This document shows, one piece after another, positions 1-64,000 of a stretch of 64,000 nt of DNA (position 1 is the stretch's first letter; each line of letters starts with the position of its first letter). The stretch is from Flavobacterium sp. CBA20B-1. Its GTDB lineage: Bacteria > Bacteroidota > Bacteroidia > Flavobacteriales > Flavobacteriaceae. Where the stretch lies: NCBI RefSeq assembly GCF_028473145.1, contig NZ_CP092370.1:2666001-2730000 (forward strand), given 5' to 3'. The translations under genes and the position numbers were made by a program. The notes under the pieces were generated by a model. It did no database searches. It saw nothing but the letters and a program-made list of their open reading frames with translations, and was not told the DNA's origin.

Positions 1-5
1 AAATT

Positions 6-575
6 TTGTCAGATGCAGTATTAGTTCAACAATACGCTTCTGGAAATGAAATGGCTTTGGCGCAATTAATAGAGCGTCACAAATCACGCATATATAGTTT
101 TATTTTTTCAAAAGTAAAAGACCGAGATTTATCAGATGATATTTTTCAGGAAACCTTTATTAAAGTGATTAATACCATAAAAAAAGAAAATTATAACGAA
201 GAAGGAAAATTTTTACCTTGGGTAATGCGAATTGCGCACAACTTGATTATAGATCATTTTAGAAAACAATCTAAGGTGAAAATGCAGCGCGATCAAGAAG
301 AATATTCCATCTTTGGAAAAATGATTGACAATCAAATGAATATCGAAGCACAGATGATTGCAGGGCAAATTGAAGATGACTTGCACTTGTTGGTTTTGAA
401 ACTGCCAGAAGATCAGCAGGAAATTATTCGTTTGCGTTTATACGATGATTTAACTTTTAAAGAAATTGCCGAATTAAATGATATAAGCATCAACACTGCT
501 TTGGGCAGAATGCGTTATGCCATTATTAATCTGCGAAAAATGATAACCAACAAACAAATAATTTTAAACGATTAA
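6..575 (+). CDS. ECF-type RNA polymerase sigma factor (5' end possibly outside window)
   Basis: Sigma-70 family protein of about 189 residues. Region 2 spans roughly residues 22-90, with DDIFQETFIKV and the FLPWVMRIAHNLIIDHFRK stretch that contacts the -10 region. Region 4 spans about 132-182, with LPEDQQEIIRLRL and a helix-turn-helix containing SINTALGRMRYAI. The product would recruit core RNA polymerase to an alternative promoter set. The frame stays open to the window edge and the first usable start here is TTG, so the true start may be an ATG just outside. No anti-sigma gene follows; the next gene on this strand encodes a 47-residue peptide. Confidence 0.9.
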   Translation: MSDAVLVQQYASGNEMALAQLIERHKSRIYSFIFSKVKDRDLSDDIFQETFIKVINTIKKENYNEEGKFLPWVMRIAHNLIIDHFRKQSKVKMQRDQEEYSIFGKMIDNQMNIEAQMIAGQIEDDLHLLVLKLPEDQQEIIRLRLYDDLTFKEIAELNDISINTALGRMRYAIINLRKMITNKQIILND

Positions 576-625
576 ACAATAATAAATCTACTGTGGCGTT
601 ATATCATAAAAAATAAACCTTTTCT

Positions 626-769
626 ATGATAAAAAATTACAAAACCAACAGTAAACAAAAACCTAAACTTTTGCCTAAAACCAGTACTATTGACTTTATT
701 TTAAACTATTCAAAAAGTACAAAAGCGGTAAAAAAAGGATCATTTCATTTCATAACTTTTCAAAACTGA
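626..769 (+). CDS. small hypothetical protein, 47 aa, downstream of sigma factor
   Basis: This ATG-started frame of 47 codons ends in TGA just before a perfect terminator hairpin. It sits 50 bases after the sigma-factor stop on the same strand. The peptide is basic (11 Lys) with a central segment LPKTSTIDFILNYSKS. From memory, flavobacterial sigma-factor genes are often followed by a small protein with a similar PK-T-IxFxLNYSKxL core, which is why I call it real. Function is unknown; co-transcription with the sigma factor is inferred from spacing and the shared terminator. Confidence 0.6.
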   Translation: MIKNYKTNSKQKPKLLPKTSTIDFILNYSKSTKAVKKGSFHFITFQN

Positions 770-770
770 A

Positions 771-796
771 GAAAGGAACTGTAAAAAGTTCCTTTC
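771..796. terminator. bidirectional rho-independent terminator
   Basis: A perfect 10-bp stem (771-780 with 787-796) with a 6-base loop lies between the convergent small gene and nth. A-rich and T-rich flanks on either side let it serve both strands. Confidence 0.8.
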
Positions 797-797
797 T

Positions 798-1457
798 TTA
801 TTGTTTATAGATTTTAAGAAGCTCGTTAATGACCGATTTTTTGCCAATTTTTTGAGTAATAAGGTCTTTTTCCAATTTCCAACCGCGTGCTGGCGAATAT
901 TCGCGACCGTACCAAATCATTTGTAAATGCAGTTTATTCCAAGTATCTATTGGAAAAATTTTTTTAGCATCAATTTCGGTTTGCACTACATTTTTACCAG
1001 AACTTAAATTCCAACGATACATTAAGCGGTGAATATGCGTATCAACAGGAAAAGCAGGCACATTAAAAGCTTGCGACATGACTACCGAAGCTGTTTTATG
1101 CCCAACAGCAGGCAATAATTCTAAGGCGTTGATATCTGCCGGAACTTCGCCATTGTGTTGATCAATTAAAATTTTACTTAAACCATAAATACCTTTCGAT
1201 TTCATGGGAGACAAGCCACACGGACGGATAATGTCGGCAATTTCTTCCACCGAAAGTTTTACCATATCGTAGGGATTATCGGCTACAGCAAATAATTTTG
1301 GGGTAATTTGGTTCACGCGAACATCGGTGCATTGGGCTGATAACAAAACTGCAACCAATAAAGTATATGGATCTTTATGATCTAACGGAATAGGAACTTC
1401 TGGATACAACTTTTCTAATGTATCAATAACAAAAGCAACTTTTTCTTTTTTGGTCAT
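798..1457 (-). CDS. nth: endonuclease III (DNA glycosylase/AP lyase) without Fe-S cluster cysteines
   Basis: This 219-residue HhH-GPD base-excision-repair enzyme removes oxidised pyrimidines and cleaves AP sites. The helix-hairpin-helix LLPAVGHKTASVV carries the catalytic Lys, and FPVDTHIHR carries the catalytic Asp. E. coli Nth has four C-terminal Cys that bind a 4Fe-4S cluster. Here the C-terminal segment after MIWYGREYSPARGW has no cysteine, so the cluster is absent. The gene follows the DUF4919 gene with a 9-base gap and probably shares its mRNA. Confidence 0.93.
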   Translation of the reverse strand: MTKKEKVAFVIDTLEKLYPEVPIPLDHKDPYTLLVAVLLSAQCTDVRVNQITPKLFAVADNPYDMVKLSVEEIADIIRPCGLSPMKSKGIYGLSKILIDQHNGEVPADINALELLPAVGHKTASVVMSQAFNVPAFPVDTHIHRLMYRWNLSSGKNVVQTEIDAKKIFPIDTWNKLHLQMIWYGREYSPARGWKLEKDLITQKIGKKSVINELLKIYKQ

Positions 1458-1466
1458 AGGGGTAAA

Positions 1467-2225
1467 CTAATTGAACATTTTTGCATATAATTCAAACAAA
1501 CGCGTAACATCAAAATACAAACCTTTTAATTTTCCGTTTTCGGCTATTTTTTCTTCCGTCGATTCTTCATCAATATTTTCATCTGCATTAGAGGCTGTAT
1601 TTGTATGTTTTATGGTTAAAAGATCATACGATCTGCCCTCATCATCTCTTAATAATTGCTGACCACTGACCGGGAATTCTAAAATATTCATCATATAATA
1701 TTCATGCGAAGTGGAAATAACATCCATTGCAGTAGCTTGTGAAAAACCGTTGCCAGTTTCAAGCATTGCACCTAATAATTTATCAAATAAATTGGATAGC
1801 TTTATATTTTTTTCCGAATCTCCGGTGTAATGATAAGCAGCTATTAACGCATCAAAAACGTTTAAATCTATAAATAAATCGTTCTTTAAAACTTTTTCAT
1901 TATACTTGGCAATCTCTTTCCATTGTTCAGTTGAGATATTTTCTGAATTATAATAGCCACTAATTTTTTCATCAATAGTATGTCTTCTGTTGACATTGTA
2001 ATCGTTTTGTATAGTACTTCCGTAATATAAGTGATGAAAATCATCTATTGTTAAAGTGGTATCTAAAGCGATAAAACGCTCTTTCAAATGCTCAAAAAAA
2101 TACGGACTTTTTTTGTTGGTGATTTCTTTTTCAATGGCTTTATAATCTACATTTCTTGTAGCATTTGAAACTTGTGCAATGCTGTTTAAAGAAAATAATA
2201 AGGTAACTAGTGTAAATATTTTCAT
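1467..2225 (-). CDS. DUF4919 family protein with signal peptide
   Basis: Predicted 252-residue exported protein. The start at 2225 is chosen because MKIFTLVTLLFSLNSIAQ is a clean signal peptide; the longer frame would run across the start of the divergent bcp gene. The early motif with YKAIEKEITNKKSPYFFEHL and the DDFHHLYYGS segment match the DUF4919 family as I know it from Flavobacteria. No catalytic function is known. It lies directly upstream of nth on the same strand and shares a 47-bp divergent intergenic region with bcp. Confidence 0.8.
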   Translation of the reverse strand: MKIFTLVTLLFSLNSIAQVSNATRNVDYKAIEKEITNKKSPYFFEHLKERFIALDTTLTIDDFHHLYYGSTIQNDYNVNRRHTIDEKISGYYNSENISTEQWKEIAKYNEKVLKNDLFIDLNVFDALIAAYHYTGDSEKNIKLSNLFDKLLGAMLETGNGFSQATAMDVISTSHEYYMMNILEFPVSGQQLLRDDEGRSYDLLTIKHTNTASNADENIDEESTEEKIAENGKLKGLYFDVTRLFELYAKMFN

Positions 2226-2272
2226 GTTTGTAAGGAATTTATTAGATTTAACAAATAAACAAAAAAAAAATA

Positions 2273-2725
2273 ATGAATACAATAAAAATAGGCGACAAGG
2301 CTCCTGACTTTTCAGGTGTCGATCAAAACGGATCCATCGTAACATTAAATGATTTCAAAGGAAAAAAAATAGTTTTGTTTTTTTATCCAAAAGCTTCAAC
2401 TCCTGGTTGCACAGCCGAAGCGTGTGATTTACAAAACAATATAGACCGTTTTATTGCTCAAAATTATCAAGTGATTGGCGTGAGTGCCGATTCGCAAAAA
2501 CGACAGTTAAATTTCGCTACAAAAAATAAGCTGCAATATCCGCTATTGGCCGATGAAGATAAAGAGATTATCAATGCTTATGGCGTTTGGGGACCGAAAA
2601 AGTTTATGGGTAAAGAGTTCGACGGCATTCACAGAACTACTTTTATTATAGATGAGAAGGGCATTGTGGAAGATATTATTTATAAAGTAAAAACAAAAGA
2701 ACATACCCAGCAAATATTAAAATAA
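2273..2725 (+). CDS. bcp: thioredoxin-dependent thiol peroxidase (Bcp/PrxQ)
   Basis: This 150-residue peroxiredoxin reduces H2O2 and organic hydroperoxides in the cytoplasm using thioredoxin. The signature STPGCTAEACDLQ gives the peroxidatic Cys46 and a second Cys51 five residues on, the intrahelical resolving pair of the atypical 2-Cys PrxQ class. There is no signal peptide. It is divergent from the DUF4919 gene and closed by its own terminator. Confidence 0.95.
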   Translation: MNTIKIGDKAPDFSGVDQNGSIVTLNDFKGKKIVLFFYPKASTPGCTAEACDLQNNIDRFIAQNYQVIGVSADSQKRQLNFATKNKLQYPLLADEDKEIINAYGVWGPKKFMGKEFDGIHRTTFIIDEKGIVEDIIYKVKTKEHTQQILK

Positions 2726-2755
2726 AGCGTTTATTAAACGCTTTATTTTAAGTTT
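2723..2755 (+). terminator. rho-independent terminator of bcp
   Basis: Perfect stem 2724-2732 with 2736-2744, a 3-base loop and a T-rich tail, starting inside the bcp stop codon. Confidence 0.75.
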
Positions 2756-3410
2756 ATTTTCTGTTTAAATCTGTGATTAATAACGGATTATCTTCTTTTA
2801 ATTTGTTGATTAATTTTTCAACCTCGCTTCGTGCGGAATGCGCTTTTAAATGCTCTAATTCTTTTTTGGTAGTTCCTACGATTTGTAAAAACGAAACTTC
2901 GCCATGCGGAGTGTTGATTTTTCCCAATTCGGGGTCTAAGGTAAAAACCAAACCCACAATTTCGGTTTCGGTATTTGCTCTAATAGGGCCATTTGTGGGT
3001 ATATATTGATTTTCTTCAAACCAATTACCCGATTGAAAAACATAACGCGCCAAGTTGTTCATCAAACCAATCACCCAAGTAGGTTCATCTATATCACCTT
3101 CAAAAGGTTTTAGTCTAAAAGTAAACTCAAATCCCCATTTGCTGAATTCTCCGTTTAAAGCTTCTTCGTTATAATAAAGCTCCGACATTCCGTAGCTCAC
3201 CAAATGTTTGTGAGGAGTTTGTTTGTTGGTATTGTATATACTTGCCCCATCGATAGGATCGGTGCCGCCTACCATAAAGTGAATGCCGCACAATGGTCCA
3301 TAATGCTTAGGTTCTTGTTGGGGATAAAGCTTTTCTAATTGCTCATCTATTTGCAACCATCCCACAGCATCTTCTTCGGTGTATTTTTTTTGATATTCTT
3401 CTTTTATCAT
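2754..3410 (-). CDS. suppressor-of-fused (SUFU) domain protein
   Basis: This 218-residue cytoplasmic protein is a single SUFU domain. Supporting segments are the early HYGPLCGIHFMVGGTDPIDG, the central SYGMSELYYNEE and WGFEFTFRLKP, and a late LQIVGTTKKELE. SUFU was first described in animal Hedgehog signalling. Bacterial members are common but their role is largely unknown; some occur as immunity proteins in toxin systems. No toxin gene is adjacent here. It is the first of three minus-strand genes in a row but is separated from the esterase by 28 bp. Confidence 0.85.
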   Translation of the reverse strand: MIKEEYQKKYTEEDAVGWLQIDEQLEKLYPQQEPKHYGPLCGIHFMVGGTDPIDGASIYNTNKQTPHKHLVSYGMSELYYNEEALNGEFSKWGFEFTFRLKPFEGDIDEPTWVIGLMNNLARYVFQSGNWFEENQYIPTNGPIRANTETEIVGLVFTLDPELGKINTPHGEVSFLQIVGTTKKELEHLKAHSARSEVEKLINKLKEDNPLLITDLNRK

Positions 3411-3438
3411 CGTTCTATTCTAAATTATTCTACTTCGA

Positions 3439-4254
3439 TTATTCGTTGCCCAAAGTCCAAATTAAGGCTTTTTCCTTTGTAGCTCTAAAAATAGTGGTGT
3501 GTTTTTCTTTAGGTTCGTCTGCATAGTTCCATTTTAAATTAGTTCGATTTTCCGTTTTTAGAATCTCAGCTAATTCATTGGTATAGGGTGAAATATCAGT
3601 AGCGCTAGAGCCTGCAAACCACAGTTTTTTCTCGCTATCAGCTGGGATTTTCGTTAGATGTTCTTTCGCCGTTTTTACCAAATAGTGGTCGTTCCACCAT
3701 AAAGATGGATCAAATGCAATGTAATAATCAAATAGTTCTGGTTCTAGAAAAAAAGTTTCCATTACAAAAAGCCCTGATAACGATTCTCCCAAAATACCTT
3801 TTTTGCCCGATGTGCGGTATTTTTTTTCAATCTCGGGAAATAATTCATCACTAATAAAAGCTCGGAATTTTTCCGAACCACCCACCACCGGAGCCACTTC
3901 TTTGTCTTTTTCAACTTCAGTAACACCAGATAAATCTCTTCGGCGCTCCGTATTTTCAATTCCAACTAAAATCATAGGCGGTATTTTTTTAGATTGGATG
4001 AGTTTTGCAAAAGTGTTGACAATATGCGGAAAATCTTCTTTTATGCCACCATCTGCCATATACATTACTGGTAAACTGTCTTTGGATTGACTGTAACCTT
4101 CGGGTGTCCAAACATTAATTATTCTTTTCTCGTTTACACTTTTAGACTGAATTTCGATGGTTTCATGTGCTGGAATTGGGTCGTTTGGTTGCGTAGTTTT
4201 TGAACAACTACAAAAAAGAGCAACAATTATAAATAGGAAATAAATTTTGTTCAT
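3439..4254 (-). CDS. lipoprotein esterase (putative esterase, alpha/beta hydrolase)
   Basis: Predicted 271-residue lipoprotein: the N-terminus MNKIYFLFIIVALFCSCSK ends in a lipobox with the lipidated Cys at 17 (or 15). The hydrolase fold shows the nucleophile elbow GESLSG around Ser158 and the early LPVMYMADGG strand, typical of the esterase D / enterochelin-esterase-like family. The probable catalytic His lies near the C-terminus in KHTTIFRATK. The substrate is unknown. Its start is one base from the stop of the upstream VanW gene, so the two form an operon. Confidence 0.82.
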   Translation of the reverse strand: MNKIYFLFIIVALFCSCSKTTQPNDPIPAHETIEIQSKSVNEKRIINVWTPEGYSQSKDSLPVMYMADGGIKEDFPHIVNTFAKLIQSKKIPPMILVGIENTERRRDLSGVTEVEKDKEVAPVVGGSEKFRAFISDELFPEIEKKYRTSGKKGILGESLSGLFVMETFFLEPELFDYYIAFDPSLWWNDHYLVKTAKEHLTKIPADSEKKLWFAGSSATDISPYTNELAEILKTENRTNLKWNYADEPKEKHTTIFRATKEKALIWTLGNE

Positions 4255-4255
4255 T

Positions 4256-5086
4256 TTAGCTGTTTTTTAAGTTAGTGTCGATATAATTTTCAGGTTGATA
4301 AGTCACTCGGGCATAATTTTTCTTGAGAAGTTCATTTTTCAAACAATTTCCTGTTTTTTTATCAATTACCTTTCTCCAAATTTCATTTTGACGAAAAAAA
4401 AGACTTTCTTTTTTTAAGAACTGATGATTTTTTTCAAATATATGATACGATACACCCAAAGGATTTTTAGCTTTTAGTTCACCTTCCAAATGCGTGCTTG
4501 TAAGCCAAAGATTTAATTGAAATGTATTATCAGTATTGTTTTTTATTTGTAAGTCAACATAATTATAGAAAATTGCGGCACCACTTCCAAAGGGCAAAAC
4601 CCTTCCTTCATCGGGAAAGGGGTCAAACGAATGATTAGAACGCTCTGTAACTGTTAACGGACTGTGCATTGCCAACCAATGAATCATATTTGCTATTTGA
4701 CAAATACCGCCGCCAATTCCTGCTCTCGCCTTTCCGAAAGAAAGTTCCATACCCAATAAATAGCCTTTTTTTTTTGTTGGTAAGCCCACCAATTTGCAAA
4801 AAGAGAACGTTTCTCCGGGCTTAATCACCACACCATTTAATTGTTTTAGAGCAATTCTTAAATTAGTAACTTTGTTTATTTGAAGCTCTTGATTTCCGTC
4901 ACCCAGCTTTCGCAACAATACCGATTGATGTTTTTTTACTCTTTGAAAAGAGGAATCAATAGGTTTTAATTTAGAATAGGTATTACCGCTACAAAACCAT
5001 TCAGCTTTGCGTTTTAAACGTCTAGTCCAAACTGCCAAAAAATATAAAATAGGATGCCTTTGGCTTAATAACTTTCTTTGTTTCAA
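4256..5086 (-). CDS. VanW family protein
   Basis: This 276-residue protein contains a VanW-like domain. The GVVIKPGETFSFCKLVGLP segment, the RAGIGGGICQIANMIHWLA core and the SFDPFPDEGRVLPFGSGAAI loop are characteristic. VanW was named from vancomycin-resistance clusters but has no established biochemical role, and no van ligase or dehydrogenase genes are nearby, so resistance should not be inferred. The C-terminal half is lineage-specific. It is upstream of, and nearly touching, the esterase gene. Confidence 0.85.
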   Translation of the reverse strand: MKQRKLLSQRHPILYFLAVWTRRLKRKAEWFCSGNTYSKLKPIDSSFQRVKKHQSVLLRKLGDGNQELQINKVTNLRIALKQLNGVVIKPGETFSFCKLVGLPTKKKGYLLGMELSFGKARAGIGGGICQIANMIHWLAMHSPLTVTERSNHSFDPFPDEGRVLPFGSGAAIFYNYVDLQIKNNTDNTFQLNLWLTSTHLEGELKAKNPLGVSYHIFEKNHQFLKKESLFFRQNEIWRKVIDKKTGNCLKNELLKKNYARVTYQPENYIDTNLKNS

Positions 5087-5159
5087 AGCGCTTTTTTAAT
5101 TAAGTCAATCAAATTTAAGGAATTAAATTAATTTTTTTTAAAAAATTTTAGGAGAGTTT

Positions 5160-5411
5160 CTACTTCATCCACATAAATACAATTAATGCAATACAAACAG
5201 CAATCTGAAAATAATTCATGTATGCTTGAATGTAGGTTTTTCTTTTTAAAAATTTGCTGACATATCCACTTAAAACTGCGATGAAACATAATACAAGAAA
5301 GGCTTGTATCATAAAAATACTGCCTAATGTATAAACTTGCATCTTGATGTTTCCCAATTCGGGATGCAAAAACGAAGGGAATAGTGACAAAAAGATTAAA
5401 TCTAAAAGCTG
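5160..5411 (-). pseudogene. C-terminal remnant of a LysE-family amino-acid exporter
   Basis: The minus frame ending at 5160 encodes two hydrophobic helices after an IFLSLFPSFLHPELG-type segment. The pattern resembles the last 80 or so residues of LysE/RhtB translocators: a PxFL motif, a helix, a basic KFLKRK turn and a last helix. The N-terminal 120 or so residues are missing. Upstream the frame runs into unrelated sequence containing a terminator-like hairpin. It is most likely a 3' fragment left by deletion; a novel small two-helix protein is the alternative. Confidence 0.55.
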
Positions 5412-5447
5412 TGCTAAGTCTCCCGACTTTGAGCAACAATAAAAACC

Positions 5448-5479
5448 AACAGCCTCTTTACACACGTATTGAGGCTGTT
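5448..5479. terminator. hairpin, terminator-like, beside LysE remnant
   Basis: Perfect 9-bp GC-containing stem (5448-5456 with 5471-5479) with a 14-base loop. T-rich flanks lie on both strands. It may be the orphan terminator of a deleted gene. Confidence 0.5.
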
Positions 5480-5507
5480 TTGTTATATAACTTTGTGGTA
5501 AAAGCAA

Positions 5508-5533
5508 AACGCCAGACTTTGTAGCTTGGCGTT
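5508..5533. terminator. second hairpin upstream of queE
   Basis: A 7-bp stem (5508-5514 with 5527-5533) is followed by T-rich sequence. Together with the hairpin at 5448 it forms a pair of stem-loops in the decayed region. Confidence 0.4.
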
Positions 5534-5587
5534 GTTTAGTTTTATAGATTCCAAGAGCGCATTTATAAAGATTTGTGATAACTATCG

Positions 5588-5595
5588 TATCTTTG
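5588..5595 (+). promoter_or_regulatory. -7 promoter box of queE
   Basis: TATCTTTG matches the Bacteroidetes TAnnTTTG consensus and lies 11 bases before the queE ATG. This implies a very short leader. No clear -33 TTG is seen. Confidence 0.5.
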
Positions 5596-5606
5596 CAAAA
5601 AAAAGA

Positions 5607-6224
5607 ATGACAGCAACAGAAAAAATCGTTGAAAAATTACCTTTAATGGAAGCATTTTACACCATTCAAGGTGAAGGTTTTTATACCGGTCATGCCGCAT
5701 ATTTTATACGTTTGGCAGGATGCGATGTGGGCTGTCATTGGTGTGATGTGAAAGAAAGCTGGGATGAAAACCTGCATCCTAAAATTTCGGTAAGCGATAT
5801 TGTGTCGAAAGCTCAAGAAAATGGAAATTTGGTTGTAATCACAGGTGGCGAACCGCTAATGTGGAATTTAGATCATCTTACATCAAAGTTAAAAGAAAAG
5901 GGAATTCAAACAAATATAGAAACATCGGGCGCTTATGAGCTTTCGGGTTTTTGGGATTGGATTTGCTTATCGCCAAAGAAAAAGAAATTGCCCACGCAAA
6001 GTGTGTACGATGCTGCCAATGAGCTAAAATGCATCATTTACAACCACCACGATTTTATTTTTGCCGAAGAACAAGCTGCAAAAGTGAATAAAAACGCCAA
6101 GCTGTATTTGCAAGTAGAGTGGAGTAAGAAGGCAGAAATGCTTCCAACGCTTATAGAATATGTAAAAAAAAATCCAAAATGGGCTATTTCTACACAAACA
6201 CATAAATATTTGGATATTCCGTAG
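5607..6224 (+). CDS. queE: 7-carboxy-7-deazaguanine synthase (radical SAM)
   Basis: This 205-residue radical SAM enzyme converts 6-carboxytetrahydropterin to 7-carboxy-7-deazaguanine in queuosine biosynthesis. The start at 5607 is chosen because the family begins close to the MEAFYTIQGEGFYTG motif, and the longer frame would overlap the promoter and the hairpins. The cluster motif C39-x3-C43-x2-C46 (GCDVGCHWCD) binds the 4Fe-4S, and VVITGGEPLMW is the SAM-binding GGE motif. No other queuosine genes are present in the window. Confidence 0.93.
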   Translation: MTATEKIVEKLPLMEAFYTIQGEGFYTGHAAYFIRLAGCDVGCHWCDVKESWDENLHPKISVSDIVSKAQENGNLVVITGGEPLMWNLDHLTSKLKEKGIQTNIETSGAYELSGFWDWICLSPKKKKLPTQSVYDAANELKCIIYNHHDFIFAEEQAAKVNKNAKLYLQVEWSKKAEMLPTLIEYVKKNPKWAISTQTHKYLDIP

Positions 6225-6255
6225 AAAATGATAATTTTACTGTAAAAAAAGAGGT

Positions 6256-6651
6256 ATGAAAAAAATTGTTGTAGTATTGTTTTTAACCGTTTTTACAAAC
6301 ACATTTGCCCAAGCTAATAAAGCCGATGTATTAAAATTGGTTGAACTTTCTGGTGAAGTAAAAGAGTTTTACAATATTGCCGATGAAATTTCTAAACAAC
6401 TTTCTGTAACTAATAGAGAAAGTTTTAAAAAAGACATGGAACCGCTTATTGCCAAACAAAAAAGGAACTTAATTGCCTATTATTCGCAAAACTTATCGCA
6501 AAGCGAAGTGGAAAATTTGATTGAATTTTATCAAACACCATTGGCAAAAAAATTCATGATGGTAAAAAGCAATTATGCTGTTGTTTTAAGCAATCGGTCG
6601 GAGGCTTTTAAAGCCGAAATTCAAGGTATTATTATGAAATATATGATGTAA
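6256..6651 (+). CDS. DUF2059 domain exported protein
   Basis: This 131-residue protein starts with the signal peptide MKKIVVVLFLTVFTNTFAQ. The rest is helical and contains the DUF2059 hallmark LIEFYQTPLAKKFM near residues 85-100. Family function is unknown. It lies 31 bp after queE on the same strand and ends in its own terminator. Confidence 0.82.
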   Translation: MKKIVVVLFLTVFTNTFAQANKADVLKLVELSGEVKEFYNIADEISKQLSVTNRESFKKDMEPLIAKQKRNLIAYYSQNLSQSEVENLIEFYQTPLAKKFMMVKSNYAVVLSNRSEAFKAEIQGIIMKYMM

Positions 6652-6656
6652 AAAAA

Positions 6657-6676
6657 AGAGAAGCAAGGGCTTCTCT
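6657..6676 (+). terminator. rho-independent terminator of the DUF2059 gene
   Basis: 8-bp stem 6657-6664 with 6669-6676, a 4-base loop and a run of T. Confidence 0.8.
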
Positions 6677-6726
6677 TTTTTGTTGGCTAAAGATCAGAAA
6701 CTTTAAGTTTGTAAAATTTTATTATC

Positions 6727-6763
6727 CACAGATTTTAAGATGAAAAGGATTTTTCAATCTGTG
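6727..6763. repeat. interspersed inverted repeat, CACAGATT type
   Basis: CACAGATT at 6727-6734 is mirrored by AATCTGTG at 6756-6763, followed by a second degenerate half (TTTGTGAAAT). A related pair, CACAGATG / CATCTGTG, flanks 56273-56375. It may be a degenerate copy of an intergenic repeat family. Confidence 0.4.
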
Positions 6764-6806
6764 AAAATTTGTGAAATTCCTAGTTATAGTAAAAATTCTT
6801 GATGGT

Positions 6807-7517
6807 TTATTTTGTAATTCTAGCCAAATAATCAAAATTAGATCCTTCTAAAATCAATTCACATTTTAAGTTTTGTGCCATACAAGCATTTTGCAGCGTA
6901 TTAAAATCTAAATAAAGCCAATTGAAAGGTTCTTCTTTTTTGCCTTTGTATGATATGTTAAATGTAAGCTCGCCATAATAATCACCATACATCGGAATCC
7001 ATTTTCCGCCGTCTTCGTCTTCATCAAACATATAAATGATATCCGAACTGTCTATTAAAAGTTGTCCGTTATCGGTTAATAATTTTTTTAATTTAGAAAG
7101 ATATTGATCGATATTTTTCAATTTACCAAAGATTCCGGTTCCATTCATCAAAAGCAGAATAGTATCAAATTGTTCCGATTCATTCATCTGTAAAATATCC
7201 ATCTGTACAGCATTTTCAACCCCTCGAATTTTACAGGTTTCCACAGCATTTGCAGATATATCAATTGCCAAAACATTGCATCCCTTTTCCTGCAAATACA
7301 GTGCATGGCTTCCGGCACCACAGCCAACATCTAGCACTTTTCCTTTACAAAGCTTTAATGCTTTTTGTTCGATTTTTGGCATATCATTGAATGATCGAAA
7401 AAGATACGAAATATCCATTTCATCGGCTTCGCTGATATTGGTTTCGGTGACTATATTTTCGGGCTGATTATTTTGCACATAATCCAGCATGGCTTTGCCA
7501 AAAAGGTCTTTAAACAT
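6807..7517 (-). CDS. class I SAM-dependent methyltransferase
   Basis: The protein is 236 residues from the chosen start (MFKDLFGKAMLDY). The longer frame adds a Cys-rich stretch unlikely to be translated. Motif I VLDVGCGAGSHALYLQEKG, an acidic end of strand 2 (VLAIDIS) and a post-motif FDTILLLMNGTGIFG define a Rossmann-fold methyltransferase. The substrate cannot be told. It is a single gene convergent with the DUF2059 gene and divergent from the cysteine-cluster gene. Confidence 0.85.
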   Translation of the reverse strand: MFKDLFGKAMLDYVQNNQPENIVTETNISEADEMDISYLFRSFNDMPKIEQKALKLCKGKVLDVGCGAGSHALYLQEKGCNVLAIDISANAVETCKIRGVENAVQMDILQMNESEQFDTILLLMNGTGIFGKLKNIDQYLSKLKKLLTDNGQLLIDSSDIIYMFDEDEDGGKWIPMYGDYYGELTFNISYKGKKEEPFNWLYLDFNTLQNACMAQNLKCELILEGSNFDYLARITK

Positions 7518-7671
7518 ATAATTATTTTTTTTGCAACCACATAATAACATACATTTTCTGATTCTATTTTTGTTGAAAACATAATGAATTATTAAAAAGC
7601 TATGTACTCATTAAGTAAAAGCAATGAAATTCTACGTGGTTAAAAGTTTAAATGTCGGTATTTATTTTTTG

Positions 7672-7679
7672 TAATTTTG
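7672..7679 (+). promoter_or_regulatory. -7 promoter box of the YkgJ-type gene
   Basis: TAATTTTG fits TAnnTTTG, 15 bases before the ATG at 7695. Confidence 0.5.
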
Positions 7680-7694
7680 CATTTTAAAATTGCA

Positions 7695-8189
7695 ATGGAA
7701 AACTATTTAAAACAATTGCCAAAGTTAGCAAAAGATAAGCACACAGAAAACAAGAAGTATTTTGATAAGCTAAAGAAAAAAACACCCAAAGATTTAGATT
7801 ATAAAATGCAGCAAATTCACAATGATGTGTTTAAAAAAACCGATTGTTTGTCGTGTGCGAATTGTTGTAAAACCACCGGTCCTTTGTTTACCATGGCAGA
7901 TATTGAGCGTATTGCAAAACATTTGCGCCAAAAGCCCCAGCAATTTATAGACCAATATTTGCGGATTGATGAGGATAATGATTATGTGTTGCAAAGCGTG
8001 CCTTGTACATTTTTAGACCACGAGAATTACTGCATGATTTATGATGTGCGCCCGAAAGCCTGTAGGGAATTTCCGCATACCGACCGAAAGAAGTTTCAGC
8101 AAATCAGTCATTTAACCTTAAAGAATGTGGCAATTTGTCCCGCAGCGTTTGCTGTTGTTGAAGAAATGAAAAAGAAAATGCCTTTATAA
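7695..8189 (+). CDS. YkgJ family cysteine cluster protein
   Basis: A 164-residue protein with conserved cysteines: CLSCANCCKTTG near residues 48-56, then C-x8-C in TFLDHENYCMIY and CREFPH. This CxxCxxCC...C...C arrangement defines the YkgJ / CxxCxxCC zinc- or iron-binding family, of unknown reaction. The start at 7695 is the first ATG; a TTG six codons earlier overlaps the promoter box. Its stop lies within a terminator stem. Confidence 0.85.
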   Translation: MENYLKQLPKLAKDKHTENKKYFDKLKKKTPKDLDYKMQQIHNDVFKKTDCLSCANCCKTTGPLFTMADIERIAKHLRQKPQQFIDQYLRIDEDNDYVLQSVPCTFLDHENYCMIYDVRPKACREFPHTDRKKFQQISHLTLKNVAICPAAFAVVEEMKKKMPL

Positions 8190-8206
8190 AGCAAAGGCAT
8201 TTTTTT
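8177..8206 (+). terminator. terminator overlapping the stop codon of the YkgJ-type gene
   Basis: 9-bp stem 8177-8185 with 8193-8201 followed by T7. The left arm is the last codons of the gene. The tail overlaps the 3' end of the convergent small gene. Confidence 0.75.
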
Positions 8207-8420
8207 ATATAAAACTGTGTTCGTTGTCTAAATAATTTTTTAGAAAAGCTTGAGCGTCTTCTTCCGAGCTAAAAGTGTCGATTACATATTCTACTAATTT
8301 TAAAATAAATTCTTTAAAACGTTCAAATAAATCAATAACATTCCCCAGAATACGCAAAAACCATTCATAAATAGATTGAAAACGATCAATAATCGCAATT
8401 ACAGCGTTGGTTGTGTCCAT
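8205..8420 (-). CDS. small hypothetical protein, 71 aa
   Basis: The start at 8420 gives MDTTNAVIAIIDRFQSIYEW, preceded by an A/T-rich leader. The protein is a run of amphipathic helix (LGNVIDLFERFKEFILKLVEYVI) with an acidic end (SSEEDAQAFLKNYLDNEH). It has no signal peptide and no known family that I recognise. It sits alone between a convergent gene and namZ. Coding is supported by amino-acid composition and by a neat fit between terminator and leader, but not proved. Confidence 0.5.
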   Translation of the reverse strand: MDTTNAVIAIIDRFQSIYEWFLRILGNVIDLFERFKEFILKLVEYVIDTFSSEEDAQAFLKNYLDNEHSFI

Positions 8421-8500
8421 AACAATTAAATTTTTTTTACTTGAAATCAAATATAGTAAAAGTTTAGCTATTTTTAAACAAGCATATTGATAAATTGAAG

Positions 8501-9739
8501 TTAAAAATTGAAGTAAATCGAATACTTTTTACTTGTTTTTTTAAAATCTTCAATACCGTCTTTCCATGTCTCTCTGATTTCTTTTTCGGTTAAACCTTTT
8601 TCGATTTGTTTTTGAAGTTTATCTGTTCCCGCAAGCTTTATAAAAAAGTTATTAAAGAATTTTTCTTTGTTCGTGGTGTTTTTATAAGCTTTTAAAAGCC
8701 ATTCTAAAGATAAACCATCAATGGCTGCATGAGCTGATAAATCTTCTCCAAAACATTTTACACCGTTATGCACCGGATTTTTTGCACCTTCGTTTGGTTC
8801 GGGTATAAAACTAAAATTCATATTCTTTAAAAAGGGCGATCCGTAAATTTGAAACTGTTTTTCGGTGCCACGCCCCACACTTACATTCGTTCCTTCAAAA
8901 AAGCATAAACTAGTGTATAGATTAATAGCTGTATCATTAGGTAAATTTGGCGATGGTTTTACAGGCAATGAATAGTGCATTCCTTTGTTGTAATTTTTGC
9001 AAGGAATAACAGTTAATTTTGCCTGAACGCCATTCTTCAACCATTTTTCGCCATTAATCATTTTGGCATATTCGCCAATAGTCATTCCGTGCAACACAGG
9101 AATTGGGTGCATGCCTACAAAACTTTTATTTTTCATTTCTAAAACAGGTCCGTCAACCGTTGCACCTTTCGGATTTGGTCGATCCAAAACAATCAACGGA
9201 ATATTATTTTCGGCACAAGCTTCCATTAAATAGTGTAACGACGAAATATAGGTATAAAATCGCGCGCCTACATCCTGCAAATCAAAAATCATTACATCAA
9301 TTCCCGCAAGTTGTTCTTTTGTCGGCTTTTTGTTGGAGCCGTACAAAGAAATAATTGGCAAACCGGTTTTGGTATCTTTTCCGTCTTTAATCAGTTCACC
9401 GGCATCGGCAGTTCCACGAAAACCATGTTCGGGAGCATAGATTTTTTTTAGGTTGATTTTATTTTCGATTAAAAAATCTACTAAATATACTGTTACTTTT
9501 CTAACTGATTTTATACATCCGTTTGAATTACCATACGCATTATAAGGTTCATTTACTTCAACAATTCCCGTTTGGTTCGTTAAAATTCCTACTGTTTTAT
9601 CTTTTAATAACGGAAAATATTGATGAAATTGTTCGGCGCCTGTTTGTATAGATTGCGCATTACCAACAAAACTTAAATTGGCAAAAACTATTACAAAGAA
9701 AAATAAAAATGTATTTTTGGAGTGAATTATATATTTCAT
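8501..9739 (-). CDS. DUF1343 / NamZ-like exo-beta-N-acetylmuramidase, exported
   Basis: A 412-residue protein with a long signal peptide (TFLFFFVIVFANLSFVGNAQ). The DUF1343 domain fills the rest: LKDKTVGILTNQTGIV, IYAPEHGFRG, MIFDLQDVGARFYTYISSL and VLDRPNP. The family includes NamZ, which releases N-acetylmuramic acid from muropeptides, consistent with periplasmic cell-wall recycling. Its start codon is four bases from that of the divergent permease gene. Confidence 0.9.
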   Translation of the reverse strand: MKYIIHSKNTFLFFFVIVFANLSFVGNAQSIQTGAEQFHQYFPLLKDKTVGILTNQTGIVEVNEPYNAYGNSNGCIKSVRKVTVYLVDFLIENKINLKKIYAPEHGFRGTADAGELIKDGKDTKTGLPIISLYGSNKKPTKEQLAGIDVMIFDLQDVGARFYTYISSLHYLMEACAENNIPLIVLDRPNPKGATVDGPVLEMKNKSFVGMHPIPVLHGMTIGEYAKMINGEKWLKNGVQAKLTVIPCKNYNKGMHYSLPVKPSPNLPNDTAINLYTSLCFFEGTNVSVGRGTEKQFQIYGSPFLKNMNFSFIPEPNEGAKNPVHNGVKCFGEDLSAHAAIDGLSLEWLLKAYKNTTNKEKFFNNFFIKLAGTDKLQKQIEKGLTEKEIRETWKDGIEDFKKTSKKYSIYFNF

Positions 9740-9743
9740 AGTT

Positions 9744-10982
9744 TTGAATGTATCTTATTTTATAGCTAAACGTTTAGCAACTTCTAAAAAGTATAAAAAT
9801 AGTGTTTCTGCGCCAATAATAAAAATTGCAATTGCCGCAGTTGCCATTAGTGTGATTATGATGCTGGTTTCGGTGGCAACAGGATTGGGTTTGCAGGAAA
9901 AAATACGCAATAAAATTACATCGTTTAATGGGCATATTGTGGTATCGAATTTTGATAATAACCAGTCCGAAATCACTTTAGAACCGCTTTCTACCCAACA
10001 AAATTTCTATCCAAACTTTACAGAAGTACCCGAAGTGACAGCGGTGCATCCGTTTGCTACCAAAGCAGGAGTAGTTCGAACCGAAAAATCGTTTGAAGGA
10101 ATTGTTTTTAAAGGAGTTGATAAAGATTATCAATGGAACTATTTAGCAGATTATCTCTCAGAAGGAAAGTTGCCAGAATATAAAGCAGAAGGAATGACCA
10201 ACGAAGTGCTTATCTCGGGTTATTTAGCCAATCGACTAGAGTTGAAAGTAGGCGACAAGTTAGAAACCTATTTTTTAAGAAATCAAGAAGCAGAAATGCC
10301 CAATGTGCGTTCGTTTACTATTGTAGGAATTTATGACTCAGGCTTTCCTCAGTTCGATGAAACCTTTGTTATTGGCGATTTAAAACACGTGCAACGCTTA
10401 AATAAATGGCAACAAGACGAGGTGGGTGGTTTTGAACTTTTCATAAACGATTTTACCCAGATTGATGCCGTTGCCGATAAAGTGTATAGTCATATTCCAT
10501 CAACCTTAAACAGTGAGCCAATAAGCACTAAATATTTTCATATTTTTGATTGGCTAAAACTATTCGATTTTAATATCTATATTATTGTAGGGCTGATGAT
10601 TTTGGTAGCAGTTATAAATATGGTAGTTGCTTTATTGGTTTTAATTTTAGAACGCACGCAAATGATTGGTATATTAAAAGCTTTAGGAGCAACCAATTGG
10701 AGTATTCGAAAGATATTTGTGTACAATGCCACTTATATAGTATTGATAGGCTTAGTAATAGGAAACATTATAGGCTTAGGATTGTTGCTGATTCAGAAAT
10801 ATTTTGGTGTGATTACATTAGACCCCACGCAATATTACGTAAAAGAAGCCCCGGTGCAAATTTCACTGTTTTATATCCTTTTAATAAATGTGATTTTAGT
10901 AGTAATTAGTTATATAATCATGTTGTTGCCTTCGGTGCTCATCACAAAAATTTCTCCCGTAAAATCGATTAAGTTTCAGTAG
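9744..10982 (+). CDS. ABC transporter permease, LolE/FtsX family
   Basis: A 412-residue inner-membrane protein. An N-terminal helix (IKIAIAAVAISVIMMLVSVATG) is followed by a large periplasmic MacB-PCD-type domain. Three C-terminal helices from about 275 onward include ILERTQMIGILKALGA, the conserved cytoplasmic loop of FtsX-type permeases. It is likely part of a lipoprotein-release (LolCDE-like) transporter; the ATPase gene is not in the window. The start is a TTG, as no in-frame ATG lies near and MNVSYFIAKRL is the expected N-terminus. Confidence 0.87.
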   Translation: MNVSYFIAKRLATSKKYKNSVSAPIIKIAIAAVAISVIMMLVSVATGLGLQEKIRNKITSFNGHIVVSNFDNNQSEITLEPLSTQQNFYPNFTEVPEVTAVHPFATKAGVVRTEKSFEGIVFKGVDKDYQWNYLADYLSEGKLPEYKAEGMTNEVLISGYLANRLELKVGDKLETYFLRNQEAEMPNVRSFTIVGIYDSGFPQFDETFVIGDLKHVQRLNKWQQDEVGGFELFINDFTQIDAVADKVYSHIPSTLNSEPISTKYFHIFDWLKLFDFNIYIIVGLMILVAVINMVVALLVLILERTQMIGILKALGATNWSIRKIFVYNATYIVLIGLVIGNIIGLGLLLIQKYFGVITLDPTQYYVKEAPVQISLFYILLINVILVVISYIIMLLPSVLITKISPVKSIKFQ

Positions 10983-11151
10983 GGTGAAAATTGATTTTTG
11001 TTAGATGATTTATGAATGTTTAACGCCACGTAAATATTTCATATAAGTGTTTTTATGGGTAATATACGAATTGCTAAAATATTAAATATGTTAATTTTAG
11101 TTTGATTAAGATTTTTTTATGATTTTTTATAAAAAATAAAATGTTTCGATG

Positions 11152-11159
11152 TATCTTGC
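11152..11159 (+). promoter_or_regulatory. putative promoter box upstream of the T9SS repeat protein
   Basis: TATCTTGC inside the 12-mer GATGTATCTTGC (11148-11159). The identical 12-mer precedes icmF at 16679-16690, suggesting a shared -7-type element. Confidence 0.4.
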
Positions 11160-11220
11160 ATAAAATATAGATTAAAAATATTTGTATGCGTTTCACTTTT
11201 AGAAATAAGAAATTTTAAAT

Positions 11221-14200
11221 ATGAAGAAGAAATTATATTTAAGAACAAACAGTTTTTGGGTAGGTTTTCTACTGTTATTTTCAGTTTTAGGTTTTAGCCA
11301 ACCAATTACTGTTAATACTACTACCTATACGCCAGAGCAATTGGTTAAAGATGTTTTAATTAAAACACCTTGTGCCCAAATAACGAATGTCAGCTGGTCA
11401 ACAGGAAGCAGTTTTGCAACCGGTGACCAATCAAATGGTATTGGTTATTTTCAAAATACCAATCCTGCTTTTGATATGGCTGATGGTATTATTTTAAGTA
11501 CAGGTAAAGCGATCGACGGTCCAGGGCCAAGAGGATTAAACGGAGGCTCAAGCAGCGGTACAAGTAATGCGTGGCCTGATGATTTGCAACTTACCACCTA
11601 CATGAATAATATATTAGGTAATACGGATGCGTATCATAATGCCACTATATTAGAGTTTGATTTTGTTCCTTTTACAAGTGAAATGCAATTTAATTTTATT
11701 TTTGCTTCTGAAGAATATGGGACTTTTCAATGTAACTTTTCTGATGCATTTGCATTTTTTTTAACCAATACAGTAGCGGGTACTACAACCAATTTGGCAT
11801 TAGTACCAAATACCACAGATCCTATTTCTGTTGTAACAATTAGAGATGCAGCACATAATGCAAACTGTCCTTCTGTTAATGAACAGTTTTTTGATAGTTA
11901 TAATGACGGAAGTACTACAAGTGCTATAAATTTTAGAGGACAAACCGTTAAGATGACAGCAGAATCGCCAGTTGTACCTTTTACTAAATATCGTATTAAA
12001 ATGGTTATTCAAGACAGAGGAGATTCTGCTCTTGATTCTGCGGTTTTTATCGAAGGAGGAAGTTTCAATATTGGTAATTTAAATTTAGGTAACCCTGTTT
12101 TAATTGAAAATGGCGAAGGTTTATGTGTGGGCGATAGCTACACTTTAAACGCTGGTTTAGACCCTAATTTATTTACTTTTGAGTGGTTTAAAGATGGTGT
12201 GCAAATTCCAGGTCAAACAGGTTCTACTTTAACGGTAACAGAAACGGGAGATTACCATGTGGTTGCATTTGTTCCAAATGTATTATGTGATTTTGTATCC
12301 GATCCCGTTCGAATAGAATTTTTTGATTATGTAACGATATCTGCACCACAGAATATATCATTGTGTCCGAGTTCAGGTTCTTCGACCCGATTTAATTTAG
12401 ACGATGCCTTGACAGGTGTAACGAGCAATCCAGATATATTATTCAGTTATTATTTAACGCAACAAGATGCGGAGAATGATACCAATGCAATTTCTAATTT
12501 TTATAATTTACCGAATAGTACTACCGGTTCATTAACGATTTGGGTTCGTGCATACGAGTTGAATAATCCATGTCCTTATGTAACCTCATTTACAATCAGT
12601 TTACTAAATTGTAGTTTAACGTTAAATCCTTTACCGGACTTATCGATATGTGAGGGAGCGAGCGTACAAACGTTTGATTTAACTGTTCAAACCCCTGTTG
12701 TTTACAACAATGCAGCAGGTTATATAGTAACTTACCACTTAAGCAAACCCGATGCAGATACAGGCATCAATGCGATACCATCGGGAAGTTTAGCAACTTA
12801 TAACGGAACAAACGGTGAACGTATATGGGTTCGCGTTACCGATAGTAACAACTCATTGTCATTTGGAGTAACTTCTTTCTATTTATATAGAAACTTATTG
12901 CCGCTAATCCAAACCACGGTTTTACCAATCACAGCATGTGAAAACGGAAATACAGGTTTAGCAAATTTCGATTTGAATTTAGCTTATAGCACCGTACCTG
13001 TTAGTCCACTAGGTGTGTCTTTAGAGTTTTACAGCACGCAGCAAGATGCATTATTAGGCAACACCGCGTTAATGCTGCCTGTAAATTACACCGGAGCAGC
13101 GGGAACCATTTATGTGCGTGTACGCAATTTGGATGGCGACTGTTTCACGGTAGTTCCTTTGCAGTTACAAATCATCAACACTCCAGTAGCTAACAGCATT
13201 GCACCATTGACATATTGTGATTTAAACAATGATGGATTTGGAGAATTTAACTTAGATGTAACCCGCGTATTAATCGCAGGAAACCCAATGCCGGCTAATT
13301 CGGTAGTTACTTTCCACGAAACCCAAGGAGATGCAGATGCCAATGCAAATGCCATCTTCAATACCGGCGCTTACATTAATAAAGTAAAAGACCAACAAAC
13401 GATTTATGTACGCGTAGGGTTTACCAACTCTAGCTGTTATAACACGGTTCCTTTGGTGTTAATCGTAAACAAAACTCCTGCCATTACCCCAATTAGAGGT
13501 CTTCAGGTTTGTGACATTAATAATGATGGAGTAGAAACAGTAAACCTACGCAGCAAAGAATCAGAAATGTTAACCGGTTTAAACGCTGCCAACTATACAG
13601 TAAGCTACCATATAAGTTCAGCCGCAGCAATGGCAAATACGGGAGCAATAGGCAACCCAACCAATTTTTCAACCAGTGTATCAACAGTAGTTTATGTACG
13701 TGTAACCGATAACACCACAGGTTGTTTCGTAGTAAGTCGCATAAATATTGAATTGGTAGCTATGCCGGTTGTAGCCAACCCGTTACCAACCGTTACAAAA
13801 TGTGATACCAATGGGGATGGTTTTGAAGTGTTTGATTTAGCAAGTTTAAAAGCAGGAATCATCGGCACGCAACAAGGCTTAGATGTAAGTTTCCATTATA
13901 ACAACAGCGATGCGCAAACCGGATTAAATCCATTGGCAAACCAATACCAAAACGTATCTGCCAACGTACAAACCATCTATGTTCGCGTATTTAACGCAAG
14001 TACGGGATGTTTTGTAGTAAGCACTATGAATTTAGAAGTAAAAGCCAACCCTGTTATTACCGTACCAAGTACACCTTATGTAATATGTAGCGATTCAGGT
14101 TTTGGTACCATTAATATTTACTTATACGGAAAAGCATTGATAGATGCTACGGGTCAAAACTACGGATTCCAGTTTTTCGAAACCGAGTCTGATGCCATGA

Positions 14201-16581
14201 ACAATATAAATAATATATCGAACCCGGTAGCCTATAACAATTTAACGCCAGGAAATTCAACAATTTGGATCCGCGTAAACGATCCTGTATCCGGTTGTTT
14301 CTCTGTATATCCAATCGCATTCCAATTGGTAGTGCCGCCAAAATTACCTGCGAGTTTACCAAAATTGGTAGAATGTGACGTGTTAGGAAGCACTCAAGAT
14401 CAATTAACCATATTTGATTTAACCGAGCAAAATGCGGCATTATTAGCAGCACAAACAGCTCAAGGGACTTACCAAATCCGTTACTTTACTACCCAAGCAT
14501 TGGCTAATAGCAATACAAACTGGATTGTAAACCCTACACAGTTTCAAAATACAGTAAACCCACAAACAATCTGGGTTCGTATAGAAGATACATCAAAACC
14601 AGGTGGTTGTGCACGTGTGATGAGCTTCCAAATAGAGGTAGCAGCACCATTTGTGTTACAACAGCCATTACCAATCGTATTATGTGATACCGATCAAATA
14701 AACGATGGATTGCGCGAGTTTGATTTAACCATCCGTGAATATGAATTGTTTGGCGGTCAGCCACCATTTGGAACGGTAATCAATTATTACCTAACCCAGC
14801 AAGCAGCAGAGAACGATTTCAATAAAATCGCAAATCCAAGCCAGTTCTATAATACGGTAAACCCACAAACCATTTATATCGGTGTGGAAAACCAATACGG
14901 TTGTAGAAGTGTAACTACCTTAACATTACGCGTGTTACCAGTTCCAGAGCCGAACTATACACCAACACCATTGGAATTGTGTGAAGATACATTTAACTCA
15001 GGTATGGCAACCTTTGATTTAAGAGATGCAGAAGCAAGTATCGGTAATTTTGGTAATTATACCTATACGTATTATGCTTCAGAGATAGGAGCTCATACAC
15101 AAGATCCTTTAAGCTTAATAGGTACACCAAGTAATTTCTTTACTGGTACATCACAAGTTTATGTACGTGTAGAAAACAGTTTCACAGATACAAACCAACG
15201 TTGTTATGTGGTTGTTGTTTTAGATTTGGTGGTACACCCATGGCCAACAGTAGGACCAATGACAACTTTGGCAGCATGTATGGATAACCCAACTCGTAGC
15301 ACAAAGTTCAACCTACGCGATAAAGATGCGCAAGCCTTGGGTACGCAAGATCCAGCAAAGCATATCGTAAGATATTTTGCTACCGAGGAAAATGCAGAAG
15401 ACAATGTAAACCCATTGCCATATACCTATGAAAACACCACCTTAGATCGTCAACAAATCTGGGTTCGTGTAGAAAACAGTGAAACGGGATGTTTTAATAT
15501 ATCTACCTTCTTTATCCAAATCGAGCAAGCAGTATATGCCTTTGCAGCGACTGATACAGAATTCTGTGAAACGGACTTTGAAAACGATGGTGTGTCGATA
15601 GTAGATTTAAGCGGATTAGACGCAGAGATTATTGGCAACCAACCAGCAGCAGCAGATGTATTTGTACAGTATGAGCGTTGGGATGGCACCATTGTAAACA
15701 AAAACAGCGTACAAGTTTTCGACGGCGAAGTAATAAGAGCAGTAGTAAAATACACTGATACGAATTTGGTATGTAGTGCAAGTGTAACCTTTACAGTTCG
15801 ATTAAAAGACGCACCGGAAGTTTTACCATTAGAAAACGGAGTAGTATGTTACGAATACCGCGACCAATTTGCTCTGATTAGTGGACATTACCTAGAAACA
15901 GGAATCCAAGAAAATACGGGTTATACCATTGTTTGGACACGTGATGGGCAACCTTTAACACCTGCAGTAGCAGATGTGTTAAACGACGGCGGGCGATTAT
16001 ATGTGAAACGCGGTGGTACTTACCAAGTAGTAGTAACTGGTCCAAACGGCTGTAGTACAACACGTACGGCAGTAGTAAGTGAAGCGCCAAGCGTAACAAT
16101 CGACGAAGTGAAACTAACAGATAGCTTTGGCGATACCAACGCAATCGAAGTAATGGCTTATGCAGGTCCGGGCGTACAATTAGAGTACAAATTAGACAAC
16201 GGTCCATGGCAAGATTCAAATATCTTTTTAGATGTAACGCCAGGAGAGCACTCAGTTTATGTACGTATTCAAGGACAACCATGTGAGGCAAGTAAAGTAA
16301 TCAATGTGATGGATTATCCAAAATACTTTACACCAAACAACGACGGATACAACGACACTTGGAACATTTGGTCATTAAAGAATCAGCCAAATGCAAAAAT
16401 ATACATCTTTGACCGTTTTGGAAAATTGCTTAAACAATTAAGTGGAGCAAGCGAAGGCTGGGACGGAACCTTTAACGGAAAACCAATGCCATCAACCGAC
16501 TACTGGTTTAAAGCAGAGTATGTAGATCCAAAAACAGGATTAACAAAAGAAGTTACAGGTCACTTCTCGTTGAAACGATAA
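11221..16581 (+). CDS. large T9SS type B cargo protein with choice-of-anchor L domain and about 12 repeats
   Basis: A 1786-residue secreted protein. Signal peptide at about 1-27 (WVGFLLLFSVLGFSQ). Choice-of-anchor L domain at about 35-280 (NGIGYFQNTNPAFDMADGII, IFASEEYGTFQC). An Ig-like/PKD-like stretch follows. From about residue 378 to 1530 there are roughly a dozen related units of 90-100 residues, each opening with C-D-x-N-x-DG...F(D/N)L and ending near IYVRV. The C-terminus (about 1697-1786) has YFTPNNDGYNDTWNIW and FDRFGK, the type B sorting domain of the type IX secretion system. The protein is probably exported and displayed on the cell surface as an adhesin or filament-like protein. 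Confidence 0.9.
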   Translation: MKKKLYLRTNSFWVGFLLLFSVLGFSQPITVNTTTYTPEQLVKDVLIKTPCAQITNVSWSTGSSFATGDQSNGIGYFQNTNPAFDMADGIILSTGKAIDGPGPRGLNGGSSSGTSNAWPDDLQLTTYMNNILGNTDAYHNATILEFDFVPFTSEMQFNFIFASEEYGTFQCNFSDAFAFFLTNTVAGTTTNLALVPNTTDPISVVTIRDAAHNANCPSVNEQFFDSYNDGSTTSAINFRGQTVKMTAESPVVPFTKYRIKMVIQDRGDSALDSAVFIEGGSFNIGNLNLGNPVLIENGEGLCVGDSYTLNAGLDPNLFTFEWFKDGVQIPGQTGSTLTVTETGDYHVVAFVPNVLCDFVSDPVRIEFFDYVTISAPQNISLCPSSGSSTRFNLDDALTGVTSNPDILFSYYLTQQDAENDTNAISNFYNLPNSTTGSLTIWVRAYELNNPCPYVTSFTISLLNCSLTLNPLPDLSICEGASVQTFDLTVQTPVVYNNAAGYIVTYHLSKPDADTGINAIPSGSLATYNGTNGERIWVRVTDSNNSLSFGVTSFYLYRNLLPLIQTTVLPITACENGNTGLANFDLNLAYSTVPVSPLGVSLEFYSTQQDALLGNTALMLPVNYTGAAGTIYVRVRNLDGDCFTVVPLQLQIINTPVANSIAPLTYCDLNNDGFGEFNLDVTRVLIAGNPMPANSVVTFHETQGDADANANAIFNTGAYINKVKDQQTIYVRVGFTNSSCYNTVPLVLIVNKTPAITPIRGLQVCDINNDGVETVNLRSKESEMLTGLNAANYTVSYHISSAAAMANTGAIGNPTNFSTSVSTVVYVRVTDNTTGCFVVSRINIELVAMPVVANPLPTVTKCDTNGDGFEVFDLASLKAGIIGTQQGLDVSFHYNNSDAQTGLNPLANQYQNVSANVQTIYVRVFNASTGCFVVSTMNLEVKANPVITVPSTPYVICSDSGFGTINIYLYGKALIDATGQNYGFQFFETESDAMNNINNISNPVAYNNLTPGNSTIWIRVNDPVSGCFSVYPIAFQLVVPPKLPASLPKLVECDVLGSTQDQLTIFDLTEQNAALLAAQTAQGTYQIRYFTTQALANSNTNWIVNPTQFQNTVNPQTIWVRIEDTSKPGGCARVMSFQIEVAAPFVLQQPLPIVLCDTDQINDGLREFDLTIREYELFGGQPPFGTVINYYLTQQAAENDFNKIANPSQFYNTVNPQTIYIGVENQYGCRSVTTLTLRVLPVPEPNYTPTPLELCEDTFNSGMATFDLRDAEASIGNFGNYTYTYYASEIGAHTQDPLSLIGTPSNFFTGTSQVYVRVENSFTDTNQRCYVVVVLDLVVHPWPTVGPMTTLAACMDNPTRSTKFNLRDKDAQALGTQDPAKHIVRYFATEENAEDNVNPLPYTYENTTLDRQQIWVRVENSETGCFNISTFFIQIEQAVYAFAATDTEFCETDFENDGVSIVDLSGLDAEIIGNQPAAADVFVQYERWDGTIVNKNSVQVFDGEVIRAVVKYTDTNLVCSASVTFTVRLKDAPEVLPLENGVVCYEYRDQFALISGHYLETGIQENTGYTIVWTRDGQPLTPAVADVLNDGGRLYVKRGGTYQVVVTGPNGCSTTRTAVVSEAPSVTIDEVKLTDSFGDTNAIEVMAYAGPGVQLEYKLDNGPWQDSNIFLDVTPGEHSVYVRIQGQPCEASKVINVMDYPKYFTPNNDGYNDTWNIWSLKNQPNAKIYIFDRFGKLLKQLSGASEGWDGTFNGKPMPSTDYWFKAEYVDPKTGLTKEVTGHFSLKR

Positions 16582-16600
16582 CCACTTGTAAATATCAACA

Positions 16601-16630
16601 AAAAAGAGGATGCGAAAGCTTCCTCTTTTT
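16601..16630 (+). terminator. rho-independent terminator of the T9SS repeat protein gene
   Basis: 10-bp stem 16601-16610 with 16621-16630 and a continuing T run. Confidence 0.8.
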
Positions 16631-16682
16631 TTTATAAACGAATAATTTTCGCATATCTTTTTTATATAATCTGTAAAAGATG

Positions 16683-16690
16683 TATCTTGC
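16683..16690 (+). promoter_or_regulatory. putative promoter box of icmF
   Basis: TATCTTGC, 21 bases before the ATG, in the same 12-base context as the box at 11152. Confidence 0.4.
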
Positions 16691-16711
16691 GAAGTCGAAA
16701 TTAAATCAATA

Positions 16712-19700
16712 ATGGAACAAAAAATATATACACCTATAAACAAAGTTCGTATCGTTACAGCTGCTGCTTTGTTTGATGGGCACGATGCAGCAATCAACAT
16801 TATGCGCCGAATTATTCAAGCTACTGGCTGTGAAGTTATTCACTTAGGTCATGATAAATCGGTTGAAGACGTGGTGAACACCGCTATTCAAGAAGATGCA
16901 AATGCCATTGCCATGACATCGTATCAAGGTGGTCACAATGAATATTTTAAGTATATGTATGATTTGCTTCAAGAAAAAGGAGCGGGACATATTAAAATAG
17001 TTGGCGGCGGCGGCGGCGTAATTCTTCCAACCGAAATAAAAGAGTTGATGGATTACGGTATCACGCGTATTTATTCTCCAGACGATGGTCGTGAATTGGG
17101 GTTACAAGGCATGATTAACGATATGGTGCAGAAAGCCGATTTTCCAACAGGTGCTTTAGAAATTCCTGCGGGGAAAGATATTTATCAGTCGTTGAAAGAC
17201 ATGGATATTACTACAATTGCCCGATTAATTTCATTAGCAGAAAACCGTGAAGAAGACTTTTTAAAGGTTTTCGATTTTGATAAAGTTGAAAATAAAAACG
17301 CTCCTGTTTTAGGAATTACCGGAACAGGTGGTGCAGGTAAATCGTCGATGGTTGATGAAATCGTGCGCAGATTTTTGATTGATTTTCCTGAAAAAACCAT
17401 AGCGTTGGTTTCAGTAGATCCATCTAAAAAGAAAACCGGTGGTGCTTTGTTGGGCGACCGTATCCGTATGAATTCTATTAACAACCCTCGTGTTTATATG
17501 CGTTCGTTGGCTACACGTCAATCCAATTTGGCACTTTCAAAATATGTTGAAGAGGCTATTCAGGTTTTAAAAGCAGCACAGTACGATTTGATTATTTTAG
17601 AAACATCGGGGATTGGTCAATCTGATACAGAGATTTTGGATCATTCTGATGCTTCATTGTATATTATGACCCCGGAATTTGGTGCGGCTACACAGTTAGA
17701 AAAAATCGACATGTTGGATTTTGCAGATATCGTAGCCATCAATAAATTCGATAAACGTGGCGCATTAGATGCTTTGCGCGATGTTAAAAAACAATACCAG
17801 CGCAACCATAATTTATGGGATGTAAACCCAGACGAAATGCCGGTTTTTGGAACAATTGCTTCGCAGTTTAACGATCCGGGAACCAATCAACTTTACAAAT
17901 CGATTATTGATAAAGTGGTGGAAAAAACCGGTGCTGATTTAAAATCTACTTTTGAAATTACAAAAGAGATGTCTGAGAAAATCTTTGTGATTCCACCAGC
18001 TCGTATCCGTTATTTGTCTGAAATCGCAGAAAACAACAGAGCGTACGATAACAAAACAGTTTCACAAAAAGAGGTTGCTCAAAAATTATACGGAATCTTT
18101 AAAACCATTGAAACAGTTTCGGGTAAATTACCTATTCTAACACAGCATGGAATTGAAATTTCAGGAACGCAAAATACAGAATTGTCAAAACTTTTATTAG
18201 CCGAATTTGATAAACTAAAACGCGATTTAGATCCATACAATTGGGAAGTAATCACTACGTGGGACGAAAAAGTAAACAAGTATAAAAATCCAGTTTATTC
18301 GTTTAAAGTTCGCGACAAAGAAATCAAAATTCAAACACATTCCGAATCGTTATCGCACTTACAAATTCCTAAAATTGCTTTACCAAAGTACGAAGCTTGG
18401 GGCGATATTTTACGCTGGGTGTTGCAAGAAAATGTACCAGGAGAATTTCCATTTACATCAGGCTTGTATCCGTTTAAGCGAGAAGGCGAAGATCCAACAC
18501 GTATGTTTGCTGGTGAAGGCGGTCCTGAGCGTACCAATCGTCGTTTCCACTATGTATCAAAAGGAATGCCTGCTAAAAGGTTGTCAACCGCTTTTGATTC
18601 GGTAACTTTATACGGAAATGATCCAGGGTATCGACCAGATATTTACGGGAAAATTGGAAATGCAGGTGTATCGATTTGTTGTTTAGACGATGCGAAAAAA
18701 TTATATTCTGGTTTCGATTTATCGCACCCGGCAACATCGGTTTCTATGACCATCAACGGACCAGCGCCCATGTTGTTAGGCTTTTTTATGAATGCGGCAA
18801 TCGATCAAAACTGTGAAAAATACATCAAAGAAAATGGTTTAGAGACAGAAATTGAAGCAAAAATAAAAGCTATTTATGAAGACAATGGTTTGGAAAGACC
18901 AAGATACAATGGCGATTTACCGGAAGGAAACGATGGGTTGGGATTGATGCTATTGGGTGTATCGGGCGATCAGGTTTTACCTGCTGATGTGTATGCCGAA
19001 ATTAAAAAGAACACCTTGGCACAAGTTCGTGGAACGGTTCAGGCTGATATTTTAAAAGAAGATCAAGCACAAAACACTTGTATTTTCTCCACCGAATTTG
19101 CGTTGCGTTTAATGGGCGATGTGCAGGAATATTTCATTGAAAAAAATGTTCGTAATTTTTATTCAGTTTCTATTTCGGGCTATCACATTGCCGAAGCAGG
19201 TGCAAATCCGGTAACACAATTGGCTTTTACATTGGCAAATGGTTTCACTTATGTAGAATATTATTTGTCAAGAGGAATGGATATTAATGCGTTTGGACCA
19301 AACTTATCATTCTTTTTCTCGAATGGTATCGATCCAGAATATTCGGTAATTGGTCGTGTGGCACGTAGAATTTGGGCGAAAGCTTTAAAACAAAAATACG
19401 GAGCCAACGAACGTGCACAAATGTTGAAATACCACATTCAAACATCGGGTAGATCGTTGCACGCACAAGAAATCGACTTTAACGATATTCGTACCACATT
19501 ACAGGCATTGTATGCGATTTACGACAACTGTAACTCGTTGCACACCAATGCATACGACGAAGCAATTACAACTCCGACAGAAGAATCGGTGCGTAGAGCA
19601 ATGGCAATTCAGTTGATTATTAATAAAGAATTAGGATTGGCGAAAAACGAAAACCCGATACAAGGTTCGTTCATTATTGAAGAATTAACTGATCTGGTTG

Positions 19701-20128
19701 AAGAAGCCGTATTGGCAGAATTCGACCGTATTACAGAACGTGGCGGTGTATTAGGTGCAATGGAAACCATGTACCAACGTTCTAAAATTCAAGAAGAATC
19801 ATTGTATTATGAGACGTTGAAACACAATGGCGAGTTCCCAATCATCGGGGTAAATACGTTTTTAAGTTCATCGGGATCTAAAACGGTGATTCCGGCAGAA
19901 GTAATTCGTGCAACCGAAGAAGAAAAACAGTTTCAAATTAAAACTAAAGAAAATCTTCACAAAGCAAAAGCACAAAAAGCAACAGAAGAATTGGCAAGAA
20001 TACAAGAAGTTGCTATACAAAACCAAAATATTTTTGAAGCTTTGATGGATGCTGCCAAAGTATGTTCATTAGGTCAGATAACCGATGCTTTATTTAAAGT
20101 AGGAGGTCAATACCGCAGAAATATGTAA
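16712..20128 (+). CDS. icmF: fused isobutyryl-CoA mutase IcmF (B12 domain, G-protein chaperone, mutase)
   Basis: A 1138-residue, three-part enzyme. An N-terminal cobalamin-binding domain (about 10-145) has [13 protein letters not shown] and GGGGGVI. A MeaB-like GTPase (about 195-420) has Walker [11 protein letters not shown], plus NKFD. The C-terminal mutase barrel (about 560-1138) contains FPFTSGLYP and [20 protein letters not shown]. The order is that of IcmF, which interconverts isobutyryl-CoA and n-butyryl-CoA (some act on pivalyl-CoA) and carries its own repair GTPase. The last 35 codons are duplicated at 21724-21832 as part of the flanking direct repeat. Confidence 0.93.
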
Positions 20129-20140
20129 CCTGAATATAAG

Positions 20141-20168
20141 AAACCCGCTCCAGATTTGAAGCGGGTTT
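20141..20168 (+). terminator. terminator of icmF (left repeat copy)
   Basis: 9-bp GC-rich stem 20141-20149 with 20160-20168 followed by T-rich sequence; duplicated at 21845-21872. Confidence 0.85.
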
Positions 20169-20213
20169 TGTTTATATTGTGCGATTCGTAATCATAGTTA
20201 CATTCAAAAACCG

Positions 20214-20221
20214 TATTTTTG
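20214..20221 (+). promoter_or_regulatory. duplicated ABC-F promoter box, now upstream of the insert genes
   Basis: TATTTTTG fits TAnnTTTG. It is the copy of the native box at 21918. It lies after the icmF terminator and reads toward the two insert genes, so it may drive them. Confidence 0.55.
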
Positions 20222-20239
20222 TGCCTCAAGAAATCAATC

Positions 20240-20281
20240 ATGAATTATCTCTCAGTAGAAAATATATCAAAATTTCTATAA
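20240..20281 (+). pseudogene. 5' fragment of the ABC-F gene (13-codon remnant)
   Basis: An ATG with the first 11 codons of the ABC-F gene (MNYLSVENISK) runs across the repeat boundary into FL and stops with TAA at 20279-20281. If translated it would act as a short upstream ORF for the insert genes. Confidence 0.7.
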
Positions 20282-20365
20282 TTGCAAAGTGTAAAATATT
20301 CAATTTTATATATTGTTTTACTGTAACATTGTGATGCTTTAGTTGAGAAGTTTAATGAAAATACG

Positions 20366-20956
20366 ATGAAGATTGTTTTGTATAAAAAAGTTTTTTTTAC
20401 GACTCTTATTTTAGGATTAATAGGTTTTATCATTATAAGTCACACTAATTTTCTAAACTATGAAAAGCCTTTGACTTTTGATAAATATGAACAGATTACA
20501 TTTAAAAATTTTAGAGGAATTGAATTTTTTAAAAAGACATTATATGGGAATGAGAGATTTGCATATGTTGTAACATCAATTGATTATAAGATTGAAGATA
20601 ATTCGGTAACAATTCAATCTCTTTTTCATCCATCTAGATCTTTTGTTTATAATCAGAATACAAACAGTAAAGAGCTTTTACAGCATGAAAAGTATCATAT
20701 TAAAATTACAGAATTATATGTAAGGAAAGCTAAAGAAAAGATACATAAATTAGATAGATTTGATAAAAGAAAAATAAAACAAATTATCGATCAAGCTGCA
20801 AAGGAAGAAAGAGCATTTCAAAAGGAATATGATTACAATACTTTCCATAGTTATGTTTTAAGTGAACAGAAAAAATATGAAATAATAGTTGATAGTTTAC
20901 TAAATTTATTAACAGAATACAAAAAACCAAAAATTAATTTCCATGAAAGGTATTAA
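20366..20956 (+). CDS. membrane-anchored protein with HExxH motif, DUF922-like (insert gene 1)
   Basis: A 196-residue protein with an N-terminal membrane helix (FFTTLILGLIGFIIIS) and the rest outside the cytoplasm. H107-E-K-Y-H111 (LLQHEKYHIKITELYVR) is an HExxH zinc-protease motif. The later EYDYNTFHSYVLSEQKKYE resembles the YDxxTxHs...Q.xW block of DUF922, a predicted secreted Zn-dependent protease family. The match is from pattern memory and is weak. It overlaps insert gene 2 by 14 bp. It is AT-rich with AT-ending codons, unlike icmF, which suggests horizontal origin. Confidence 0.65.
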   Translation: MKIVLYKKVFFTTLILGLIGFIIISHTNFLNYEKPLTFDKYEQITFKNFRGIEFFKKTLYGNERFAYVVTSIDYKIEDNSVTIQSLFHPSRSFVYNQNTNSKELLQHEKYHIKITELYVRKAKEKIHKLDRFDKRKIKQIIDQAAKEERAFQKEYDYNTFHSYVLSEQKKYEIIVDSLLNLLTEYKKPKINFHERY

Positions 20957-21716
20957 AAATTTAACTCTAGCTTTAGTTATTTTAACTTTTTTGAGTTGTA
21001 ATAAGGAAAATAATGTTTTTCCCACAGATAAGAGATATTGGGATATAAATGATTATAATAAAGTTGTCAGAGAGCTTAATTATGGTTACGAAAAAGATGA
21101 TATGTTACCAACATTCGATGATCCCAATACCAAAATCATAGTTGAGAAACTAACCGATAAGCAAAATTTTAATATCGTACTAGAAGACAATGAATTAGGA
21201 CTTAAACACAGAAATGAAATTGCCGAAAAGTTTTTCAATGAATGGAAAAATATGACTACTATTTATAATGTATTAGATAGAAAAGATCAGTATTTGTATG
21301 AAGATGAAATGCTAGCTGTATGGCATTTTGGTTTAGAACTTCAACTTAAATATTTTAAATTAGGAAATGAGCAAGTAGAGGAAAGTGCAGACGATCCAAA
21401 CGCGCCTAGAGTAAAAAGTAATATAAACTCGAACGTTAACACATTAATAAAAAATTATCTTATTTATCTAGATGAAATTAATAACGAAGATGCGTTTAGT
21501 GAAGCAGGAAAATCAAAATTGGCTCAAGGAATTGATAATTATTTTCCAAAACTTATTAACTTATATCCCGAATCCAATTTTAATGAAATGAAATCTAAAG
21601 CAGAATTACTATCAAAAAAAACAAAATCTGAAAAAATAAAAGTTTCTCTAAATAACATAATTGCACTTATTGATTCAAATTATAAGAAGGATAAAGATGA
21701 AATGCAAAATCATTAA
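20943..21716 (+). CDS. hypothetical lipoprotein (insert gene 2)
   Basis: A 257-residue protein whose N-terminus [20 protein letters not shown] is a lipoprotein signal with the lipidated Cys at 19. The mature part is charged and mainly helical, without a family I recognise. The start overlaps the end of the HExxH gene by 14 bp, so the two are translationally coupled. Whether it partners or inhibits the putative protease is unknown. Its stop lies seven bases before the right repeat. Confidence 0.65.
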
Positions 21717-21723
21717 TATACTC

Positions 21724-21832
21724 AAACCAAAATATTTTTGAAGCTTTGATGGATGCTGCCAAAGTATGTTCATTAGGTCAGATAACCGATGCTTTATTTA
21801 AAGTAGGCGGTCAATACCGCAGAAATATGTAA
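21724..21832 (+). pseudogene. duplicated 3' end of icmF (headless fragment)
   Basis: This stretch repeats the last 36 or so codons of icmF, ending in the same QYRRNM and TAA stop. The only difference is one synonymous base. It has no start, so it is an inert by-product of the duplication, and the lack of decay implies a recent event. Confidence 0.85.
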
Positions 21833-21844
21833 CCTGAATACAAG

Positions 21845-21872
21845 AAACCCGCTCCAGATTTGAAGCGGGTTT
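21845..21872 (+). terminator. duplicated icmF terminator, now closing the insert genes
   Basis: Same hairpin as 20141-20168. In its new place it terminates transcription from the two insert genes before the ABC-F promoter. Confidence 0.8.
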
Positions 21873-21917
21873 TGTTTATATTGTGCGATTAGTAATCATA
21901 GTTACATTCAAAAACCG

Positions 21918-21925
21918 TATTTTTG
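21918..21925 (+). promoter_or_regulatory. -7 promoter box of the ABC-F gene
   Basis: TATTTTTG, fits TAnnTTTG, 18 bases before the ATG at 21944. Confidence 0.55.
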
Positions 21926-21943
21926 TGCCTCAAGAAATCAATC

Positions 21944-23806
21944 ATGAATTATCTCTCAGTAGAAAATATATCAAAATCATTCGGAGCGCGTACGCTTTTT
22001 GAAGGCGTATCGTTTGGTATCAACAAAGACCAAAAAATTGCATTTGTTGCCAAGAACGGAACCGGAAAATCGACCATATTAAACATTATCAATGGATTGG
22101 ATTTTCCTGATACTGGGCAAGTGGTAATCCGTAAAGGAATCCGAATGGAGTTTTTGTCGCAAGACCCTGATTTACAAGACGAATTAACGGTTGAAGAAAG
22201 CATTTTTGCATCAGATAACGAAATTCTTAAAGTTATTGAGCGATACGAAAAGGCATTGGAAAACATGGACGATCAAGAGGAATATCAATTGGCGTTTGAT
22301 CAAATGGATCGGTTCAATGCATGGGATTTTGAAACACAATACAAACAAATTCTCTTTAAATTAAAATTAGAAGATTTAAAGATGAAAGTAAAAAACATGT
22401 CAGGTGGGCAAAAGAAACGCTTGGCATTGGCAATTGTTCTAATCAATAAACCCGATTTACTGATTTTAGACGAGCCCACCAACCATCTGGATTTGGAAAT
22501 GATTGAATGGCTAGAAGATTACTTCGCCAAAGAAAACATTACCTTGTTTATGGTTACCCACGACCGTTTCTTTTTAGAGCGTGTTTGTAATGAAATTATC
22601 GAATTAGACAACGGAAAAATCTATCAATATAAAGGAAATTATTCGTACTATTTACAGAAAAAAGAAGAGCGTATTGCATCTGAAAACGCATCGATCGATA
22701 AAGCCAAAAATCTATTTGTGAAAGAGTTGGATTGGATGCGCCGTCAGCCAAAAGCACGCACCACCAAGTCAAAATCTCGACAAGACGATTTCTACGTTAT
22801 TAAAGAAAAAGCACATTCCCGCCGAAAAGAACATCAGTTGGAATTAGAAATCAATATGGAGCGAATGGGCTCTAAAGTTATTGAAATGCACAATGTTTCT
22901 TTAGCTTTTAACGATAAAATCATACTAAAAAACTTCGATTATCTGTTTAATCGTGGCGAACGCATCGGTATTATTGGTAAAAACGGAACGGGAAAATCTA
23001 CATTTTTAAATATTTTAACCCAAACAATCCAACCCGATTCTGGCAAAGTGGTTATTGGCGATACCATTAAGGTGGGATATTACACACAAAGTGGCATCAA
23101 CCCAAAACCCGAACAAAAAGTTATTGATATTATTAAAGAATACGGCGAGCATATCCCGCTGACTAAGGGAAGAACCATCTCGGCAGGGCAATTGTTAGAA
23201 CGATTTTTGTTTGATAGAAAAAAACAGCACGATTTTGTAGAGAAATTAAGCGGGGGCGAATTAAAACGATTGTATTTATGTACAGTTTTAATTCAAAATC
23301 CTAACTTCTTGATTCTCGATGAGCCTACAAATGATCTGGATATTGTTACCTTAAATGTACTAGAAAACTTTTTGTTAGATTATCCCGGATGTTTATTGGT
23401 AGTGTCACATGACCGCTATTTTATGGATAAAATTGTAGACCACTTATTTGTGTTTAGAGGCGAAGGAGAGATTGAGGATTTCCCCGGCAACTATTCTGAT
23501 TTTAGAATTTACGAAGATTCTGCCGAACCTGTGAAAGACGATGCACCGAAAGAAAAGGTGAATTGGAAAGACAATCAGCCTAAAAAGTCAGGTTTAAGTT
23601 TCAACGAACAAAAAGAATTTTCTAAAATTGAACGAGAAATAAAAGATCTGGAATATCAGAAAAAGCAAATCGAAGAAGGTTTTTCAAATGGAACTGTTTC
23701 CGATGAAGAAATGATTTCAAAAGGCTTGGAATTGCAAAAAATAATTGAAACCTTAGAAGAAAAAGAAGAACGCTGGTTTGAACTTTCTTTAAAAATGGAA
23801 GAATAA
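21944..23806 (+). CDS. ABC-F family ATPase, Uup-like
   Basis: A 620-residue soluble protein with two ATP-binding cassettes and no membrane segment. Walker A sites are GKNGTGKST-type (AKNGTGKST and GKNGTGKST), and signature motifs are MSGGQKKRLALA and LSGGELKRLYLC. An ABC-F linker lies between the cassettes. A C-terminal coiled coil (about 555-620) is like that of Uup. ABC-F proteins act on ribosomes, and Uup also affects DNA precise excision. The start is MNYLSVENIS at 21944; the longer frame would include the promoter. Confidence 0.92.
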   Translation: MNYLSVENISKSFGARTLFEGVSFGINKDQKIAFVAKNGTGKSTILNIINGLDFPDTGQVVIRKGIRMEFLSQDPDLQDELTVEESIFASDNEILKVIERYEKALENMDDQEEYQLAFDQMDRFNAWDFETQYKQILFKLKLEDLKMKVKNMSGGQKKRLALAIVLINKPDLLILDEPTNHLDLEMIEWLEDYFAKENITLFMVTHDRFFLERVCNEIIELDNGKIYQYKGNYSYYLQKKEERIASENASIDKAKNLFVKELDWMRRQPKARTTKSKSRQDDFYVIKEKAHSRRKEHQLELEINMERMGSKVIEMHNVSLAFNDKIILKNFDYLFNRGERIGIIGKNGTGKSTFLNILTQTIQPDSGKVVIGDTIKVGYYTQSGINPKPEQKVIDIIKEYGEHIPLTKGRTISAGQLLERFLFDRKKQHDFVEKLSGGELKRLYLCTVLIQNPNFLILDEPTNDLDIVTLNVLENFLLDYPGCLLVVSHDRYFMDKIVDHLFVFRGEGEIEDFPGNYSDFRIYEDSAEPVKDDAPKEKVNWKDNQPKKSGLSFNEQKEFSKIEREIKDLEYQKKQIEEGFSNGTVSDEEMISKGLELQKIIETLEEKEERWFELSLKMEE

Positions 23807-23834
23807 AAAAAGGAATCTTAAATGATTCCTTTTT
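23807..23834. terminator. bidirectional terminator between ABC-F and NUDIX genes
   Basis: 11-bp perfect stem (23807-23817 with 23824-23834) and a 6-base loop. It overlaps the stop of the convergent NUDIX gene. Confidence 0.85.
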
Positions 23835-24450
23835 CTTTTTCTAAAACAGTTTGGTCATAAACCGTATCATTAAACAACAATTTAATGTTTTGGTACGAAT
23901 TTTTAAGAAGTTCTGGAATATCCTTTTTATCAACCCAAACCACTTTTTCAATGCCTTCTTCAATTTGTCCGTGTAAGTTGCCTTTGTATTTAGTGTTCAT
24001 TAAAAACCAATAGGTTATTTTTAAACGGTATTCACCGTTACGCTTAAAAATGTGAAAAGTTTTTTCTAATCGTTTGTTTATTTTTAAATTTTTGCAACCA
24101 GTTTCTTCTTCCACCTCTCTGATAGAAGTTTGTTCAATAGTTTCATTTTTTTCAATACCACCCTTTGGTAAATCCCATTTGCCGTTGCGAAAAATAAACA
24201 AAACCTGTTTCTTATCATTTTCAACCAAACCGCCACCTGCTTTGTTCACTGTAATTTTATCCTTAAAAAGTTTCATTAACTGTTCTTCGAAAGGATGATA
24301 TAAGTAAGCATTTGTAACTTCACCACTAAAATATTGAGCAATTAACTTTTGCAGGTCAATAGTTTCAAGCAAATAATATTTAAAGTTGCGTTCTTTTTCT
24401 AGCGTACTTGTTAAAAAAAGTGGCTTATCATTAATAAAAACTTTATACAT
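23818..24450 (-). CDS. NUDIX hydrolase
   Basis: A 210-residue protein with a distinct N-terminal region of about 65 residues followed by a NUDIX domain. The NUDIX box is GG-IEKNETIEQTSIREVEEETGC around residues 100-122, with all Glu ligands for Mg present. The family hydrolyses nucleoside diphosphates linked to other groups; the substrate cannot be predicted. The start at 24450 (MYKVFINDKPLFL) lies seven bases from the divergent pyrE ATG. Confidence 0.88.
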   Translation of the reverse strand: MYKVFINDKPLFLTSTLEKERNFKYYLLETIDLQKLIAQYFSGEVTNAYLYHPFEEQLMKLFKDKITVNKAGGGLVENDKKQVLFIFRNGKWDLPKGGIEKNETIEQTSIREVEEETGCKNLKINKRLEKTFHIFKRNGEYRLKITYWFLMNTKYKGNLHGQIEEGIEKVVWVDKKDIPELLKNSYQNIKLLFNDTVYDQTVLEKEKGII

Positions 24451-24453
24451 TTG
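24446..24453 (+). promoter_or_regulatory. -7 promoter box of pyrE, giving a near-leaderless mRNA
   Basis: TACATTTG matches TAnnTTTG and ends four bases before the pyrE ATG. In this phylum transcription starts about five to eight bases downstream of the box, i.e. at or just inside the ATG. The box overlaps the NUDIX start codon on the other strand. Confidence 0.5.
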
Positions 24454-24457
24454 TAAT

Positions 24458-25099
24458 ATGATTTTTAACGACAATACAGCACAGAAAACGGCCGAATTGC
24501 TTTTACAAATAAACGCAATTAAATTAAATCCTAAAAATCCTTTTACATGGGCTTCAGGATGGAAATCGCCAATTTATTGCGATAATCGCATAACTCTTTC
24601 ATTTCCAGAAATTAGAAAATTTTTAAAAAACGAATTTGCTGCAAATATTGTAGATAAATTTGGTAAACCCGACTATATCGCAGGTGTGGCAACCGGTGCC
24701 ATTGGTATTGGTTTGTTGGTTGCCGAAGCCTTAGAATTGCCTTTTATTTATGTTCGCCCAGAAGCTAAAAAGCACGGTCGTCAAAACCAGATCGAAGGTC
24801 AGTTTGAAGCTGGTAAAACCGTAGTTGTGGTAGAAGATTTAATCAGTACCGGAAAAAGCAGTTTGCAAGCAGTTGATGCGTTGCGCGCTGCCGATGCCAA
24901 TATTTTGGGAATGGCTGCTATTTTTACGTATGGATTTGATGTTGCTACAGAAAATTTTAAAAATGCAGACATACAATTGGTAACATTAAGCAATTATCCA
25001 ACGTTGTTAAAAGCGGCGGTAGAAAAAAAATACATCTCGCAAGAAGAAGTTGCTACTTTGAGTGATTGGAGCAAAGACCCTTCTGTTTGGGGAGTTTAA
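24458..25099 (+). CDS. pyrE: orotate phosphoribosyltransferase
   Basis: A 213-residue enzyme making orotidine 5'-phosphate from orotate and PRPP in pyrimidine synthesis. The PRPP-binding loop is TVVVVEDLISTGKSSLQAVD. The catalytic loop region RPEAKKHGRQNQIEG holds the conserved Lys/His. The start at 24458 is preferred to a longer frame running across the divergent gene. A lipid-binding-type SRPBCC gene follows 13 bp later, probably in the same operon. Confidence 0.95.
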   Translation: MIFNDNTAQKTAELLLQINAIKLNPKNPFTWASGWKSPIYCDNRITLSFPEIRKFLKNEFAANIVDKFGKPDYIAGVATGAIGIGLLVAEALELPFIYVRPEAKKHGRQNQIEGQFEAGKTVVVVEDLISTGKSSLQAVDALRAADANILGMAAIFTYGFDVATENFKNADIQLVTLSNYPTLLKAAVEKKYISQEEVATLSDWSKDPSVWGV

Positions 25100-25112
25100 A
25101 AAAATATAAATT

Positions 25113-25505
25113 ATGAATTTAGAAAGTCCGATAGTAACTGTTCAAAAATCATCAGCGTATTTGTTTGATGCTTTAAGCGATATTAAAAATTTCGAAAAGC
25201 TAATGCCCGAAAACATTGCTAAGTTTGAAGTAATAGACGAAAACTGCTTTGAATTTGCACTAAAAGGAATGCCTGAAATTAAATTGGTAAAAAAAAGTGC
25301 TACACCAAATACAGAAGTTGTTTTGGGAGCCGCTAGTAGCAAACTACCTTTTACTTTAATTGCCAAATTAGACGAAAAAGCCACAGAAGAAACCAACGTA
25401 CAGTTGTTTTTTGAGGGCGATTTTAACCCAATGATGGCTATGATGATTAAAGGTCCCATTGGAAAGTTTATTGAAACTTTAGCTGAAAATATGCATAAAC
25501 TTTAA
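25113..25505 (+). CDS. SRPBCC (START/Bet v1-like) family protein
   Basis: A 130-residue cytoplasmic protein with the alpha/beta grip fold pattern: N-terminal VTVQKSSAYLFDALSDIKNFEKLMP, central strands, and a long C-terminal helix after KGPIGKFIETLAENMHKL. Its function is unknown; such proteins bind hydrophobic ligands. It follows pyrE by 13 bp, an arrangement I recall as common in Flavobacteria. Confidence 0.8.
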   Translation: MNLESPIVTVQKSSAYLFDALSDIKNFEKLMPENIAKFEVIDENCFEFALKGMPEIKLVKKSATPNTEVVLGAASSKLPFTLIAKLDEKATEETNVQLFFEGDFNPMMAMMIKGPIGKFIETLAENMHKL

Positions 25506-25560
25506 AAAAAATTAGCAGCATTCACCATTTCGTAAATGCTTATTTCACAATAATAAATCG

Positions 25561-25568
25561 TACTTTTG
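25561..25568 (+). promoter_or_regulatory. -7 promoter box of lpdA
   Basis: TACTTTTG inside the small palindrome GTACTTTTGTAC, 35 bases before the ATG. Confidence 0.5.
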
Positions 25569-25603
25569 TACAACTTTAATTTTTACACTAAAAAATATAA
25601 AAT

Positions 25604-27007
25604 ATGAATTCATTTGACGTAGTTGTAATAGGTTCTGGTCCGGGCGGATATGTTTCAGCAATTCGTTGCGCACAATTAGGAATGAAAACTGCAATCATTG
25701 AAAAATACCCAACTTTAGGAGGTACTTGCTTAAATGTAGGCTGTATTCCTTCTAAAGCCTTGTTGGCATCATCGCACCATGTGGATGAAATGAAACATTT
25801 TGCAGATCACGGTATTGAATTGCCTGGTGACGTTAAAATCGATTTACAAAAAATGATTGCCCGTAAACAAGCAGTTGTTGATCAAACTTGTGGCGGCGTT
25901 AAATTTTTAATGGATAAAAACAGCATCACTGTTTTTGAAGGTGTTGGATCTTTTGAAAATGCAACTACTATAAATGTAACAAAAAATGATGGTTCTGTTG
26001 AGCAAGTTTCTGCTAAAAATACTATTATCGCAACAGGATCTAAACCGTCTTCTTTGCCTTTTATTTCAATCGATAAAGAGCGTATCATTACTTCTACCGA
26101 AGCATTAAAGTTAAAAGAAATTCCTAAACACTTAATCATTATTGGTGGTGGTGTTATTGGGTTAGAATTAGGTCAGGTTTATTTGCGTTTAGGCGCACAG
26201 GTTTCTGTTGTAGAATATGCAGACCGCGTGTTGCCTACTATGGACGGAGCGGTTTCTAAAGAATTGACTAAAGTGTTGAAGAAAGCAGGAATGAAATTCT
26301 ACACTTCGCACAAAGTTCAAAAAGTAGAACGAAACGGCGATGCTGTTTTGGTGGAAGCTTTAAACGCTAAAAACGAAGTAATTTCTTTAGATGGAGATTA
26401 CGCCTTGGTTTGTGTTGGTCGTCGTCCTTACACTGATGGATTGAACGCTGAAAAAGCTGGAGTGAAATTAACCGAAAGAGGTCAGGTTGAAGTAAATGAT
26501 CATTTACAAACAACAGCTTCAAATATTTATGCGATTGGTGATGTGGTTCGTGGTGCCATGTTAGCTCACAAGGCAGAAGAAGAAGGTGTTTTGGTTGCTG
26601 AACAATTAGCAGGTCAAAAACCACATATCGATTACAACTTGATTCCTGGTGTTGTTTACACTTGGCCAGAAGTTGCTGCTGTTGGTAAAACAGAAGAGCA
26701 GTTGAAAGCAGAAAACAAAGAATACAAAGTGGGGCAGTTCCCGTTTAAAGCTTTAGGTCGCGCACGCGCATCTTCTGATTTAGACGGATTTGTTAAGATT
26801 TTAGCAGATAAAACTACCGACGAAATTTTAGGTTTCCATATTGTTGGCGCTCGTGCTGCAGATTTAATTGCAGAAGCAGTGGTTGCAATGGAATACCGTG
26901 CTTCGGCAGAAGATATTTCTCGTATGTCACACGCACACCCAACGTTTGCAGAAGCTATTAAAGAAGCTGCGTTGGCTGCTACAGAAAACAGAGCGTTACA
27001 CGTATAG
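25604..27007 (+). CDS. lpdA: dihydrolipoyl dehydrogenase
   Basis: This 467-residue FAD enzyme is the E3 subunit of 2-oxoacid dehydrogenase and glycine cleavage complexes. It has the FAD-binding GSGPGGYVSAIRCAQLG, the redox-active disulfide GGTCLNVGCIPSK, the NAD-binding GGGVIGLELG and the C-terminal His-Glu pair in HAHPTFAEAIKEAAL. It is a single gene with its own promoter and terminator. Confidence 0.96.
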   Translation: MNSFDVVVIGSGPGGYVSAIRCAQLGMKTAIIEKYPTLGGTCLNVGCIPSKALLASSHHVDEMKHFADHGIELPGDVKIDLQKMIARKQAVVDQTCGGVKFLMDKNSITVFEGVGSFENATTINVTKNDGSVEQVSAKNTIIATGSKPSSLPFISIDKERIITSTEALKLKEIPKHLIIIGGGVIGLELGQVYLRLGAQVSVVEYADRVLPTMDGAVSKELTKVLKKAGMKFYTSHKVQKVERNGDAVLVEALNAKNEVISLDGDYALVCVGRRPYTDGLNAEKAGVKLTERGQVEVNDHLQTTASNIYAIGDVVRGAMLAHKAEEEGVLVAEQLAGQKPHIDYNLIPGVVYTWPEVAAVGKTEEQLKAENKEYKVGQFPFKALGRARASSDLDGFVKILADKTTDEILGFHIVGARAADLIAEAVVAMEYRASAEDISRMSHAHPTFAEAIKEAALAATENRALHV

Positions 27008-27030
27008 TTTTATAAAATATCAGATAAAAA

Positions 27031-27055
27031 AAAATCGAACATTATGTTCGATTTT
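27031..27055. terminator. terminator of lpdA
   Basis: Perfect 11-bp stem 27031-27041 with 27045-27055, a 3-base loop and a T run. Confidence 0.85.
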
Positions 27056-27106
27056 TTTATTCTATAAATTCAGAATTTGATTTTGCGCTTTAAAAAATAA
27101 TCGACT

Positions 27107-27162
27107 AGCTTGTCAAGCTGAACTTGTTTAACTTCGTTCTGTTCGCAAGCTCGGGTCAGCTT
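27107..27162. repeat. intergenic imperfect palindrome between lpdA and rmuC
   Basis: Nested arms: AGCTTG 27107-27112 with CAAGCT 27146-27151, and AAGCTGAAC 27115-27123 with GGTCAGCTT 27154-27162 (8 of 9). The word content (AAGCTGAAC...CGGGTCAGCTT) looks like a degenerate copy of an interspersed flavobacterial REP-like repeat. Confidence 0.35.
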
Positions 27163-27210
27163 CTCATTAGTATAGCACAAGAAAAGGATTAGAAAGTATG
27201 ATCTAATAGT

Positions 27211-28530
27211 TTAATATTCAGAATCCTCTTCATCGTTAAAATCATTCAGAATATTTTTTGGCGAAATACCGTATTTCAGTAAATGATTTGTTTGCGATAA
27301 AATATTTCCTCTACCTTCTCTTAACTGATTTTGTGCTTTTAAATACGAATCTTGTGCCTGCTGAATTTGTTTGCCAACCTGCTCGAAACTTTTGGTGAAA
27401 AGAACTGTTTTTTCATAAATTTTTTCGGCTTGTTTTACAATTTTTTGTGCCGATTTGTCTTGTTTGTCTCTATTCCATAAATCCGAAATCAATTTTAAAC
27501 AAGCAATTAAATTTGTTGGGCTAATCAATAAAATACGTTTTTTGTAAGCCTCGTTCCAAAGGTTACTATCTTGCTGTATCGCTAGTAAATATGCAGGCTC
27601 AATTGGTATAAACATCATGGTGAAATCTAAACCACTTACGAGATTTTGATAATTTTTATTACTCAATTCTTCAATATGTATGCGTAGCGCCTTTAAATGG
27701 TTATTCAAATGAATAGTCTGCTCATCTACATTTTCAGTCTGGCAATAGGCATCATAAGCATTTAATGAAACTTTTGAATCAATCACAATTGATTTTTGAT
27801 CAGGTAAATCAATAATAATATCGGGGCGTACATTTTTTCCTTCCATAACCAAATTGTGTTGCACACGGTATTCTCTGTTTTTGCAAAGCCCAGACTGTTG
27901 TAAAATATTTTCTAAAATCACTTCGCCCCAATCGCCTTGTTTCTTATGATTTGTTTTTAACGCATTAGCCAAATTGTTAGCTTCGGTACTGATTTTATTG
28001 GTTTGCAACAACAGTTCCTTAATGCGTTCGTCTAAAGAAAAGCGAATCTTCGATTCTTTTTCATACGTTTCTTCTACTTGTTTTTTAAAGCGTTCTATGT
28101 TTTCGTTTAGTGGTTTAAGAACGGCATCAATATTCTCTTGGTTGGTTTTTGTAAATCGTTCTGCTTTTTCTTCCAATAATTTTTGGGCAATGTGTTCAAA
28201 CTGCAATGTTGTTTGCTTATGTAAATGCGCAATTTCAGCTTTTTGAAAATCCATTTTTTCTTTTAATACCCGATTAGTCGTTTTGGCATCATAGTTTTCA
28301 TGAGTCATTAATTTGTTTTGCTCTTGCAGCACTTCCATTTCTTTTAATAGCATTTCACATTTATCAGTAAGTTCGCTGTTTTTGAAAAGAAGTAAAGAGT
28401 GGTTGTTTTCTAATTCATGAATCATTTGCTCTTTTGCATCGCTTGTTTTCTTTAACCGAATGTTTTTATTGATCAAAATAAGCGATATTACAAAAAGAAC
28501 AAGGACTAATATTTGAGAGATTGTAAACAT
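27211..28530 (-). CDS. rmuC: DNA recombination protein RmuC
   Basis: A 439-residue protein. An N-terminal membrane helix (ILVLVLFVISLILIN) is followed by a long coiled coil (about 30-190) and the RmuC nuclease-like domain (about 190-400). Key stretches are GDWGEVILENILQQSGL, VRPDIIIDLPDQKSIVIDSKVSL and MFIPIEPAYLLA. RmuC limits inversions at short inverted repeats in E. coli. It is a single gene on the minus strand. Confidence 0.93.
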   Translation of the reverse strand: MFTISQILVLVLFVISLILINKNIRLKKTSDAKEQMIHELENNHSLLLFKNSELTDKCEMLLKEMEVLQEQNKLMTHENYDAKTTNRVLKEKMDFQKAEIAHLHKQTTLQFEHIAQKLLEEKAERFTKTNQENIDAVLKPLNENIERFKKQVEETYEKESKIRFSLDERIKELLLQTNKISTEANNLANALKTNHKKQGDWGEVILENILQQSGLCKNREYRVQHNLVMEGKNVRPDIIIDLPDQKSIVIDSKVSLNAYDAYCQTENVDEQTIHLNNHLKALRIHIEELSNKNYQNLVSGLDFTMMFIPIEPAYLLAIQQDSNLWNEAYKKRILLISPTNLIACLKLISDLWNRDKQDKSAQKIVKQAEKIYEKTVLFTKSFEQVGKQIQQAQDSYLKAQNQLREGRGNILSQTNHLLKYGISPKNILNDFNDEEDSEY

Positions 28531-28717
28531 TTTTTGTTGTAAAAATATAAATAAGGTGCGACTTTATTTGTCGTTTTACAAATTAAAACCAACTAAAAAC
28601 CTTCAATATTTGAAAAATGGAAATGTTGATTATTTGTAAGCGGAATTTCATTCAATTAATTCCAAAAAAATTTGCTAATAGTTTTATTTTTTATATATTT
28701 CGCAAAAAAAATAAACT

Positions 28718-29104
28718 ATGAAAACAAAGTTTGAGATTGAATACCCCATAACAGCTTCCCCGCAATTGTTGTATCAATATATTTCAACTCCTTCGGGGCT
28801 TACAGAGTGGTTTGCAGATGACGTGAACTCGCGAGGTGAATTGTTTACTTTTATTTGGGAAGATAGTGAAGAAAAAGCAAAATTGGTCACAAAAAAAACC
28901 GATGAAAAAGTAAAATTTCGTTGGTTGGATGAAGAAGGTGCCGATACAGAATATTTCTTTGAACTTCGTATTGTTTTAGATGAGCTTACTAAAGATGTAA
29001 CTTTAATGGTAACCGATTTCGCAGAGGAAAACGAAGTGAAAGATCAAACGCAATTATGGAACAACCAAATTGCAGATTTGAAAAAAGTATTAGGGTCTGC
29101 ATAA
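28718..29104 (+). CDS. START-like / AHSA1-type domain protein
   Basis: A 128-residue protein of the helix-grip fold. ITASPQLLYQYISTPSGLTEWFADDV is the AHSA1-like opening, and a long C-terminal helix (TQLWNNQIADLKKVLG) closes the fold. Its cellular role is not established. It ends in a hairpin whose sequence also includes the promoter of the next gene. Confidence 0.85.
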   Translation: MKTKFEIEYPITASPQLLYQYISTPSGLTEWFADDVNSRGELFTFIWEDSEEKAKLVTKKTDEKVKFRWLDEEGADTEYFFELRIVLDELTKDVTLMVTDFAEENEVKDQTQLWNNQIADLKKVLGSA

Positions 29105-29113
29105 TTAAAGCCT

Positions 29114-29121
29114 TATATTTG
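29114..29121 (+). promoter_or_regulatory. -7 promoter box overlapping a terminator stem
   Basis: TATATTTG, fits TAnnTTTG, with its last G being the first base of the hairpin at 29121. The predicted start of transcription falls inside the hairpin, 24 bases before the aminotransferase ATG. Confidence 0.5.
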
Positions 29122-29143
29122 CTCTGAATTTCAGAGCTTTTTT
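29121..29143 (+). terminator. terminator of the START-like gene
   Basis: 7-bp stem 29121-29127 with 29131-29137 and a run of eight T ending right before the next ATG. Confidence 0.75.
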
Positions 29144-29144
29144 T

Positions 29145-29981
29145 ATGATTAATTTTAATGGAGATTTAGTAGGTCAGTCTAACGAACATATTGAACAAAA
29201 CCGTGGTTTTTTATATGCAGATGCGGTTTTTGAAACATTAAAGGTTTTAGACGGAAGAATTCTTTTTCTTGAAGATCATTATTTTAGACTAATGGCTTCC
29301 TTGCGAATTCTGCGTATGGAAATTCCACTCGATTTTACATTAGAATACATGGAAAGTCAAATCATAAAAACCACTACTGCTTTAAATTTAACCCACGCTC
29401 GTGTGCGCTTAACTGTTTTTAGAAACGGAAGCGGGAAGTATTTACCAGAGCAAAGAACCGTAGGTTTTGTAATTGTGGCTGAACCCGCTGCAACCATCTA
29501 TACAAATAAGCTTGAAAAATACGAAGTGGAACTTTTTAAAGATTTTTACATATCAAAACATTTGTTAAGTTCTTTAAAAACAACCAGTTGTTTGGTGAAT
29601 ATCACTGCAAGTATTTTCGCGCAAGAAAATGGTTACGAAAATTGTTTGTTGATTAATGATGAAAAAAATGTGGTGGAAGCCACCAATGGAAATGTTTTTT
29701 TAATTACAAATAATACGGTGGTAACACCTCCAATCAGCGATGGATGTAAAAATGGAATTATCCGCAAAAAGATGATTGAAATTATTAAAAAATCAGAGGA
29801 TTTACTTTTTGAAGAGCGGTCTATTTCTCCGTTTGAGTTACAAAAAGCAGATGAAATGTTTATAACCAACATTGCCGTAGGTATCCAATCGGTAACGCAA
29901 TACCGAAAAAAGAAGTTTGATCAAACAGTGGCAAATAATTTATTGGTAAAATTAAATGCCTTAGTTAGGTTCAATTCATAA
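29145..29981 (+). CDS. PLP-dependent aminotransferase class IV
   Basis: A 278-residue enzyme of the branched-chain aminotransferase / aminodeoxychorismate lyase family. It has GFLYADAVFETLKV near the start, the PLP Lys probably in LLSSLKTTSCLVNITAS, VVEATNGNVFLI, and TPPISDGCKNGIIRK. The exact reaction (ADC lyase, D-amino acid or branched-chain transaminase) cannot be settled by reading. Its 3' end overlaps the convergent YqgE gene by 11 bp. Confidence 0.88.
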   Translation: MINFNGDLVGQSNEHIEQNRGFLYADAVFETLKVLDGRILFLEDHYFRLMASLRILRMEIPLDFTLEYMESQIIKTTTALNLTHARVRLTVFRNGSGKYLPEQRTVGFVIVAEPAATIYTNKLEKYEVELFKDFYISKHLLSSLKTTSCLVNITASIFAQENGYENCLLINDEKNVVEATNGNVFLITNNTVVTPPISDGCKNGIIRKKMIEIIKKSEDLLFEERSISPFELQKADEMFITNIAVGIQSVTQYRKKKFDQTVANNLLVKLNALVRFNS

Positions 29982-30531
29982 CGGGATCTTCGGGTGCATT
30001 TGCCCAAATGATAAATTCATCGCCCAAATCAATCATTAATTCTTTCCATAATTTAGAGGGTGTTTTTTCTAGTAAATGATTGGTGAATTGGTTTTCTACA
30101 CACGTCCAAGCTTTTTGCTGTACTTCTTCTTGCAATTGGTTTTCTTCCCAACCACTGTATCCTAAGAAAAAGCGAATGTCTTTTTGCGAAACTTTGTTTT
30201 CTTTTAAAAGTTCAAACAATATTTCATAATCGCCCCCCCAAAAAATACCGTCTTTAATTTCGATACTGTTTGGTATTAATGAAGGAATGGTGTGTATAAA
30301 GTATAAATTGTCTTGTTCTACCGGACCACCACTGAAAATTCTGAAATTTACCGAAGCTTCAGGTATCACATCTTGTAATGTTAAATTCAAAGGCTTGTTC
30401 AGAATAAATCCTACACTTCCTTTAGCATTGTGTTCAGCTAATAATAAAACGGTTCTACTAAAAACGGTGTCTAATAAAACCGAAGAATCAGCTATTAATA
30501 ACTTTCCTTTAGTGGGGGTTAACTGTTTCAT
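29971..30531 (-). CDS. YqgE/AlgH family protein
   Basis: A 186-residue protein with the family's hallmarks: GKLLIADSSVLLDTVFSRTVLLL, GSVGFILNKPL, FSGGPVEQDNLYFIHT and FLGYSGWEENQLQEE. It has no known enzymatic role; the family was named from alginate regulation in Pseudomonas. It is convergent with the aminotransferase and downstream of the HU gene, from which it is separated by a terminator. Confidence 0.93.
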   Translation of the reverse strand: MKQLTPTKGKLLIADSSVLLDTVFSRTVLLLAEHNAKGSVGFILNKPLNLTLQDVIPEASVNFRIFSGGPVEQDNLYFIHTIPSLIPNSIEIKDGIFWGGDYEILFELLKENKVSQKDIRFFLGYSGWEENQLQEEVQQKAWTCVENQFTNHLLEKTPSKLWKELMIDLGDEFIIWANAPEDPVMN

Positions 30532-30570
30532 AATTTACTTTTTTATTTAAAAGTAAAAAAAAAATAAAAA

Positions 30571-30593
30571 AAACCACACTTTTCAGGTGGTTT
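30571..30593 (-). terminator. terminator of the HU gene
   Basis: Stem 30571-30577 with 30587-30593. On the minus strand it is followed by a long T run. Confidence 0.75.
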
Positions 30594-30616
30594 TTAATTA
30601 TCCAAAAAGAAAAAAA

Positions 30617-30922
30617 TTATTTTTTCTTTTTCGCTGCAGCTTTAACAGGTGTGTTTACAGCTCCGTCTAAATCAGCACCAGCTTTAAATTTAACTACTTT
30701 TTTAGCAGCAATTTTAATTGATTTCCCAGTTTGTGGATTTCTACCTTCTCTTTCTGCTCTTTCAGAAACAGACCAAGATCCAAAACCTACTAAAGAAATT
30801 TTTTCTCCTTTAGTTAATGTTTCACCAACATTTTTTAAAAATGATTCTAAAGCTGATTTAGCTGCTGTTTTGCTAATTCCTGCATCTTCTGCAATCGCGT
30901 CGATTAATTGTGTTTTGTTCAT
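30617..30922 (-). CDS. HU family DNA-binding protein
   Basis: A 101-residue histone-like protein. It has [20 protein letters not shown], the beta-arm [20 protein letters not shown] with the conserved NPQTG Pro that inserts into DNA, and a Lys/Ala-rich tail ([13 protein letters not shown]) that is longer than in E. coli HU. Probably an abundant nucleoid protein. Monocistronic, with a terminator at 30571. Confidence 0.95.
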
Positions 30923-31041
30923 AATAATTTTTTTTTATTGAGTTAATCTTAACATATACAAATTTAAAAGTTAAATTCATTTATACAACTTTTTTTTGTA
31001 AAAAAGTGAGAAAAATAGCGGAAAAAAGCTATTAAATGGCC

Positions 31042-31986
31042 TTAATTACACTTTGCTTGCTCTGAAAATTGCATTCCGTTGAGTAATTCTGTTGTTTTCA
31101 TTTTCTTTTTTCCTGGAAATTGCAACGACAAAACTTCGATAAATCCATCAATAGTAGCAATTTCTATTGTTTTTTTCGTAGCGATAAAACTTCCGGGTTG
31201 GTGATTGTGTTTTTCGGTTCGATAAGATACATCGTGTAATTTAACATTCCATTCGTTTTCATGATCTATCAAAATGGTATAAGCAGAAGGATAGGGATTT
31301 AACCCCCGAATTAAATTGTAAACTTCTTTACTTTCCTTATTAAAGTTTATTTTACAATTTTCTCGGTTAAGTTTATACGCCGTTTTTGTGTCTTCTGCAG
31401 GTTGCAGCGTGGTGGTGGCATTGTTGTTTTTTATTAACTCTAAGGTTTCAATGACTGCGTCTGCGCCTAAATGCATCAATTTGTCGTGCAATGTTCCGGC
31501 GGTTTCATTTGGTGCAATATGTGCTTCTTTTTTTAGGATTATAGCACCTGTGTCTATCTTTTCATCAATAAAAAATGTAGTTACGCCTGTTTTTTCTTCT
31601 CCGTTGATAATTGCCCAATTTATGGGAGCGGCTCCGCGGTAATCGGGAAGTAAAGATGCGTGTAAATTAAACGTGCCAAATTCGGGCATTGCCCAAACGG
31701 CCTTTGGCAACATCCTAAAAGCTACCACTATTTGCAAGTTGGCGTTTAATGCGGCCAATTCTGCAAGAAAAGTTTCCGATTTTAGGTTGGTGGGTTGCAA
31801 AACCTTTAAGTTATTTTGCTCGGCATATATTTTTACGGCAGATTGTTGCAGTTTTTGACCGCGGCCTGCTGGTTTGTCTGGTGCTGTAACCACAGCTGCA
31901 ATTTCGTAATTGTTTTTGTAGATTGTATCTAAAATTCCCACGGCAAAGTCGGGTGTTCCCATGAAAACAATTCGTAGTTTATTCAT
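31042..31986 (-). CDS. fmt: methionyl-tRNA formyltransferase
   Basis: A 314-residue enzyme formylating initiator Met-tRNA. It has the N-terminal RIVFMGTPDFAV, the insertion DKPAGRGQKL and the catalytic block NLHASLLPDYRGAAPINW. The C-terminal domain begins near 205 (AYKLNRENCKINF). The ATG overlaps the recQ stop by one base (TAATG), so translation is coupled. Confidence 0.96.
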   Translation of the reverse strand: MNKLRIVFMGTPDFAVGILDTIYKNNYEIAAVVTAPDKPAGRGQKLQQSAVKIYAEQNNLKVLQPTNLKSETFLAELAALNANLQIVVAFRMLPKAVWAMPEFGTFNLHASLLPDYRGAAPINWAIINGEEKTGVTTFFIDEKIDTGAIILKKEAHIAPNETAGTLHDKLMHLGADAVIETLELIKNNNATTTLQPAEDTKTAYKLNRENCKINFNKESKEVYNLIRGLNPYPSAYTILIDHENEWNVKLHDVSYRTEKHNHQPGSFIATKKTIEIATIDGFIEVLSLQFPGKKKMKTTELLNGMQFSEQAKCN

Positions 31987-33878
31987 TATAATTTAATATA
32001 GGTTGCGTTTTGATAAATAAATTGGTTTTCTTCAATTAATTCGGTTAAGGCTTGCGCCAAGTAAATTGTTTGGTTTAAATAACGACTTTTTAATTCGCTC
32101 AATTCAAAAACATGACCTTTTGGGTGGTTTTTTAATTGATTTTTTATTTGTGAAAGCACATCCTCTGCGCTGTTTTTCTTTTGAATACAAACCGAACATT
32201 TGCCGCAATCATCGGTATATAGCTCATCGAAATAATCTAATAAGATTTTGTTTTTACAAACCGATTGATTGGTTACATAATGCAGCATTGCTTTGAATTG
32301 CATGTCTTTTACATTGTTAAACTGCACCAAATTTTTTGCCACTCGGTTAATAGTTATATCATCTTCACGAATTTCGTTTAAAACAATATTTGTATCATTT
32401 GGGGCTTGTGTAAAGGAGCAAAATCCTTTTAAAACCCAAGAGTCAATAATTTCAATAATTTTTTGGTTGGGTATTTTGGTATGTTTTGCCAATACATCAA
32501 TGTCTATAAAGGTGTCACTTTCGTGTATGCCGCGGTAATGGTGCAAAATACTTAAAAAGATAATTTCTTCGATAGAATGATTACTAAAATATGCAATGGC
32601 ATCTTCAGAATTTAATAAAAAATGTATGTAATTTTTATATTTAAAATGTTGTTCAAAAGTAAGAACCGATTGCCTGTCTAAAAAAGCAAACGCATGAAAG
32701 GTTTTGCTTACGGGCAAATTGTGTTTCTTACAAAAATCTTTAAAATTAAAACGAATGGTTTCGTTAAAACCTTCGCCATAAGCAATTTGAAATTGGTTTA
32801 CAAAGCGTTTATATACCAGCTTTACAAAGTCGGTTTCTAAGTGGTTGTGCTGATGAAAATTAGTGGCTTCGGTAACGCTGTAATTGTTTAAGATTAATGT
32901 GGCAAAAGCTTTTTCGCCATCACGTCCGGCACGTCCGGCTTCTTGATAGTAACTCTCTAAATTATCGGGAATATGCAAATGAATCACATTGCGCACGTTG
33001 GGCTTATCAATCCCCATTCCAAAAGCATTCGTAGCTACCATTACCAAGGTTTTTTCGCTAATCCATTGGTTTAACTTTTCTTTTTTTGATTTAAAATCCA
33101 AACCTCCGTGAAAAAAATCGGCAGCAATACCGTATGATTTCAAATTTTCTGCCACTTCAACCGTTGCTTTTCTACTTTTCACATAAACAATTGCGGGTGC
33201 ATTTGATTTTTTTAAAATTTGAAACATTATTTCTTCGGTGCTTTCTTGTTGATAAACGCCATAATGCAATTCATTCCGCAAAAATGATTTTTTAAACGTT
33301 TGCGGATTCACCAAATGAAGGCTGTTAATGATATCATCTTGCACACGTTTGTTGGCCGAAGCCGTTAAAGCAATAAACGGCACATTGGGCAACCATTCTT
33401 TTAACTTGCCAATTTCTAAATATGCAGGACGAAAATCGTGTCCCCATTGCGAAATACAGTGTGCTTCGTCTATCGCTACCAAATTTATAGGCAATTGAAT
33501 GATTCGGCTTAAAATCCATTCATTTTTTAAGCGTTCGGGAGCTATATACAGAAATTTGAAGTTTCCGTAAAGCGAATTATCCAGCAAGTTTGAAATTTCT
33601 TCGGTTGATAGGTTTCCTGAAATAGAAAGTGCTTTGATATTGCGGTCTTTTAATTGATTGATTTGATCTTCAATCAACGCAATTAAAGGTGAAATCACCA
33701 AGCAAATACCATCGGTCATTAAGGCTGGAATTTGAAAACAAATACTTTTGCCACCGCCAGTTGGTAGTAGTGCAAGCGTATCGTTTCCCTGAACCACCGA
33801 CTCTATGATTTCTTCTTGCGGAAAGCGAAAAGCATCATGGTTCCAATGTTTTTTTAAAATGTGTAAAGCTTCAAACAA
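31986..33878 (-). CDS. recQ: RecQ family ATP-dependent DNA helicase
   Basis: A 630-residue superfamily 2 helicase. It has Walker A LLPTGGGKSICFQ, DEAH box VAIDEAHCISQWGHDFRP, motif V/VI region TNAFGMGIDKPNVR and YYQEAGRAGRDG. A RecQ-Ct zinc site (CKNKILLDYF...CGKCSVC) lies near 535-565. No HRDC domain is evident; the C-terminus is a short winged-helix-like region. It acts in recombination and fork repair and sits directly upstream of fmt. Confidence 0.94.
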   Translation of the reverse strand: MFEALHILKKHWNHDAFRFPQEEIIESVVQGNDTLALLPTGGGKSICFQIPALMTDGICLVISPLIALIEDQINQLKDRNIKALSISGNLSTEEISNLLDNSLYGNFKFLYIAPERLKNEWILSRIIQLPINLVAIDEAHCISQWGHDFRPAYLEIGKLKEWLPNVPFIALTASANKRVQDDIINSLHLVNPQTFKKSFLRNELHYGVYQQESTEEIMFQILKKSNAPAIVYVKSRKATVEVAENLKSYGIAADFFHGGLDFKSKKEKLNQWISEKTLVMVATNAFGMGIDKPNVRNVIHLHIPDNLESYYQEAGRAGRDGEKAFATLILNNYSVTEATNFHQHNHLETDFVKLVYKRFVNQFQIAYGEGFNETIRFNFKDFCKKHNLPVSKTFHAFAFLDRQSVLTFEQHFKYKNYIHFLLNSEDAIAYFSNHSIEEIIFLSILHHYRGIHESDTFIDIDVLAKHTKIPNQKIIEIIDSWVLKGFCSFTQAPNDTNIVLNEIREDDITINRVAKNLVQFNNVKDMQFKAMLHYVTNQSVCKNKILLDYFDELYTDDCGKCSVCIQKKNSAEDVLSQIKNQLKNHPKGHVFELSELKSRYLNQTIYLAQALTELIEENQFIYQNATYIKL

Positions 33879-33912
33879 AACCGTGTTTTTTTTCTTTAAA
33901 AATAAAGAAAAT

Positions 33913-34458
33913 TTACAAATTATTCAAAATAAAAGCAATTCTTGTTTCTAAATCACCTTTTGGCACCTCTTGTAGGTGATAGCCATAGCTTTCGTAGGTT
34001 TCCACCAAGTGATTGTGAATAAGTTGGGCTTGTTCAAAATTCTCATAGCGTTCGTTGTCGCATTCGTAAATTTCTTCCCAAGGCGGTAAAATAAAAATTT
34101 TTGTATAGCGGTGTTCTTTGCAAGCGTCTTCGAATACGGTAGGGTAGGCATCGCCAATATAGTGCATATACGCCAACACATCGGGAATTCCACGATCAAT
34201 AAAAACGCAATCGGCATTTTCGGTTAGTGCATTTTTAAATTGCTCAATACGCCCTTTTAATAGCAGTTCGCTAAACAATAAAGGTTCTTTTAAAAACAAT
34301 TGATCAACACCTGTTTTTTGTGCATCTAAAGTAACTTGTCGCGAAATTTCAGGATAGCAAACGTATCCTTTTTCAGCCAATTTATTAATAACCGATGTTT
34401 TGCCCGAACCAGGACCGCCAATTAAAACAATAATTTTCTTATCCACTTTAAAAATCAA
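33913..34458 (-). CDS. AAA_28-type P-loop ATPase/kinase-like protein
   Basis: A 181-residue single-domain protein with Walker A IGGPGSGKTSVINKLAEKG, a DRGIPDVLAYMHY stretch resembling kinase lid/acceptor residues, and a late RYENFEQAQLIHNHLVETYE segment. It belongs to the AAA_28 / NadR-kinase-like group. The substrate is unknown. The start may instead be the GTG four codons downstream. Confidence 0.8.
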   Translation of the reverse strand: MIFKVDKKIIVLIGGPGSGKTSVINKLAEKGYVCYPEISRQVTLDAQKTGVDQLFLKEPLLFSELLLKGRIEQFKNALTENADCVFIDRGIPDVLAYMHYIGDAYPTVFEDACKEHRYTKIFILPPWEEIYECDNERYENFEQAQLIHNHLVETYESYGYHLQEVPKGDLETRIAFILNNL

Positions 34459-34534
34459 AATGCAAAATTACTATAATTATTAAAACCAATAGTCATTTTA
34501 AGTCTTTAATTAGTATATTTACTTAAATCTAATG

Positions 34535-34542
34535 TATATTTG
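34535..34542 (+). promoter_or_regulatory. -7 promoter box of the DUF493 / DUF4290 / murA operon
   Basis: TATATTTG, fits TAnnTTTG, 16 bases before the ATG at 34559. Confidence 0.5.
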
Positions 34543-34558
34543 TACTAATTTTTATTAT

Positions 34559-34846
34559 ATGGATCAAAAAGCAGAAGAATTTTATGCACGCCTAAAAGCC
34601 GAGCTAGAAAATACGACCGAAAAATGGCCGGTAGAATACTTATACAAATTTATTGTTCCAGCTGATGAGGCTAAAATTGCCTTAATTGAAAAGGCTTTCA
34701 ACAATATGGGAGCAGTAATTAAAACAAATAAATCTAAAAACGGAAACTACTCAAGTGTTTCAATAAATGTGGTGATGGGCAGTGCAGATGCAATTATTGA
34801 AAAATACAAAGAAGTTTCAACTATAGAAGGAATTATTTCCTTATAA
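34559..34846 (+). CDS. DUF493 family protein
   Basis: A 95-residue ferredoxin-like-fold protein (YbeD-like). The start at MDQKAEEFYARLKAELEN avoids overlap with the promoter. The typical block WPVEYLYKFIVPADEAKIALIEKAF is followed by SKNGNYSSVSINVVM. Family function is uncertain; a regulatory role is suggested by fold. It is the first gene of a tight three-gene operon ending in murA. Confidence 0.85.
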   Translation: MDQKAEEFYARLKAELENTTEKWPVEYLYKFIVPADEAKIALIEKAFNNMGAVIKTNKSKNGNYSSVSINVVMGSADAIIEKYKEVSTIEGIISL

Positions 34847-34853
34847 ATTTTAT

Positions 34854-35660
34854 ATGAAATTTAATCCAACAGAAGCAATAAACAATTTAGAATACAACAC
34901 CAACCGCAGAGATTTGGTGTTGCCTGAATATGGTCGTCATTTGCAAAAATTAATCGACCAAGTTATTTTAATAGAAGACCGTGAAGAGCGCAACCGTGCA
35001 GCACGTGCCGTGATTGATATAATGGGAACGATTAATCCGCATTTGCGCGATGTGTTAGATTTTCAACACAAACTATGGGATCAGCTTTTTAAAATGTCGC
35101 GTTTTGAGTTAGACGTAGATTCACCTTATGAAAAACCAAAAGCAGTAACCGATTTTCACGAACCGGTTTTAATTGACTATCCCAAAAACAACCATGAATA
35201 CCGTTTTTATGGTTCCAATATTGTGGATATGATTCAAGAAGCTGTTAATTGGGAAGAAGGAGAGCGGAAAGATGCTTTAATCATGGTGATTGCCAACCAC
35301 ATGAAGAAAAGTTATGTGAACTGGAATAATGAATCGGTAGAAGATGCTGTGATTTTTCAACATTTAAAAAAATTATCGGCAGGCAAAATTGATTTAACAA
35401 CCGGCGTTGATGAGAACAACAATTCGGTGAACCTTGCCAAAACAAATAACTGGAACAACCCATATCAAAACAACCGCAATGCTTCGGGTGGTAATTCCAA
35501 TAACCGCAACAATCAATTTCAAAATCGCAACAATTCAGGAAACAACAGTCAAAGAAACAATTCGAATAATAATTCTAATAACAAACAAGGGAACAACACC
35601 AATAATAGATTTGTTAAGAAAAATAATACTAATTCACCGAAAAACAGAAACACAAATTAA
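34854..35660 (+). CDS. DUF4290 protein with Asn-rich C-terminal tail
   Basis: A 268-residue protein. Residues 1-185 or so are the DUF4290 domain (NNLEYNTNRRDLVLPEYGRHL, RAVIDIMGTINPHLRDVLDFQ). From about 200 to the end it is low-complexity, dominated by Asn with Gln, Ser, Arg and Lys, and encoded by AAC/AAT/AAA repeats. Such tails are intrinsically disordered and resemble prion-like or RNA-binding segments. The stop overlaps the murA ATG by one base, so the two are coupled. Confidence 0.88.
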   Translation: MKFNPTEAINNLEYNTNRRDLVLPEYGRHLQKLIDQVILIEDREERNRAARAVIDIMGTINPHLRDVLDFQHKLWDQLFKMSRFELDVDSPYEKPKAVTDFHEPVLIDYPKNNHEYRFYGSNIVDMIQEAVNWEEGERKDALIMVIANHMKKSYVNWNNESVEDAVIFQHLKKLSAGKIDLTTGVDENNNSVNLAKTNNWNNPYQNNRNASGGNSNNRNNQFQNRNNSGNNSQRNNSNNNSNNKQGNNTNNRFVKKNNTNSPKNRNTN

Positions 35661-36976
35661 TGGGAACTTTTAAGATAGAAGGTGGGCATCCGTTAAATGG
35701 AATTGTACAACCGCAAGGAGCTAAAAATGAAGCACTTCAAATTTTATGTGCTGTTTTACTGACTGATCAAAAAATCACAATTTCAAATATTCCTGATATC
35801 ATCGATGTAAACAAACTAATTACATTGTTAGAAAACTTAGGCGTTGCTGTTGAAAAAATCGACCGAAACACCTATTCCTTTCAGGCAGATCAGGTGAATA
35901 TGGCTTATTTAGAGTCGGATAAATTCCGCGAAGAAGGAAAATCGCTTAGAGGGTCTATCATGATTGTGGGGCCGTTATTAGCACGATTTGGAAAAGGATA
36001 CATACCCAAACCGGGAGGAGATAAAATTGGTCGCCGCAGATTAGATACCCATTTTGAAGGATTTATCAATTTAGGAGCTACTTTTAGATACAACCGCGAA
36101 GAATATTTTTACGGGGTAGAAGCGCCCAATGGCTTAACAGGCACCTATATGTTGCTAGATGAAGCTTCTGTTACCGGAACAGCCAATATTGTAATGGCTG
36201 CTGTTTTAGCAAAAGGAACCACCACTATATACAACGCTGCTTGTGAACCGTATTTGCAACAATTGTGTAAGATGCTGAACGCCATGGGTGCAAAAATTAC
36301 TGGCGTTGGATCGAATTTGTTAACGATAGAAGGTGTGGAACGCTTAGGTGGATGCACGCACCAAATTTTACCCGATATGATCGAAATTGGGTCATGGATT
36401 GGTTTGGCAGCAATGACACGTAGCGAGGTTACCATAAAAAATGTAAGCTGGGAAAATTTAGGTGTGATACCAACAGCTTTCAGAAAATTGGGAATTACCA
36501 TTGAAAAAGTAAACGAAGACGATATTTTCATTCCTGCACACACCAACGGTTATGAAATTAAAGGCGATATTGACGGATCTATTTTAACAATTTCTGATGC
36601 CCCATGGCCAGGATTAACTCCCGATTTATTAAGTATATTTTTAGTAGTTGCAGCACAGGCCAAGGGAGAGGTGTTGATTCACCAAAAAATGTTTGAATCA
36701 CGTTTGTTTTTCGTTGACAAATTGATTGATATGGGTGCAAAGATTATTTTGTGCGATCCACACCGCGCTGTAATCATTGGCCATGATTTTAAATCGCAGT
36801 TAAAGGCTACCAAAATGTCATCACCTGATATTCGTGCCGGAATTTCATTGTTAATTGCAGCGTTATCAGCAAAAGGAACAAGTGTCATTCAAAACATCGA
36901 TCAAATAGATCGCGGTTACGAAAACATTGATGAACGCTTAAGAGCTTTAGGAGCAAAAATTGAGCGTTTGGATTAA
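35660..36976 (+). CDS. murA: UDP-N-acetylglucosamine 1-carboxyvinyltransferase, Asp active-site variant
   Basis: A 438-residue enzyme making the first committed peptidoglycan precursor from UDP-GlcNAc and PEP. The conserved Lys22 sits in QPQGAKNEALQ. The flexible loop that in E. coli carries Cys115 reads PKPGGDKIGRR here, with Asp121 in the Cys position. In other bacteria this substitution gives intrinsic fosfomycin resistance. It is the last gene of the DUF493-DUF4290-murA operon. Confidence 0.96.
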   Translation: MGTFKIEGGHPLNGIVQPQGAKNEALQILCAVLLTDQKITISNIPDIIDVNKLITLLENLGVAVEKIDRNTYSFQADQVNMAYLESDKFREEGKSLRGSIMIVGPLLARFGKGYIPKPGGDKIGRRRLDTHFEGFINLGATFRYNREEYFYGVEAPNGLTGTYMLLDEASVTGTANIVMAAVLAKGTTTIYNAACEPYLQQLCKMLNAMGAKITGVGSNLLTIEGVERLGGCTHQILPDMIEIGSWIGLAAMTRSEVTIKNVSWENLGVIPTAFRKLGITIEKVNEDDIFIPAHTNGYEIKGDIDGSILTISDAPWPGLTPDLLSIFLVVAAQAKGEVLIHQKMFESRLFFVDKLIDMGAKIILCDPHRAVIIGHDFKSQLKATKMSSPDIRAGISLLIAALSAKGTSVIQNIDQIDRGYENIDERLRALGAKIERLD

Positions 36977-37006
36977 TTATAAGTTTTAAGCAATAAGCTA
37001 AAAGCA

Positions 37007-37041
37007 AAACTCCGACGAAGTTCTAAACTTCGTCGGAGTTT
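37007..37041 (+). terminator. strong terminator of the murA operon
   Basis: 16-bp perfect stem 37007-37022 with 37026-37041, a 3-base loop and a T tail. Confidence 0.9.
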
Positions 37042-37120
37042 TTGCTTAGATTGAACTAATGAATACGCAGTCTGTATTTTTTGAATCAGTATTTATTAAA
37101 TGCTTTTCTGTGATTTATTG

Positions 37121-37160
37121 TTTTTGAAAATGATAAAATGTTTTGCGTCATTTTCAAAAA
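37121..37160. repeat. 13-bp perfect inverted repeat in the murA-tRNA gap
   Basis: TTTTTGAAAATGA at 37121-37133 is mirrored at 37148-37160 with a 14-base spacer. The remaining sequence of the gap (37042-37340) is AT-rich, with no ORF or RNA gene that I can support. Confidence 0.5.
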
Positions 37161-37343
37161 TGGGTTTAAGTAAACACATAAAGAATTTGGGATTAGAGAA
37201 AATTTAACCTCAATTAAGAAAAATATAGAATTTTCTATTTGTTTTCAAATTTTGGTTTGCTAATTAAAAATTTATACAGATATTTGCACACGCTAATAAA
37301 AAGCAACAAGTTCTTATTAAATATAGAAAAAGTAAAAAAATAA

Positions 37344-37374
37344 TTTGTAGGTTTTAAAAATATTAATACTTTTG
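37344..37374 (+). promoter_or_regulatory. consensus promoter of the tRNA-Glu array
   Basis: TTTG at 37344-37347, a spacer of exactly 19 bases, and TACTTTTG at 37367-37374. This is the full Bacteroidetes -33/-7 consensus, 20 bases before the first tRNA. Confidence 0.75.
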
Positions 37375-37394
37375 CAACCGCAATTACAAATAAT

Positions 37395-37466
37395 GGTCCG
37401 TTCGTCTAGGGGTTAGGACGCCAGGTTTTCATCCTGGTAACAGGGGTTCGATTCCCCTACGGACTA
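37395..37466 (+). tRNA. tRNA-Glu (TTC), isodecoder 1
   Basis: A 72-base cloverleaf. The acceptor stem GGTCCGT pairs with ACGGACT (one G-T), the anticodon stem-loop is CCAGG-TTTTCAT-CCTGG with anticodon TTC, and the T-arm is GGGGTTCGATTCCCC. CCA is not encoded. It differs from the next three copies in the acceptor stem, D-loop and T-arm. Confidence 0.95.
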
Positions 37467-37495
37467 CAAAGGTTTTCCATTGACCTAAAAACAAT

Positions 37496-37567
37496 GGCCC
37501 GTTCGTCTATCGGTTAGGACGCCAGGTTTTCATCCTGGTAAGAAGGGTTCGATTCCCTTACGGGCTA
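37496..37567 (+). tRNA. tRNA-Glu (TTC), isodecoder 2 copy a
   Basis: 72 bases; acceptor GGCCCGT with ACGGGCT, the same TTC anticodon loop, T-arm AGGGTTCGATTCCCT. The spacer from copy 1 is 29 bases. Confidence 0.95.
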
Positions 37568-37597
37568 CAAAGGTTTCCATCGAACCTAAAAAACGAT

Positions 37598-37669
37598 GGC
37601 CCGTTCGTCTATCGGTTAGGACGCCAGGTTTTCATCCTGGTAAGAAGGGTTCGATTCCCTTACGGGCTA
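37598..37669 (+). tRNA. tRNA-Glu (TTC), isodecoder 2 copy b
   Basis: Identical in sequence to the tRNA at 37496. The 30-base spacer before it contains a small CCATCG / CGATGG hairpin. Confidence 0.95.
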
Positions 37670-37701
37670 CAAAGGTTTCCATCAAACCTAAAAAAAACGA
37701 T

Positions 37702-37773
37702 GGCCCGTTCGTCTATCGGTTAGGACGCCAGGTTTTCATCCTGGTAAGAAGGGTTCGATTCCCTTACGGGCTA
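37702..37773 (+). tRNA. tRNA-Glu (TTC), isodecoder 2 copy c
   Basis: Identical to the two preceding genes and preceded by a near-identical spacer, so the array grew by tandem duplication. Confidence 0.95.
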
Positions 37774-37836
37774 CTGTTAGTTGTAAATAAGTTTTGTAAA
37801 ATATCAGTCAGTGTCTCGGCTTTTATTTTATTAGTT

Positions 37837-37880
37837 AAAACCAAAGTGTTTGCCTAGGCAAATGTGGGAGGTTTTTCTTT
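37837..37880 (+). terminator. two-tier stem-loop after the tRNA array / before rpsT
   Basis: AAAACC 37837-37842 pairs with GGTTTT 37870-37875. Inside lies the perfect palindrome TTTGCCTAGGCAAA (37849-37862). A T-rich tail follows. It fits a terminator of the tRNA transcript, or an attenuator-type leader of rpsT if transcription reads through. Confidence 0.55.
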
Positions 37881-37930
37881 TTTAACTAAAAGTTTTAAAT
37901 AATTAATTACAATTAAAAAAAGATTAAAAA

Positions 37931-38182
37931 ATGGCAAATCACAAGTCAGCTTTAAAAAGAATTAGAAGCAACGAAAAGAAAAGAGTTTTAAACAAGTATC
38001 AGCACAAAACAACTCGTAATGCAATTAAAGCTTTACGTTTGATTGAAACAAAATCAGAAGCTGCTGAAAAATTAGTTGTTGTTACTTCTATGATCGATAA
38101 ATTAGCTAAAAAGAATATTATTCATGCTAACAAAGCAGCTAACTTAAAGTCTAAATTAACAAAACACGTTAACGCACTTTAA
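37931..38182 (+). CDS. rpsT: 30S ribosomal protein S20
   Basis: An 83-residue, Lys/Ala-rich helical protein starting MANHKSALKRIRSNEKKR, with the TRNAIKAL and HANKAANLKSKLTKHVN segments of S20, which binds 16S rRNA. Its leader contains the stem-loop at 37837-37880, a possible site of control. Confidence 0.96.
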   Translation: MANHKSALKRIRSNEKKRVLNKYQHKTTRNAIKALRLIETKSEAAEKLVVVTSMIDKLAKKNIIHANKAANLKSKLTKHVNAL

Positions 38183-38213
38183 TCAGTTAATGTTTTTGAG
38201 ATATATAACACTG

Positions 38214-38240
38214 AAGCTCTCTTTCATCGAGGGCTTTTTG
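38214..38240 (+). terminator. terminator of rpsT
   Basis: 8-bp stem 38214-38221 with 38229-38236 (one G-T) followed by T. Confidence 0.65.
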
Positions 38241-38281
38241 TTGTTAAATAGCATCAATAAAATACAAGAAACTTTATTTTT

Positions 38282-40081
38282 ATGACCCAAATAAGAAATA
38301 TCGCAATTATTGCACACGTTGACCACGGTAAAACCACCATGGTTGACAAAATTATGTATCATTGTCAATTGTTTAGAGAGAATGAAAATACAGGTGATTT
38401 AATCCTTGACAATAACGATTTAGAACGCGAACGTGGAATTACCATCGTATCTAAAAACGTTTCTGTTCAGTACAAAGGAACAAAAATCAACATTATTGAC
38501 ACTCCTGGACACGCGGATTTTGGTGGAGAAGTGGAACGCGTTTTAAATATGGCCGATGGTGTTTTGCTAATTGTAGATGCATTTGAAGGACCTATGCCGC
38601 AAACACGTTTTGTGTTACAAAAAGCTATTGAATTAGGTTTAAAACCTTGCGTGGTTATTAATAAAGTTGATAAAGAAAATTGTACCCCAGACGAAGTACA
38701 CGAAAAAGTGTTCGATTTAATGTTTGAATTAGGTGCGGAAGAATGGCAGCTAGATTTCCCTTCTGTTTACGGCTCGGCAAAAAACAACTGGATGAGTACC
38801 GATTGGAAAAAACCAACCGATTCAATGGAAGCATTATTAGAAATGGTTATTGAACACGTGCCAGCTGCCGAAGTTAAAGAAGGTACCCCACAAATGTTAA
38901 TCACTTCGCTAGATTTCTCTTCTTTTACAGGTCGTATTGCAATTGGTCGTTTACACCGTGGTGTTTTGCGTGAAGGAATGAATATTTCTTTAATTAAACG
39001 TGAAGGCGGCGTTGTGAAATCAAAAATCAAAGAGCTTTATACCTTTGAAGGTCTAGGCAGAATGAAAGTTACCGAAGTGAAGGCAGGTGATATTTGTGCT
39101 GTTGTAGGGATTGAAGGTTTTGAAATTGGTGACTGCATTGCCGATTTTGAAAATCCGGAAGGATTGGGAACAATCAAGATTGATGAACCTACAATGAGCA
39201 TGTTATTTACCATTAACGATTCCCCGTTTTTTGGTAAAGAAGGAAAATATGTGACATCTCGCCATATAAAAGATCGTTTAACAAAAGAGTTGGAGAAAAA
39301 CTTAGCATTACGCGTAAATGAAACCGATTCTGCTGATAAATTCATGGTTTTTGGTCGTGGTGTATTGCATTTGTCTGTGTTAATTGAAACAATGCGCCGT
39401 GAAGGTTACGAATTGCAAATTGGTCAGCCGCAAGTTATCATTAAAGAAATCGATGGAGTGAAATGTGAACCAATCGAAGAATTAACCATTGATATTCCTG
39501 AAAACTTGTCAGGACGTGCAGTAGAATTTGTAACATTGCGCAAAGGCGAAATGTTATCAATGGAACCACGAGGAGAGCGTATGATTATTGTTTTTAATAT
39601 TCCATCGCGCGGAATCATTGGTTTGCGTAACCAATTGTTAACAGCAACAGCAGGTGAGGCAATTATGGCACACCGTTTCTTAGAATATCAACCATACAAA
39701 GGCGAAATTGCAGGGCGTAACAACGGTTCATTAATCTCTATGGAAAACGGTAAAGCAATTCCTTATTCTATTGATAAATTGCAAGATCGCGGTAAATTCT
39801 TTGTAGATCCAAATGAAGATATTTACGAAGGTCAGGTTATTGGAGAAAATTCTCGTGGAGATGATATGACGGTTAACGTAACAAAAACTAAAAAGTTAAC
39901 AAACGTGCGTTCATCTGGTGCAGATGATAAAGCCCGAATCATTCCAGCAATTAAATTCTCTTTAGAAGAAGCTTTAGAGTATATTCAAAAAGATGAATAT
40001 GTTGAGGTTACTCCAAAATCGTTGCGTTTACGTAAAATCTACTTAAACGAAAACGATAGAAAACGTTATAAAATTGATTAA
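38282..40081 (+). CDS. typA: translational GTPase TypA/BipA
   Basis: A 599-residue ribosome-binding GTPase related to EF-G. G1 is [14 protein letters not shown], the switch I region has [11 protein letters not shown]3 is [14 protein letters not shown] and G4 is NKVDKENC. Domain II and the EF-G-like domain V follow, then the TypA-specific C-terminus (late [15 protein letters not shown]). It acts in 50S assembly and low-temperature or stress adaptation. Confidence 0.97.
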
Positions 40082-40091
40082 TTCAGTTTAA

Positions 40092-40140
40092 AATATTCAA
40101 TAAAAAAAGGAGCATTTTGCTCCTTTTTTTATTGAATATT
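40092..40140. terminator. 23-bp perfect palindrome between typA and htpG
   Basis: The left arm 40092-40114 and right arm 40118-40140 are perfectly complementary around a 3-base loop. The core (AAAAAGGAGCA / TGCTCCTTTTT) is a bidirectional terminator. The right arm includes the htpG stop codon and its last codons. Confidence 0.9.
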
Positions 40141-41979
40141 TTCAAAATTTCGTTTCACAAAAGCAGTAAGCTCTTCACCTTTGAGCAAGCCTTGAGCCAG
40201 TTTTGCTAAATCTAATGCTTGTTTCACTAAATGATTTTTAGTGACTTCATCACTTTCGTTTAAAATTTTAGAAGCAATTTCAGAATTCGTATTAACAATT
40301 AAATTGTATGAATCTGGGAAACTTCCAAACATGGTATTGCCGCCCATTGCCTGCATTTCTTTCATACGACGCATAAATTCGGGTTGCGTAATCATGAAAG
40401 GTTCCGCATTGCTGTCCAAAGCTTCGGTTTGAACACTGTAGCTGCTATTGTTTATTGTGGTTTCAATAAATTCTTTTAGTTTTTTAGTTTCATCCTCGCT
40501 TAATTTAGAAACCACCGTTTCCTCTTTCTTAATTAAATTATCAATTGAATCCGCATCAACACGCGCAAAAGTGATGTCTTGATGATCCATTTCCAACTTT
40601 TGAATTAAATGCGATACAATTGGCGAATCTAAAAGCAACACTTCATATCCTTTTGCTTTGGCGTTTGATATATAGCTGTGTTGTGCATCTTTGTTTGACG
40701 CATAAAGCACAACTATTTTACCTTCTTTATTGGTTTGGTTTGCTTTTATTTTTTCTTTTAATTCTTCAAAAGTAAAAAACGCCTCATCAACGGTTGGATA
40801 TAGTGCAAAATCTTTCGCCTTTTCGTAGAATTTATCCTCACTCAGCATTCCATATTCCAGCACAATTTTAATATCGTTCCATTTTTGTTCAAAAGCAGCA
40901 CGGTCTTCGTTAAAAAGCGATTTCAATTTATCGGCTACTTTTCGGGTAATGTAATTCGATATTTTCTTCACATTTCCATCGGCCTGCAAGTAAGAACGCG
41001 ACACATTTAAAGGAATATCCGGAGAATCGATTACACCTTTCAACATCGTTAAAAATTCAGGAACAATTCCTTCTACATTATCGGTAACAAAAACTTGATT
41101 TTGATACAATTGAATTTTATCTTTTTGAATGCTTAAATCACCCGATAATTTCGGAAAATATAGAATTCCTGTTAAATTAAACGGATGGTCCACATTCAAA
41201 TGGATATGAAACAAAGGATCATCGAACTGCATAGGATACAATTCGCGGTAAAAATTTTTGTAATCTTCATCGTTTAACTCACTTGGTTTCTTTGTCCATG
41301 CCGGGTTTGGGTTATTGATGATTGCATCAACCACTACTTCGTTATCGCCTTCTTTTTCGGTTTTTGTTCCAAATTTAATAGGCACGGGCATGAATTTGTT
41401 GTATTTAGAAAGAAGTTGTTGAATTTTGTGGTCTTCTAAAAATTCGGTAGAATCATCGGCAATATGAAGAATGATTTCTGTACCGCGCTCGGTTTTGTTT
41501 GAAGGCTCTAAAGTAAACTCAGGCGATCCGTCGCATGTCCAGTGAACAGCAGGTTCTTCTTTATATGATTTGGTAATGATTTCAACCTTACTTGCAACCA
41601 TGAATGCCGAGTAAAATCCTAAACCAAAATGCCCAATAATGCCTGAATCTTTTGCAGAATCTTTATATTTTTCTAGGAATTCTTCAGCGCCAGAAAAAGC
41701 GACTTGGTTGATGTATTTTTCAACCTCTTCAGCTGTCATTCCAATTCCTTGGTCAATAATGTGTAGTTTTTTGTTTTCTTTATCAACCTTCACTTCAATT
41801 TTTGGATGACCATATTCAACAGTAGCTTCACCAATCGCTGTTAAATGCTTTAGTTTTAAAGTGGCATCGGTAGCATTACTAATCAATTCACGTAAAAAGA
41901 TTTCGTGATCGCTGTATAAAAACTTTTTAATCAACGGAAAAATATTTTCAACCGTTACATTTATTTTACCTGAAGTCAT
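40129..41979 (-). CDS. htpG: molecular chaperone HtpG (Hsp90)
   Basis: A 616-residue Hsp90. The N-terminal GHKL ATPase domain has ELISNATDATLKL, IIDQGIGMT and IGHFGLGFYSAFMVA; middle and C-terminal dimerisation domains follow. Cytosolic, ATP-driven refolding of stress-damaged proteins. Monocistronic on the minus strand; upstream DNA has a TGTCA half-site like those near dnaK. Confidence 0.97.
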   Translation of the reverse strand: MTSGKINVTVENIFPLIKKFLYSDHEIFLRELISNATDATLKLKHLTAIGEATVEYGHPKIEVKVDKENKKLHIIDQGIGMTAEEVEKYINQVAFSGAEEFLEKYKDSAKDSGIIGHFGLGFYSAFMVASKVEIITKSYKEEPAVHWTCDGSPEFTLEPSNKTERGTEIILHIADDSTEFLEDHKIQQLLSKYNKFMPVPIKFGTKTEKEGDNEVVVDAIINNPNPAWTKKPSELNDEDYKNFYRELYPMQFDDPLFHIHLNVDHPFNLTGILYFPKLSGDLSIQKDKIQLYQNQVFVTDNVEGIVPEFLTMLKGVIDSPDIPLNVSRSYLQADGNVKKISNYITRKVADKLKSLFNEDRAAFEQKWNDIKIVLEYGMLSEDKFYEKAKDFALYPTVDEAFFTFEELKEKIKANQTNKEGKIVVLYASNKDAQHSYISNAKAKGYEVLLLDSPIVSHLIQKLEMDHQDITFARVDADSIDNLIKKEETVVSKLSEDETKKLKEFIETTINNSSYSVQTEALDSNAEPFMITQPEFMRRMKEMQAMGGNTMFGSFPDSYNLIVNTNSEIASKILNESDEVTKNHLVKQALDLAKLAQGLLKGEELTAFVKRNFENIQ

Positions 41980-42104
41980 ATTTATAAGATTAATTTTACT
42001 GTTATTTTTGCTGATAAATAGTCAAAACAAATACCAATAATGAAAAATATGACAAAAAGGCATAAAAAAAATCATCAAAAATTATATTAAGGCACAAAAT
42101 TTGT

Positions 42105-42112
42105 TAATTTTG
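42105..42112 (+). promoter_or_regulatory. -7 promoter box of the lipocalin-like gene
   Basis: TAATTTTG, fits TAnnTTTG, 20 bases before the ATG at 42133. Confidence 0.5.
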
Positions 42113-42132
42113 AACTATAAAATATATTAATT

Positions 42133-42591
42133 ATGAAAAAGGTCTTAGCAATAGGAATTTTATCAGTAGCAATGTTCTCATGTAAAACAGCTACTAACAC
42201 AAAAAATGATGTACCAACTCAGATTAAATTAAAAGGAGAGTGGACATTGACCAATGTAAAATATCCATCAGGATTTAAAGTTACATCATTCAAAATAGCC
42301 GATGCAAAATGTTTTGAAGGCAGTCAGTGGAAATTTGTTTCAAACAATAACACAGGAACTGTTACCTTGAACAACAATTCCTCAAGCTGTCCGGAGTACA
42401 ATTCTAAAATTGTATGGAACATTAAACAAGACAGCTCATTCAACTTAAAGTTTGTTGGTGATGACAAGGCAAAACATGTTACTACAGGATATAATCTTAC
42501 CGCAGCAAACATTACAGACACTACTTTTGAATTGATTGACAATTCAACAGAAGCAACAATTGTGTATTCATTTTTAAAAAATAATAAATAA
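42133..42591 (+). CDS. lipocalin-like lipoprotein
   Basis: A 152-residue lipoprotein (MKKVLAIGILSVAMFSC, lipidated Cys17). The mature part opens with KGEWTLTNVKYPSG, the G-x-W pattern of lipocalin-fold domains, and continues as beta strands. Probable ligand-binding or structural envelope protein of unknown ligand. It precedes the OmpA-family gene by 12 bp, so the two are likely co-transcribed. Confidence 0.78.
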   Translation: MKKVLAIGILSVAMFSCKTATNTKNDVPTQIKLKGEWTLTNVKYPSGFKVTSFKIADAKCFEGSQWKFVSNNNTGTVTLNNNSSSCPEYNSKIVWNIKQDSSFNLKFVGDDKAKHVTTGYNLTAANITDTTFELIDNSTEATIVYSFLKNNK

Positions 42592-42603
42592 AAATAGAAA
42601 GTT

Positions 42604-43302
42604 ATGAAAAAAGTAAGCGTATATGTATTATCAACTGCTCTATTGGCAGGAACACTATTCACAGGGTGTAACACGGTTAGAAATGCAAACAACACTCAAA
42701 AAGGTGCAGCAGTTGGTGCAACTGCAGGTGCGGTTTTAGGCGGTGTTTTAGGAAATAATGTAGGAAGTAAAAACAACAGTGCTTTAGGTGCAGTTTTGGG
42801 TGGAGTTATCGGTGGAACTGCCGGTGCGATTATTGGTAAAAACATGGATAAACAAGCACAAGAAATTGAAACAGCTATCCCTGGAGCAACAGTTGAACGC
42901 GTTGGAGAAGGAATTAAAGTGGTATTGAACGAAAATACAGTTAACTTTAACTTCGATTCAGCGGAATTAACCCCAACAGCGACTGCAAACTTGGATAAAA
43001 TTGCTAAAGTTTTAATAAGCAACCCAAAAACTTTAATTACAATTTATGGCTACACAGACAGTGTGGGTAAAGACGAATACAACATGAAATTATCTCGCAG
43101 CCGTGCAAATGCCGTGAAATCATACTTAGGATCAAAAGGTATTGGCGTGAAAAGAATTACTGCGCAAGGAATGGGAGAGGCTGATCCAATTGCATCAAAC
43201 GATACAAAAGAAGGACAAGCTAAAAACCGCCGCGTGGAATTTGGAATTGTAGCAAATGAAGATATGATTCAAGACGCAAGAAAAGAAGCAGCACGTTATT
43301 AA
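42604..43302 (+). CDS. OmpA family lipoprotein with glycine zipper
   Basis: A 232-residue protein with lipoprotein signal LLAGTLFTGC. A glycine-zipper region (GAAVGATAGAVLGGVLGN, about 35-75) is followed by an OmpA C-terminal peptidoglycan-binding domain (about 110-225) with NFNFDSAELTPTATANL, TIYGYTDSVGKDEYN and LSRSRANAVKSYL. It anchors the outer membrane to the cell wall, as Pal/YiaD-type proteins do. Closed by a terminator. Confidence 0.92.
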   Translation: MKKVSVYVLSTALLAGTLFTGCNTVRNANNTQKGAAVGATAGAVLGGVLGNNVGSKNNSALGAVLGGVIGGTAGAIIGKNMDKQAQEIETAIPGATVERVGEGIKVVLNENTVNFNFDSAELTPTATANLDKIAKVLISNPKTLITIYGYTDSVGKDEYNMKLSRSRANAVKSYLGSKGIGVKRITAQGMGEADPIASNDTKEGQAKNRRVEFGIVANEDMIQDARKEAARY

Positions 43303-43329
43303 TCATATAACTATACAAGTATTTAATAG

Positions 43330-43358
43330 AAGCAATGTTTAAAAGCATTGCTTTTATT
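43330..43358 (+). terminator. terminator of the lipocalin/OmpA operon
   Basis: 8-bp stem 43330-43337 with 43346-43353 and a T-rich tail. Confidence 0.75.
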
Positions 43359-43417
43359 GTTTTACTTAAAAAAATATAACTAATTTAGAGGATTCAAAAC
43401 AACAGATATTTTTAGTA

Positions 43418-45412
43418 ATGAGTCACCCATTTATCCCATTAAAAAAAATGATGAGTCGTACCATTTTAGCGGCTCTTTTTTTAGTTCCTACCCAAACAAT
43501 TTTTGCCGAAAGTTATCAGATTAATATATCAGATCAGACTTCTGAAAGATGGCCAAAACCCAAATTTCAAAACAAATTAGGGACGTTCTATGCAGATTTT
43601 AGCAACTTTATAATCGCTGCAGATGAATTTGATAAAAATCTTGTTAGTTACTTTAATTTAGATAACAATCATTCATTTGAATTGATTAAAAAGACCAAGG
43701 ATACAGAAACTGGTGCTATTCATTACAGTTACCAACATTTTTTTAAAGGAATAAAAGTGCATGGAGATTTAGTTTTTTTGCATGAAAAGCAAGGGAAAAT
43801 TAATCATCTAAATGGGCAATTGGTATCTTTTAAAGAGCTAGCTGTTACCGAAAAAATAACTGATAATGAAGTTGTTGAAATTGCCCGAAAAGCTTTTGGT
43901 GTGAATGAAAGTGCAACAGAAAGCGCTATTGAAAAATATATATTAAAAAAAGAAGATAAAACGCAAGGCCTTGTAATTAAACTTGTAAAGAAAATCAATA
44001 TTCGCTCCTTATATCCTTTAAAAAGTATTGATTTTATTATAGACGCTCAAACAGGTGAGCTGTTGATAGAAAGAAACAAAGTATATAAAGCCGATACTCC
44101 AAGTTCTAGTGCTACTTATTTTAGAGGAACTAAGAGTATGACTGTAGATTCTTACAATGGAACGTATCGTTTAATGGATAACAGTAGAAATATTAGAACC
44201 TTAAATGGATCTAATTTAGACGGGCAACTAAACAGCGATGGTTCATTCAACGGATTTTCAGAATACACAAATGCTTCTCCAAATTTCACAGTTAATGGGT
44301 TAAAGCCTGCAGTAGAAGTGCATTGGGCTATGAGAGAAACGTATGATTACTATAAAAATATTCACAACCGATTTAGTTTTGATGGAAATAATCATATCAT
44401 TCATAACTATTATGATGCAGGTGCTGTTTTAGGTACAGATGAAAATGCAGCGGCTGTAGATGAATTCTATCAAAATGATGTGTACAATGGAATGTTTTAC
44501 GGCAAAGGAGGTTCAAGCATGCATCCGGTGGTCTCTTTAGATATCGCGGGGCACGAATTTTCGCACATGGTAATCAGCAGAAACGGCAATGGAGGTTTAG
44601 ATTATGAAAACGAATCAGGGGCTATAAATGAATCATTTGCAGACATTTTTGGAACAGCTATAGAATTTTATGTGAACGATAACCCCAATTGGACAATAGG
44701 TGAAGGGGTTTTTAAAAACAATATTTCCCCAAACTATTTTAGAAGTATGAACAACCCAAATAACACACCTGTATCGGCAGGAGCTCCAAATCAACCCGAT
44801 ACTTACAAAGGTACTTATTGGCAGAAAACTACCAATAATCCAAACGCATATAACGATTATGGCGGTGTACATATCAACAGTGGTGTGGGGAACCATTGGT
44901 TTTATTTACTAAGTATGGGTGGAAACGGAACCAATGATTTAGGAAACGCGTACTATGTAAACCCTATCACCATTCAAAAAGCAGAGAAGATTGCTTACCG
45001 AGCGTTAACAAACAGCTTATCACCTTCAGCAACATATATCGATTTTTATAATGCCACCAAAATAGCTGCTGAAACATTATATGGACTTCATTCAAACGAA
45101 TGGGACGAAGTTGTAAATGCTTGGTACGCTGTGGGAATTGGTGACGCACCTGCTTCTACCAAAAACATAGAAATACAATCAAAATTATCGATTTATCCTA
45201 ATCCTGTTGGAAATGATTATTTTATTATTGAATCGCAATTAACAAATGAAACTACTTTTGAAATGTTTGATATTACTGGAAAAAAAATAATTGCATCACA
45301 AACTCTAGGAAGCAAAGTAATTATTCCAACTGTAGGTTACCAAGCAGGAATCTACCTGCTTAAATTCAAATCAAATGCAGGGGAATATTCCCACAAACTA
45401 ATCATTAAATAA
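43418..45412 (+). CDS. secreted M4 (thermolysin-type) metallopeptidase with T9SS type A sorting domain
   Basis: A 664-residue secreted protease. A signal peptide (TILAALFLVPTQTIFA) is followed by an FTP/PepSY-type propeptide (about 50-210). In the catalytic domain, HEFSHMVISRNGN gives the zinc HExxH and GAINESFADIFG the third ligand Glu. The His of the active site lies in GGVHINSGVGNHWFYLL. The C-terminus IYPNPVGNDYFIIES...GIYLLKF is a type A T9SS sorting domain, so the protein is exported across the outer membrane. An in-frame ATG-ATG ten codons downstream is an alternative start. Confidence 0.93.
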   Translation: MSHPFIPLKKMMSRTILAALFLVPTQTIFAESYQINISDQTSERWPKPKFQNKLGTFYADFSNFIIAADEFDKNLVSYFNLDNNHSFELIKKTKDTETGAIHYSYQHFFKGIKVHGDLVFLHEKQGKINHLNGQLVSFKELAVTEKITDNEVVEIARKAFGVNESATESAIEKYILKKEDKTQGLVIKLVKKINIRSLYPLKSIDFIIDAQTGELLIERNKVYKADTPSSSATYFRGTKSMTVDSYNGTYRLMDNSRNIRTLNGSNLDGQLNSDGSFNGFSEYTNASPNFTVNGLKPAVEVHWAMRETYDYYKNIHNRFSFDGNNHIIHNYYDAGAVLGTDENAAAVDEFYQNDVYNGMFYGKGGSSMHPVVSLDIAGHEFSHMVISRNGNGGLDYENESGAINESFADIFGTAIEFYVNDNPNWTIGEGVFKNNISPNYFRSMNNPNNTPVSAGAPNQPDTYKGTYWQKTTNNPNAYNDYGGVHINSGVGNHWFYLLSMGGNGTNDLGNAYYVNPITIQKAEKIAYRALTNSLSPSATYIDFYNATKIAAETLYGLHSNEWDEVVNAWYAVGIGDAPASTKNIEIQSKLSIYPNPVGNDYFIIESQLTNETTFEMFDITGKKIIASQTLGSKVIIPTVGYQAGIYLLKFKSNAGEYSHKLIIK

Positions 45413-45441
45413 TAAAAAAATAGTATATTTATAGTACATCT

Positions 45442-45470
45442 AAAAGGTTAGCGTTTTCGTTAACCTTTTT
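45442..45470 (+). terminator. terminator of the M4 peptidase gene
   Basis: 9-bp stem 45442-45450 with 45461-45469, extendable to 12 pairs with a TTTT loop; T run follows. Confidence 0.8.
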
Positions 45471-45490
45471 AATTTTAAAAAAAAAAGACT

Positions 45491-46156
45491 ATGGATTTCA
45501 CCACTATCACTGATTATTGGCAATTATCGGATCTGTTAAAAGCTTCTTTCTCGCTTTTGGTGGGAATGCTTTTGGGTGCCGAAAGAGAGTTGAAAGACAA
45601 AGCTGCCGGTTTGCGAACCATAACCTTGATATGTTTAGGAAGTACGCTGTTTACGTTACTTTCCTATAAATTGGGTATGGGCGATTCTGAAGACGCCACA
45701 CGCATTGCTTCGTATGTGGTTAGTGGCATTGGTTTTTTGGGCGCAGGTGTTATTTTTAAAGATGCTTTTAGTATCAATGGATTAACCACTGCTAGTATAA
45801 TTTGGATTGCAGCAGCCATTGGAATGAGTATTGGTTTTGGTCAGTTTTATACCGCACTTACCTTTCTGGCATGCAGTTTTTTCATCATTCATTTAGGCGG
45901 ATTTGTAAACAAACATTTATTAACAATGATTTCTTTGAAACGCATTGAAATTCAGATTGATAAAATACATTACAAAAGTAAACCCGAAATTGAAACAAAT
46001 ATTAAAATGTTTTGCAAACAAATAGAATTAAAGCAACTACACGAACTAAATGGCATTATTATTCTAAATTATGAATGCAAGGCATACACCAAAAAAATAC
46101 ATCTTCTTGAAGATTATTTGGTGTATAATACTAAAATACAGAGTTTTAAAATGTAG
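45491..46156 (+). CDS. MgtC/SapB family membrane protein
   Basis: A 221-residue protein with four to five N-terminal membrane helices. LVGMLLGAERELKDKAAGLRTITLICLG and YVVSGIGFLGAGVIFKD are the MgtC signatures; a soluble C-terminal domain (about 150-221) follows. MgtC proteins modulate Mg-limited growth and ATP synthase activity in pathogens; the role here is unproven. Convergent with the acetyltransferase gene, six bases apart. Confidence 0.9.
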   Translation: MDFTTITDYWQLSDLLKASFSLLVGMLLGAERELKDKAAGLRTITLICLGSTLFTLLSYKLGMGDSEDATRIASYVVSGIGFLGAGVIFKDAFSINGLTTASIIWIAAAIGMSIGFGQFYTALTFLACSFFIIHLGGFVNKHLLTMISLKRIEIQIDKIHYKSKPEIETNIKMFCKQIELKQLHELNGIIILNYECKAYTKKIHLLEDYLVYNTKIQSFKM

Positions 46157-46161
46157 TTTTT

Positions 46162-46776
46162 TTACTGATCCATTGGATAGATTTTTGCATAGAGCATTTC
46201 GCGCACCGATTCGTTCCACTCTGTGTTTAAAATACTCAACACCATAGTATCTCTTCGCACACCTGTTTTAGGACAAATGGCGTTGCTGCGCAAAACTCCA
46301 TCAACGGAACAACCAATACTTAGCAAGGCATTTATACTTCTCAGGTTTTCAGAATAAGCTCTAAATTCCACCCGAACCATTTGCATTTTCTCAAAAGCAA
46401 ATTCCAATAAAAGCCATTTGCAATTTTTGTTTACACCCGTTCCTTGAAATGCTTTTCCGTACCAAGTATAACCCATTTGTAAGCGATTGCTGTTTAAATA
46501 AATATCGCAATAGCGTGTTGCGCCAACAAATTTTTGCTTTTTCTTGTCAAAAACAGCAAAAGTATATTCTTCTTGATTAATGCGTTTTTGAATAGCAATA
46601 CCAATATATTTATTCAAATTTTCTGGTGTATCGCATTTCACCATAGAATATTCCCAAATTTCGGGTTCATGTATGGTAAACTCTAAAAAATCTTCATAAT
46701 GTTTTGCCGATAAAGGTTCTAATCGAACAAATTCATTTTCTAAAATATAATCTTCGTTGAAATCGAAATTAATCAT
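46162..46776 (-). CDS. GNAT family N-acetyltransferase (RimJ/RimL type)
   Basis: A 204-residue protein. The N-terminal NEFVRLEPLSAKHYEDFLEF and the acetyl-CoA-binding TWYGKAFQGTGVNKNCKWLLLEFAFE segment mark the acetyltransferase_3 subfamily. Several members acetylate ribosomal protein N-termini or small amines; the target here is unknown. It follows a hypothetical gene by 17 bp on the same strand. Confidence 0.88.
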   Translation of the reverse strand: MINFDFNEDYILENEFVRLEPLSAKHYEDFLEFTIHEPEIWEYSMVKCDTPENLNKYIGIAIQKRINQEEYTFAVFDKKKQKFVGATRYCDIYLNSNRLQMGYTWYGKAFQGTGVNKNCKWLLLEFAFEKMQMVRVEFRAYSENLRSINALLSIGCSVDGVLRSNAICPKTGVRRDTMVLSILNTEWNESVREMLYAKIYPMDQ

Positions 46777-46793
46777 TAACAGTAGGGTGCAAC

Positions 46794-47132
46794 TTAAGGA
46801 ATGATACTTTTGAAGAAGGCTTTGCAGTTCTGGTCAAAATCAGTATCGTTTAACAATTCTAAAGCTTTGGTGCTTATCATTTCATAATCTGCAGGCTGCA
46901 ATTGATTTTGAAAAATATCGTTATAAATATTACTAATGATTCCAAAAACACCGTTTAATTCTTCGGGTTTTATCTCTTTATTTTTTGCAAATATAATCCT
47001 TAAAAAGTTTGCTGCAACATACGATGCAATTTCAATGGCATTGTTAACAGAAATTTTATCTTTCTTGCTTTTGTAATAAAGTAAGGTTTCTAAATCTTTT
47101 TGTATTAATTGGGCAATATTGGAAGTGTTCAT
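46794..47132 (-). CDS. hypothetical protein, 112 aa
   Basis: An all-helical cytoplasmic-looking protein with no signal peptide or motif I recognise. The segments ASYVAANFLRIIFAKN and FGIISNIYNDIFQ suggest amphipathic helices. Its 17-bp spacing to the acetyltransferase suggests an operon. A terminator separates it from the upstream FKBP gene. Confidence 0.7.
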   Translation of the reverse strand: MNTSNIAQLIQKDLETLLYYKSKKDKISVNNAIEIASYVAANFLRIIFAKNKEIKPEELNGVFGIISNIYNDIFQNQLQPADYEMISTKALELLNDTDFDQNCKAFFKSIIP

Positions 47133-47150
47133 GTTTTTCTTAAGCTAAAA

Positions 47151-47174
47151 AAAACCTGCAATTAAACAGGTTTT
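47151..47174 (-). terminator. terminator of the FKBP gene
   Basis: 8-bp stem 47151-47158 with 47167-47174; a T-rich run follows on the minus strand. Confidence 0.75.
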
Positions 47175-47183
47175 AGTGTATTT

Positions 47184-48146
47184 TTAATGACAATTTTTAT
47201 CTAAATGTTTTTTTACTGAACCATTTTCGCAATTTGGAATTTGTTCAAATTCATATAATTTTTGAACCATTTCGCCATTTTCTTCCACAGTGTAAGTGAT
47301 TTCCTGACGAGTGGTATAACCATCGCCATCGTCATCAAGATCTAAAAAATTAGGTTTTCCATCGCCATCGGTATCATCGTCCCACAAATCTCCGTTGCTG
47401 TTAACATCTTCGTATTTATCAAGCAAACCATCGTTGTCATGATCTACTTCTTTCTTCGCAATCAATGAAATATCAAAAATCAAAGGTTCGTAAGTACCAA
47501 TAGTGCTGCCTGCAGGAGATGATGCAAAATATCCTAAACCAGATGGCATAAACACAATTACACGTCCTGGGTTTTCATAGGTATAAGTACCGTCTTCATT
47601 TTCAATGATGGCACTAGCTGTTTTAATTTTTTGAAGAATTTGTCTGTAACCTGCAATGGTTTCAGTATAGCTTGAAAAAGCGGGATATGCACTCCAAAAA
47701 CCAAATGGATAGGTATCAAAAATCGTTTTGTCGAATTTATAACCTGTGTATGAAGTAAATGCATTGTCATGCATATTTGGGGTTTCTCCTCCGCCTTCAT
47801 TCACAATAATATAGTATAATTTATATTCCACATTATCGGTTAATTTTTGCAAACCTTGTGAATTGGTATAATAAGGTAGATTTTTTATAGTGATAGATTG
47901 CAACGGATTTTCACTTTGGTTCCAAATAGCATTTGATGCATTCAAATCGGTGGTTTCAAAGTTTACGCCGTCTTCCCGAATTTCAATGCTGTTTGATTTT
48001 AAAAAGGTTTCAATCTCTATGATATCTTCGTTATATACTTCTTGGCGGTCGCGCTCTGCAATAGTGGTATCATTGTCTTCCGGGGTGCAGTTCCAAATTA
48101 ATAAAGAACCGCTAAACAATGCTGCCCATGTAAAAAATCTTTTCAT
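47184..48146 (-). CDS. FKBP-type peptidyl-prolyl isomerase lipoprotein with calcium-binding repeats
   Basis: A 320-residue lipoprotein (signal ends SLLIWNC). The middle holds an FKBP-like domain with RVIVFMPSGLGYFASS and YEPLIFDISLI, typical of flavobacterial periplasmic FKBPs. After it come thrombospondin type 3-like repeats (DHDNDGLLDKYEDVNSNGD, DDDTDGDGKPNFLDLDDDGDG), Asp-rich and expected to bind calcium. Probably an envelope folding factor; the strict catalytic residues are not certain. Confidence 0.85.
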   Translation of the reverse strand: MKRFFTWAALFSGSLLIWNCTPEDNDTTIAERDRQEVYNEDIIEIETFLKSNSIEIREDGVNFETTDLNASNAIWNQSENPLQSITIKNLPYYTNSQGLQKLTDNVEYKLYYIIVNEGGGETPNMHDNAFTSYTGYKFDKTIFDTYPFGFWSAYPAFSSYTETIAGYRQILQKIKTASAIIENEDGTYTYENPGRVIVFMPSGLGYFASSPAGSTIGTYEPLIFDISLIAKKEVDHDNDGLLDKYEDVNSNGDLWDDDTDGDGKPNFLDLDDDGDGYTTRQEITYTVEENGEMVQKLYEFEQIPNCENGSVKKHLDKNCH

Positions 48147-48225
48147 TTAACTTATAAATTAATGGTGCAAGATACAATTTTCATTTATTTTTGTTTAAAA
48201 ATTAACCCAAAATTATAATATCAAT

Positions 48226-48627
48226 ATGCGCGTAGATAAATATTTGTGGTGTATTAGGGTTTATAAAACACGTAGTATAGCTACTGATGCCGTAAAAAAA
48301 GGTCATATATTAGTAAACAATCAACAGGCAAAAGCTTCGAGAGATGTTTTCTCGGGCGATAAAATTTCGGTTCGTAAAGATCAAATCAATTACCAGTACA
48401 CTGTTTTAGATATTCCGCCTAATAGAGTAGGTGCAAAGTTGGTTGACATGTACCGAAAAGATGAAACTCCACCAGAAGCATTTGAACATTTAGAGCTTTT
48501 GAAATTGGCAAAAGAGCACTACCGTGCAAAAGGCGAAGGCCGACCAACCAAGAAAGACCGCCGCGATATAGATGAGTACTTAGATGAAGACGATTATTTT
48601 GAACAATTAAACAATGAAACTAAATAA
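48226..48627 (+). CDS. RNA-binding S4 domain protein (Hsp15-like)
   Basis: A 133-residue protein whose first 60 residues are an S4 domain (MRVDKYLWCIRVYKTRSIAT, KGHILVNNQ). A basic/acidic tail follows, with RAKGEGRPTKKDRRDIDEYL. It resembles HslR/Hsp15, which rescues stalled 50S subunits. The end overlaps the TPMT-family gene by 14 bp. Confidence 0.88.
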   Translation: MRVDKYLWCIRVYKTRSIATDAVKKGHILVNNQQAKASRDVFSGDKISVRKDQINYQYTVLDIPPNRVGAKLVDMYRKDETPPEAFEHLELLKLAKEHYRAKGEGRPTKKDRRDIDEYLDEDDYFEQLNNETK

Positions 48628-49192
48628 AGAATACTGGACCAGCCGATATGCCGAAAACAATATCCCTTGGGATGCCGGCGAAATAACCACACCTATAAAA
48701 GAATACGTGGATCAGCTCACCAATAAAAACTTAAAGATTTTGATACCAGGGGTAGGCAGTGGTCACGAACTGGCTTATCTATACAATAATGGTTTTAAAA
48801 ATGTGGTGGGGTTAGATATTTCAGCCGAACCTTTTGCAGCTTTTGCAGCCAAAAATCCTGATTTTCCCAGCAACCAATTAATTGTTGATGATTTTTTTAA
48901 CCATACCGATACCTATGATTTAATCATAGAGCAAACATTTTTTTGTGCATTATCACCAGAATTAAGACCTTTGTACGCAGAAAAAATGAGTCAATTATTA
49001 AAAACCAACGGTAAATTGGCAGGCGTTTTGTTTTCGTTTCCGCTCACTGAAAAAGGACCGCCCTTTGGTGGAAGTGCAGCAGCATATCAAGAATTGTTTT
49101 CAAACTATTTTTCAATTGAAACACTACAACCTTGCTACAATTCAATAAAACCAAGACAAAACAGCGAACTATTCATTATTTTAAAGAAATAA
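48614..49192 (+). CDS. TPMT-family SAM-dependent methyltransferase
   Basis: A 192-residue protein with the thiopurine methyltransferase pattern: KEYWTSRYAENNIPWDAGE at the start, ILIPGVGSGHELAYLYNNG as the SAM motif, and IIEQTFFCALSPELRPLYAE. Bacterial relatives methylate thiols, halides or selenium/tellurium compounds; the substrate is uncertain. It lies in a three-gene operon with the S4 and phosphoribosyltransferase genes. Confidence 0.85.
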   Translation: MKLNKEYWTSRYAENNIPWDAGEITTPIKEYVDQLTNKNLKILIPGVGSGHELAYLYNNGFKNVVGLDISAEPFAAFAAKNPDFPSNQLIVDDFFNHTDTYDLIIEQTFFCALSPELRPLYAEKMSQLLKTNGKLAGVLFSFPLTEKGPPFGGSAAAYQELFSNYFSIETLQPCYNSIKPRQNSELFIILKK

Positions 49193-49193
49193 A

Positions 49194-49691
49194 ATGGCAC
49201 AAAACATTATATTAAACCAGCAACAAATTCAGCAAATAACCAAGCGAATTGCTTACCAAATCTATGAAACATTTGTAGATGAAACCGAGATAGTAATTGC
49301 CGGAATAGCAAACAGTGGCTATGTTTTTGCAAAGAAAATAAGCGATGAGGTTCAAAAAATATCAAACATAAAAATAGTTTTAGGAAAGGTTGAAGTAAAC
49401 AAGCAAAATCCGTTAGAAGCTATTAAAACCGATTTATTACAGACCGATTACGAAAACAAAGCTTTGGTTTTGGTTGATGATGTTATGAACTCTGGAGCCA
49501 CATTGATTTATGGCGTAAAGTATTTCTTAGAAGTACCTTTAAAGAAATTTAAAACAGCAGTATTGATAGACCGCAATCACAAGAAGTTTCCGGTAAAAGC
49601 AGATTTTAAAGGCATTTCATTGTCAACCTCTAGTTTAGAACACATACAAGTGGTTTTTAACGATCAAGAAGAATATGCCTATTTAAGCTAA
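49194..49691 (+). CDS. phosphoribosyltransferase family protein (PyrR-like)
   Basis: A 165-residue type I PRTase with the PRPP loop LVLVDDVMNSGATLIYGVKYF and a PyrR-like RNHKKFPVKADFKG hood. It may be a uracil PRTase or a regulator related to PyrR. It starts two bases after the methyltransferase stop. Confidence 0.83.
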   Translation: MAQNIILNQQQIQQITKRIAYQIYETFVDETEIVIAGIANSGYVFAKKISDEVQKISNIKIVLGKVEVNKQNPLEAIKTDLLQTDYENKALVLVDDVMNSGATLIYGVKYFLEVPLKKFKTAVLIDRNHKKFPVKADFKGISLSTSSLEHIQVVFNDQEEYAYLS

Positions 49692-49720
49692 AAAGCGCAA
49701 TCTGAAAAGATTGCGCTTTT
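49691..49720. terminator. bidirectional terminator between the PRTase and T9SS genes
   Basis: 13-bp stem 49691-49703 with 49708-49720 and a GAAA loop. It lies between convergent genes that end at 49691 and 49723. Confidence 0.9.
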
Positions 49721-49722
49721 TG

Positions 49723-51648
49723 TTACTGTACTTCCATCATGATTTGTACCCAGCCTGTCTTTGGTCCGTTTATAGATTCTATGCTATAGAAATAAGTGCC
49801 AGAGGGCAAAATAGCTCCCCCGTTTGACTGTCCATGCCATTGATTGGTGTATCCCATTCCATAGCTGTAAACTAAAGCACCCATTCGGTTGTAAATACTT
49901 AGCTTTGTGACTCCAAAAGGTGTTAAATCCCAAGAATCGTTTAAACCATCGCCGTTGGGTGAAATTCCTTTCGGAATTAAACAATCATTGTTATAAACAG
50001 TGAATTGTGTTTCATAAGTACATTTGTTAAACTCTGGATAGTCGGGGTCAATAAACAAACTGTTTCCATAGATATAGATTGTTCTTTTGCCATAAATTAC
50101 AGCATCTGCAGTATAGGTTTTTATCAGCTTTCCTTTACCGTTGGGCTCCGTATAATAATTGTAACCTGCAGGTAGAGGTGGCAATAAAAAAGGTTCGCAG
50201 CCCACATTGTATTGGTCGTTTCGGGTGATTCTTTCCTTCGAATCAAGACGCAATTCTGATAAAATAAAACATTGCTTCTCGTTTTCAATCCTTACATAAA
50301 TGGTTTCTTGCACACCAAAAGGCAGTTTGTAGCTAGTAGGTTGTTGTATGGGATTTGTTTTAGAAATGGCATTGTTTTGTGAATTATAAAAGCTAAATTC
50401 AAAATCTGTTTTTGTTTGACCATCAATAAAATAATCAATACTTTCTTCTAAATTATACACCAATCCGTCTGACGCTTCATCAGCACAAAATTCAGAATAG
50501 TCTATGTTTTTAGGAGGAAAGCCTAATGTATCCACTTTTAATTGCAATGGTACAACAAAAGGACATTTTCCATTGGTGGTTATTTGAATGTAAATTGTTT
50601 TGCTTCTTGATAGATAATTTTGAGGATTAGAGATGTAATTAGTGTTTTCTTCTAAAGCATCTTGTTCATTTTCATAGTATTTATAAGTTATAGAAGAATT
50701 GTTTAATCTGTTAATTTGTGGTTCAATATCGGTGAGGTTGAAATATTCATCTTTTGTTTGATCGAAATCACAAACTTCTAATTCTAGTGCATATTCAGGC
50801 AGCTTTGCCACATCGTTCACAATAAACGTTATTTCGGTAACGCGCGCCAATAATCCGTTTGCCCTTTTGAATCGGGCATAAATCGTTTTAGGACTTTCAG
50901 TTGATGAAACGTCATACGGCGATTGAAGCGTGTTTGTGGCAAAGAGGGTATTTGCATCAGCCTCAAATTCAAAGAAATCGATAGTAAATGTTTTATTTAT
51001 ATTGTTTATTTCATCTTTTATAGTATTCAAATCGAACGTTTCTTTTCCATCTCTGTCCCAATCGCATACTTCGTAGGTTTTACCAATCACACTACAGTTT
51101 AAAACAGCATCTCCTCCAAACGATAAATCGTAACTAACAACAGAACTTTCCCAATGATCCACGGCAATTAATATTCCATCGCCAGGCACCACATCATACC
51201 AACGAACCATTCCCGGAATTACGCCGGTATTTGGTGGAGCAGCTCCCGGAGTTTCGCACAATTGGGTGGGTTCTAATAAAGATAAACCAATATCTACTGT
51301 ATTTACCCCAATAATGGTATTTTGCGATCCACGGTCACTAATACCCAAATTTGATAAATTAGGGTTTAGCCATGAAGCAAAATCAAAATCAACATTTGCG
51401 TTTGGGGTGATGGTAAATGTAAAGGTAGAACCTGATTCAATCTCTACATAGTAAAGCGTTATAGCAGTGGATAGTGGTAAGAATGTACTACACGAAGTGT
51501 ATAAATTGTTATATACATTGGTTGTGGGGCTGGTTCCTTGAACAGTTTGACCAGAGCATAAATTTATAATATGCGATGGATTTATACTTTGGCTAAAACT
51601 AAAATGAAAACCTATGAATAATACTAAAAGCGTAAAAGTGTATTTCAT
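49723..51648 (-). CDS. T9SS type B cargo protein with repeat domains
   Basis: A 641-residue secreted protein. After the signal peptide (FTLLVLFIGFHFSFSQ) comes a jelly-roll-like N-terminal domain. Three or more units then follow, of the same C-D-x-D-x-D-G...F(D/N)L type found in the 1786-residue protein at 11221 (CDWDRDGKETFDL, CDFDQTKDEYFNL). The C-terminal GISPNGDGLNDSWDL and IYNRMG are the type B sorting signature. Probably a surface protein related to the larger one. Confidence 0.9.
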   Translation of the reverse strand: MKYTFTLLVLFIGFHFSFSQSINPSHIINLCSGQTVQGTSPTTNVYNNLYTSCSTFLPLSTAITLYYVEIESGSTFTFTITPNANVDFDFASWLNPNLSNLGISDRGSQNTIIGVNTVDIGLSLLEPTQLCETPGAAPPNTGVIPGMVRWYDVVPGDGILIAVDHWESSVVSYDLSFGGDAVLNCSVIGKTYEVCDWDRDGKETFDLNTIKDEINNINKTFTIDFFEFEADANTLFATNTLQSPYDVSSTESPKTIYARFKRANGLLARVTEITFIVNDVAKLPEYALELEVCDFDQTKDEYFNLTDIEPQINRLNNSSITYKYYENEQDALEENTNYISNPQNYLSRSKTIYIQITTNGKCPFVVPLQLKVDTLGFPPKNIDYSEFCADEASDGLVYNLEESIDYFIDGQTKTDFEFSFYNSQNNAISKTNPIQQPTSYKLPFGVQETIYVRIENEKQCFILSELRLDSKERITRNDQYNVGCEPFLLPPLPAGYNYYTEPNGKGKLIKTYTADAVIYGKRTIYIYGNSLFIDPDYPEFNKCTYETQFTVYNNDCLIPKGISPNGDGLNDSWDLTPFGVTKLSIYNRMGALVYSYGMGYTNQWHGQSNGGAILPSGTYFYSIESINGPKTGWVQIMMEVQ

Positions 51649-51692
51649 AAAGTATTGTTTTAAACAATAAATATAGCGAAAATAATAAACAA

Positions 51693-52208
51693 TTAATCAT
51701 TTTTTTTAATGATTGATAAAATTTCATGGCAAATCGCTGTAATATCTTTGTTGTTGGTGGGTAAAATATGTTTTGAAAAATTATAAAAATAATTTCGTTC
51801 AAATAAATGCTGTGCAATGTATGTTGTCAAGTCATCGATATTTTGCAATAGAGGGCGATTGCTATTTTTTAACCTTTCAACTAAAGTAGAAACATTGGTC
51901 TTTAAATAGAATGATTGCACCCTATCATCTTGTAGTTTTAAATGGTTATTCGCATAGCAAGGAGTGCCACCGCCCAAGCTTAAAACGAATTGTTCATTGG
52001 TATTTAAAAGTTCATTAAACCAAAATTGTTCCGCTTTTCTAAAATAAACCTCTCCTTTTTGTTTAAATATTTCGTTAATGGTTAATTGCTCTTTGTCTTC
52101 AATAAAATGGTCTAGATCAATAAAAGGAATAGCAAGCTCCACGCCCAACTTTTTCCCTACGGTTGTTTTACCACTTCCCATATATCCCACCAAAATAATT
52201 TTTTTCAT
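51693..52208 (-). CDS. aroK: shikimate kinase
   Basis: A 171-residue P-loop kinase phosphorylating shikimate in aromatic amino acid synthesis. It has Walker A GYMGSGKTTVGKKLG, shikimate-binding DLDHFIE and the SLGGGTPC loop. The lid Arg is in NSNRPLLQ. It is a single gene divergent from the YifB-type ATPase. Confidence 0.95.
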   Translation of the reverse strand: MKKIILVGYMGSGKTTVGKKLGVELAIPFIDLDHFIEDKEQLTINEIFKQKGEVYFRKAEQFWFNELLNTNEQFVLSLGGGTPCYANNHLKLQDDRVQSFYLKTNVSTLVERLKNSNRPLLQNIDDLTTYIAQHLFERNYFYNFSKHILPTNNKDITAICHEILSIIKKND

Positions 52209-52343
52209 GTTTTGCTTTGTTTGTCAAACAAAAATACAACTAAAAAGCTTTTTGAATATTTCATACATAAATTATATCTAAAACAATCACTCTTTTTTAA
52301 ATTAAAAGTACTATATTAGAATTTAGAAAATAACAAATTGTAT

Positions 52344-53882
52344 ATGTTGGTAAAAGTTTTTGGAAGCGCTGTTTTTGGTATAAACGCTACCACAATAACC
52401 ATTGAAGTAAATATAGACAAAGGCATTGGCTATCATTTAGTGGGGTTGCCCGATAATGCAGTAAAAGAGTCAAGCTACCGAATTGCTGCTGCTTTGGCAA
52501 ATATTGGATACAATTTACCCGGAAAAAAAATCACTATAAACATGGCGCCTGCCGATTTGCGCAAAGAAGGCTCGGCTTATGATTTGCCTTTAGCGATTGG
52601 AATTTTAGCCGCTTCAGGTCAATTAAAGAAAACCGATTTTAGCAATGTAATGATTATGGGTGAATTATCGTTAGATGGTTCTGTGCAACCCATCAAAGGT
52701 GCGCTGCCAATAACCATTCAAGCAAAGGCCGATGGTTATACTGAGATTTTTCTTCCAAAAGAAAATATTCAAGAAGCAGCTATCGTTGAAGGAATCAATG
52801 TGTATGCAGTGCCAAATATTTCTGATTTAATCGATCATTTTGAAGATAAAACGCCTTTGAAGATTACCCAGATTGAACAAGAAGATTTATTTGATGTTGC
52901 CAACGATTTTTCGTTGCTTGATTTTGCCGAAGTAAAAGGGCAGGAAAACATTAAGCGTGCACTAGAAATTGCTGCTGCCGGTGGTCATAATATTTTGCTG
53001 ATCGGTCCGCCCGGATCTGGTAAAACCATGTTAGCTAAGCGATTGCCAAGTATTTTACCACCAATGACGATGGACGAAGCTTTAGAAACCACAAAAATTC
53101 ATAGTGTGGTGGGCAAGGCACAAAACGTTGGTTTGATCAAAAAGCGACCTTTTAGGGCACCGCATCATACGGCATCGAGCGTATCGCTGGTGGGTGGTGG
53201 CAGTTATCCGCAACCTGGTGAAATTTCATTGGCACACAACGGCGTATTGTTTTTAGATGAATTGCCCGAATTTAAACGCGAAGTGTTAGAGGTTATGCGG
53301 CAACCGTTAGAAGATCGCGAAGTAACCATTTCGCGGGCAAAGTTTACCGTTTCCTATCCATCTTCTTTTATGTTGGTTGCAAGTATGAACCCAAGTCCCA
53401 GCGGATATTTTATGAATGATAAAGGGTTAAGTTCATCATCGGCACAGGAAATGAATCGGTATTTAAACAAAATTTCAGGACCTTTATTGGATCGAATTGA
53501 TCTTCATATCGAAGTAAACCCTGTTCCTTTTGAAAAATTATCTGAAAAATCAAGCGCAGAGAAAAGTGCGTCGATTCGAGATAGGGTGGTGCAAGCCCGA
53601 AGCATACAATCGGAACGTTTTAAAGAATATGCGGGTATTCATTACAATGCCCAAATGCCCACAAAGTTAATAGCTGTTTTTTGCGATTTAGATGCCACTT
53701 CATTGCAATTGCTGCAAACTGCTATGGATAAACTTAATTTATCAGCCCGTGCATACGACCGAATTTTGAAAGTTGCTCGAACCATAGCCGATTTAGAAAG
53801 GTGCGATAAAATTCTGCCGGCGCATATTGCCGAAGCCATTCAATACCGCAGTTTAGACCGTGATTTATGGACTAATCAGTAA
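52344..53882 (+). CDS. YifB/ComM family Mg-chelatase-like AAA ATPase
   Basis: A 512-residue protein with an N-terminal Lon-protease-like fold domain (about 20-140), an AAA Mg-chelatase domain with Walker A IGPPGSGKTMLAKR, Walker B VLFLDELPEF, and a C-terminal Mg-chelatase helix bundle. ComM of naturally competent bacteria is a branch-migration helicase that promotes integration of transforming DNA. The start at 52344 (MLVKVFGSAVFGI) is chosen over an upstream TTG. The 3' end overlaps the convergent membrane gene by 11 bp. Confidence 0.93.
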   Translation: MLVKVFGSAVFGINATTITIEVNIDKGIGYHLVGLPDNAVKESSYRIAAALANIGYNLPGKKITINMAPADLRKEGSAYDLPLAIGILAASGQLKKTDFSNVMIMGELSLDGSVQPIKGALPITIQAKADGYTEIFLPKENIQEAAIVEGINVYAVPNISDLIDHFEDKTPLKITQIEQEDLFDVANDFSLLDFAEVKGQENIKRALEIAAAGGHNILLIGPPGSGKTMLAKRLPSILPPMTMDEALETTKIHSVVGKAQNVGLIKKRPFRAPHHTASSVSLVGGGSYPQPGEISLAHNGVLFLDELPEFKREVLEVMRQPLEDREVTISRAKFTVSYPSSFMLVASMNPSPSGYFMNDKGLSSSSAQEMNRYLNKISGPLLDRIDLHIEVNPVPFEKLSEKSSAEKSASIRDRVVQARSIQSERFKEYAGIHYNAQMPTKLIAVFCDLDATSLQLLQTAMDKLNLSARAYDRILKVARTIADLERCDKILPAHIAEAIQYRSLDRDLWTNQ

Positions 53883-54588
53883 GTTGGTCGCTAATATGTT
53901 GGTACAAACAATACGCCACTATATAATTTAATGGTAGGGTTAAAATAATTCCTATTCCAAAAAAAAGAATACCTATTAATGATAAAAAATACGTAATCAT
54001 AATAAATAAAAACAAAAAACCCGGTTTTTGATTGATGATAGCAATGCTTAAAGAAATACTTTTACCAACACCGAGACCATGCACATAAATAGCAACAACC
54101 GAAAAATAAGTTAACAGCTGCACCAAAACACTTATTCCAAGTGCTACCAAACCAAAACCTGCTTGTTCTAAGAAATAAGAAAGGGCAGTGGTGCTTACTT
54201 GTACTGCTATAATAACGTTTAATGCTTTTAAACCGCTGGTGCTGAAAACAGATTGGTAAGCGGTTCCCAAGCCCACATAAGGCTGGGTTGCTGATTGATG
54301 AATCATTCCGTAAACGCCGCTTAGAAGGTAATGTGCAATGATGCCCACAATTCCGTTTAAAAGCAGCAGTTCTATAGATTTACTGGCAAGTATTTCTTCT
54401 ACAAATGCAGTGTTTTCTAATTTAGAGATGTCTTGCGGAAAATCGAACAAAAATAATATTCCAATAAAATATACAAAAAATAGAATGATAAAGGTAAGCA
54501 ATATATAAAGTCCGGAGGTTACAGCTACTTTTTTCGCAACCGCAATGATTTGTTCGGATAGTTTTAATTGATCGATTTCGTAGTTCAT
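53872..54588 (-). CDS. polytopic membrane protein, unknown function
   Basis: A 238-residue integral membrane protein (start MNYEIDQLKLSEQ) with about five hydrophobic helices. It has the general look of a DUF-type glycerophosphoryl/YihY-like integral protein but no family I can name. The -7 box of this gene lies in the loop of the upstream terminator. Confidence 0.7.
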   Translation of the reverse strand: MNYEIDQLKLSEQIIAVAKKVAVTSGLYILLTFIILFFVYFIGILFLFDFPQDISKLENTAFVEEILASKSIELLLLNGIVGIIAHYLLSGVYGMIHQSATQPYVGLGTAYQSVFSTSGLKALNVIIAVQVSTTALSYFLEQAGFGLVALGISVLVQLLTYFSVVAIYVHGLGVGKSISLSIAIINQKPGFLFLFIMITYFLSLIGILFFGIGIILTLPLNYIVAYCLYQHISDQLTD

Positions 54589-54595
54589 AATAAAA

Positions 54596-54625
54596 AAAAT
54601 GCTTCGCAAAAGTACGAAGCATTTT
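54596..54625 (-). terminator. terminator of the YpfJ-like gene
   Basis: 11-bp perfect stem 54596-54606 with 54615-54625. The 8-base loop is the -7 box of the downstream gene. Confidence 0.8.
54607..54614 (-). promoter_or_regulatory. -7 promoter box inside a terminator loop
   Basis: On the minus strand the loop reads TACTTTTG, an exact TAnnTTTG. The membrane-protein ATG is 18 bases downstream. Confidence 0.5.
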
Positions 54626-54642
54626 TTGAATTGTTTACTGTT

Positions 54643-55512
54643 TTAATAGCGAATACTATTATATATTGTTTGAATATCGCCTTGGCTGATATCTCCGGTG
54701 GTATATCCTTTCATAAACCAAGCTTTTCGTTCGGCTGATGTTCCGTGTGTAAACGTTTCCGGCTGCACATGACCCTGCATTTTACTTTGAATGGCATCGT
54801 CGCCTACTGCTTGTGCGGCGCTGATTGCTTCTTCAATGTCGCCTGCTTCTAGCTTGTCTTTATTGCGGCTTGCCCAAATTCCGGCGTAAAAATCAGCTTG
54901 TAATTCTTGTGCTACCGAAAATTTATTGGCTGCAGCTTTGCTTTGTCCTTGCTGAGCTTGGCGCACTTTTTGGCTGGTTCCCACAATGGTTTGTATGTGG
55001 TGTCCCACTTCGTGTGCAATAACATAAGCAATTGCAAAATCGCCGCCTTTGGCACCAAAACGAGTACGTAATTCTTCAAAAAAACGTAAATCCATATACA
55101 CTTTTTGATCGGCAGGACAGTAAAAAGGTCCTGATGCTGATGTAGCCGAACCACACGCAGTATTCACACCGTCATCAAACAAAACCATTCCAGGTCTTTG
55201 ATAAGTTTGACCATTTTCTTGAAAAATCTGACGCCATGTTTCATTGTTATAATCAAAATTGGCTTTAGAAAACTCGCCTAATTCTTTTTCTTCTGCAGAA
55301 AGCTCTCTCGTTTGTACTTGTTCGGTTTGCTGTGTTGCGCCTTGGGTTTGATTTAAAATAGTACCAATCACTTGACCAGTTTCACCACCAAACATGGTAA
55401 GCAACAATGCTACAATACCAATGATTCCACCACCTACAACTGCTTTTCCACCGCCCGACATTCCTCTGCGGTCTTCAAAACCTTCTACATTTCCTTTTTT
55501 CTCCCATTTCAT
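54643..55512 (-). CDS. neutral zinc metallopeptidase, YpfJ family
   Basis: A 289-residue protein with an N-terminal membrane helix (AVVGGGIIGIVALLLTMFGG) and a periplasmic zincin domain. HEVGHH in AYVIAHEVGHHIQTIVG is the zinc site and LQADFYAGIWA supplies the third ligand. The N-terminal MKWEKKGNVEGFEDRRG is typical of the family. The substrate is unknown. Confidence 0.93.
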   Translation of the reverse strand: MKWEKKGNVEGFEDRRGMSGGGKAVVGGGIIGIVALLLTMFGGETGQVIGTILNQTQGATQQTEQVQTRELSAEEKELGEFSKANFDYNNETWRQIFQENGQTYQRPGMVLFDDGVNTACGSATSASGPFYCPADQKVYMDLRFFEELRTRFGAKGGDFAIAYVIAHEVGHHIQTIVGTSQKVRQAQQGQSKAAANKFSVAQELQADFYAGIWASRNKDKLEAGDIEEAISAAQAVGDDAIQSKMQGHVQPETFTHGTSAERKAWFMKGYTTGDISQGDIQTIYNSIRY

Positions 55513-55545
55513 ATCTTAATAGATTCTAAATTTTTATCTAAATTA

Positions 55546-56241
55546 CTATTTTTCTACGTTTTTCCAAATAATATCATCTGGAACGGGGGCAATAATTTTT
55601 AATTCTTCTTTGCTTACCGGATGTGTCAATACTAATTGGCGTGCGTGCAAATGAATACCACCGTTCGGATTGCTTCTATCAAAACCATATTTTAAATCGC
55701 CTTTAATTGGACAACCAATAGCGCTCAATTGACAGCGAATTTGATGATGACGACCTGTGTGCAGATTAATTTCTAAAGCAAAATAAGCATTTAATTTTTG
55801 AATGATTTTGTAATCTAAAATTGCTTTTTTGCTGTCTTTTACTTCTTTGGTGTGTGCTTTAGAGGTGTTGTTTTTTGGGTTTCTAGTTAAATAGTGAATC
55901 AACGTGTCACTGTCTTTTGGCGGTTGCTTTTTAACCACAGCCCAATAGGTTTTCTGGGTTTCACGGTTTTTAAACAAATCGTTCAATCGGGTTAAAGCTT
56001 TAGATGTTTTTGCAAACAAAACAATGCCTGTTGTGGGGCGATCTAACCTGTGAACCACGCCCAAATAAACAGCTCCGGGTTTGTTGTATTTTTCTTTTAA
56101 ATATTCTTTAACTACATCGCTCAATGGTTTATCGCCGGTTGTATCGCCTTGAACAATATCGCCCGCACGCTTATTCACCACAATGATATGGTTGTCTTCG
56201 TATAAAACCTGTAAGTTGTCTTTGTTTGAATAGATTTTCAT
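55546..56241 (-). CDS. RluA family pseudouridine synthase
   Basis: A 231-residue enzyme isomerising uridine in rRNA or tRNA. It has the catalytic HRLDRPTTGIVLFAKTSKA with the essential Asp, and HTGRHHQIRCQLSAIG near the C-terminus. There is no N-terminal S4 domain, so it is the short RluA/TruC-like form. Exact target not predictable. Confidence 0.93.
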   Translation of the reverse strand: MKIYSNKDNLQVLYEDNHIIVVNKRAGDIVQGDTTGDKPLSDVVKEYLKEKYNKPGAVYLGVVHRLDRPTTGIVLFAKTSKALTRLNDLFKNRETQKTYWAVVKKQPPKDSDTLIHYLTRNPKNNTSKAHTKEVKDSKKAILDYKIIQKLNAYFALEINLHTGRHHQIRCQLSAIGCPIKGDLKYGFDRSNPNGGIHLHARQLVLTHPVSKEELKIIAPVPDDIIWKNVEK

Positions 56242-56272
56242 TCGAGTAGCACGTAGGTTATTTCTAGAGATG

Positions 56273-56375
56273 CACAGATGATATGTTGATTTTCATTTGA
56301 TTAGATACAAAGTTTTTTGCAGGTTAATCCTTGAAAGTTATCTTTAAATTGAAGAAAATAACTGATGCATCTGTG
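56273..56375. repeat. inverted repeat, CACAGATG type
   Basis: CACAGATG 56273-56280 with CATCTGTG 56368-56375. Similar arms occur at 6727-6763. Confidence 0.35.
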
Positions 56376-56385
56376 GTTTAATTTG

Positions 56386-57204
56386 TTAATATTGCTCCGA
56401 TGAATTTGGGAAATCTTTCGATTTTACATCATCAACATATTGTCCGATGGCTTTTGTCATGTCTTCATACAAATTCATGTAGCGTCTTAAAAATTTAGGA
56501 CTGAATTCATGTGTCATACCAATCATATCATGCACCACTAAAACCTGACCGTCAACACCACTTCCTGCGCCAATTCCGATAATAGGAATCGAAACTTCTT
56601 GGGCAACTTTCTCTGCCAATGCTGCCGGAATTTTCTCTAAAACAATTGCAAAACAACCAATTTTTTCGAGCATTTTGGCATCTTCTATCAATTTTTCGGC
56701 TTCGGCTTCTTCTTTTGCTCGAACGGTATATGTTCCAAATTTGTAAATAGACTGAGGCGTTAAACCCAAATGTCCCATAACCGGAACACCAGCGCCTAAA
56801 ATCTTTTTAATGCCTTCTTTAATTTCTTTACCACCTTCTAATTTCAAAGCATGCGCACCGCTTTCTTTCATTACCCGAATGGCAGATTCCAAAGCTTTTT
56901 TAGAGTCCGACTGGTAGGATCCAAAAGGTAAATCAACCACTACCAACGCACGTTGCACACCGCGAACCACACATGAAGCATGATAAATCATTTGATCCAA
57001 TGTAATGGGTAAAGTGGTTTCGTGTCCTGCCATAACATTGCTGGCAGAATCGCCTACCAAAATCACGTCAACCCCCGCAGAATCTACAATTTTAGCCATG
57101 GTGTAATCGTAAGCGGTAAGCATAGAGATTTTTTCTCCGTTTTTTTTCATATCAAAAAGCGACTTGGTAGTCACTATTTTGTAATCTTTTTTTGCAACAG
57201 ACAT
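56386..57204 (-). CDS. panB: 3-methyl-2-oxobutanoate hydroxymethyltransferase
   Basis: A 272-residue TIM-barrel enzyme making ketopantoate in pantothenate synthesis. It has [48 protein letters not shown] and [19 protein letters not shown], all family blocks. No panC or panD is in the window. Confidence 0.96.
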
Positions 57205-57320
57205 ACTGAAATTATTGTTGTTTGTGAGCGGTAAAATTAGATAAAAAGTTTAAGAAAAAGATACTATTCTGAATAAAACAAGCCAAAAGAGCGTGTCTTT
57301 TGCTAATGAAGTGTTTTTTA

Positions 57321-58496
57321 TTAGCAATAAGAAGATGCTACAATCTTAAACAATTTTCCGTTTTTAAACTGAAATTCATATACCATATAGTCATCGTTTG
57401 AAATGTAATACGATTGATTTTCAGCGTTTATAAAAGAAATCAAGCCGAGAGCGGTTTTTAAAAATTCAACTTCGGTAGTAGTGCTGTCTAAAAAAGTATT
57501 TTTAATTTTAAAGCCAATGCCTTGTTGGGCAGTTACTTCTCGCAAATGAAAGGTTTTATTCGTGCGGTGTGCAATGGTTTCACAAATGCCGAAATAAACC
57601 AAATATTCATGTTCGGTCAATGTGCAATCATCGTAAGCTTCGGTTTTAGTGGTAAGTTTACCTAATTGTGCTACTAAAAATTCTTTTTGAAAACCATTTT
57701 TAGGTTCTAAAAGGTTGTTAATAGTAAAGCCAAACTTTTTTTCTTCGATTAATTGCGATGGAAGTGAAAAAGATGCTCGAGGTCTGTGTTTTAAAGCATC
57801 GGCTTGCAGTAAACAAATTTCGGCAACATCTTTTTGATTATTTTTTGATGCAAATTCGGCGTACAAGCGTAAAGCGTCTTCGTTTTCATCGGGATTACTG
57901 TTCCAACCGAGTTCTAAAATGCGTTCGGCAAATTTTTTTTGCTCTTCTAAAGTTTCAGCTTTTTTGTATTGATTTTTTAAGTCGGAAAGATCTGGTCGTT
58001 TTCCCACATATTTCACTGGAATATATCCCTTTTTGTTATCAATCTGAACCGGAATCCAAGCTTCTGGATTATACGGATAAAAGGAAATAGGAACCACCGT
58101 TCCGTTTAAAAGTGTACCTACCACAGGAGCAACACTATTGGGCAACTCGCGAATTTTAAGGCTTGCAACCGTTGTGAACAAATGGGGCGATCCGTAATAA
58201 CCGTCGTTTCCAATAATAATTGCAGGCGGTTTTTCGTAATCATCTTTCGCGTTTAAATGGTCTTTTACATTGTAGGTATCGGTAATATAAATTGTTTCGG
58301 TGTGCGGTGTATAAACCTTATAAACGTATTTGTATTCCAGAAATTCATACGAATCTATTGATGCACCACGCAGAAAAATACCCACAGCTTTTGATTGTTT
58401 TTCGTCGTTGTATGCAACAGTGGGAGTTGATATGTATTTTCTTTGTTGCCCATAAACCAAACAATTCATCAGTAAAAAAAATAGTAGCTTTTTCAT
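57321..58496 (-). CDS. exported protein with bacterial SH3 domain
   Basis: A 391-residue protein with signal peptide KKLLFFLLMNCLVYGQ. An SH3b-like domain (about 105-160: SLKIRELPNSVAPVVGTL, WIPVQIDNKKGYIPVKYV) is followed by a helical repeat-like region (about 165-235) and an alpha/beta C-terminal part of unknown type. A role in the cell wall is suggested only by the SH3b fold. It lies eight bases downstream of sdaA on the same strand. Confidence 0.75.
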   Translation of the reverse strand: MKKLLFFLLMNCLVYGQQRKYISTPTVAYNDEKQSKAVGIFLRGASIDSYEFLEYKYVYKVYTPHTETIYITDTYNVKDHLNAKDDYEKPPAIIIGNDGYYGSPHLFTTVASLKIRELPNSVAPVVGTLLNGTVVPISFYPYNPEAWIPVQIDNKKGYIPVKYVGKRPDLSDLKNQYKKAETLEEQKKFAERILELGWNSNPDENEDALRLYAEFASKNNQKDVAEICLLQADALKHRPRASFSLPSQLIEEKKFGFTINNLLEPKNGFQKEFLVAQLGKLTTKTEAYDDCTLTEHEYLVYFGICETIAHRTNKTFHLREVTAQQGIGFKIKNTFLDSTTTEVEFLKTALGLISFINAENQSYYISNDDYMVYEFQFKNGKLFKIVASSYC

Positions 58497-58503
58497 GGTT
58501 TTA

Positions 58504-59925
58504 CTAACAATCTGCCAAATTAACAGCCACAGCTAAACCACCTTCGCTGGTTTCCTTGTATTTGTTATTCATATCTTGCGCGGTTCGCCACATGGTATTC
58601 ACTACTTTATCTAATGGAACTTTTACGTTTTTAGGATCGGTATCTAATGCTAACTCGGCGGCGTTAATTGCTTTAATAGCACCCATAGTATTTCGTTCAA
58701 TACACGGAATTTGCACCAAACCACCAATTGGATCGCAGGTTAAACCTAAATGATGTTCCATAGCAATCTCGGCAGCAACGGTTACTTGTTGAGGTGTTCC
58801 GCCCATTAATTCGCAAAGTGCAGCCGCCGCCATTGCACTCGATACGCCAATCTCGGCTTGACAACCTCCCATTGCAGCAGAAATAGTGGCTCCTTTTTTA
58901 AAGATACTGCCAATTTCACCGGCAACCATTAAAAACTGTTTTATTTCTTTTTCGCCGGCTTTGTGGTTTTCAATGGTTAAATAATACATTAAAACAGCAG
59001 GTATTACGCCTGCACTGCCGTTTGTGGGTGCAGTAACCACGCGGCCTAACGATGCATTTACTTCGTTTACCGACAAAGCAAAACAGCTTACCCATTTTAA
59101 TATTTGACGAAAATATACTTTTGTTTTGCGAATGGTTTGCAGCCATTCTTGCGGATTATTATAAGGTAAATCGCCTTTTAATTTTTGATAAGTATCATAC
59201 GCTCTTCTACGCACGTTTAATCCGCCTGGAAGTGTTCCTTCAGTATGGCAACCAATATAAATGCACTCTAACATGGTGTTCCAAATTCGCATTAGTTCTC
59301 GGTCTATTTCTTCCGGGCTGCGCAACATCAATTCGTTTTCATAAACAATTTCAGAAATTGATTTATTTTCTTTGATACAAAAAGCAAGCAGTTCATCGGC
59401 ATTATCCACAGCAAACGGAAAATCAATTTTCGATTTCTCATTGGTTGTGTCTGTATTGGCTGTTTCTTTCACCACAAAACCACCACCTATTGAATAAAAA
59501 GTAGCTTCATGCTTTTGATCTTCATAAAAAGCAGTAAATGTTAATCCATTGGCGTGAAAGGGCAAAAAGTCTTTATTGAAAACAATTTGTTTCGCTGGAT
59601 TAAAAGCAATTTTTTGAGTACCACCCAAGTTTAAAAAATGCGTGTTTTTAATAGTATCAATAATTTCTGAAATAGCTTCAACAGGAACATATTCCGGATC
59701 GGCACCACTCAATCCTAACATCACGGCCAAATCGGTAGCGTGACCAATACCGGTTAATGACAGCGATCCATATAAATCAACGGTAATTCGTTCTGTTTTA
59801 TCAAAAATATCTAAATGTTTCAATTCGGCAATAAAGCGTTCCGCAGCTCTCCACGGACCTAGAGTATGCGAACTGGATGGGCCAACGCCAATTTTTAACA
59901 TATCGAAAACTGAAATATATTCCAT
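58504..59925 (-). CDS. sdaA: L-serine ammonia-lyase (single-chain, iron-sulfur)
   Basis: A 473-residue enzyme converting serine to pyruvate and ammonia. It has [20 protein letters not shown] at the N-terminus, the catalytic-domain [20 protein letters not shown], and [20 protein letters not shown] with Cys ligands of the 4Fe-4S cluster. The beta and alpha domains are in one chain. The start at 59925 ([10 protein letters not shown]) is preferred to a longer frame. Confidence 0.95.
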
Positions 59926-60018
59926 ATTGAATCTTAACAAATTAATAAAGCGAAGATAAAGAAAAATAAGTGGAAGTTTTCTAAAATTTTGTTAGATATG
60001 ACATTTCTATAAAACCTA

Positions 60019-60026
60019 TATTTTTG
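60019..60026 (+). promoter_or_regulatory. possible -7 promoter box of dnaK
   Basis: TATTTTTG, fits TAnnTTTG. Use of this box would give a leader of about 160 bases that contains the inverted repeat at 60058. Confidence 0.35.
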
Positions 60027-60057
60027 GCATTTTTTGAAGGTTAAAACAATTTTTTTG

Positions 60058-60070
60058 TGACAGTGTGTCA
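60058..60070. promoter_or_regulatory. TGACA-GTG-TGTCA inverted repeat upstream of dnaK
   Basis: A perfect 5+5 inverted repeat with a 3-base centre, and a further TGACA half about 25 bases downstream. Candidate operator; the binding factor is unknown. Confidence 0.4.
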
Positions 60071-60191
60071 TATAAAAACGCCAATTTCTGACATTTTTTT
60101 ATGTTTTTTAAGTTAGGCACAACAATTGACTAATTGAAAAGCGTGAATGAATCACAAAAAAATAAAGTACAAAATAAAGAATATAAAAGAT

Positions 60192-62084
60192 ATGAGTAAG
60201 ATTATTGGAATTGACTTAGGAACTACCAACTCTTGTGTTGCTGTAATGGAAGGTAATGAAGCAGTGGTTATTCCAAATGCAGAAGGTAAAAGAACAACAC
60301 CGTCTGTAATTGCTTTTGTAGAAGGCGGTGAAATTAAAGTGGGGGATCCTGCAAAACGCCAAGCGGTAACAAACCCTACAAAAACCATAGCGTCTATTAA
60401 ACGTTTTATGGGTGAAAAATTCTCTGAAGTTCAAAAAGAATTAGAGCATACAGCATACAAAGTAGTAAAAGGTGACAACGATACCCCGCGCGTTGATGTG
60501 GACGGACGTTTGTACACTCCACAAGAATTATCGGCAATGACGCTTCAAAAAATGAAGAAAACTGCCGAAGATTATTTGGGGCAAACAGTTACACAAGCGG
60601 TGATTACCGTTCCTGCATATTTTAACGATGCACAACGCCAAGCTACTAAAGAAGCTGGACAAATTGCTGGGTTAGAAGTAATGCGTATTATCAACGAACC
60701 TACTGCTGCAGCGTTGGCGTATGGTTTGGATAAAGGCAGCCAAGACAAAAAGATTGCAGTTTACGATTTAGGTGGTGGTACTTTTGATATCTCGATTTTA
60801 GAATTAGGTGACGGTGTTTTTGAAGTATTGTCAACAAACGGAGATACGCATTTAGGTGGTGACGATTTTGACCAAGTAATTATTAACTGGTTAGCAAACG
60901 AATTTAATAGTGCAGAAGGTGTTGATTTACGCCAGGATCCAATGGCATTACAGCGTTTAAAAGAAGCTGCTGAAAAAGCAAAGATCGAATTATCGTCTTC
61001 AGCTCAAACAGAAATTAACTTACCTTATGTAACTGCTACAGCTACAGGACCAAAACACTTGGTGCAAACATTAACTCGTGCAAAATTTGAGCAATTGGCA
61101 GACGAATTGGTGCGCCGTTCAATGGAACCATGTAAAAAAGCATTGAAAGATGCAGGTTTATCAATCTCTGATATCGATGAGGTAATTTTGGTAGGTGGAT
61201 CAACCCGTATCCCGGTAATTCAAGAACACGTAGAAAAATTCTTCGGTAAAAAACCATCAAAAGGCGTAAATCCTGATGAGGTTGTAGCTTTAGGTGCTGC
61301 AATTCAAGGGGGTGTTTTAACCGGTGATGTAAAAGATGTATTGTTGTTAGACGTTACACCTTTATCATTAGGAATTGAAACTATGGGTGGTGTTTTCACG
61401 AAATTAATCGAATCGAACACAACCATTCCAACCAAAAAATCGCAAGTGTTTTCAACAGCGGTAGATAACCAACCATCGGTAGAAATCCACGTATTGCAAG
61501 GGGAACGCCCAATGGCAAACGATAACAAAACAATTGGTCGTTTCCATTTAGATGGTATTCCACCAGCACAACGCGGTGTGCCACAAATCGAAGTTACTTT
61601 TGATATTGATGCCAACGGTATCATTAAAGTATCGGCAACCGACAAAGGAACAGGAAAATCGCATGATATCCGTATCGAAGCTTCTTCAGGCTTAACTCCG
61701 GAAGAAATCGAGAAAATGAAGAAAGAAGCAGAAGCAAACGCAGAAGCAGATAAGAAAGCCAAAGAAACTGCCGATAAATTAAACGAAGCAGACGGAATGA
61801 TTTTCCAAACCGAAAAACAATTGAAAGAGTTTGGGGATAAATTATCAGATGGTAACAAATCGAACATCGAAGGAGCATTGGAAGAATTGAAAAAAGCTTA
61901 CGAAACGCGTAATGTAGAAACAATTCAACCGGCTTTAGACAAAATCAACGAAGCTTGGAAAGCAGCTTCAGAAGAAATGTACAAAGCACAAGCAGACGCT
62001 CAGCAAGGTGGTGCTCAACAAGCTGAGCCAACACAAGACAGTGGCGATGCTACCCAAGACGTAGATTACGAAGAAGTGAAGTAA
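60192..62084 (+). CDS. dnaK: molecular chaperone DnaK (Hsp70)
   Basis: A 630-residue chaperone. It has ATPase signatures [30 protein letters not shown] and [14 protein letters not shown], then substrate domain [14 protein letters not shown] and a Gln/Ala-rich tail ending DVDYEEVK. The start at [10 protein letters not shown] (60192) is the family start; the longer frame adds a basic extension not found in DnaK. No dnaJ or grpE follows. Confidence 0.97.
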
Positions 62085-62104
62085 TAGATTTTTTCATAAA
62101 TGCG

Positions 62105-62138
62105 AAAAACCTCAGGCTGAAAAGTTTGAGGTTTTTTG
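62105..62138 (+). terminator. terminator of dnaK
   Basis: 10-bp stem 62105-62114 with 62127-62136 and T run. Confidence 0.85.
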
Positions 62139-62139
62139 T

Positions 62140-62613
62140 TTAAAATAACATTAAAAAAATTGTAAACTTTCCTTTTTAGAACAAGTTAAAAGTCTTCCAC
62201 ACTCAATCGCTCTCCGATATATTGATATAAGCTGGGATATTTTGATATGAAATAAAACAAAAAACCCACAAATCCTTAGAATTTACAGGTTTATTCCTTC
62301 AGTTAGTGCAAGTGTTGTCGGGGTGGCAGGATTTTACTCCCTACCCACAAATATCTTTATGTCAACCTATTATACTTCTTTATAAAGAACTGTTCACTTA
62401 ATCACTCACATTCGATTTGTGATTGAATGATGCAAATTTAGTGATTTTAGTTGGTTGTTCAATTATGTTTTGGTGGATTTTTTGATTTATATTTATTACA
62501 TTATATCTTGTCTTTATTAAAAGACATTATATTTAGATTGAAGGGAGATAAATATACGTTTTTTTTTTTAGGAAACCTTAAGTATAGTTACATAATTCAT
62601 AAGGCAAAATACA
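62140..62613. other. gene-poor junction between the dnaK core region and an accessory island
   Basis: About 470 bp without a supported gene. It contains a weak CCCACAAAT...ATTTACAGG hairpin (62268-62293), a tRNA-3'-end-like word, and AT-rich DNA that includes GATGCAAATTTAG at 62430-62442. It probably represents the boundary of inserted DNA. Confidence 0.5.
62317..62332. other. possible att-site remnant resembling a tRNA 3' end
   Basis: GTCGGGGTGGCAGGAT at 62317-62332 matches the reverse complement of a typical tRNA 3' end and T-arm (usually continuing TCGAACCTGC). It diverges after this, so no complete tRNA is present. A tRNA-targeting integrase would leave such a core at an element end. Confidence 0.3.
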
Positions 62614-63024
62614 TTATTTTTTAATTTCATTTATTATTCTGTCAACACATTCCTGAAGATTATTTTTAACTTCCTTACTCCAGAACCTGAATACTTCCCA
62701 ACCATTATAAGTAAGAAATTCGTTTACTTCTTTATCCCGTTCTATATTTCTTCCTATTTTTTTGTGCCAGAATTCCTGATTGGATTTTATTCTGAATTTC
62801 TCTGTTTCCCAATCTTTGCCGTGAAAAAATTCGCTATCGACAAAAACTGCAATTTTGTGTTTTTTGAAGACTAAATCAGGTTTGCCGAAAACTGTTTTGT
62901 CATTTTTACGATACCTGTACCCTGAATGCCATAGTGCTTTTGCTAAGCGGATTTCATCCTTAGTTCCTGTCGCTTTGATAGCCCGCATATTTTTTGAGCG
63001 CTGTTCAGGTGTATGGACATCCAT
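62614..63024 (-). CDS. very short patch repair (Vsr-type) endonuclease
   Basis: A 136-residue PD-(D/E)XK nuclease. It has THTPEQRS-like start (VHTPEQRSKNMRAIKATGT), the catalytic core GKPDLVFKKHKIAVFVDSEF followed by FHGKDW, then EFWHKKIGRNIERDKEV and GWEVFRFW. Vsr nicks at T-G mismatches arising from deaminated 5-methylcytosine and is nearly always linked to a cytosine methyltransferase or restriction system. The zinc-binding Cys of E. coli Vsr are not evident. It lies eight bases after the receiver-domain gene. Confidence 0.92.
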   Translation of the reverse strand: MDVHTPEQRSKNMRAIKATGTKDEIRLAKALWHSGYRYRKNDKTVFGKPDLVFKKHKIAVFVDSEFFHGKDWETEKFRIKSNQEFWHKKIGRNIERDKEVNEFLTYNGWEVFRFWSKEVKNNLQECVDRIINEIKK

Positions 63025-63032
63025 AAATAAAT

Positions 63033-64000
63033 TTATTTTAATAAAGTATCATATATTTCATCAACATTAAAATCAGGAGAGCCTTGTCTTGAATAATAAA
63101 ATGAAAATCGGGAGACGATATCTTTTGTGAAACTATTATTTACAGAAGTAAGTCTGGTAAATCGATTAGTAATATCATTTTTATTTACTGATTTTAATAA
63201 CTGAAAATCAATCAGACCGGCAGAGAGATCTTTATACTCAGGTAAAAAATGATACTTAGGGATATTATTCTTAATCAGGTTTTTTAATTTGCCGGATGCA
63301 TTATTTCTTTTGTCTTTTCCAAGTTCATTATTATTAATTATCGCCTTTAGTTCTGATATCTGTCCGTTTCTCTTATCTTCTACTTCGACCAATAATACAT
63401 TTTCAGTTTTTCCCTCATGAGCTAAATCACAGGAAGGAGTTAAAACAATATATCTCTTTTGCGAGTCATTTTCAAGCAATATATCTCCGGTGAATAGTTT
63501 CGTTTTTATTGGTGGGGTGATATATATTTCTGCCGGATGGTAATCTTCGAAATCAGATTCTGTTGTCAATTCCAAATATTCCTGAATATGAAGTAAAATA
63601 TATCTTTCTAAAATTTTTTGCTTCTGCTCTGGTGTTCTTGACTGGTCATTAATCCAGATATCCATTGAAGCAGATAAATGATCCCAGAAAATCTTATTCA
63701 GGTATTCATCTATTTTGCCTTTTCTTCCTAAAATATGAGTGATACCTGTATTATAAACTTCAATTATCTCAGAAAGGACATCCTGAAAATTTCCATCTCT
63801 TGAACGCTTCTTAAAAAGGAAATTTTCTTCTTTATCAATCTGAGCGATACTTCCGGAAACAATAAATAATGGAAATCTTAGTTTGTCAATGATTTCATCA
63901 ATTAACTCCAGTCCTTCCAGATCAACCGTATTGGAGGAAAGCCTTAAATCCACTATAGCAGCGTCATATTCAGAACTTAATAGAGCCTTTTTAGCTTCAT
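63033..64000 (-). CDS. receiver-domain protein with C-terminal conserved SCD-motif domain (truncated by window edge)
   Basis: The frame is open to base 64000, so the N-terminus is outside. The apparent GTG start at 63953 is inside a response-regulator receiver domain: upstream codons read SSEYDAAIVDLRLS, with the phosphoacceptor Asp at the end of the strand, then GLELIDEIIDKL and PLFIVSG as the switch strand. After a helical middle, a C-terminal domain begins at ITPPIKTKLFTGDILLEN with YIVLTPSCDLAHEG and ends IVSRFSFYYSRQGSPDF. Such proteins occur next to HATPase-type partners in restriction/defence loci. It is in an operon with vsr. Confidence 0.75.
   Translation of the reverse strand, partial: EAKKALLSSEYDAAIVDLRLSSNTVDLEGLELIDEIIDKLRFPLFIVSGSIAQIDKEENFLFKKRSRDGNFQDVLSEIIEVYNTGITHILGRKGKIDEYLNKIFWDHLSASMDIWINDQSRTPEQKQKILERYILLHIQEYLELTTESDFEDYHPAEIYITPPIKTKLFTGDILLENDSQKRYIVLTPSCDLAHEGKTENVLLVEVEDKRNGQISELKAIINNNELGKDKRNNASGKLKNLIKNNIPKYHFLPEYKDLSAGLIDFQLLKSVNKNDITNRFTRLTSVNNSFTKDIVSRFSFYYSRQGSPDFNVDEIYDTLLK

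Follow-up and report, generated by a model that had tools for sequence, protein, structure and literature searches.

A two-gene insert between 254-bp direct repeats of the icmF/ABC-F junction in Flavobacterium sp. CBA20B-1

The locus lies in a 64-kb window of Flavobacterium sp. CBA20B-1 (contig NZ_CP092370.1, positions 2,666,001 to 2,730,000), the window being the whole stretch of DNA that we analyzed; all features described here are on its plus strand. On one side is an intact icmF, encoding a fused isobutyryl-CoA mutase/GTPase of 1138 amino acids (16712..20128, stop codon at 20126-20128; NCBIfam NF045497, 1763 bits against a cut-off of 1500). On the other is an intact gene for an ABC-F ATPase of 620 amino acids, starting from the ATG at 21944 (21944..23806; ORF list, Pfam, and NCBIfam). 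Between them we find 1450 bp of inserted DNA (20274..21723) with a G+C content of 25.1%, or a fraction of 0.251 versus 0.349 for the window. The insert is bracketed by two direct copies of a 254-bp sequence. Copy 1 (20020..20273) contains the last 109 nt of icmF, its terminator hairpin, the ABC-F promoter, and the first 34 nt of ABC-F; copy 2 (21724..21977) contains a 3′ fragment of icmF, the terminator, the promoter, and the real start of ABC-F. The copies align without gaps and are identical at 251 of 254 positions (98.8%), with mismatches at repeat positions 85, 118, and 168 and a start-to-start spacing of 1704. A repeat search and alignment thus confirmed the original prediction as to the size, identity, and contents of the repeats and the AT-rich insert (25% G+C), whose two genes overlap.

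The repeated junction provides the cargo with expression signals. A terminator-like hairpin of 12 pairs lies downstream of icmF in copy 1 (20141..20168) and recurs in copy 2 (21845..21872), where it is now 3′ of the cargo; it was scored on the minus strand only, and since the stem is palindromic, it stands on the plus strand as well. TAnnTTTG is a Bacteroidetes promoter consensus. This motif occurs in copy 1 (20214..20221), now 5′ of the cargo, and in copy 2 (21918..21925), 5′ of ABC-F; it is likely the -7 element of the ABC-F promoter and is found upstream of ABC-F in all seven relatives inspected, G299 among them. The start codons of ABC-F that were severed by the insert open a leader frame of 13 codons, MNYLSVENISKFL (20240..20281, ATG at 20240), and the same 13-codon frame is present in G022, Paenimyroides aestuarii. 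With both neighboring reading frames whole and the motif and hairpin in place, the proposal of undamaged neighbors and a cargo with a promoter in front and a terminator behind is supported. From the sequence, we predict that transcription of the cargo starts at the duplicated ABC-F promoter and ends at the duplicated icmF terminator.

Two ORFs of at least 60 amino acids are found on the plus strand of the insert, and neither matches a recombinase family. Cargo gene 1 (20366..20956; ORF, Pfam, and fold model) encodes a protein of 196 amino acids with an HExxH motif (HEKYH) and a predicted N-terminal helix. Its match to DUF922 (PF06037) has an E value of 1.8e-5 and 25.3 bits, under the cut-off of 27, and an identical protein (P0121) bears a precomputed PF06037 label; it appears to be a distant member of this zincin-like family. 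In the fold model (mean pLDDT, 76.5), the helix spans residues 2-27 and is likely a membrane anchor. Cargo gene 2 (20943..21716) encodes a lipoprotein of 257 amino acids with the lipobox LSC, identified by eye; Cys19 is invariant in 43 sequences, and the model is nearly all-helical (mean pLDDT, 90.4). Pfam, NCBIfam, and PADLOC contain no family for this protein, and none of the cargo matches in these three collections belongs to a restriction-modification family. PADLOC gave a single weak match for cargo gene 1 (PDC-M09A; E value, 0.02). A sequence search of the PDB returned nothing for cargo gene 1 and two matches at E values of 0.8-1 for cargo gene 2, and a PDB fold search with both models returned nothing at an E value of ≤0.001. 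Both reading frames are constrained.

We then considered how this DNA may have arrived. Unlike a transposon or insertion sequence, the locus has neither a transposase, which was absent from the insert ORFs in Pfam and NCBIfam profile searches as predicted, nor terminal inverted repeats, there being no inverted pair of at least 14 nt that marks both ends. The insert also lacks an integrase gene, and the repeats, at 254 bp, are not short att sites. Their length, as had been argued, is well beyond what a transposon produces as a target duplication; long target duplications are, though, a described class in bacteria. In the window, the repeats are the sole spaced direct-repeat pair (ungapped, at least 60 nt), the other repeat family being four tandem tRNA-Glu genes. 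A wider scan covered 864 kb of the genome (about 28%, window included) for repeats of at least 60 bp, at least 85% identical and less than 10 kb apart. It found tandem repeats, an integron-like array, and a few other spaced pairs. Open frames were listed for nine candidate regions other than this one, and the pair may not be unique in the genome.

The same insert is present in the one-contig genome of P. aestuarii, with both breakpoints identical to the base. Assemblers do err at repeats, and an assembly error had been named as what could overturn the prediction. Given an independent genome with the same structure, in which the copies have differences of their own, the probability of an artifact is negligible. 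An empty site, the check proposed for related genomes, was found in G299 (L099): icmF, the terminator, and ABC-F follow one another without the cargo, with one junction copy within the 16 kb inspected, in what is a more distant relative of a different species rather than a strain of the same species. In 17 other relatives examined (6 + 11), icmF and ABC-F are not adjacent. Since each repeat copy holds the whole junction, the junction must be older than its duplication. The insertion is shared with P. aestuarii and missing from a more distant relative in which icmF adjoins ABC-F, and it therefore likely predates the split from P. aestuarii.

Within a genome the two copies differ at 3 or 5 positions, versus 8-12 between species. 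Among the 14 variable repeat sites, 6 are species-specific and none is copy-specific; these sites, only 14 in number, suggest that the copies have probably exchanged sequence by gene conversion since the insertion. Such concerted evolution indirectly supports RecA-type exchange between them. Repeat position 232 is T in six of seven relatives (G332, G130, G284, G228, G027, and G299; A in G194) and in copy 2 of P. aestuarii, and it is C in both CBA20B-1 copies and in copy 1 of P. aestuarii, as if copy 2 of CBA20B-1 had been converted there. A search for literature combining long target-site duplication, conversion, and crossover gave one paper, which judging by its listing was irrelevant.

Divergence in the region bears on the same question. 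Between CBA20B-1 and P. aestuarii, dS is 0.048 and 0.073 for the cargo genes, the 5th and 10th lowest among 45 window genes (range, 0.026-0.743; median, 0.126), a set from which 7 of the 52 window ORFs were dropped for having no counterpart in the P. aestuarii DNA compared. Being inside the regional range, these values fit an insert as old as the split. At first look, against 0.175-0.424 in eight neighbors, they suggested a cargo recently swapped between the species; the 45-gene set revealed the immediate neighbors to be the outliers, and we rejected this idea. Raised values for icmF and ABC-F (0.31 and 0.36) flank the low-dS cargo, so imports probably reshuffled the region; they could explain part of the repeat pattern too, position 232 included. 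For dS and profile searches, ABC-F was taken from 21941, one codon 5′ of its ATG, a shift that should hardly alter dS.

We examined where else the pair of genes occurs. Among 21 other loci with both genes, 6 hold the pair as an integron-like cassette, judged by eye from complementary ends; the cassette sites in the arrays were picked with motifs written by eye for each array, and in the locus comparison the gene start in L083 was set at an in-frame non-ATG codon. The suggested search for the pair elsewhere between duplications of other loci was negative: none of the 15 non-array loci has a comparable long junction duplication, aside from a weak 58-nt match in L094 and, flanking the pair in L092 of genome G362, copies of a local repeat of about 90 nt, tandem on one side. 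The L092 case is suggestive, and it speaks for a scenario in which a tandem duplication of the junction, still without cargo, came first and the cargo arrived later, by landing at the seam or by homologous exchange between the repeats. Such an order of events seems quite improbable to us, as a chance landing exactly at the seam of two 254-bp units would be a rare accident and an empty tandem is seen in no genome examined.

Since the pair occurs in relatives as cassettes whose ends are complementary, and CBA20B-1 itself carries an integron-like array with a recombinase, the pair may instead have entered as an integron-type cassette through that recombinase and since lost its attC; the insert ends do show a faint GTTGAG/CTCAAAC pairing. 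Unlike integron cassettes, however, the locus has no integrase gene and no attC-like fold. The rejoined insert ends of CBA20B-1 and P. aestuarii gave z scores of -0.24 to 0.74 on both strands, in a test of limited power, as array sites used as controls gave -2.9 (L082, clear) and -1.6 (L139, weak). This folding result likewise failed to support a cassette with a hidden attC at the locus, and we set that candidate aside. A search for IntI with TIGR02249 found nothing over the cut-off in this genome or, in another run, in any of four genomes. Cassette entry would also not duplicate 254 bp, and we regard it as very unlikely.

Judged by analogy, the anatomy matches published insertions with long target duplication, a class described by Nobusato, Uchiyama, Ohashi, and Kobayashi (2000, Gene 259:99), as relayed in passages of PMC1643837, PMC3031569, PMC3154945, PMC4978471, and PMC2869330 (reference 12). 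In those accounts, genes inserted with a long direct target duplication were recognized in Helicobacter pylori strains against a genome with a single-copy region, and the cargo was frequently restriction-modification genes. Here too, 254-bp target repeats flank the insert, and the target is single copy in G299, albeit another species; a transposase or integrase is likewise missing from the insert, a feature that belongs to the class on our own reading. Unlike the H. pylori cases so relayed, the cargo is not restriction-modification, an association that is frequent rather than strictly defining; in these Flavobacteriaceae it encodes one HExxH protein and one lipoprotein, the event is shared by two species, and the repeats show signs of conversion. 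Other systems were compared as far as the portions of their reports consulted describe them. Arabidopsis transposed genes with flanking repeats are eukaryotic, and some donor sites are known (PMC2869330). In homology-facilitated illegitimate recombination, linear DNA joins the chromosome through one homologous and one illegitimate end, and the opening of the abstract describes no long duplication with cargo (PMC3240628). Transformation-driven merodiploids arise by interchromatid integration, which gives tandem duplications of about 100-900 kb, the repeats in the first case being incomplete insertion sequence copies (PMC3784515).

It is reasonably probable that the two-gene unit inserted once, in the common ancestor with P. 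aestuarii, in an event that doubled 254 bp of target sequence at the icmF/ABC-F junction; this duplication is why both neighbors are whole. While the chromosome was being replicated or repaired, an end at codon 12 of ABC-F would have become linked to the incoming DNA that carried the pair, or been copied into it, and would then have rejoined the sister copy at a point within icmF, 254 bp farther upstream. Overall, this would amount to a template switch or an unequal joining in which the cargo served as filler, after which RecA-type gene conversion would keep the copies alike. No match to a Ku gene was found in either CBA20B-1 or P. aestuarii, which makes classical end joining unlikely; both genomes encode ComEC.

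The original prediction saw a fit to single-crossover integration of a circular DNA or to capture during transformation. In single-crossover (Campbell) integration, the circle would have borne the cargo and one 254-bp junction copy, and RecA could reverse the event as a 1704-bp circle. Such an event leaves exactly the anatomy observed, and Woodhouse et al. (PMC2869330), in the part of their text available to us, prefer to explain comparable flanking repeats in Arabidopsis by inserted circles that derive from tandem duplications. But it requires a prior molecule in which the cargo is already fused to the icmF/ABC-F junction, and searches of the genus, the family, plasmids, phages, and viral sequences gave none outside the two insert-bearing genomes, among the matches listed. 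Cargo gene 2 itself was found on no plasmid, phage, or viral contig. Furthermore, a circle passing between the two species should leave copies that are chimeric at the species-specific sites, and they are not. We therefore consider this route unlikely. A more speculative idea, to us a long shot, is that the repeats act as a working socket, in the form of a duplicated, RecA-homogenized terminator-promoter junction that expresses its contents. The pair could leave and re-enter it as a 1704-bp circle or move from one species to another by means of its own homology arms. It would then be a mobile unit that needs no recombinase of its own, with cargo that had escaped from an integron-like cassette array of flavobacteria.

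Returning to the single ancestral insertion with target duplication, we see it as an event of a known kind in which the cargo and the host are new. It broadens the class of insertions with long target duplication to cargo other than restriction-modification genes and to Bacteroidota. It also suggests that such repeats can persist through a species split and be homogenized meanwhile, rather than soon popping the insert out, and it represents a simple route by which a gene may gain a promoter and a terminator, leaving the neighbors unharmed.

The original prediction placed direct repeats around a two-gene insert, and this was borne out: 1450 bp (20274-21723) are enclosed by two ungapped 254-bp direct repeats (20020-20273 and 21724-21977) that differ at 3 sites. 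Copy 1 starts within icmF, 109 nt short of its end, and extends into codon 12 of the ABC-F gene, and copy 2 begins at the identical icmF base and continues into the real ABC-F gene. By family match, this icmF is a fused isobutyryl-CoA mutase, distinct from the icmF gene of type VI secretion. Since each copy contains the whole junction, the junction is older than the duplication. The G+C content of the insert is 25.1%. Its two genes, encoding a HExxH protein (gene 1, 20366-20956) and a lipoprotein (gene 2, 20943-21716), overlap by 14 nt, and this two-gene stretch (20366-21716) is lower in G+C than any of 418 windows, each 1350 bp, along the 64 kb. Elsewhere in the window, four tandem tRNA-Glu(ttc) genes are spaced about 102 nt apart (37395-37774).

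In a search of 60 genomes, ours and relatives, gene 2 (E ≤ 0.01) occurs in two, our genome and Paenimyroides aestuarii. A 13-kb alignment of these genomes crosses the same insert with identical breakpoints. The insertion is thus no assembly artefact, a possibility raised with the original prediction, and it is likely old. An empty site, as sought in related genomes, was found in G299, a different species (one contig, 2.5 Mb): icmF is followed after ~130 nt by ABC-F, with no insert between. This adjacency is ancestral or of separate origin; the icmF and ABC-F trees place G299 differently. The neighbours of icmF and ABC-F differ in six other relatives (G027, G130, G332, G284, G228 and G194), and ABC-F was not found within 10-14 kb around icmF in eleven further relatives.

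Identical breakpoints in two species point to one event. The two repeat copies differ at 3 sites in our genome and at 5 in P. aestuarii, compared with 8-12 between species. Fourteen sites vary across the four copies: 6 split the species, none splits copy 1 from copy 2, and the remaining 8 are changes in single copies. For a single event, this species-wise pattern, though made up of few sites, argues that the copies have exchanged sequence since the species diverged. At position 232 of the repeat, six of the seven relatives printed have T and G194 has A; P. aestuarii copy 2 also has T, and its copy 1 and both of our copies have C. This pattern would fit conversion of our copy 2 by our copy 1, and an import into P. 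aestuarii would account for it as well.

Cargo divergence from P. aestuarii (dS 0.048 and 0.073) is ordinary for the region, where 45 comparable genes, cargo included, have a median of 0.126 (range 0.026-0.743). It is the flanks that are raised: dS is 0.31-0.36 for icmF, ABC-F, pyrE and lpd, and 0.28-0.36 with SRPBCC (16712-27007). Raised values on both sides of a low-dS cargo probably reflect import from a more distant relative by recombination. The cargo reading frames are under constraint, since together they show 15 synonymous changes over ~251 sites versus 13 non-synonymous over ~1108. Five ORFs (798-5086) have no counterpart in the 78 kb of P. aestuarii compared; two more (62614-63953) have none there either and may lie past its end.

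At E ≤ 0.001, protein searches returned 299 relatives for one cargo protein and 424 for the other. Among the best 120 listed for each, identity is ~60-80%, near-identical Paenimyroides entries apart, and the named organisms are Bacteroidota, largely marine Flavobacteriaceae. Within the family, 17 of 397 genomes, counting our own, contain gene 2, and both genes lie side by side at 21 of the 22 other gene-2 loci that were oriented. Six of these 21 loci (L082, L135, L136, L139, L140 and L141) fall, by eye, within cassette arrays with complementary ends. We looked for the pair flanked by duplications of other loci, and no duplicated gene junction comparable to icmF/ABC-F was seen at any of the 15 non-array loci; the long duplication is therefore a property of one event, not of the cargo. 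At L092 (G362, 6961-9296), a ~90-nt terminator-like repeat occurs locally in four copies around the pair, sharing 90-95% identity across 83-96 nt and arranged in tandem on one side with a period of about 215 nt; elsewhere in G362, the longer matches reach at best ~60 nt at 84%.

An integron-like array is also found in our genome (G000:C1:1160501-1182000; L192, L193), in which genes are separated by ~160-200-nt repeats that end in CCGTT, next to a 377-aa tyrosine recombinase. The match of this enzyme to IntI4 (2a3v) falls into two parts and skips the IntI4 residues between them, about 205-245; it scores 223.2 bits with NF040815, above the cut-off of 220, and does not pass TIGR02249. L082 (Mesonia algae, 573-1820 and 3878-8354) carries a 415-aa recombinase of this type (215.8 bits with NF040815, under the cut-off) and, within one contig stretch, a cassette array that includes the gene pair. 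In L141 (G442, 2246-12815), a 142-nt repeat is present eight times and reaches 211 nt in seven of these; every copy ends at a conserved AATTGTT beyond which sequences diverge, and one or two genes lie between neighbouring repeats, the pair forming one unit. From five array stretches of relatives and the one of our own, we took 33 candidate cassettes, whose sites were chosen with hand-made motifs and are in some cases clearly false. Ahead of the next site, 18 of the 33 contain a sequence exactly complementary to the 7 bases at their own start, and 2 contain the complement of the next site's start; 2000 shuffles averaged 1.9 and reached at most 7. Beside our array are two near-identical ~2-kb copies (G000:C1:1175281, 1178128) with reverse-transcriptase-like ORFs, by eye of group II intron type. 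For Bacteroidetes, IntegronFinder 2.0 names a complete Salinibacter integron as well as In0 elements (PMC9024848), and Bacteroidota are listed among phyla with integrons (PMC8618304). Flavobacterial arrays of the kind in our genome may have been overlooked so far.

As we see it, the cargo most likely entered when incoming DNA served as filler during unequal joining or template switching. A search for Ku matched neither our genome nor P. aestuarii and, among 14 control genomes, only Bacillus subtilis. ComEC is present in both genomes; this is weak evidence for competence, because 10 of the 14 controls have it too. The duplicated segment puts a likely ABC-F promoter ahead of the cargo, with the icmF hairpin following the two genes, and transcription from one to the other is predicted. 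The likely promoter element is TAnnTTTG, found upstream of ABC-F in all seven relatives printed; a sigma-70 scan found promoter-like sites no commoner than in shuffled sequence. Upstream of the cargo, the ABC-F start opens a 13-codon leader frame. Together the proteins resemble an envelope pair, consisting of a HExxH protein, likely membrane-anchored, and a nearly all-helical lipoprotein; a PDB fold search found no close solved fold for either model.

By its anatomy, the insertion belongs to the class of long target-site duplications of H. pylori (Nobusato et al. 2000), which the Discussion of PMC2869330 cites. Relative to the H. pylori cases, the cargo type and host group are different. These two features, together with concerted evolution across two species (a narrow literature check gave no relevant earlier report of such conversion), are what the insertion adds to the class.
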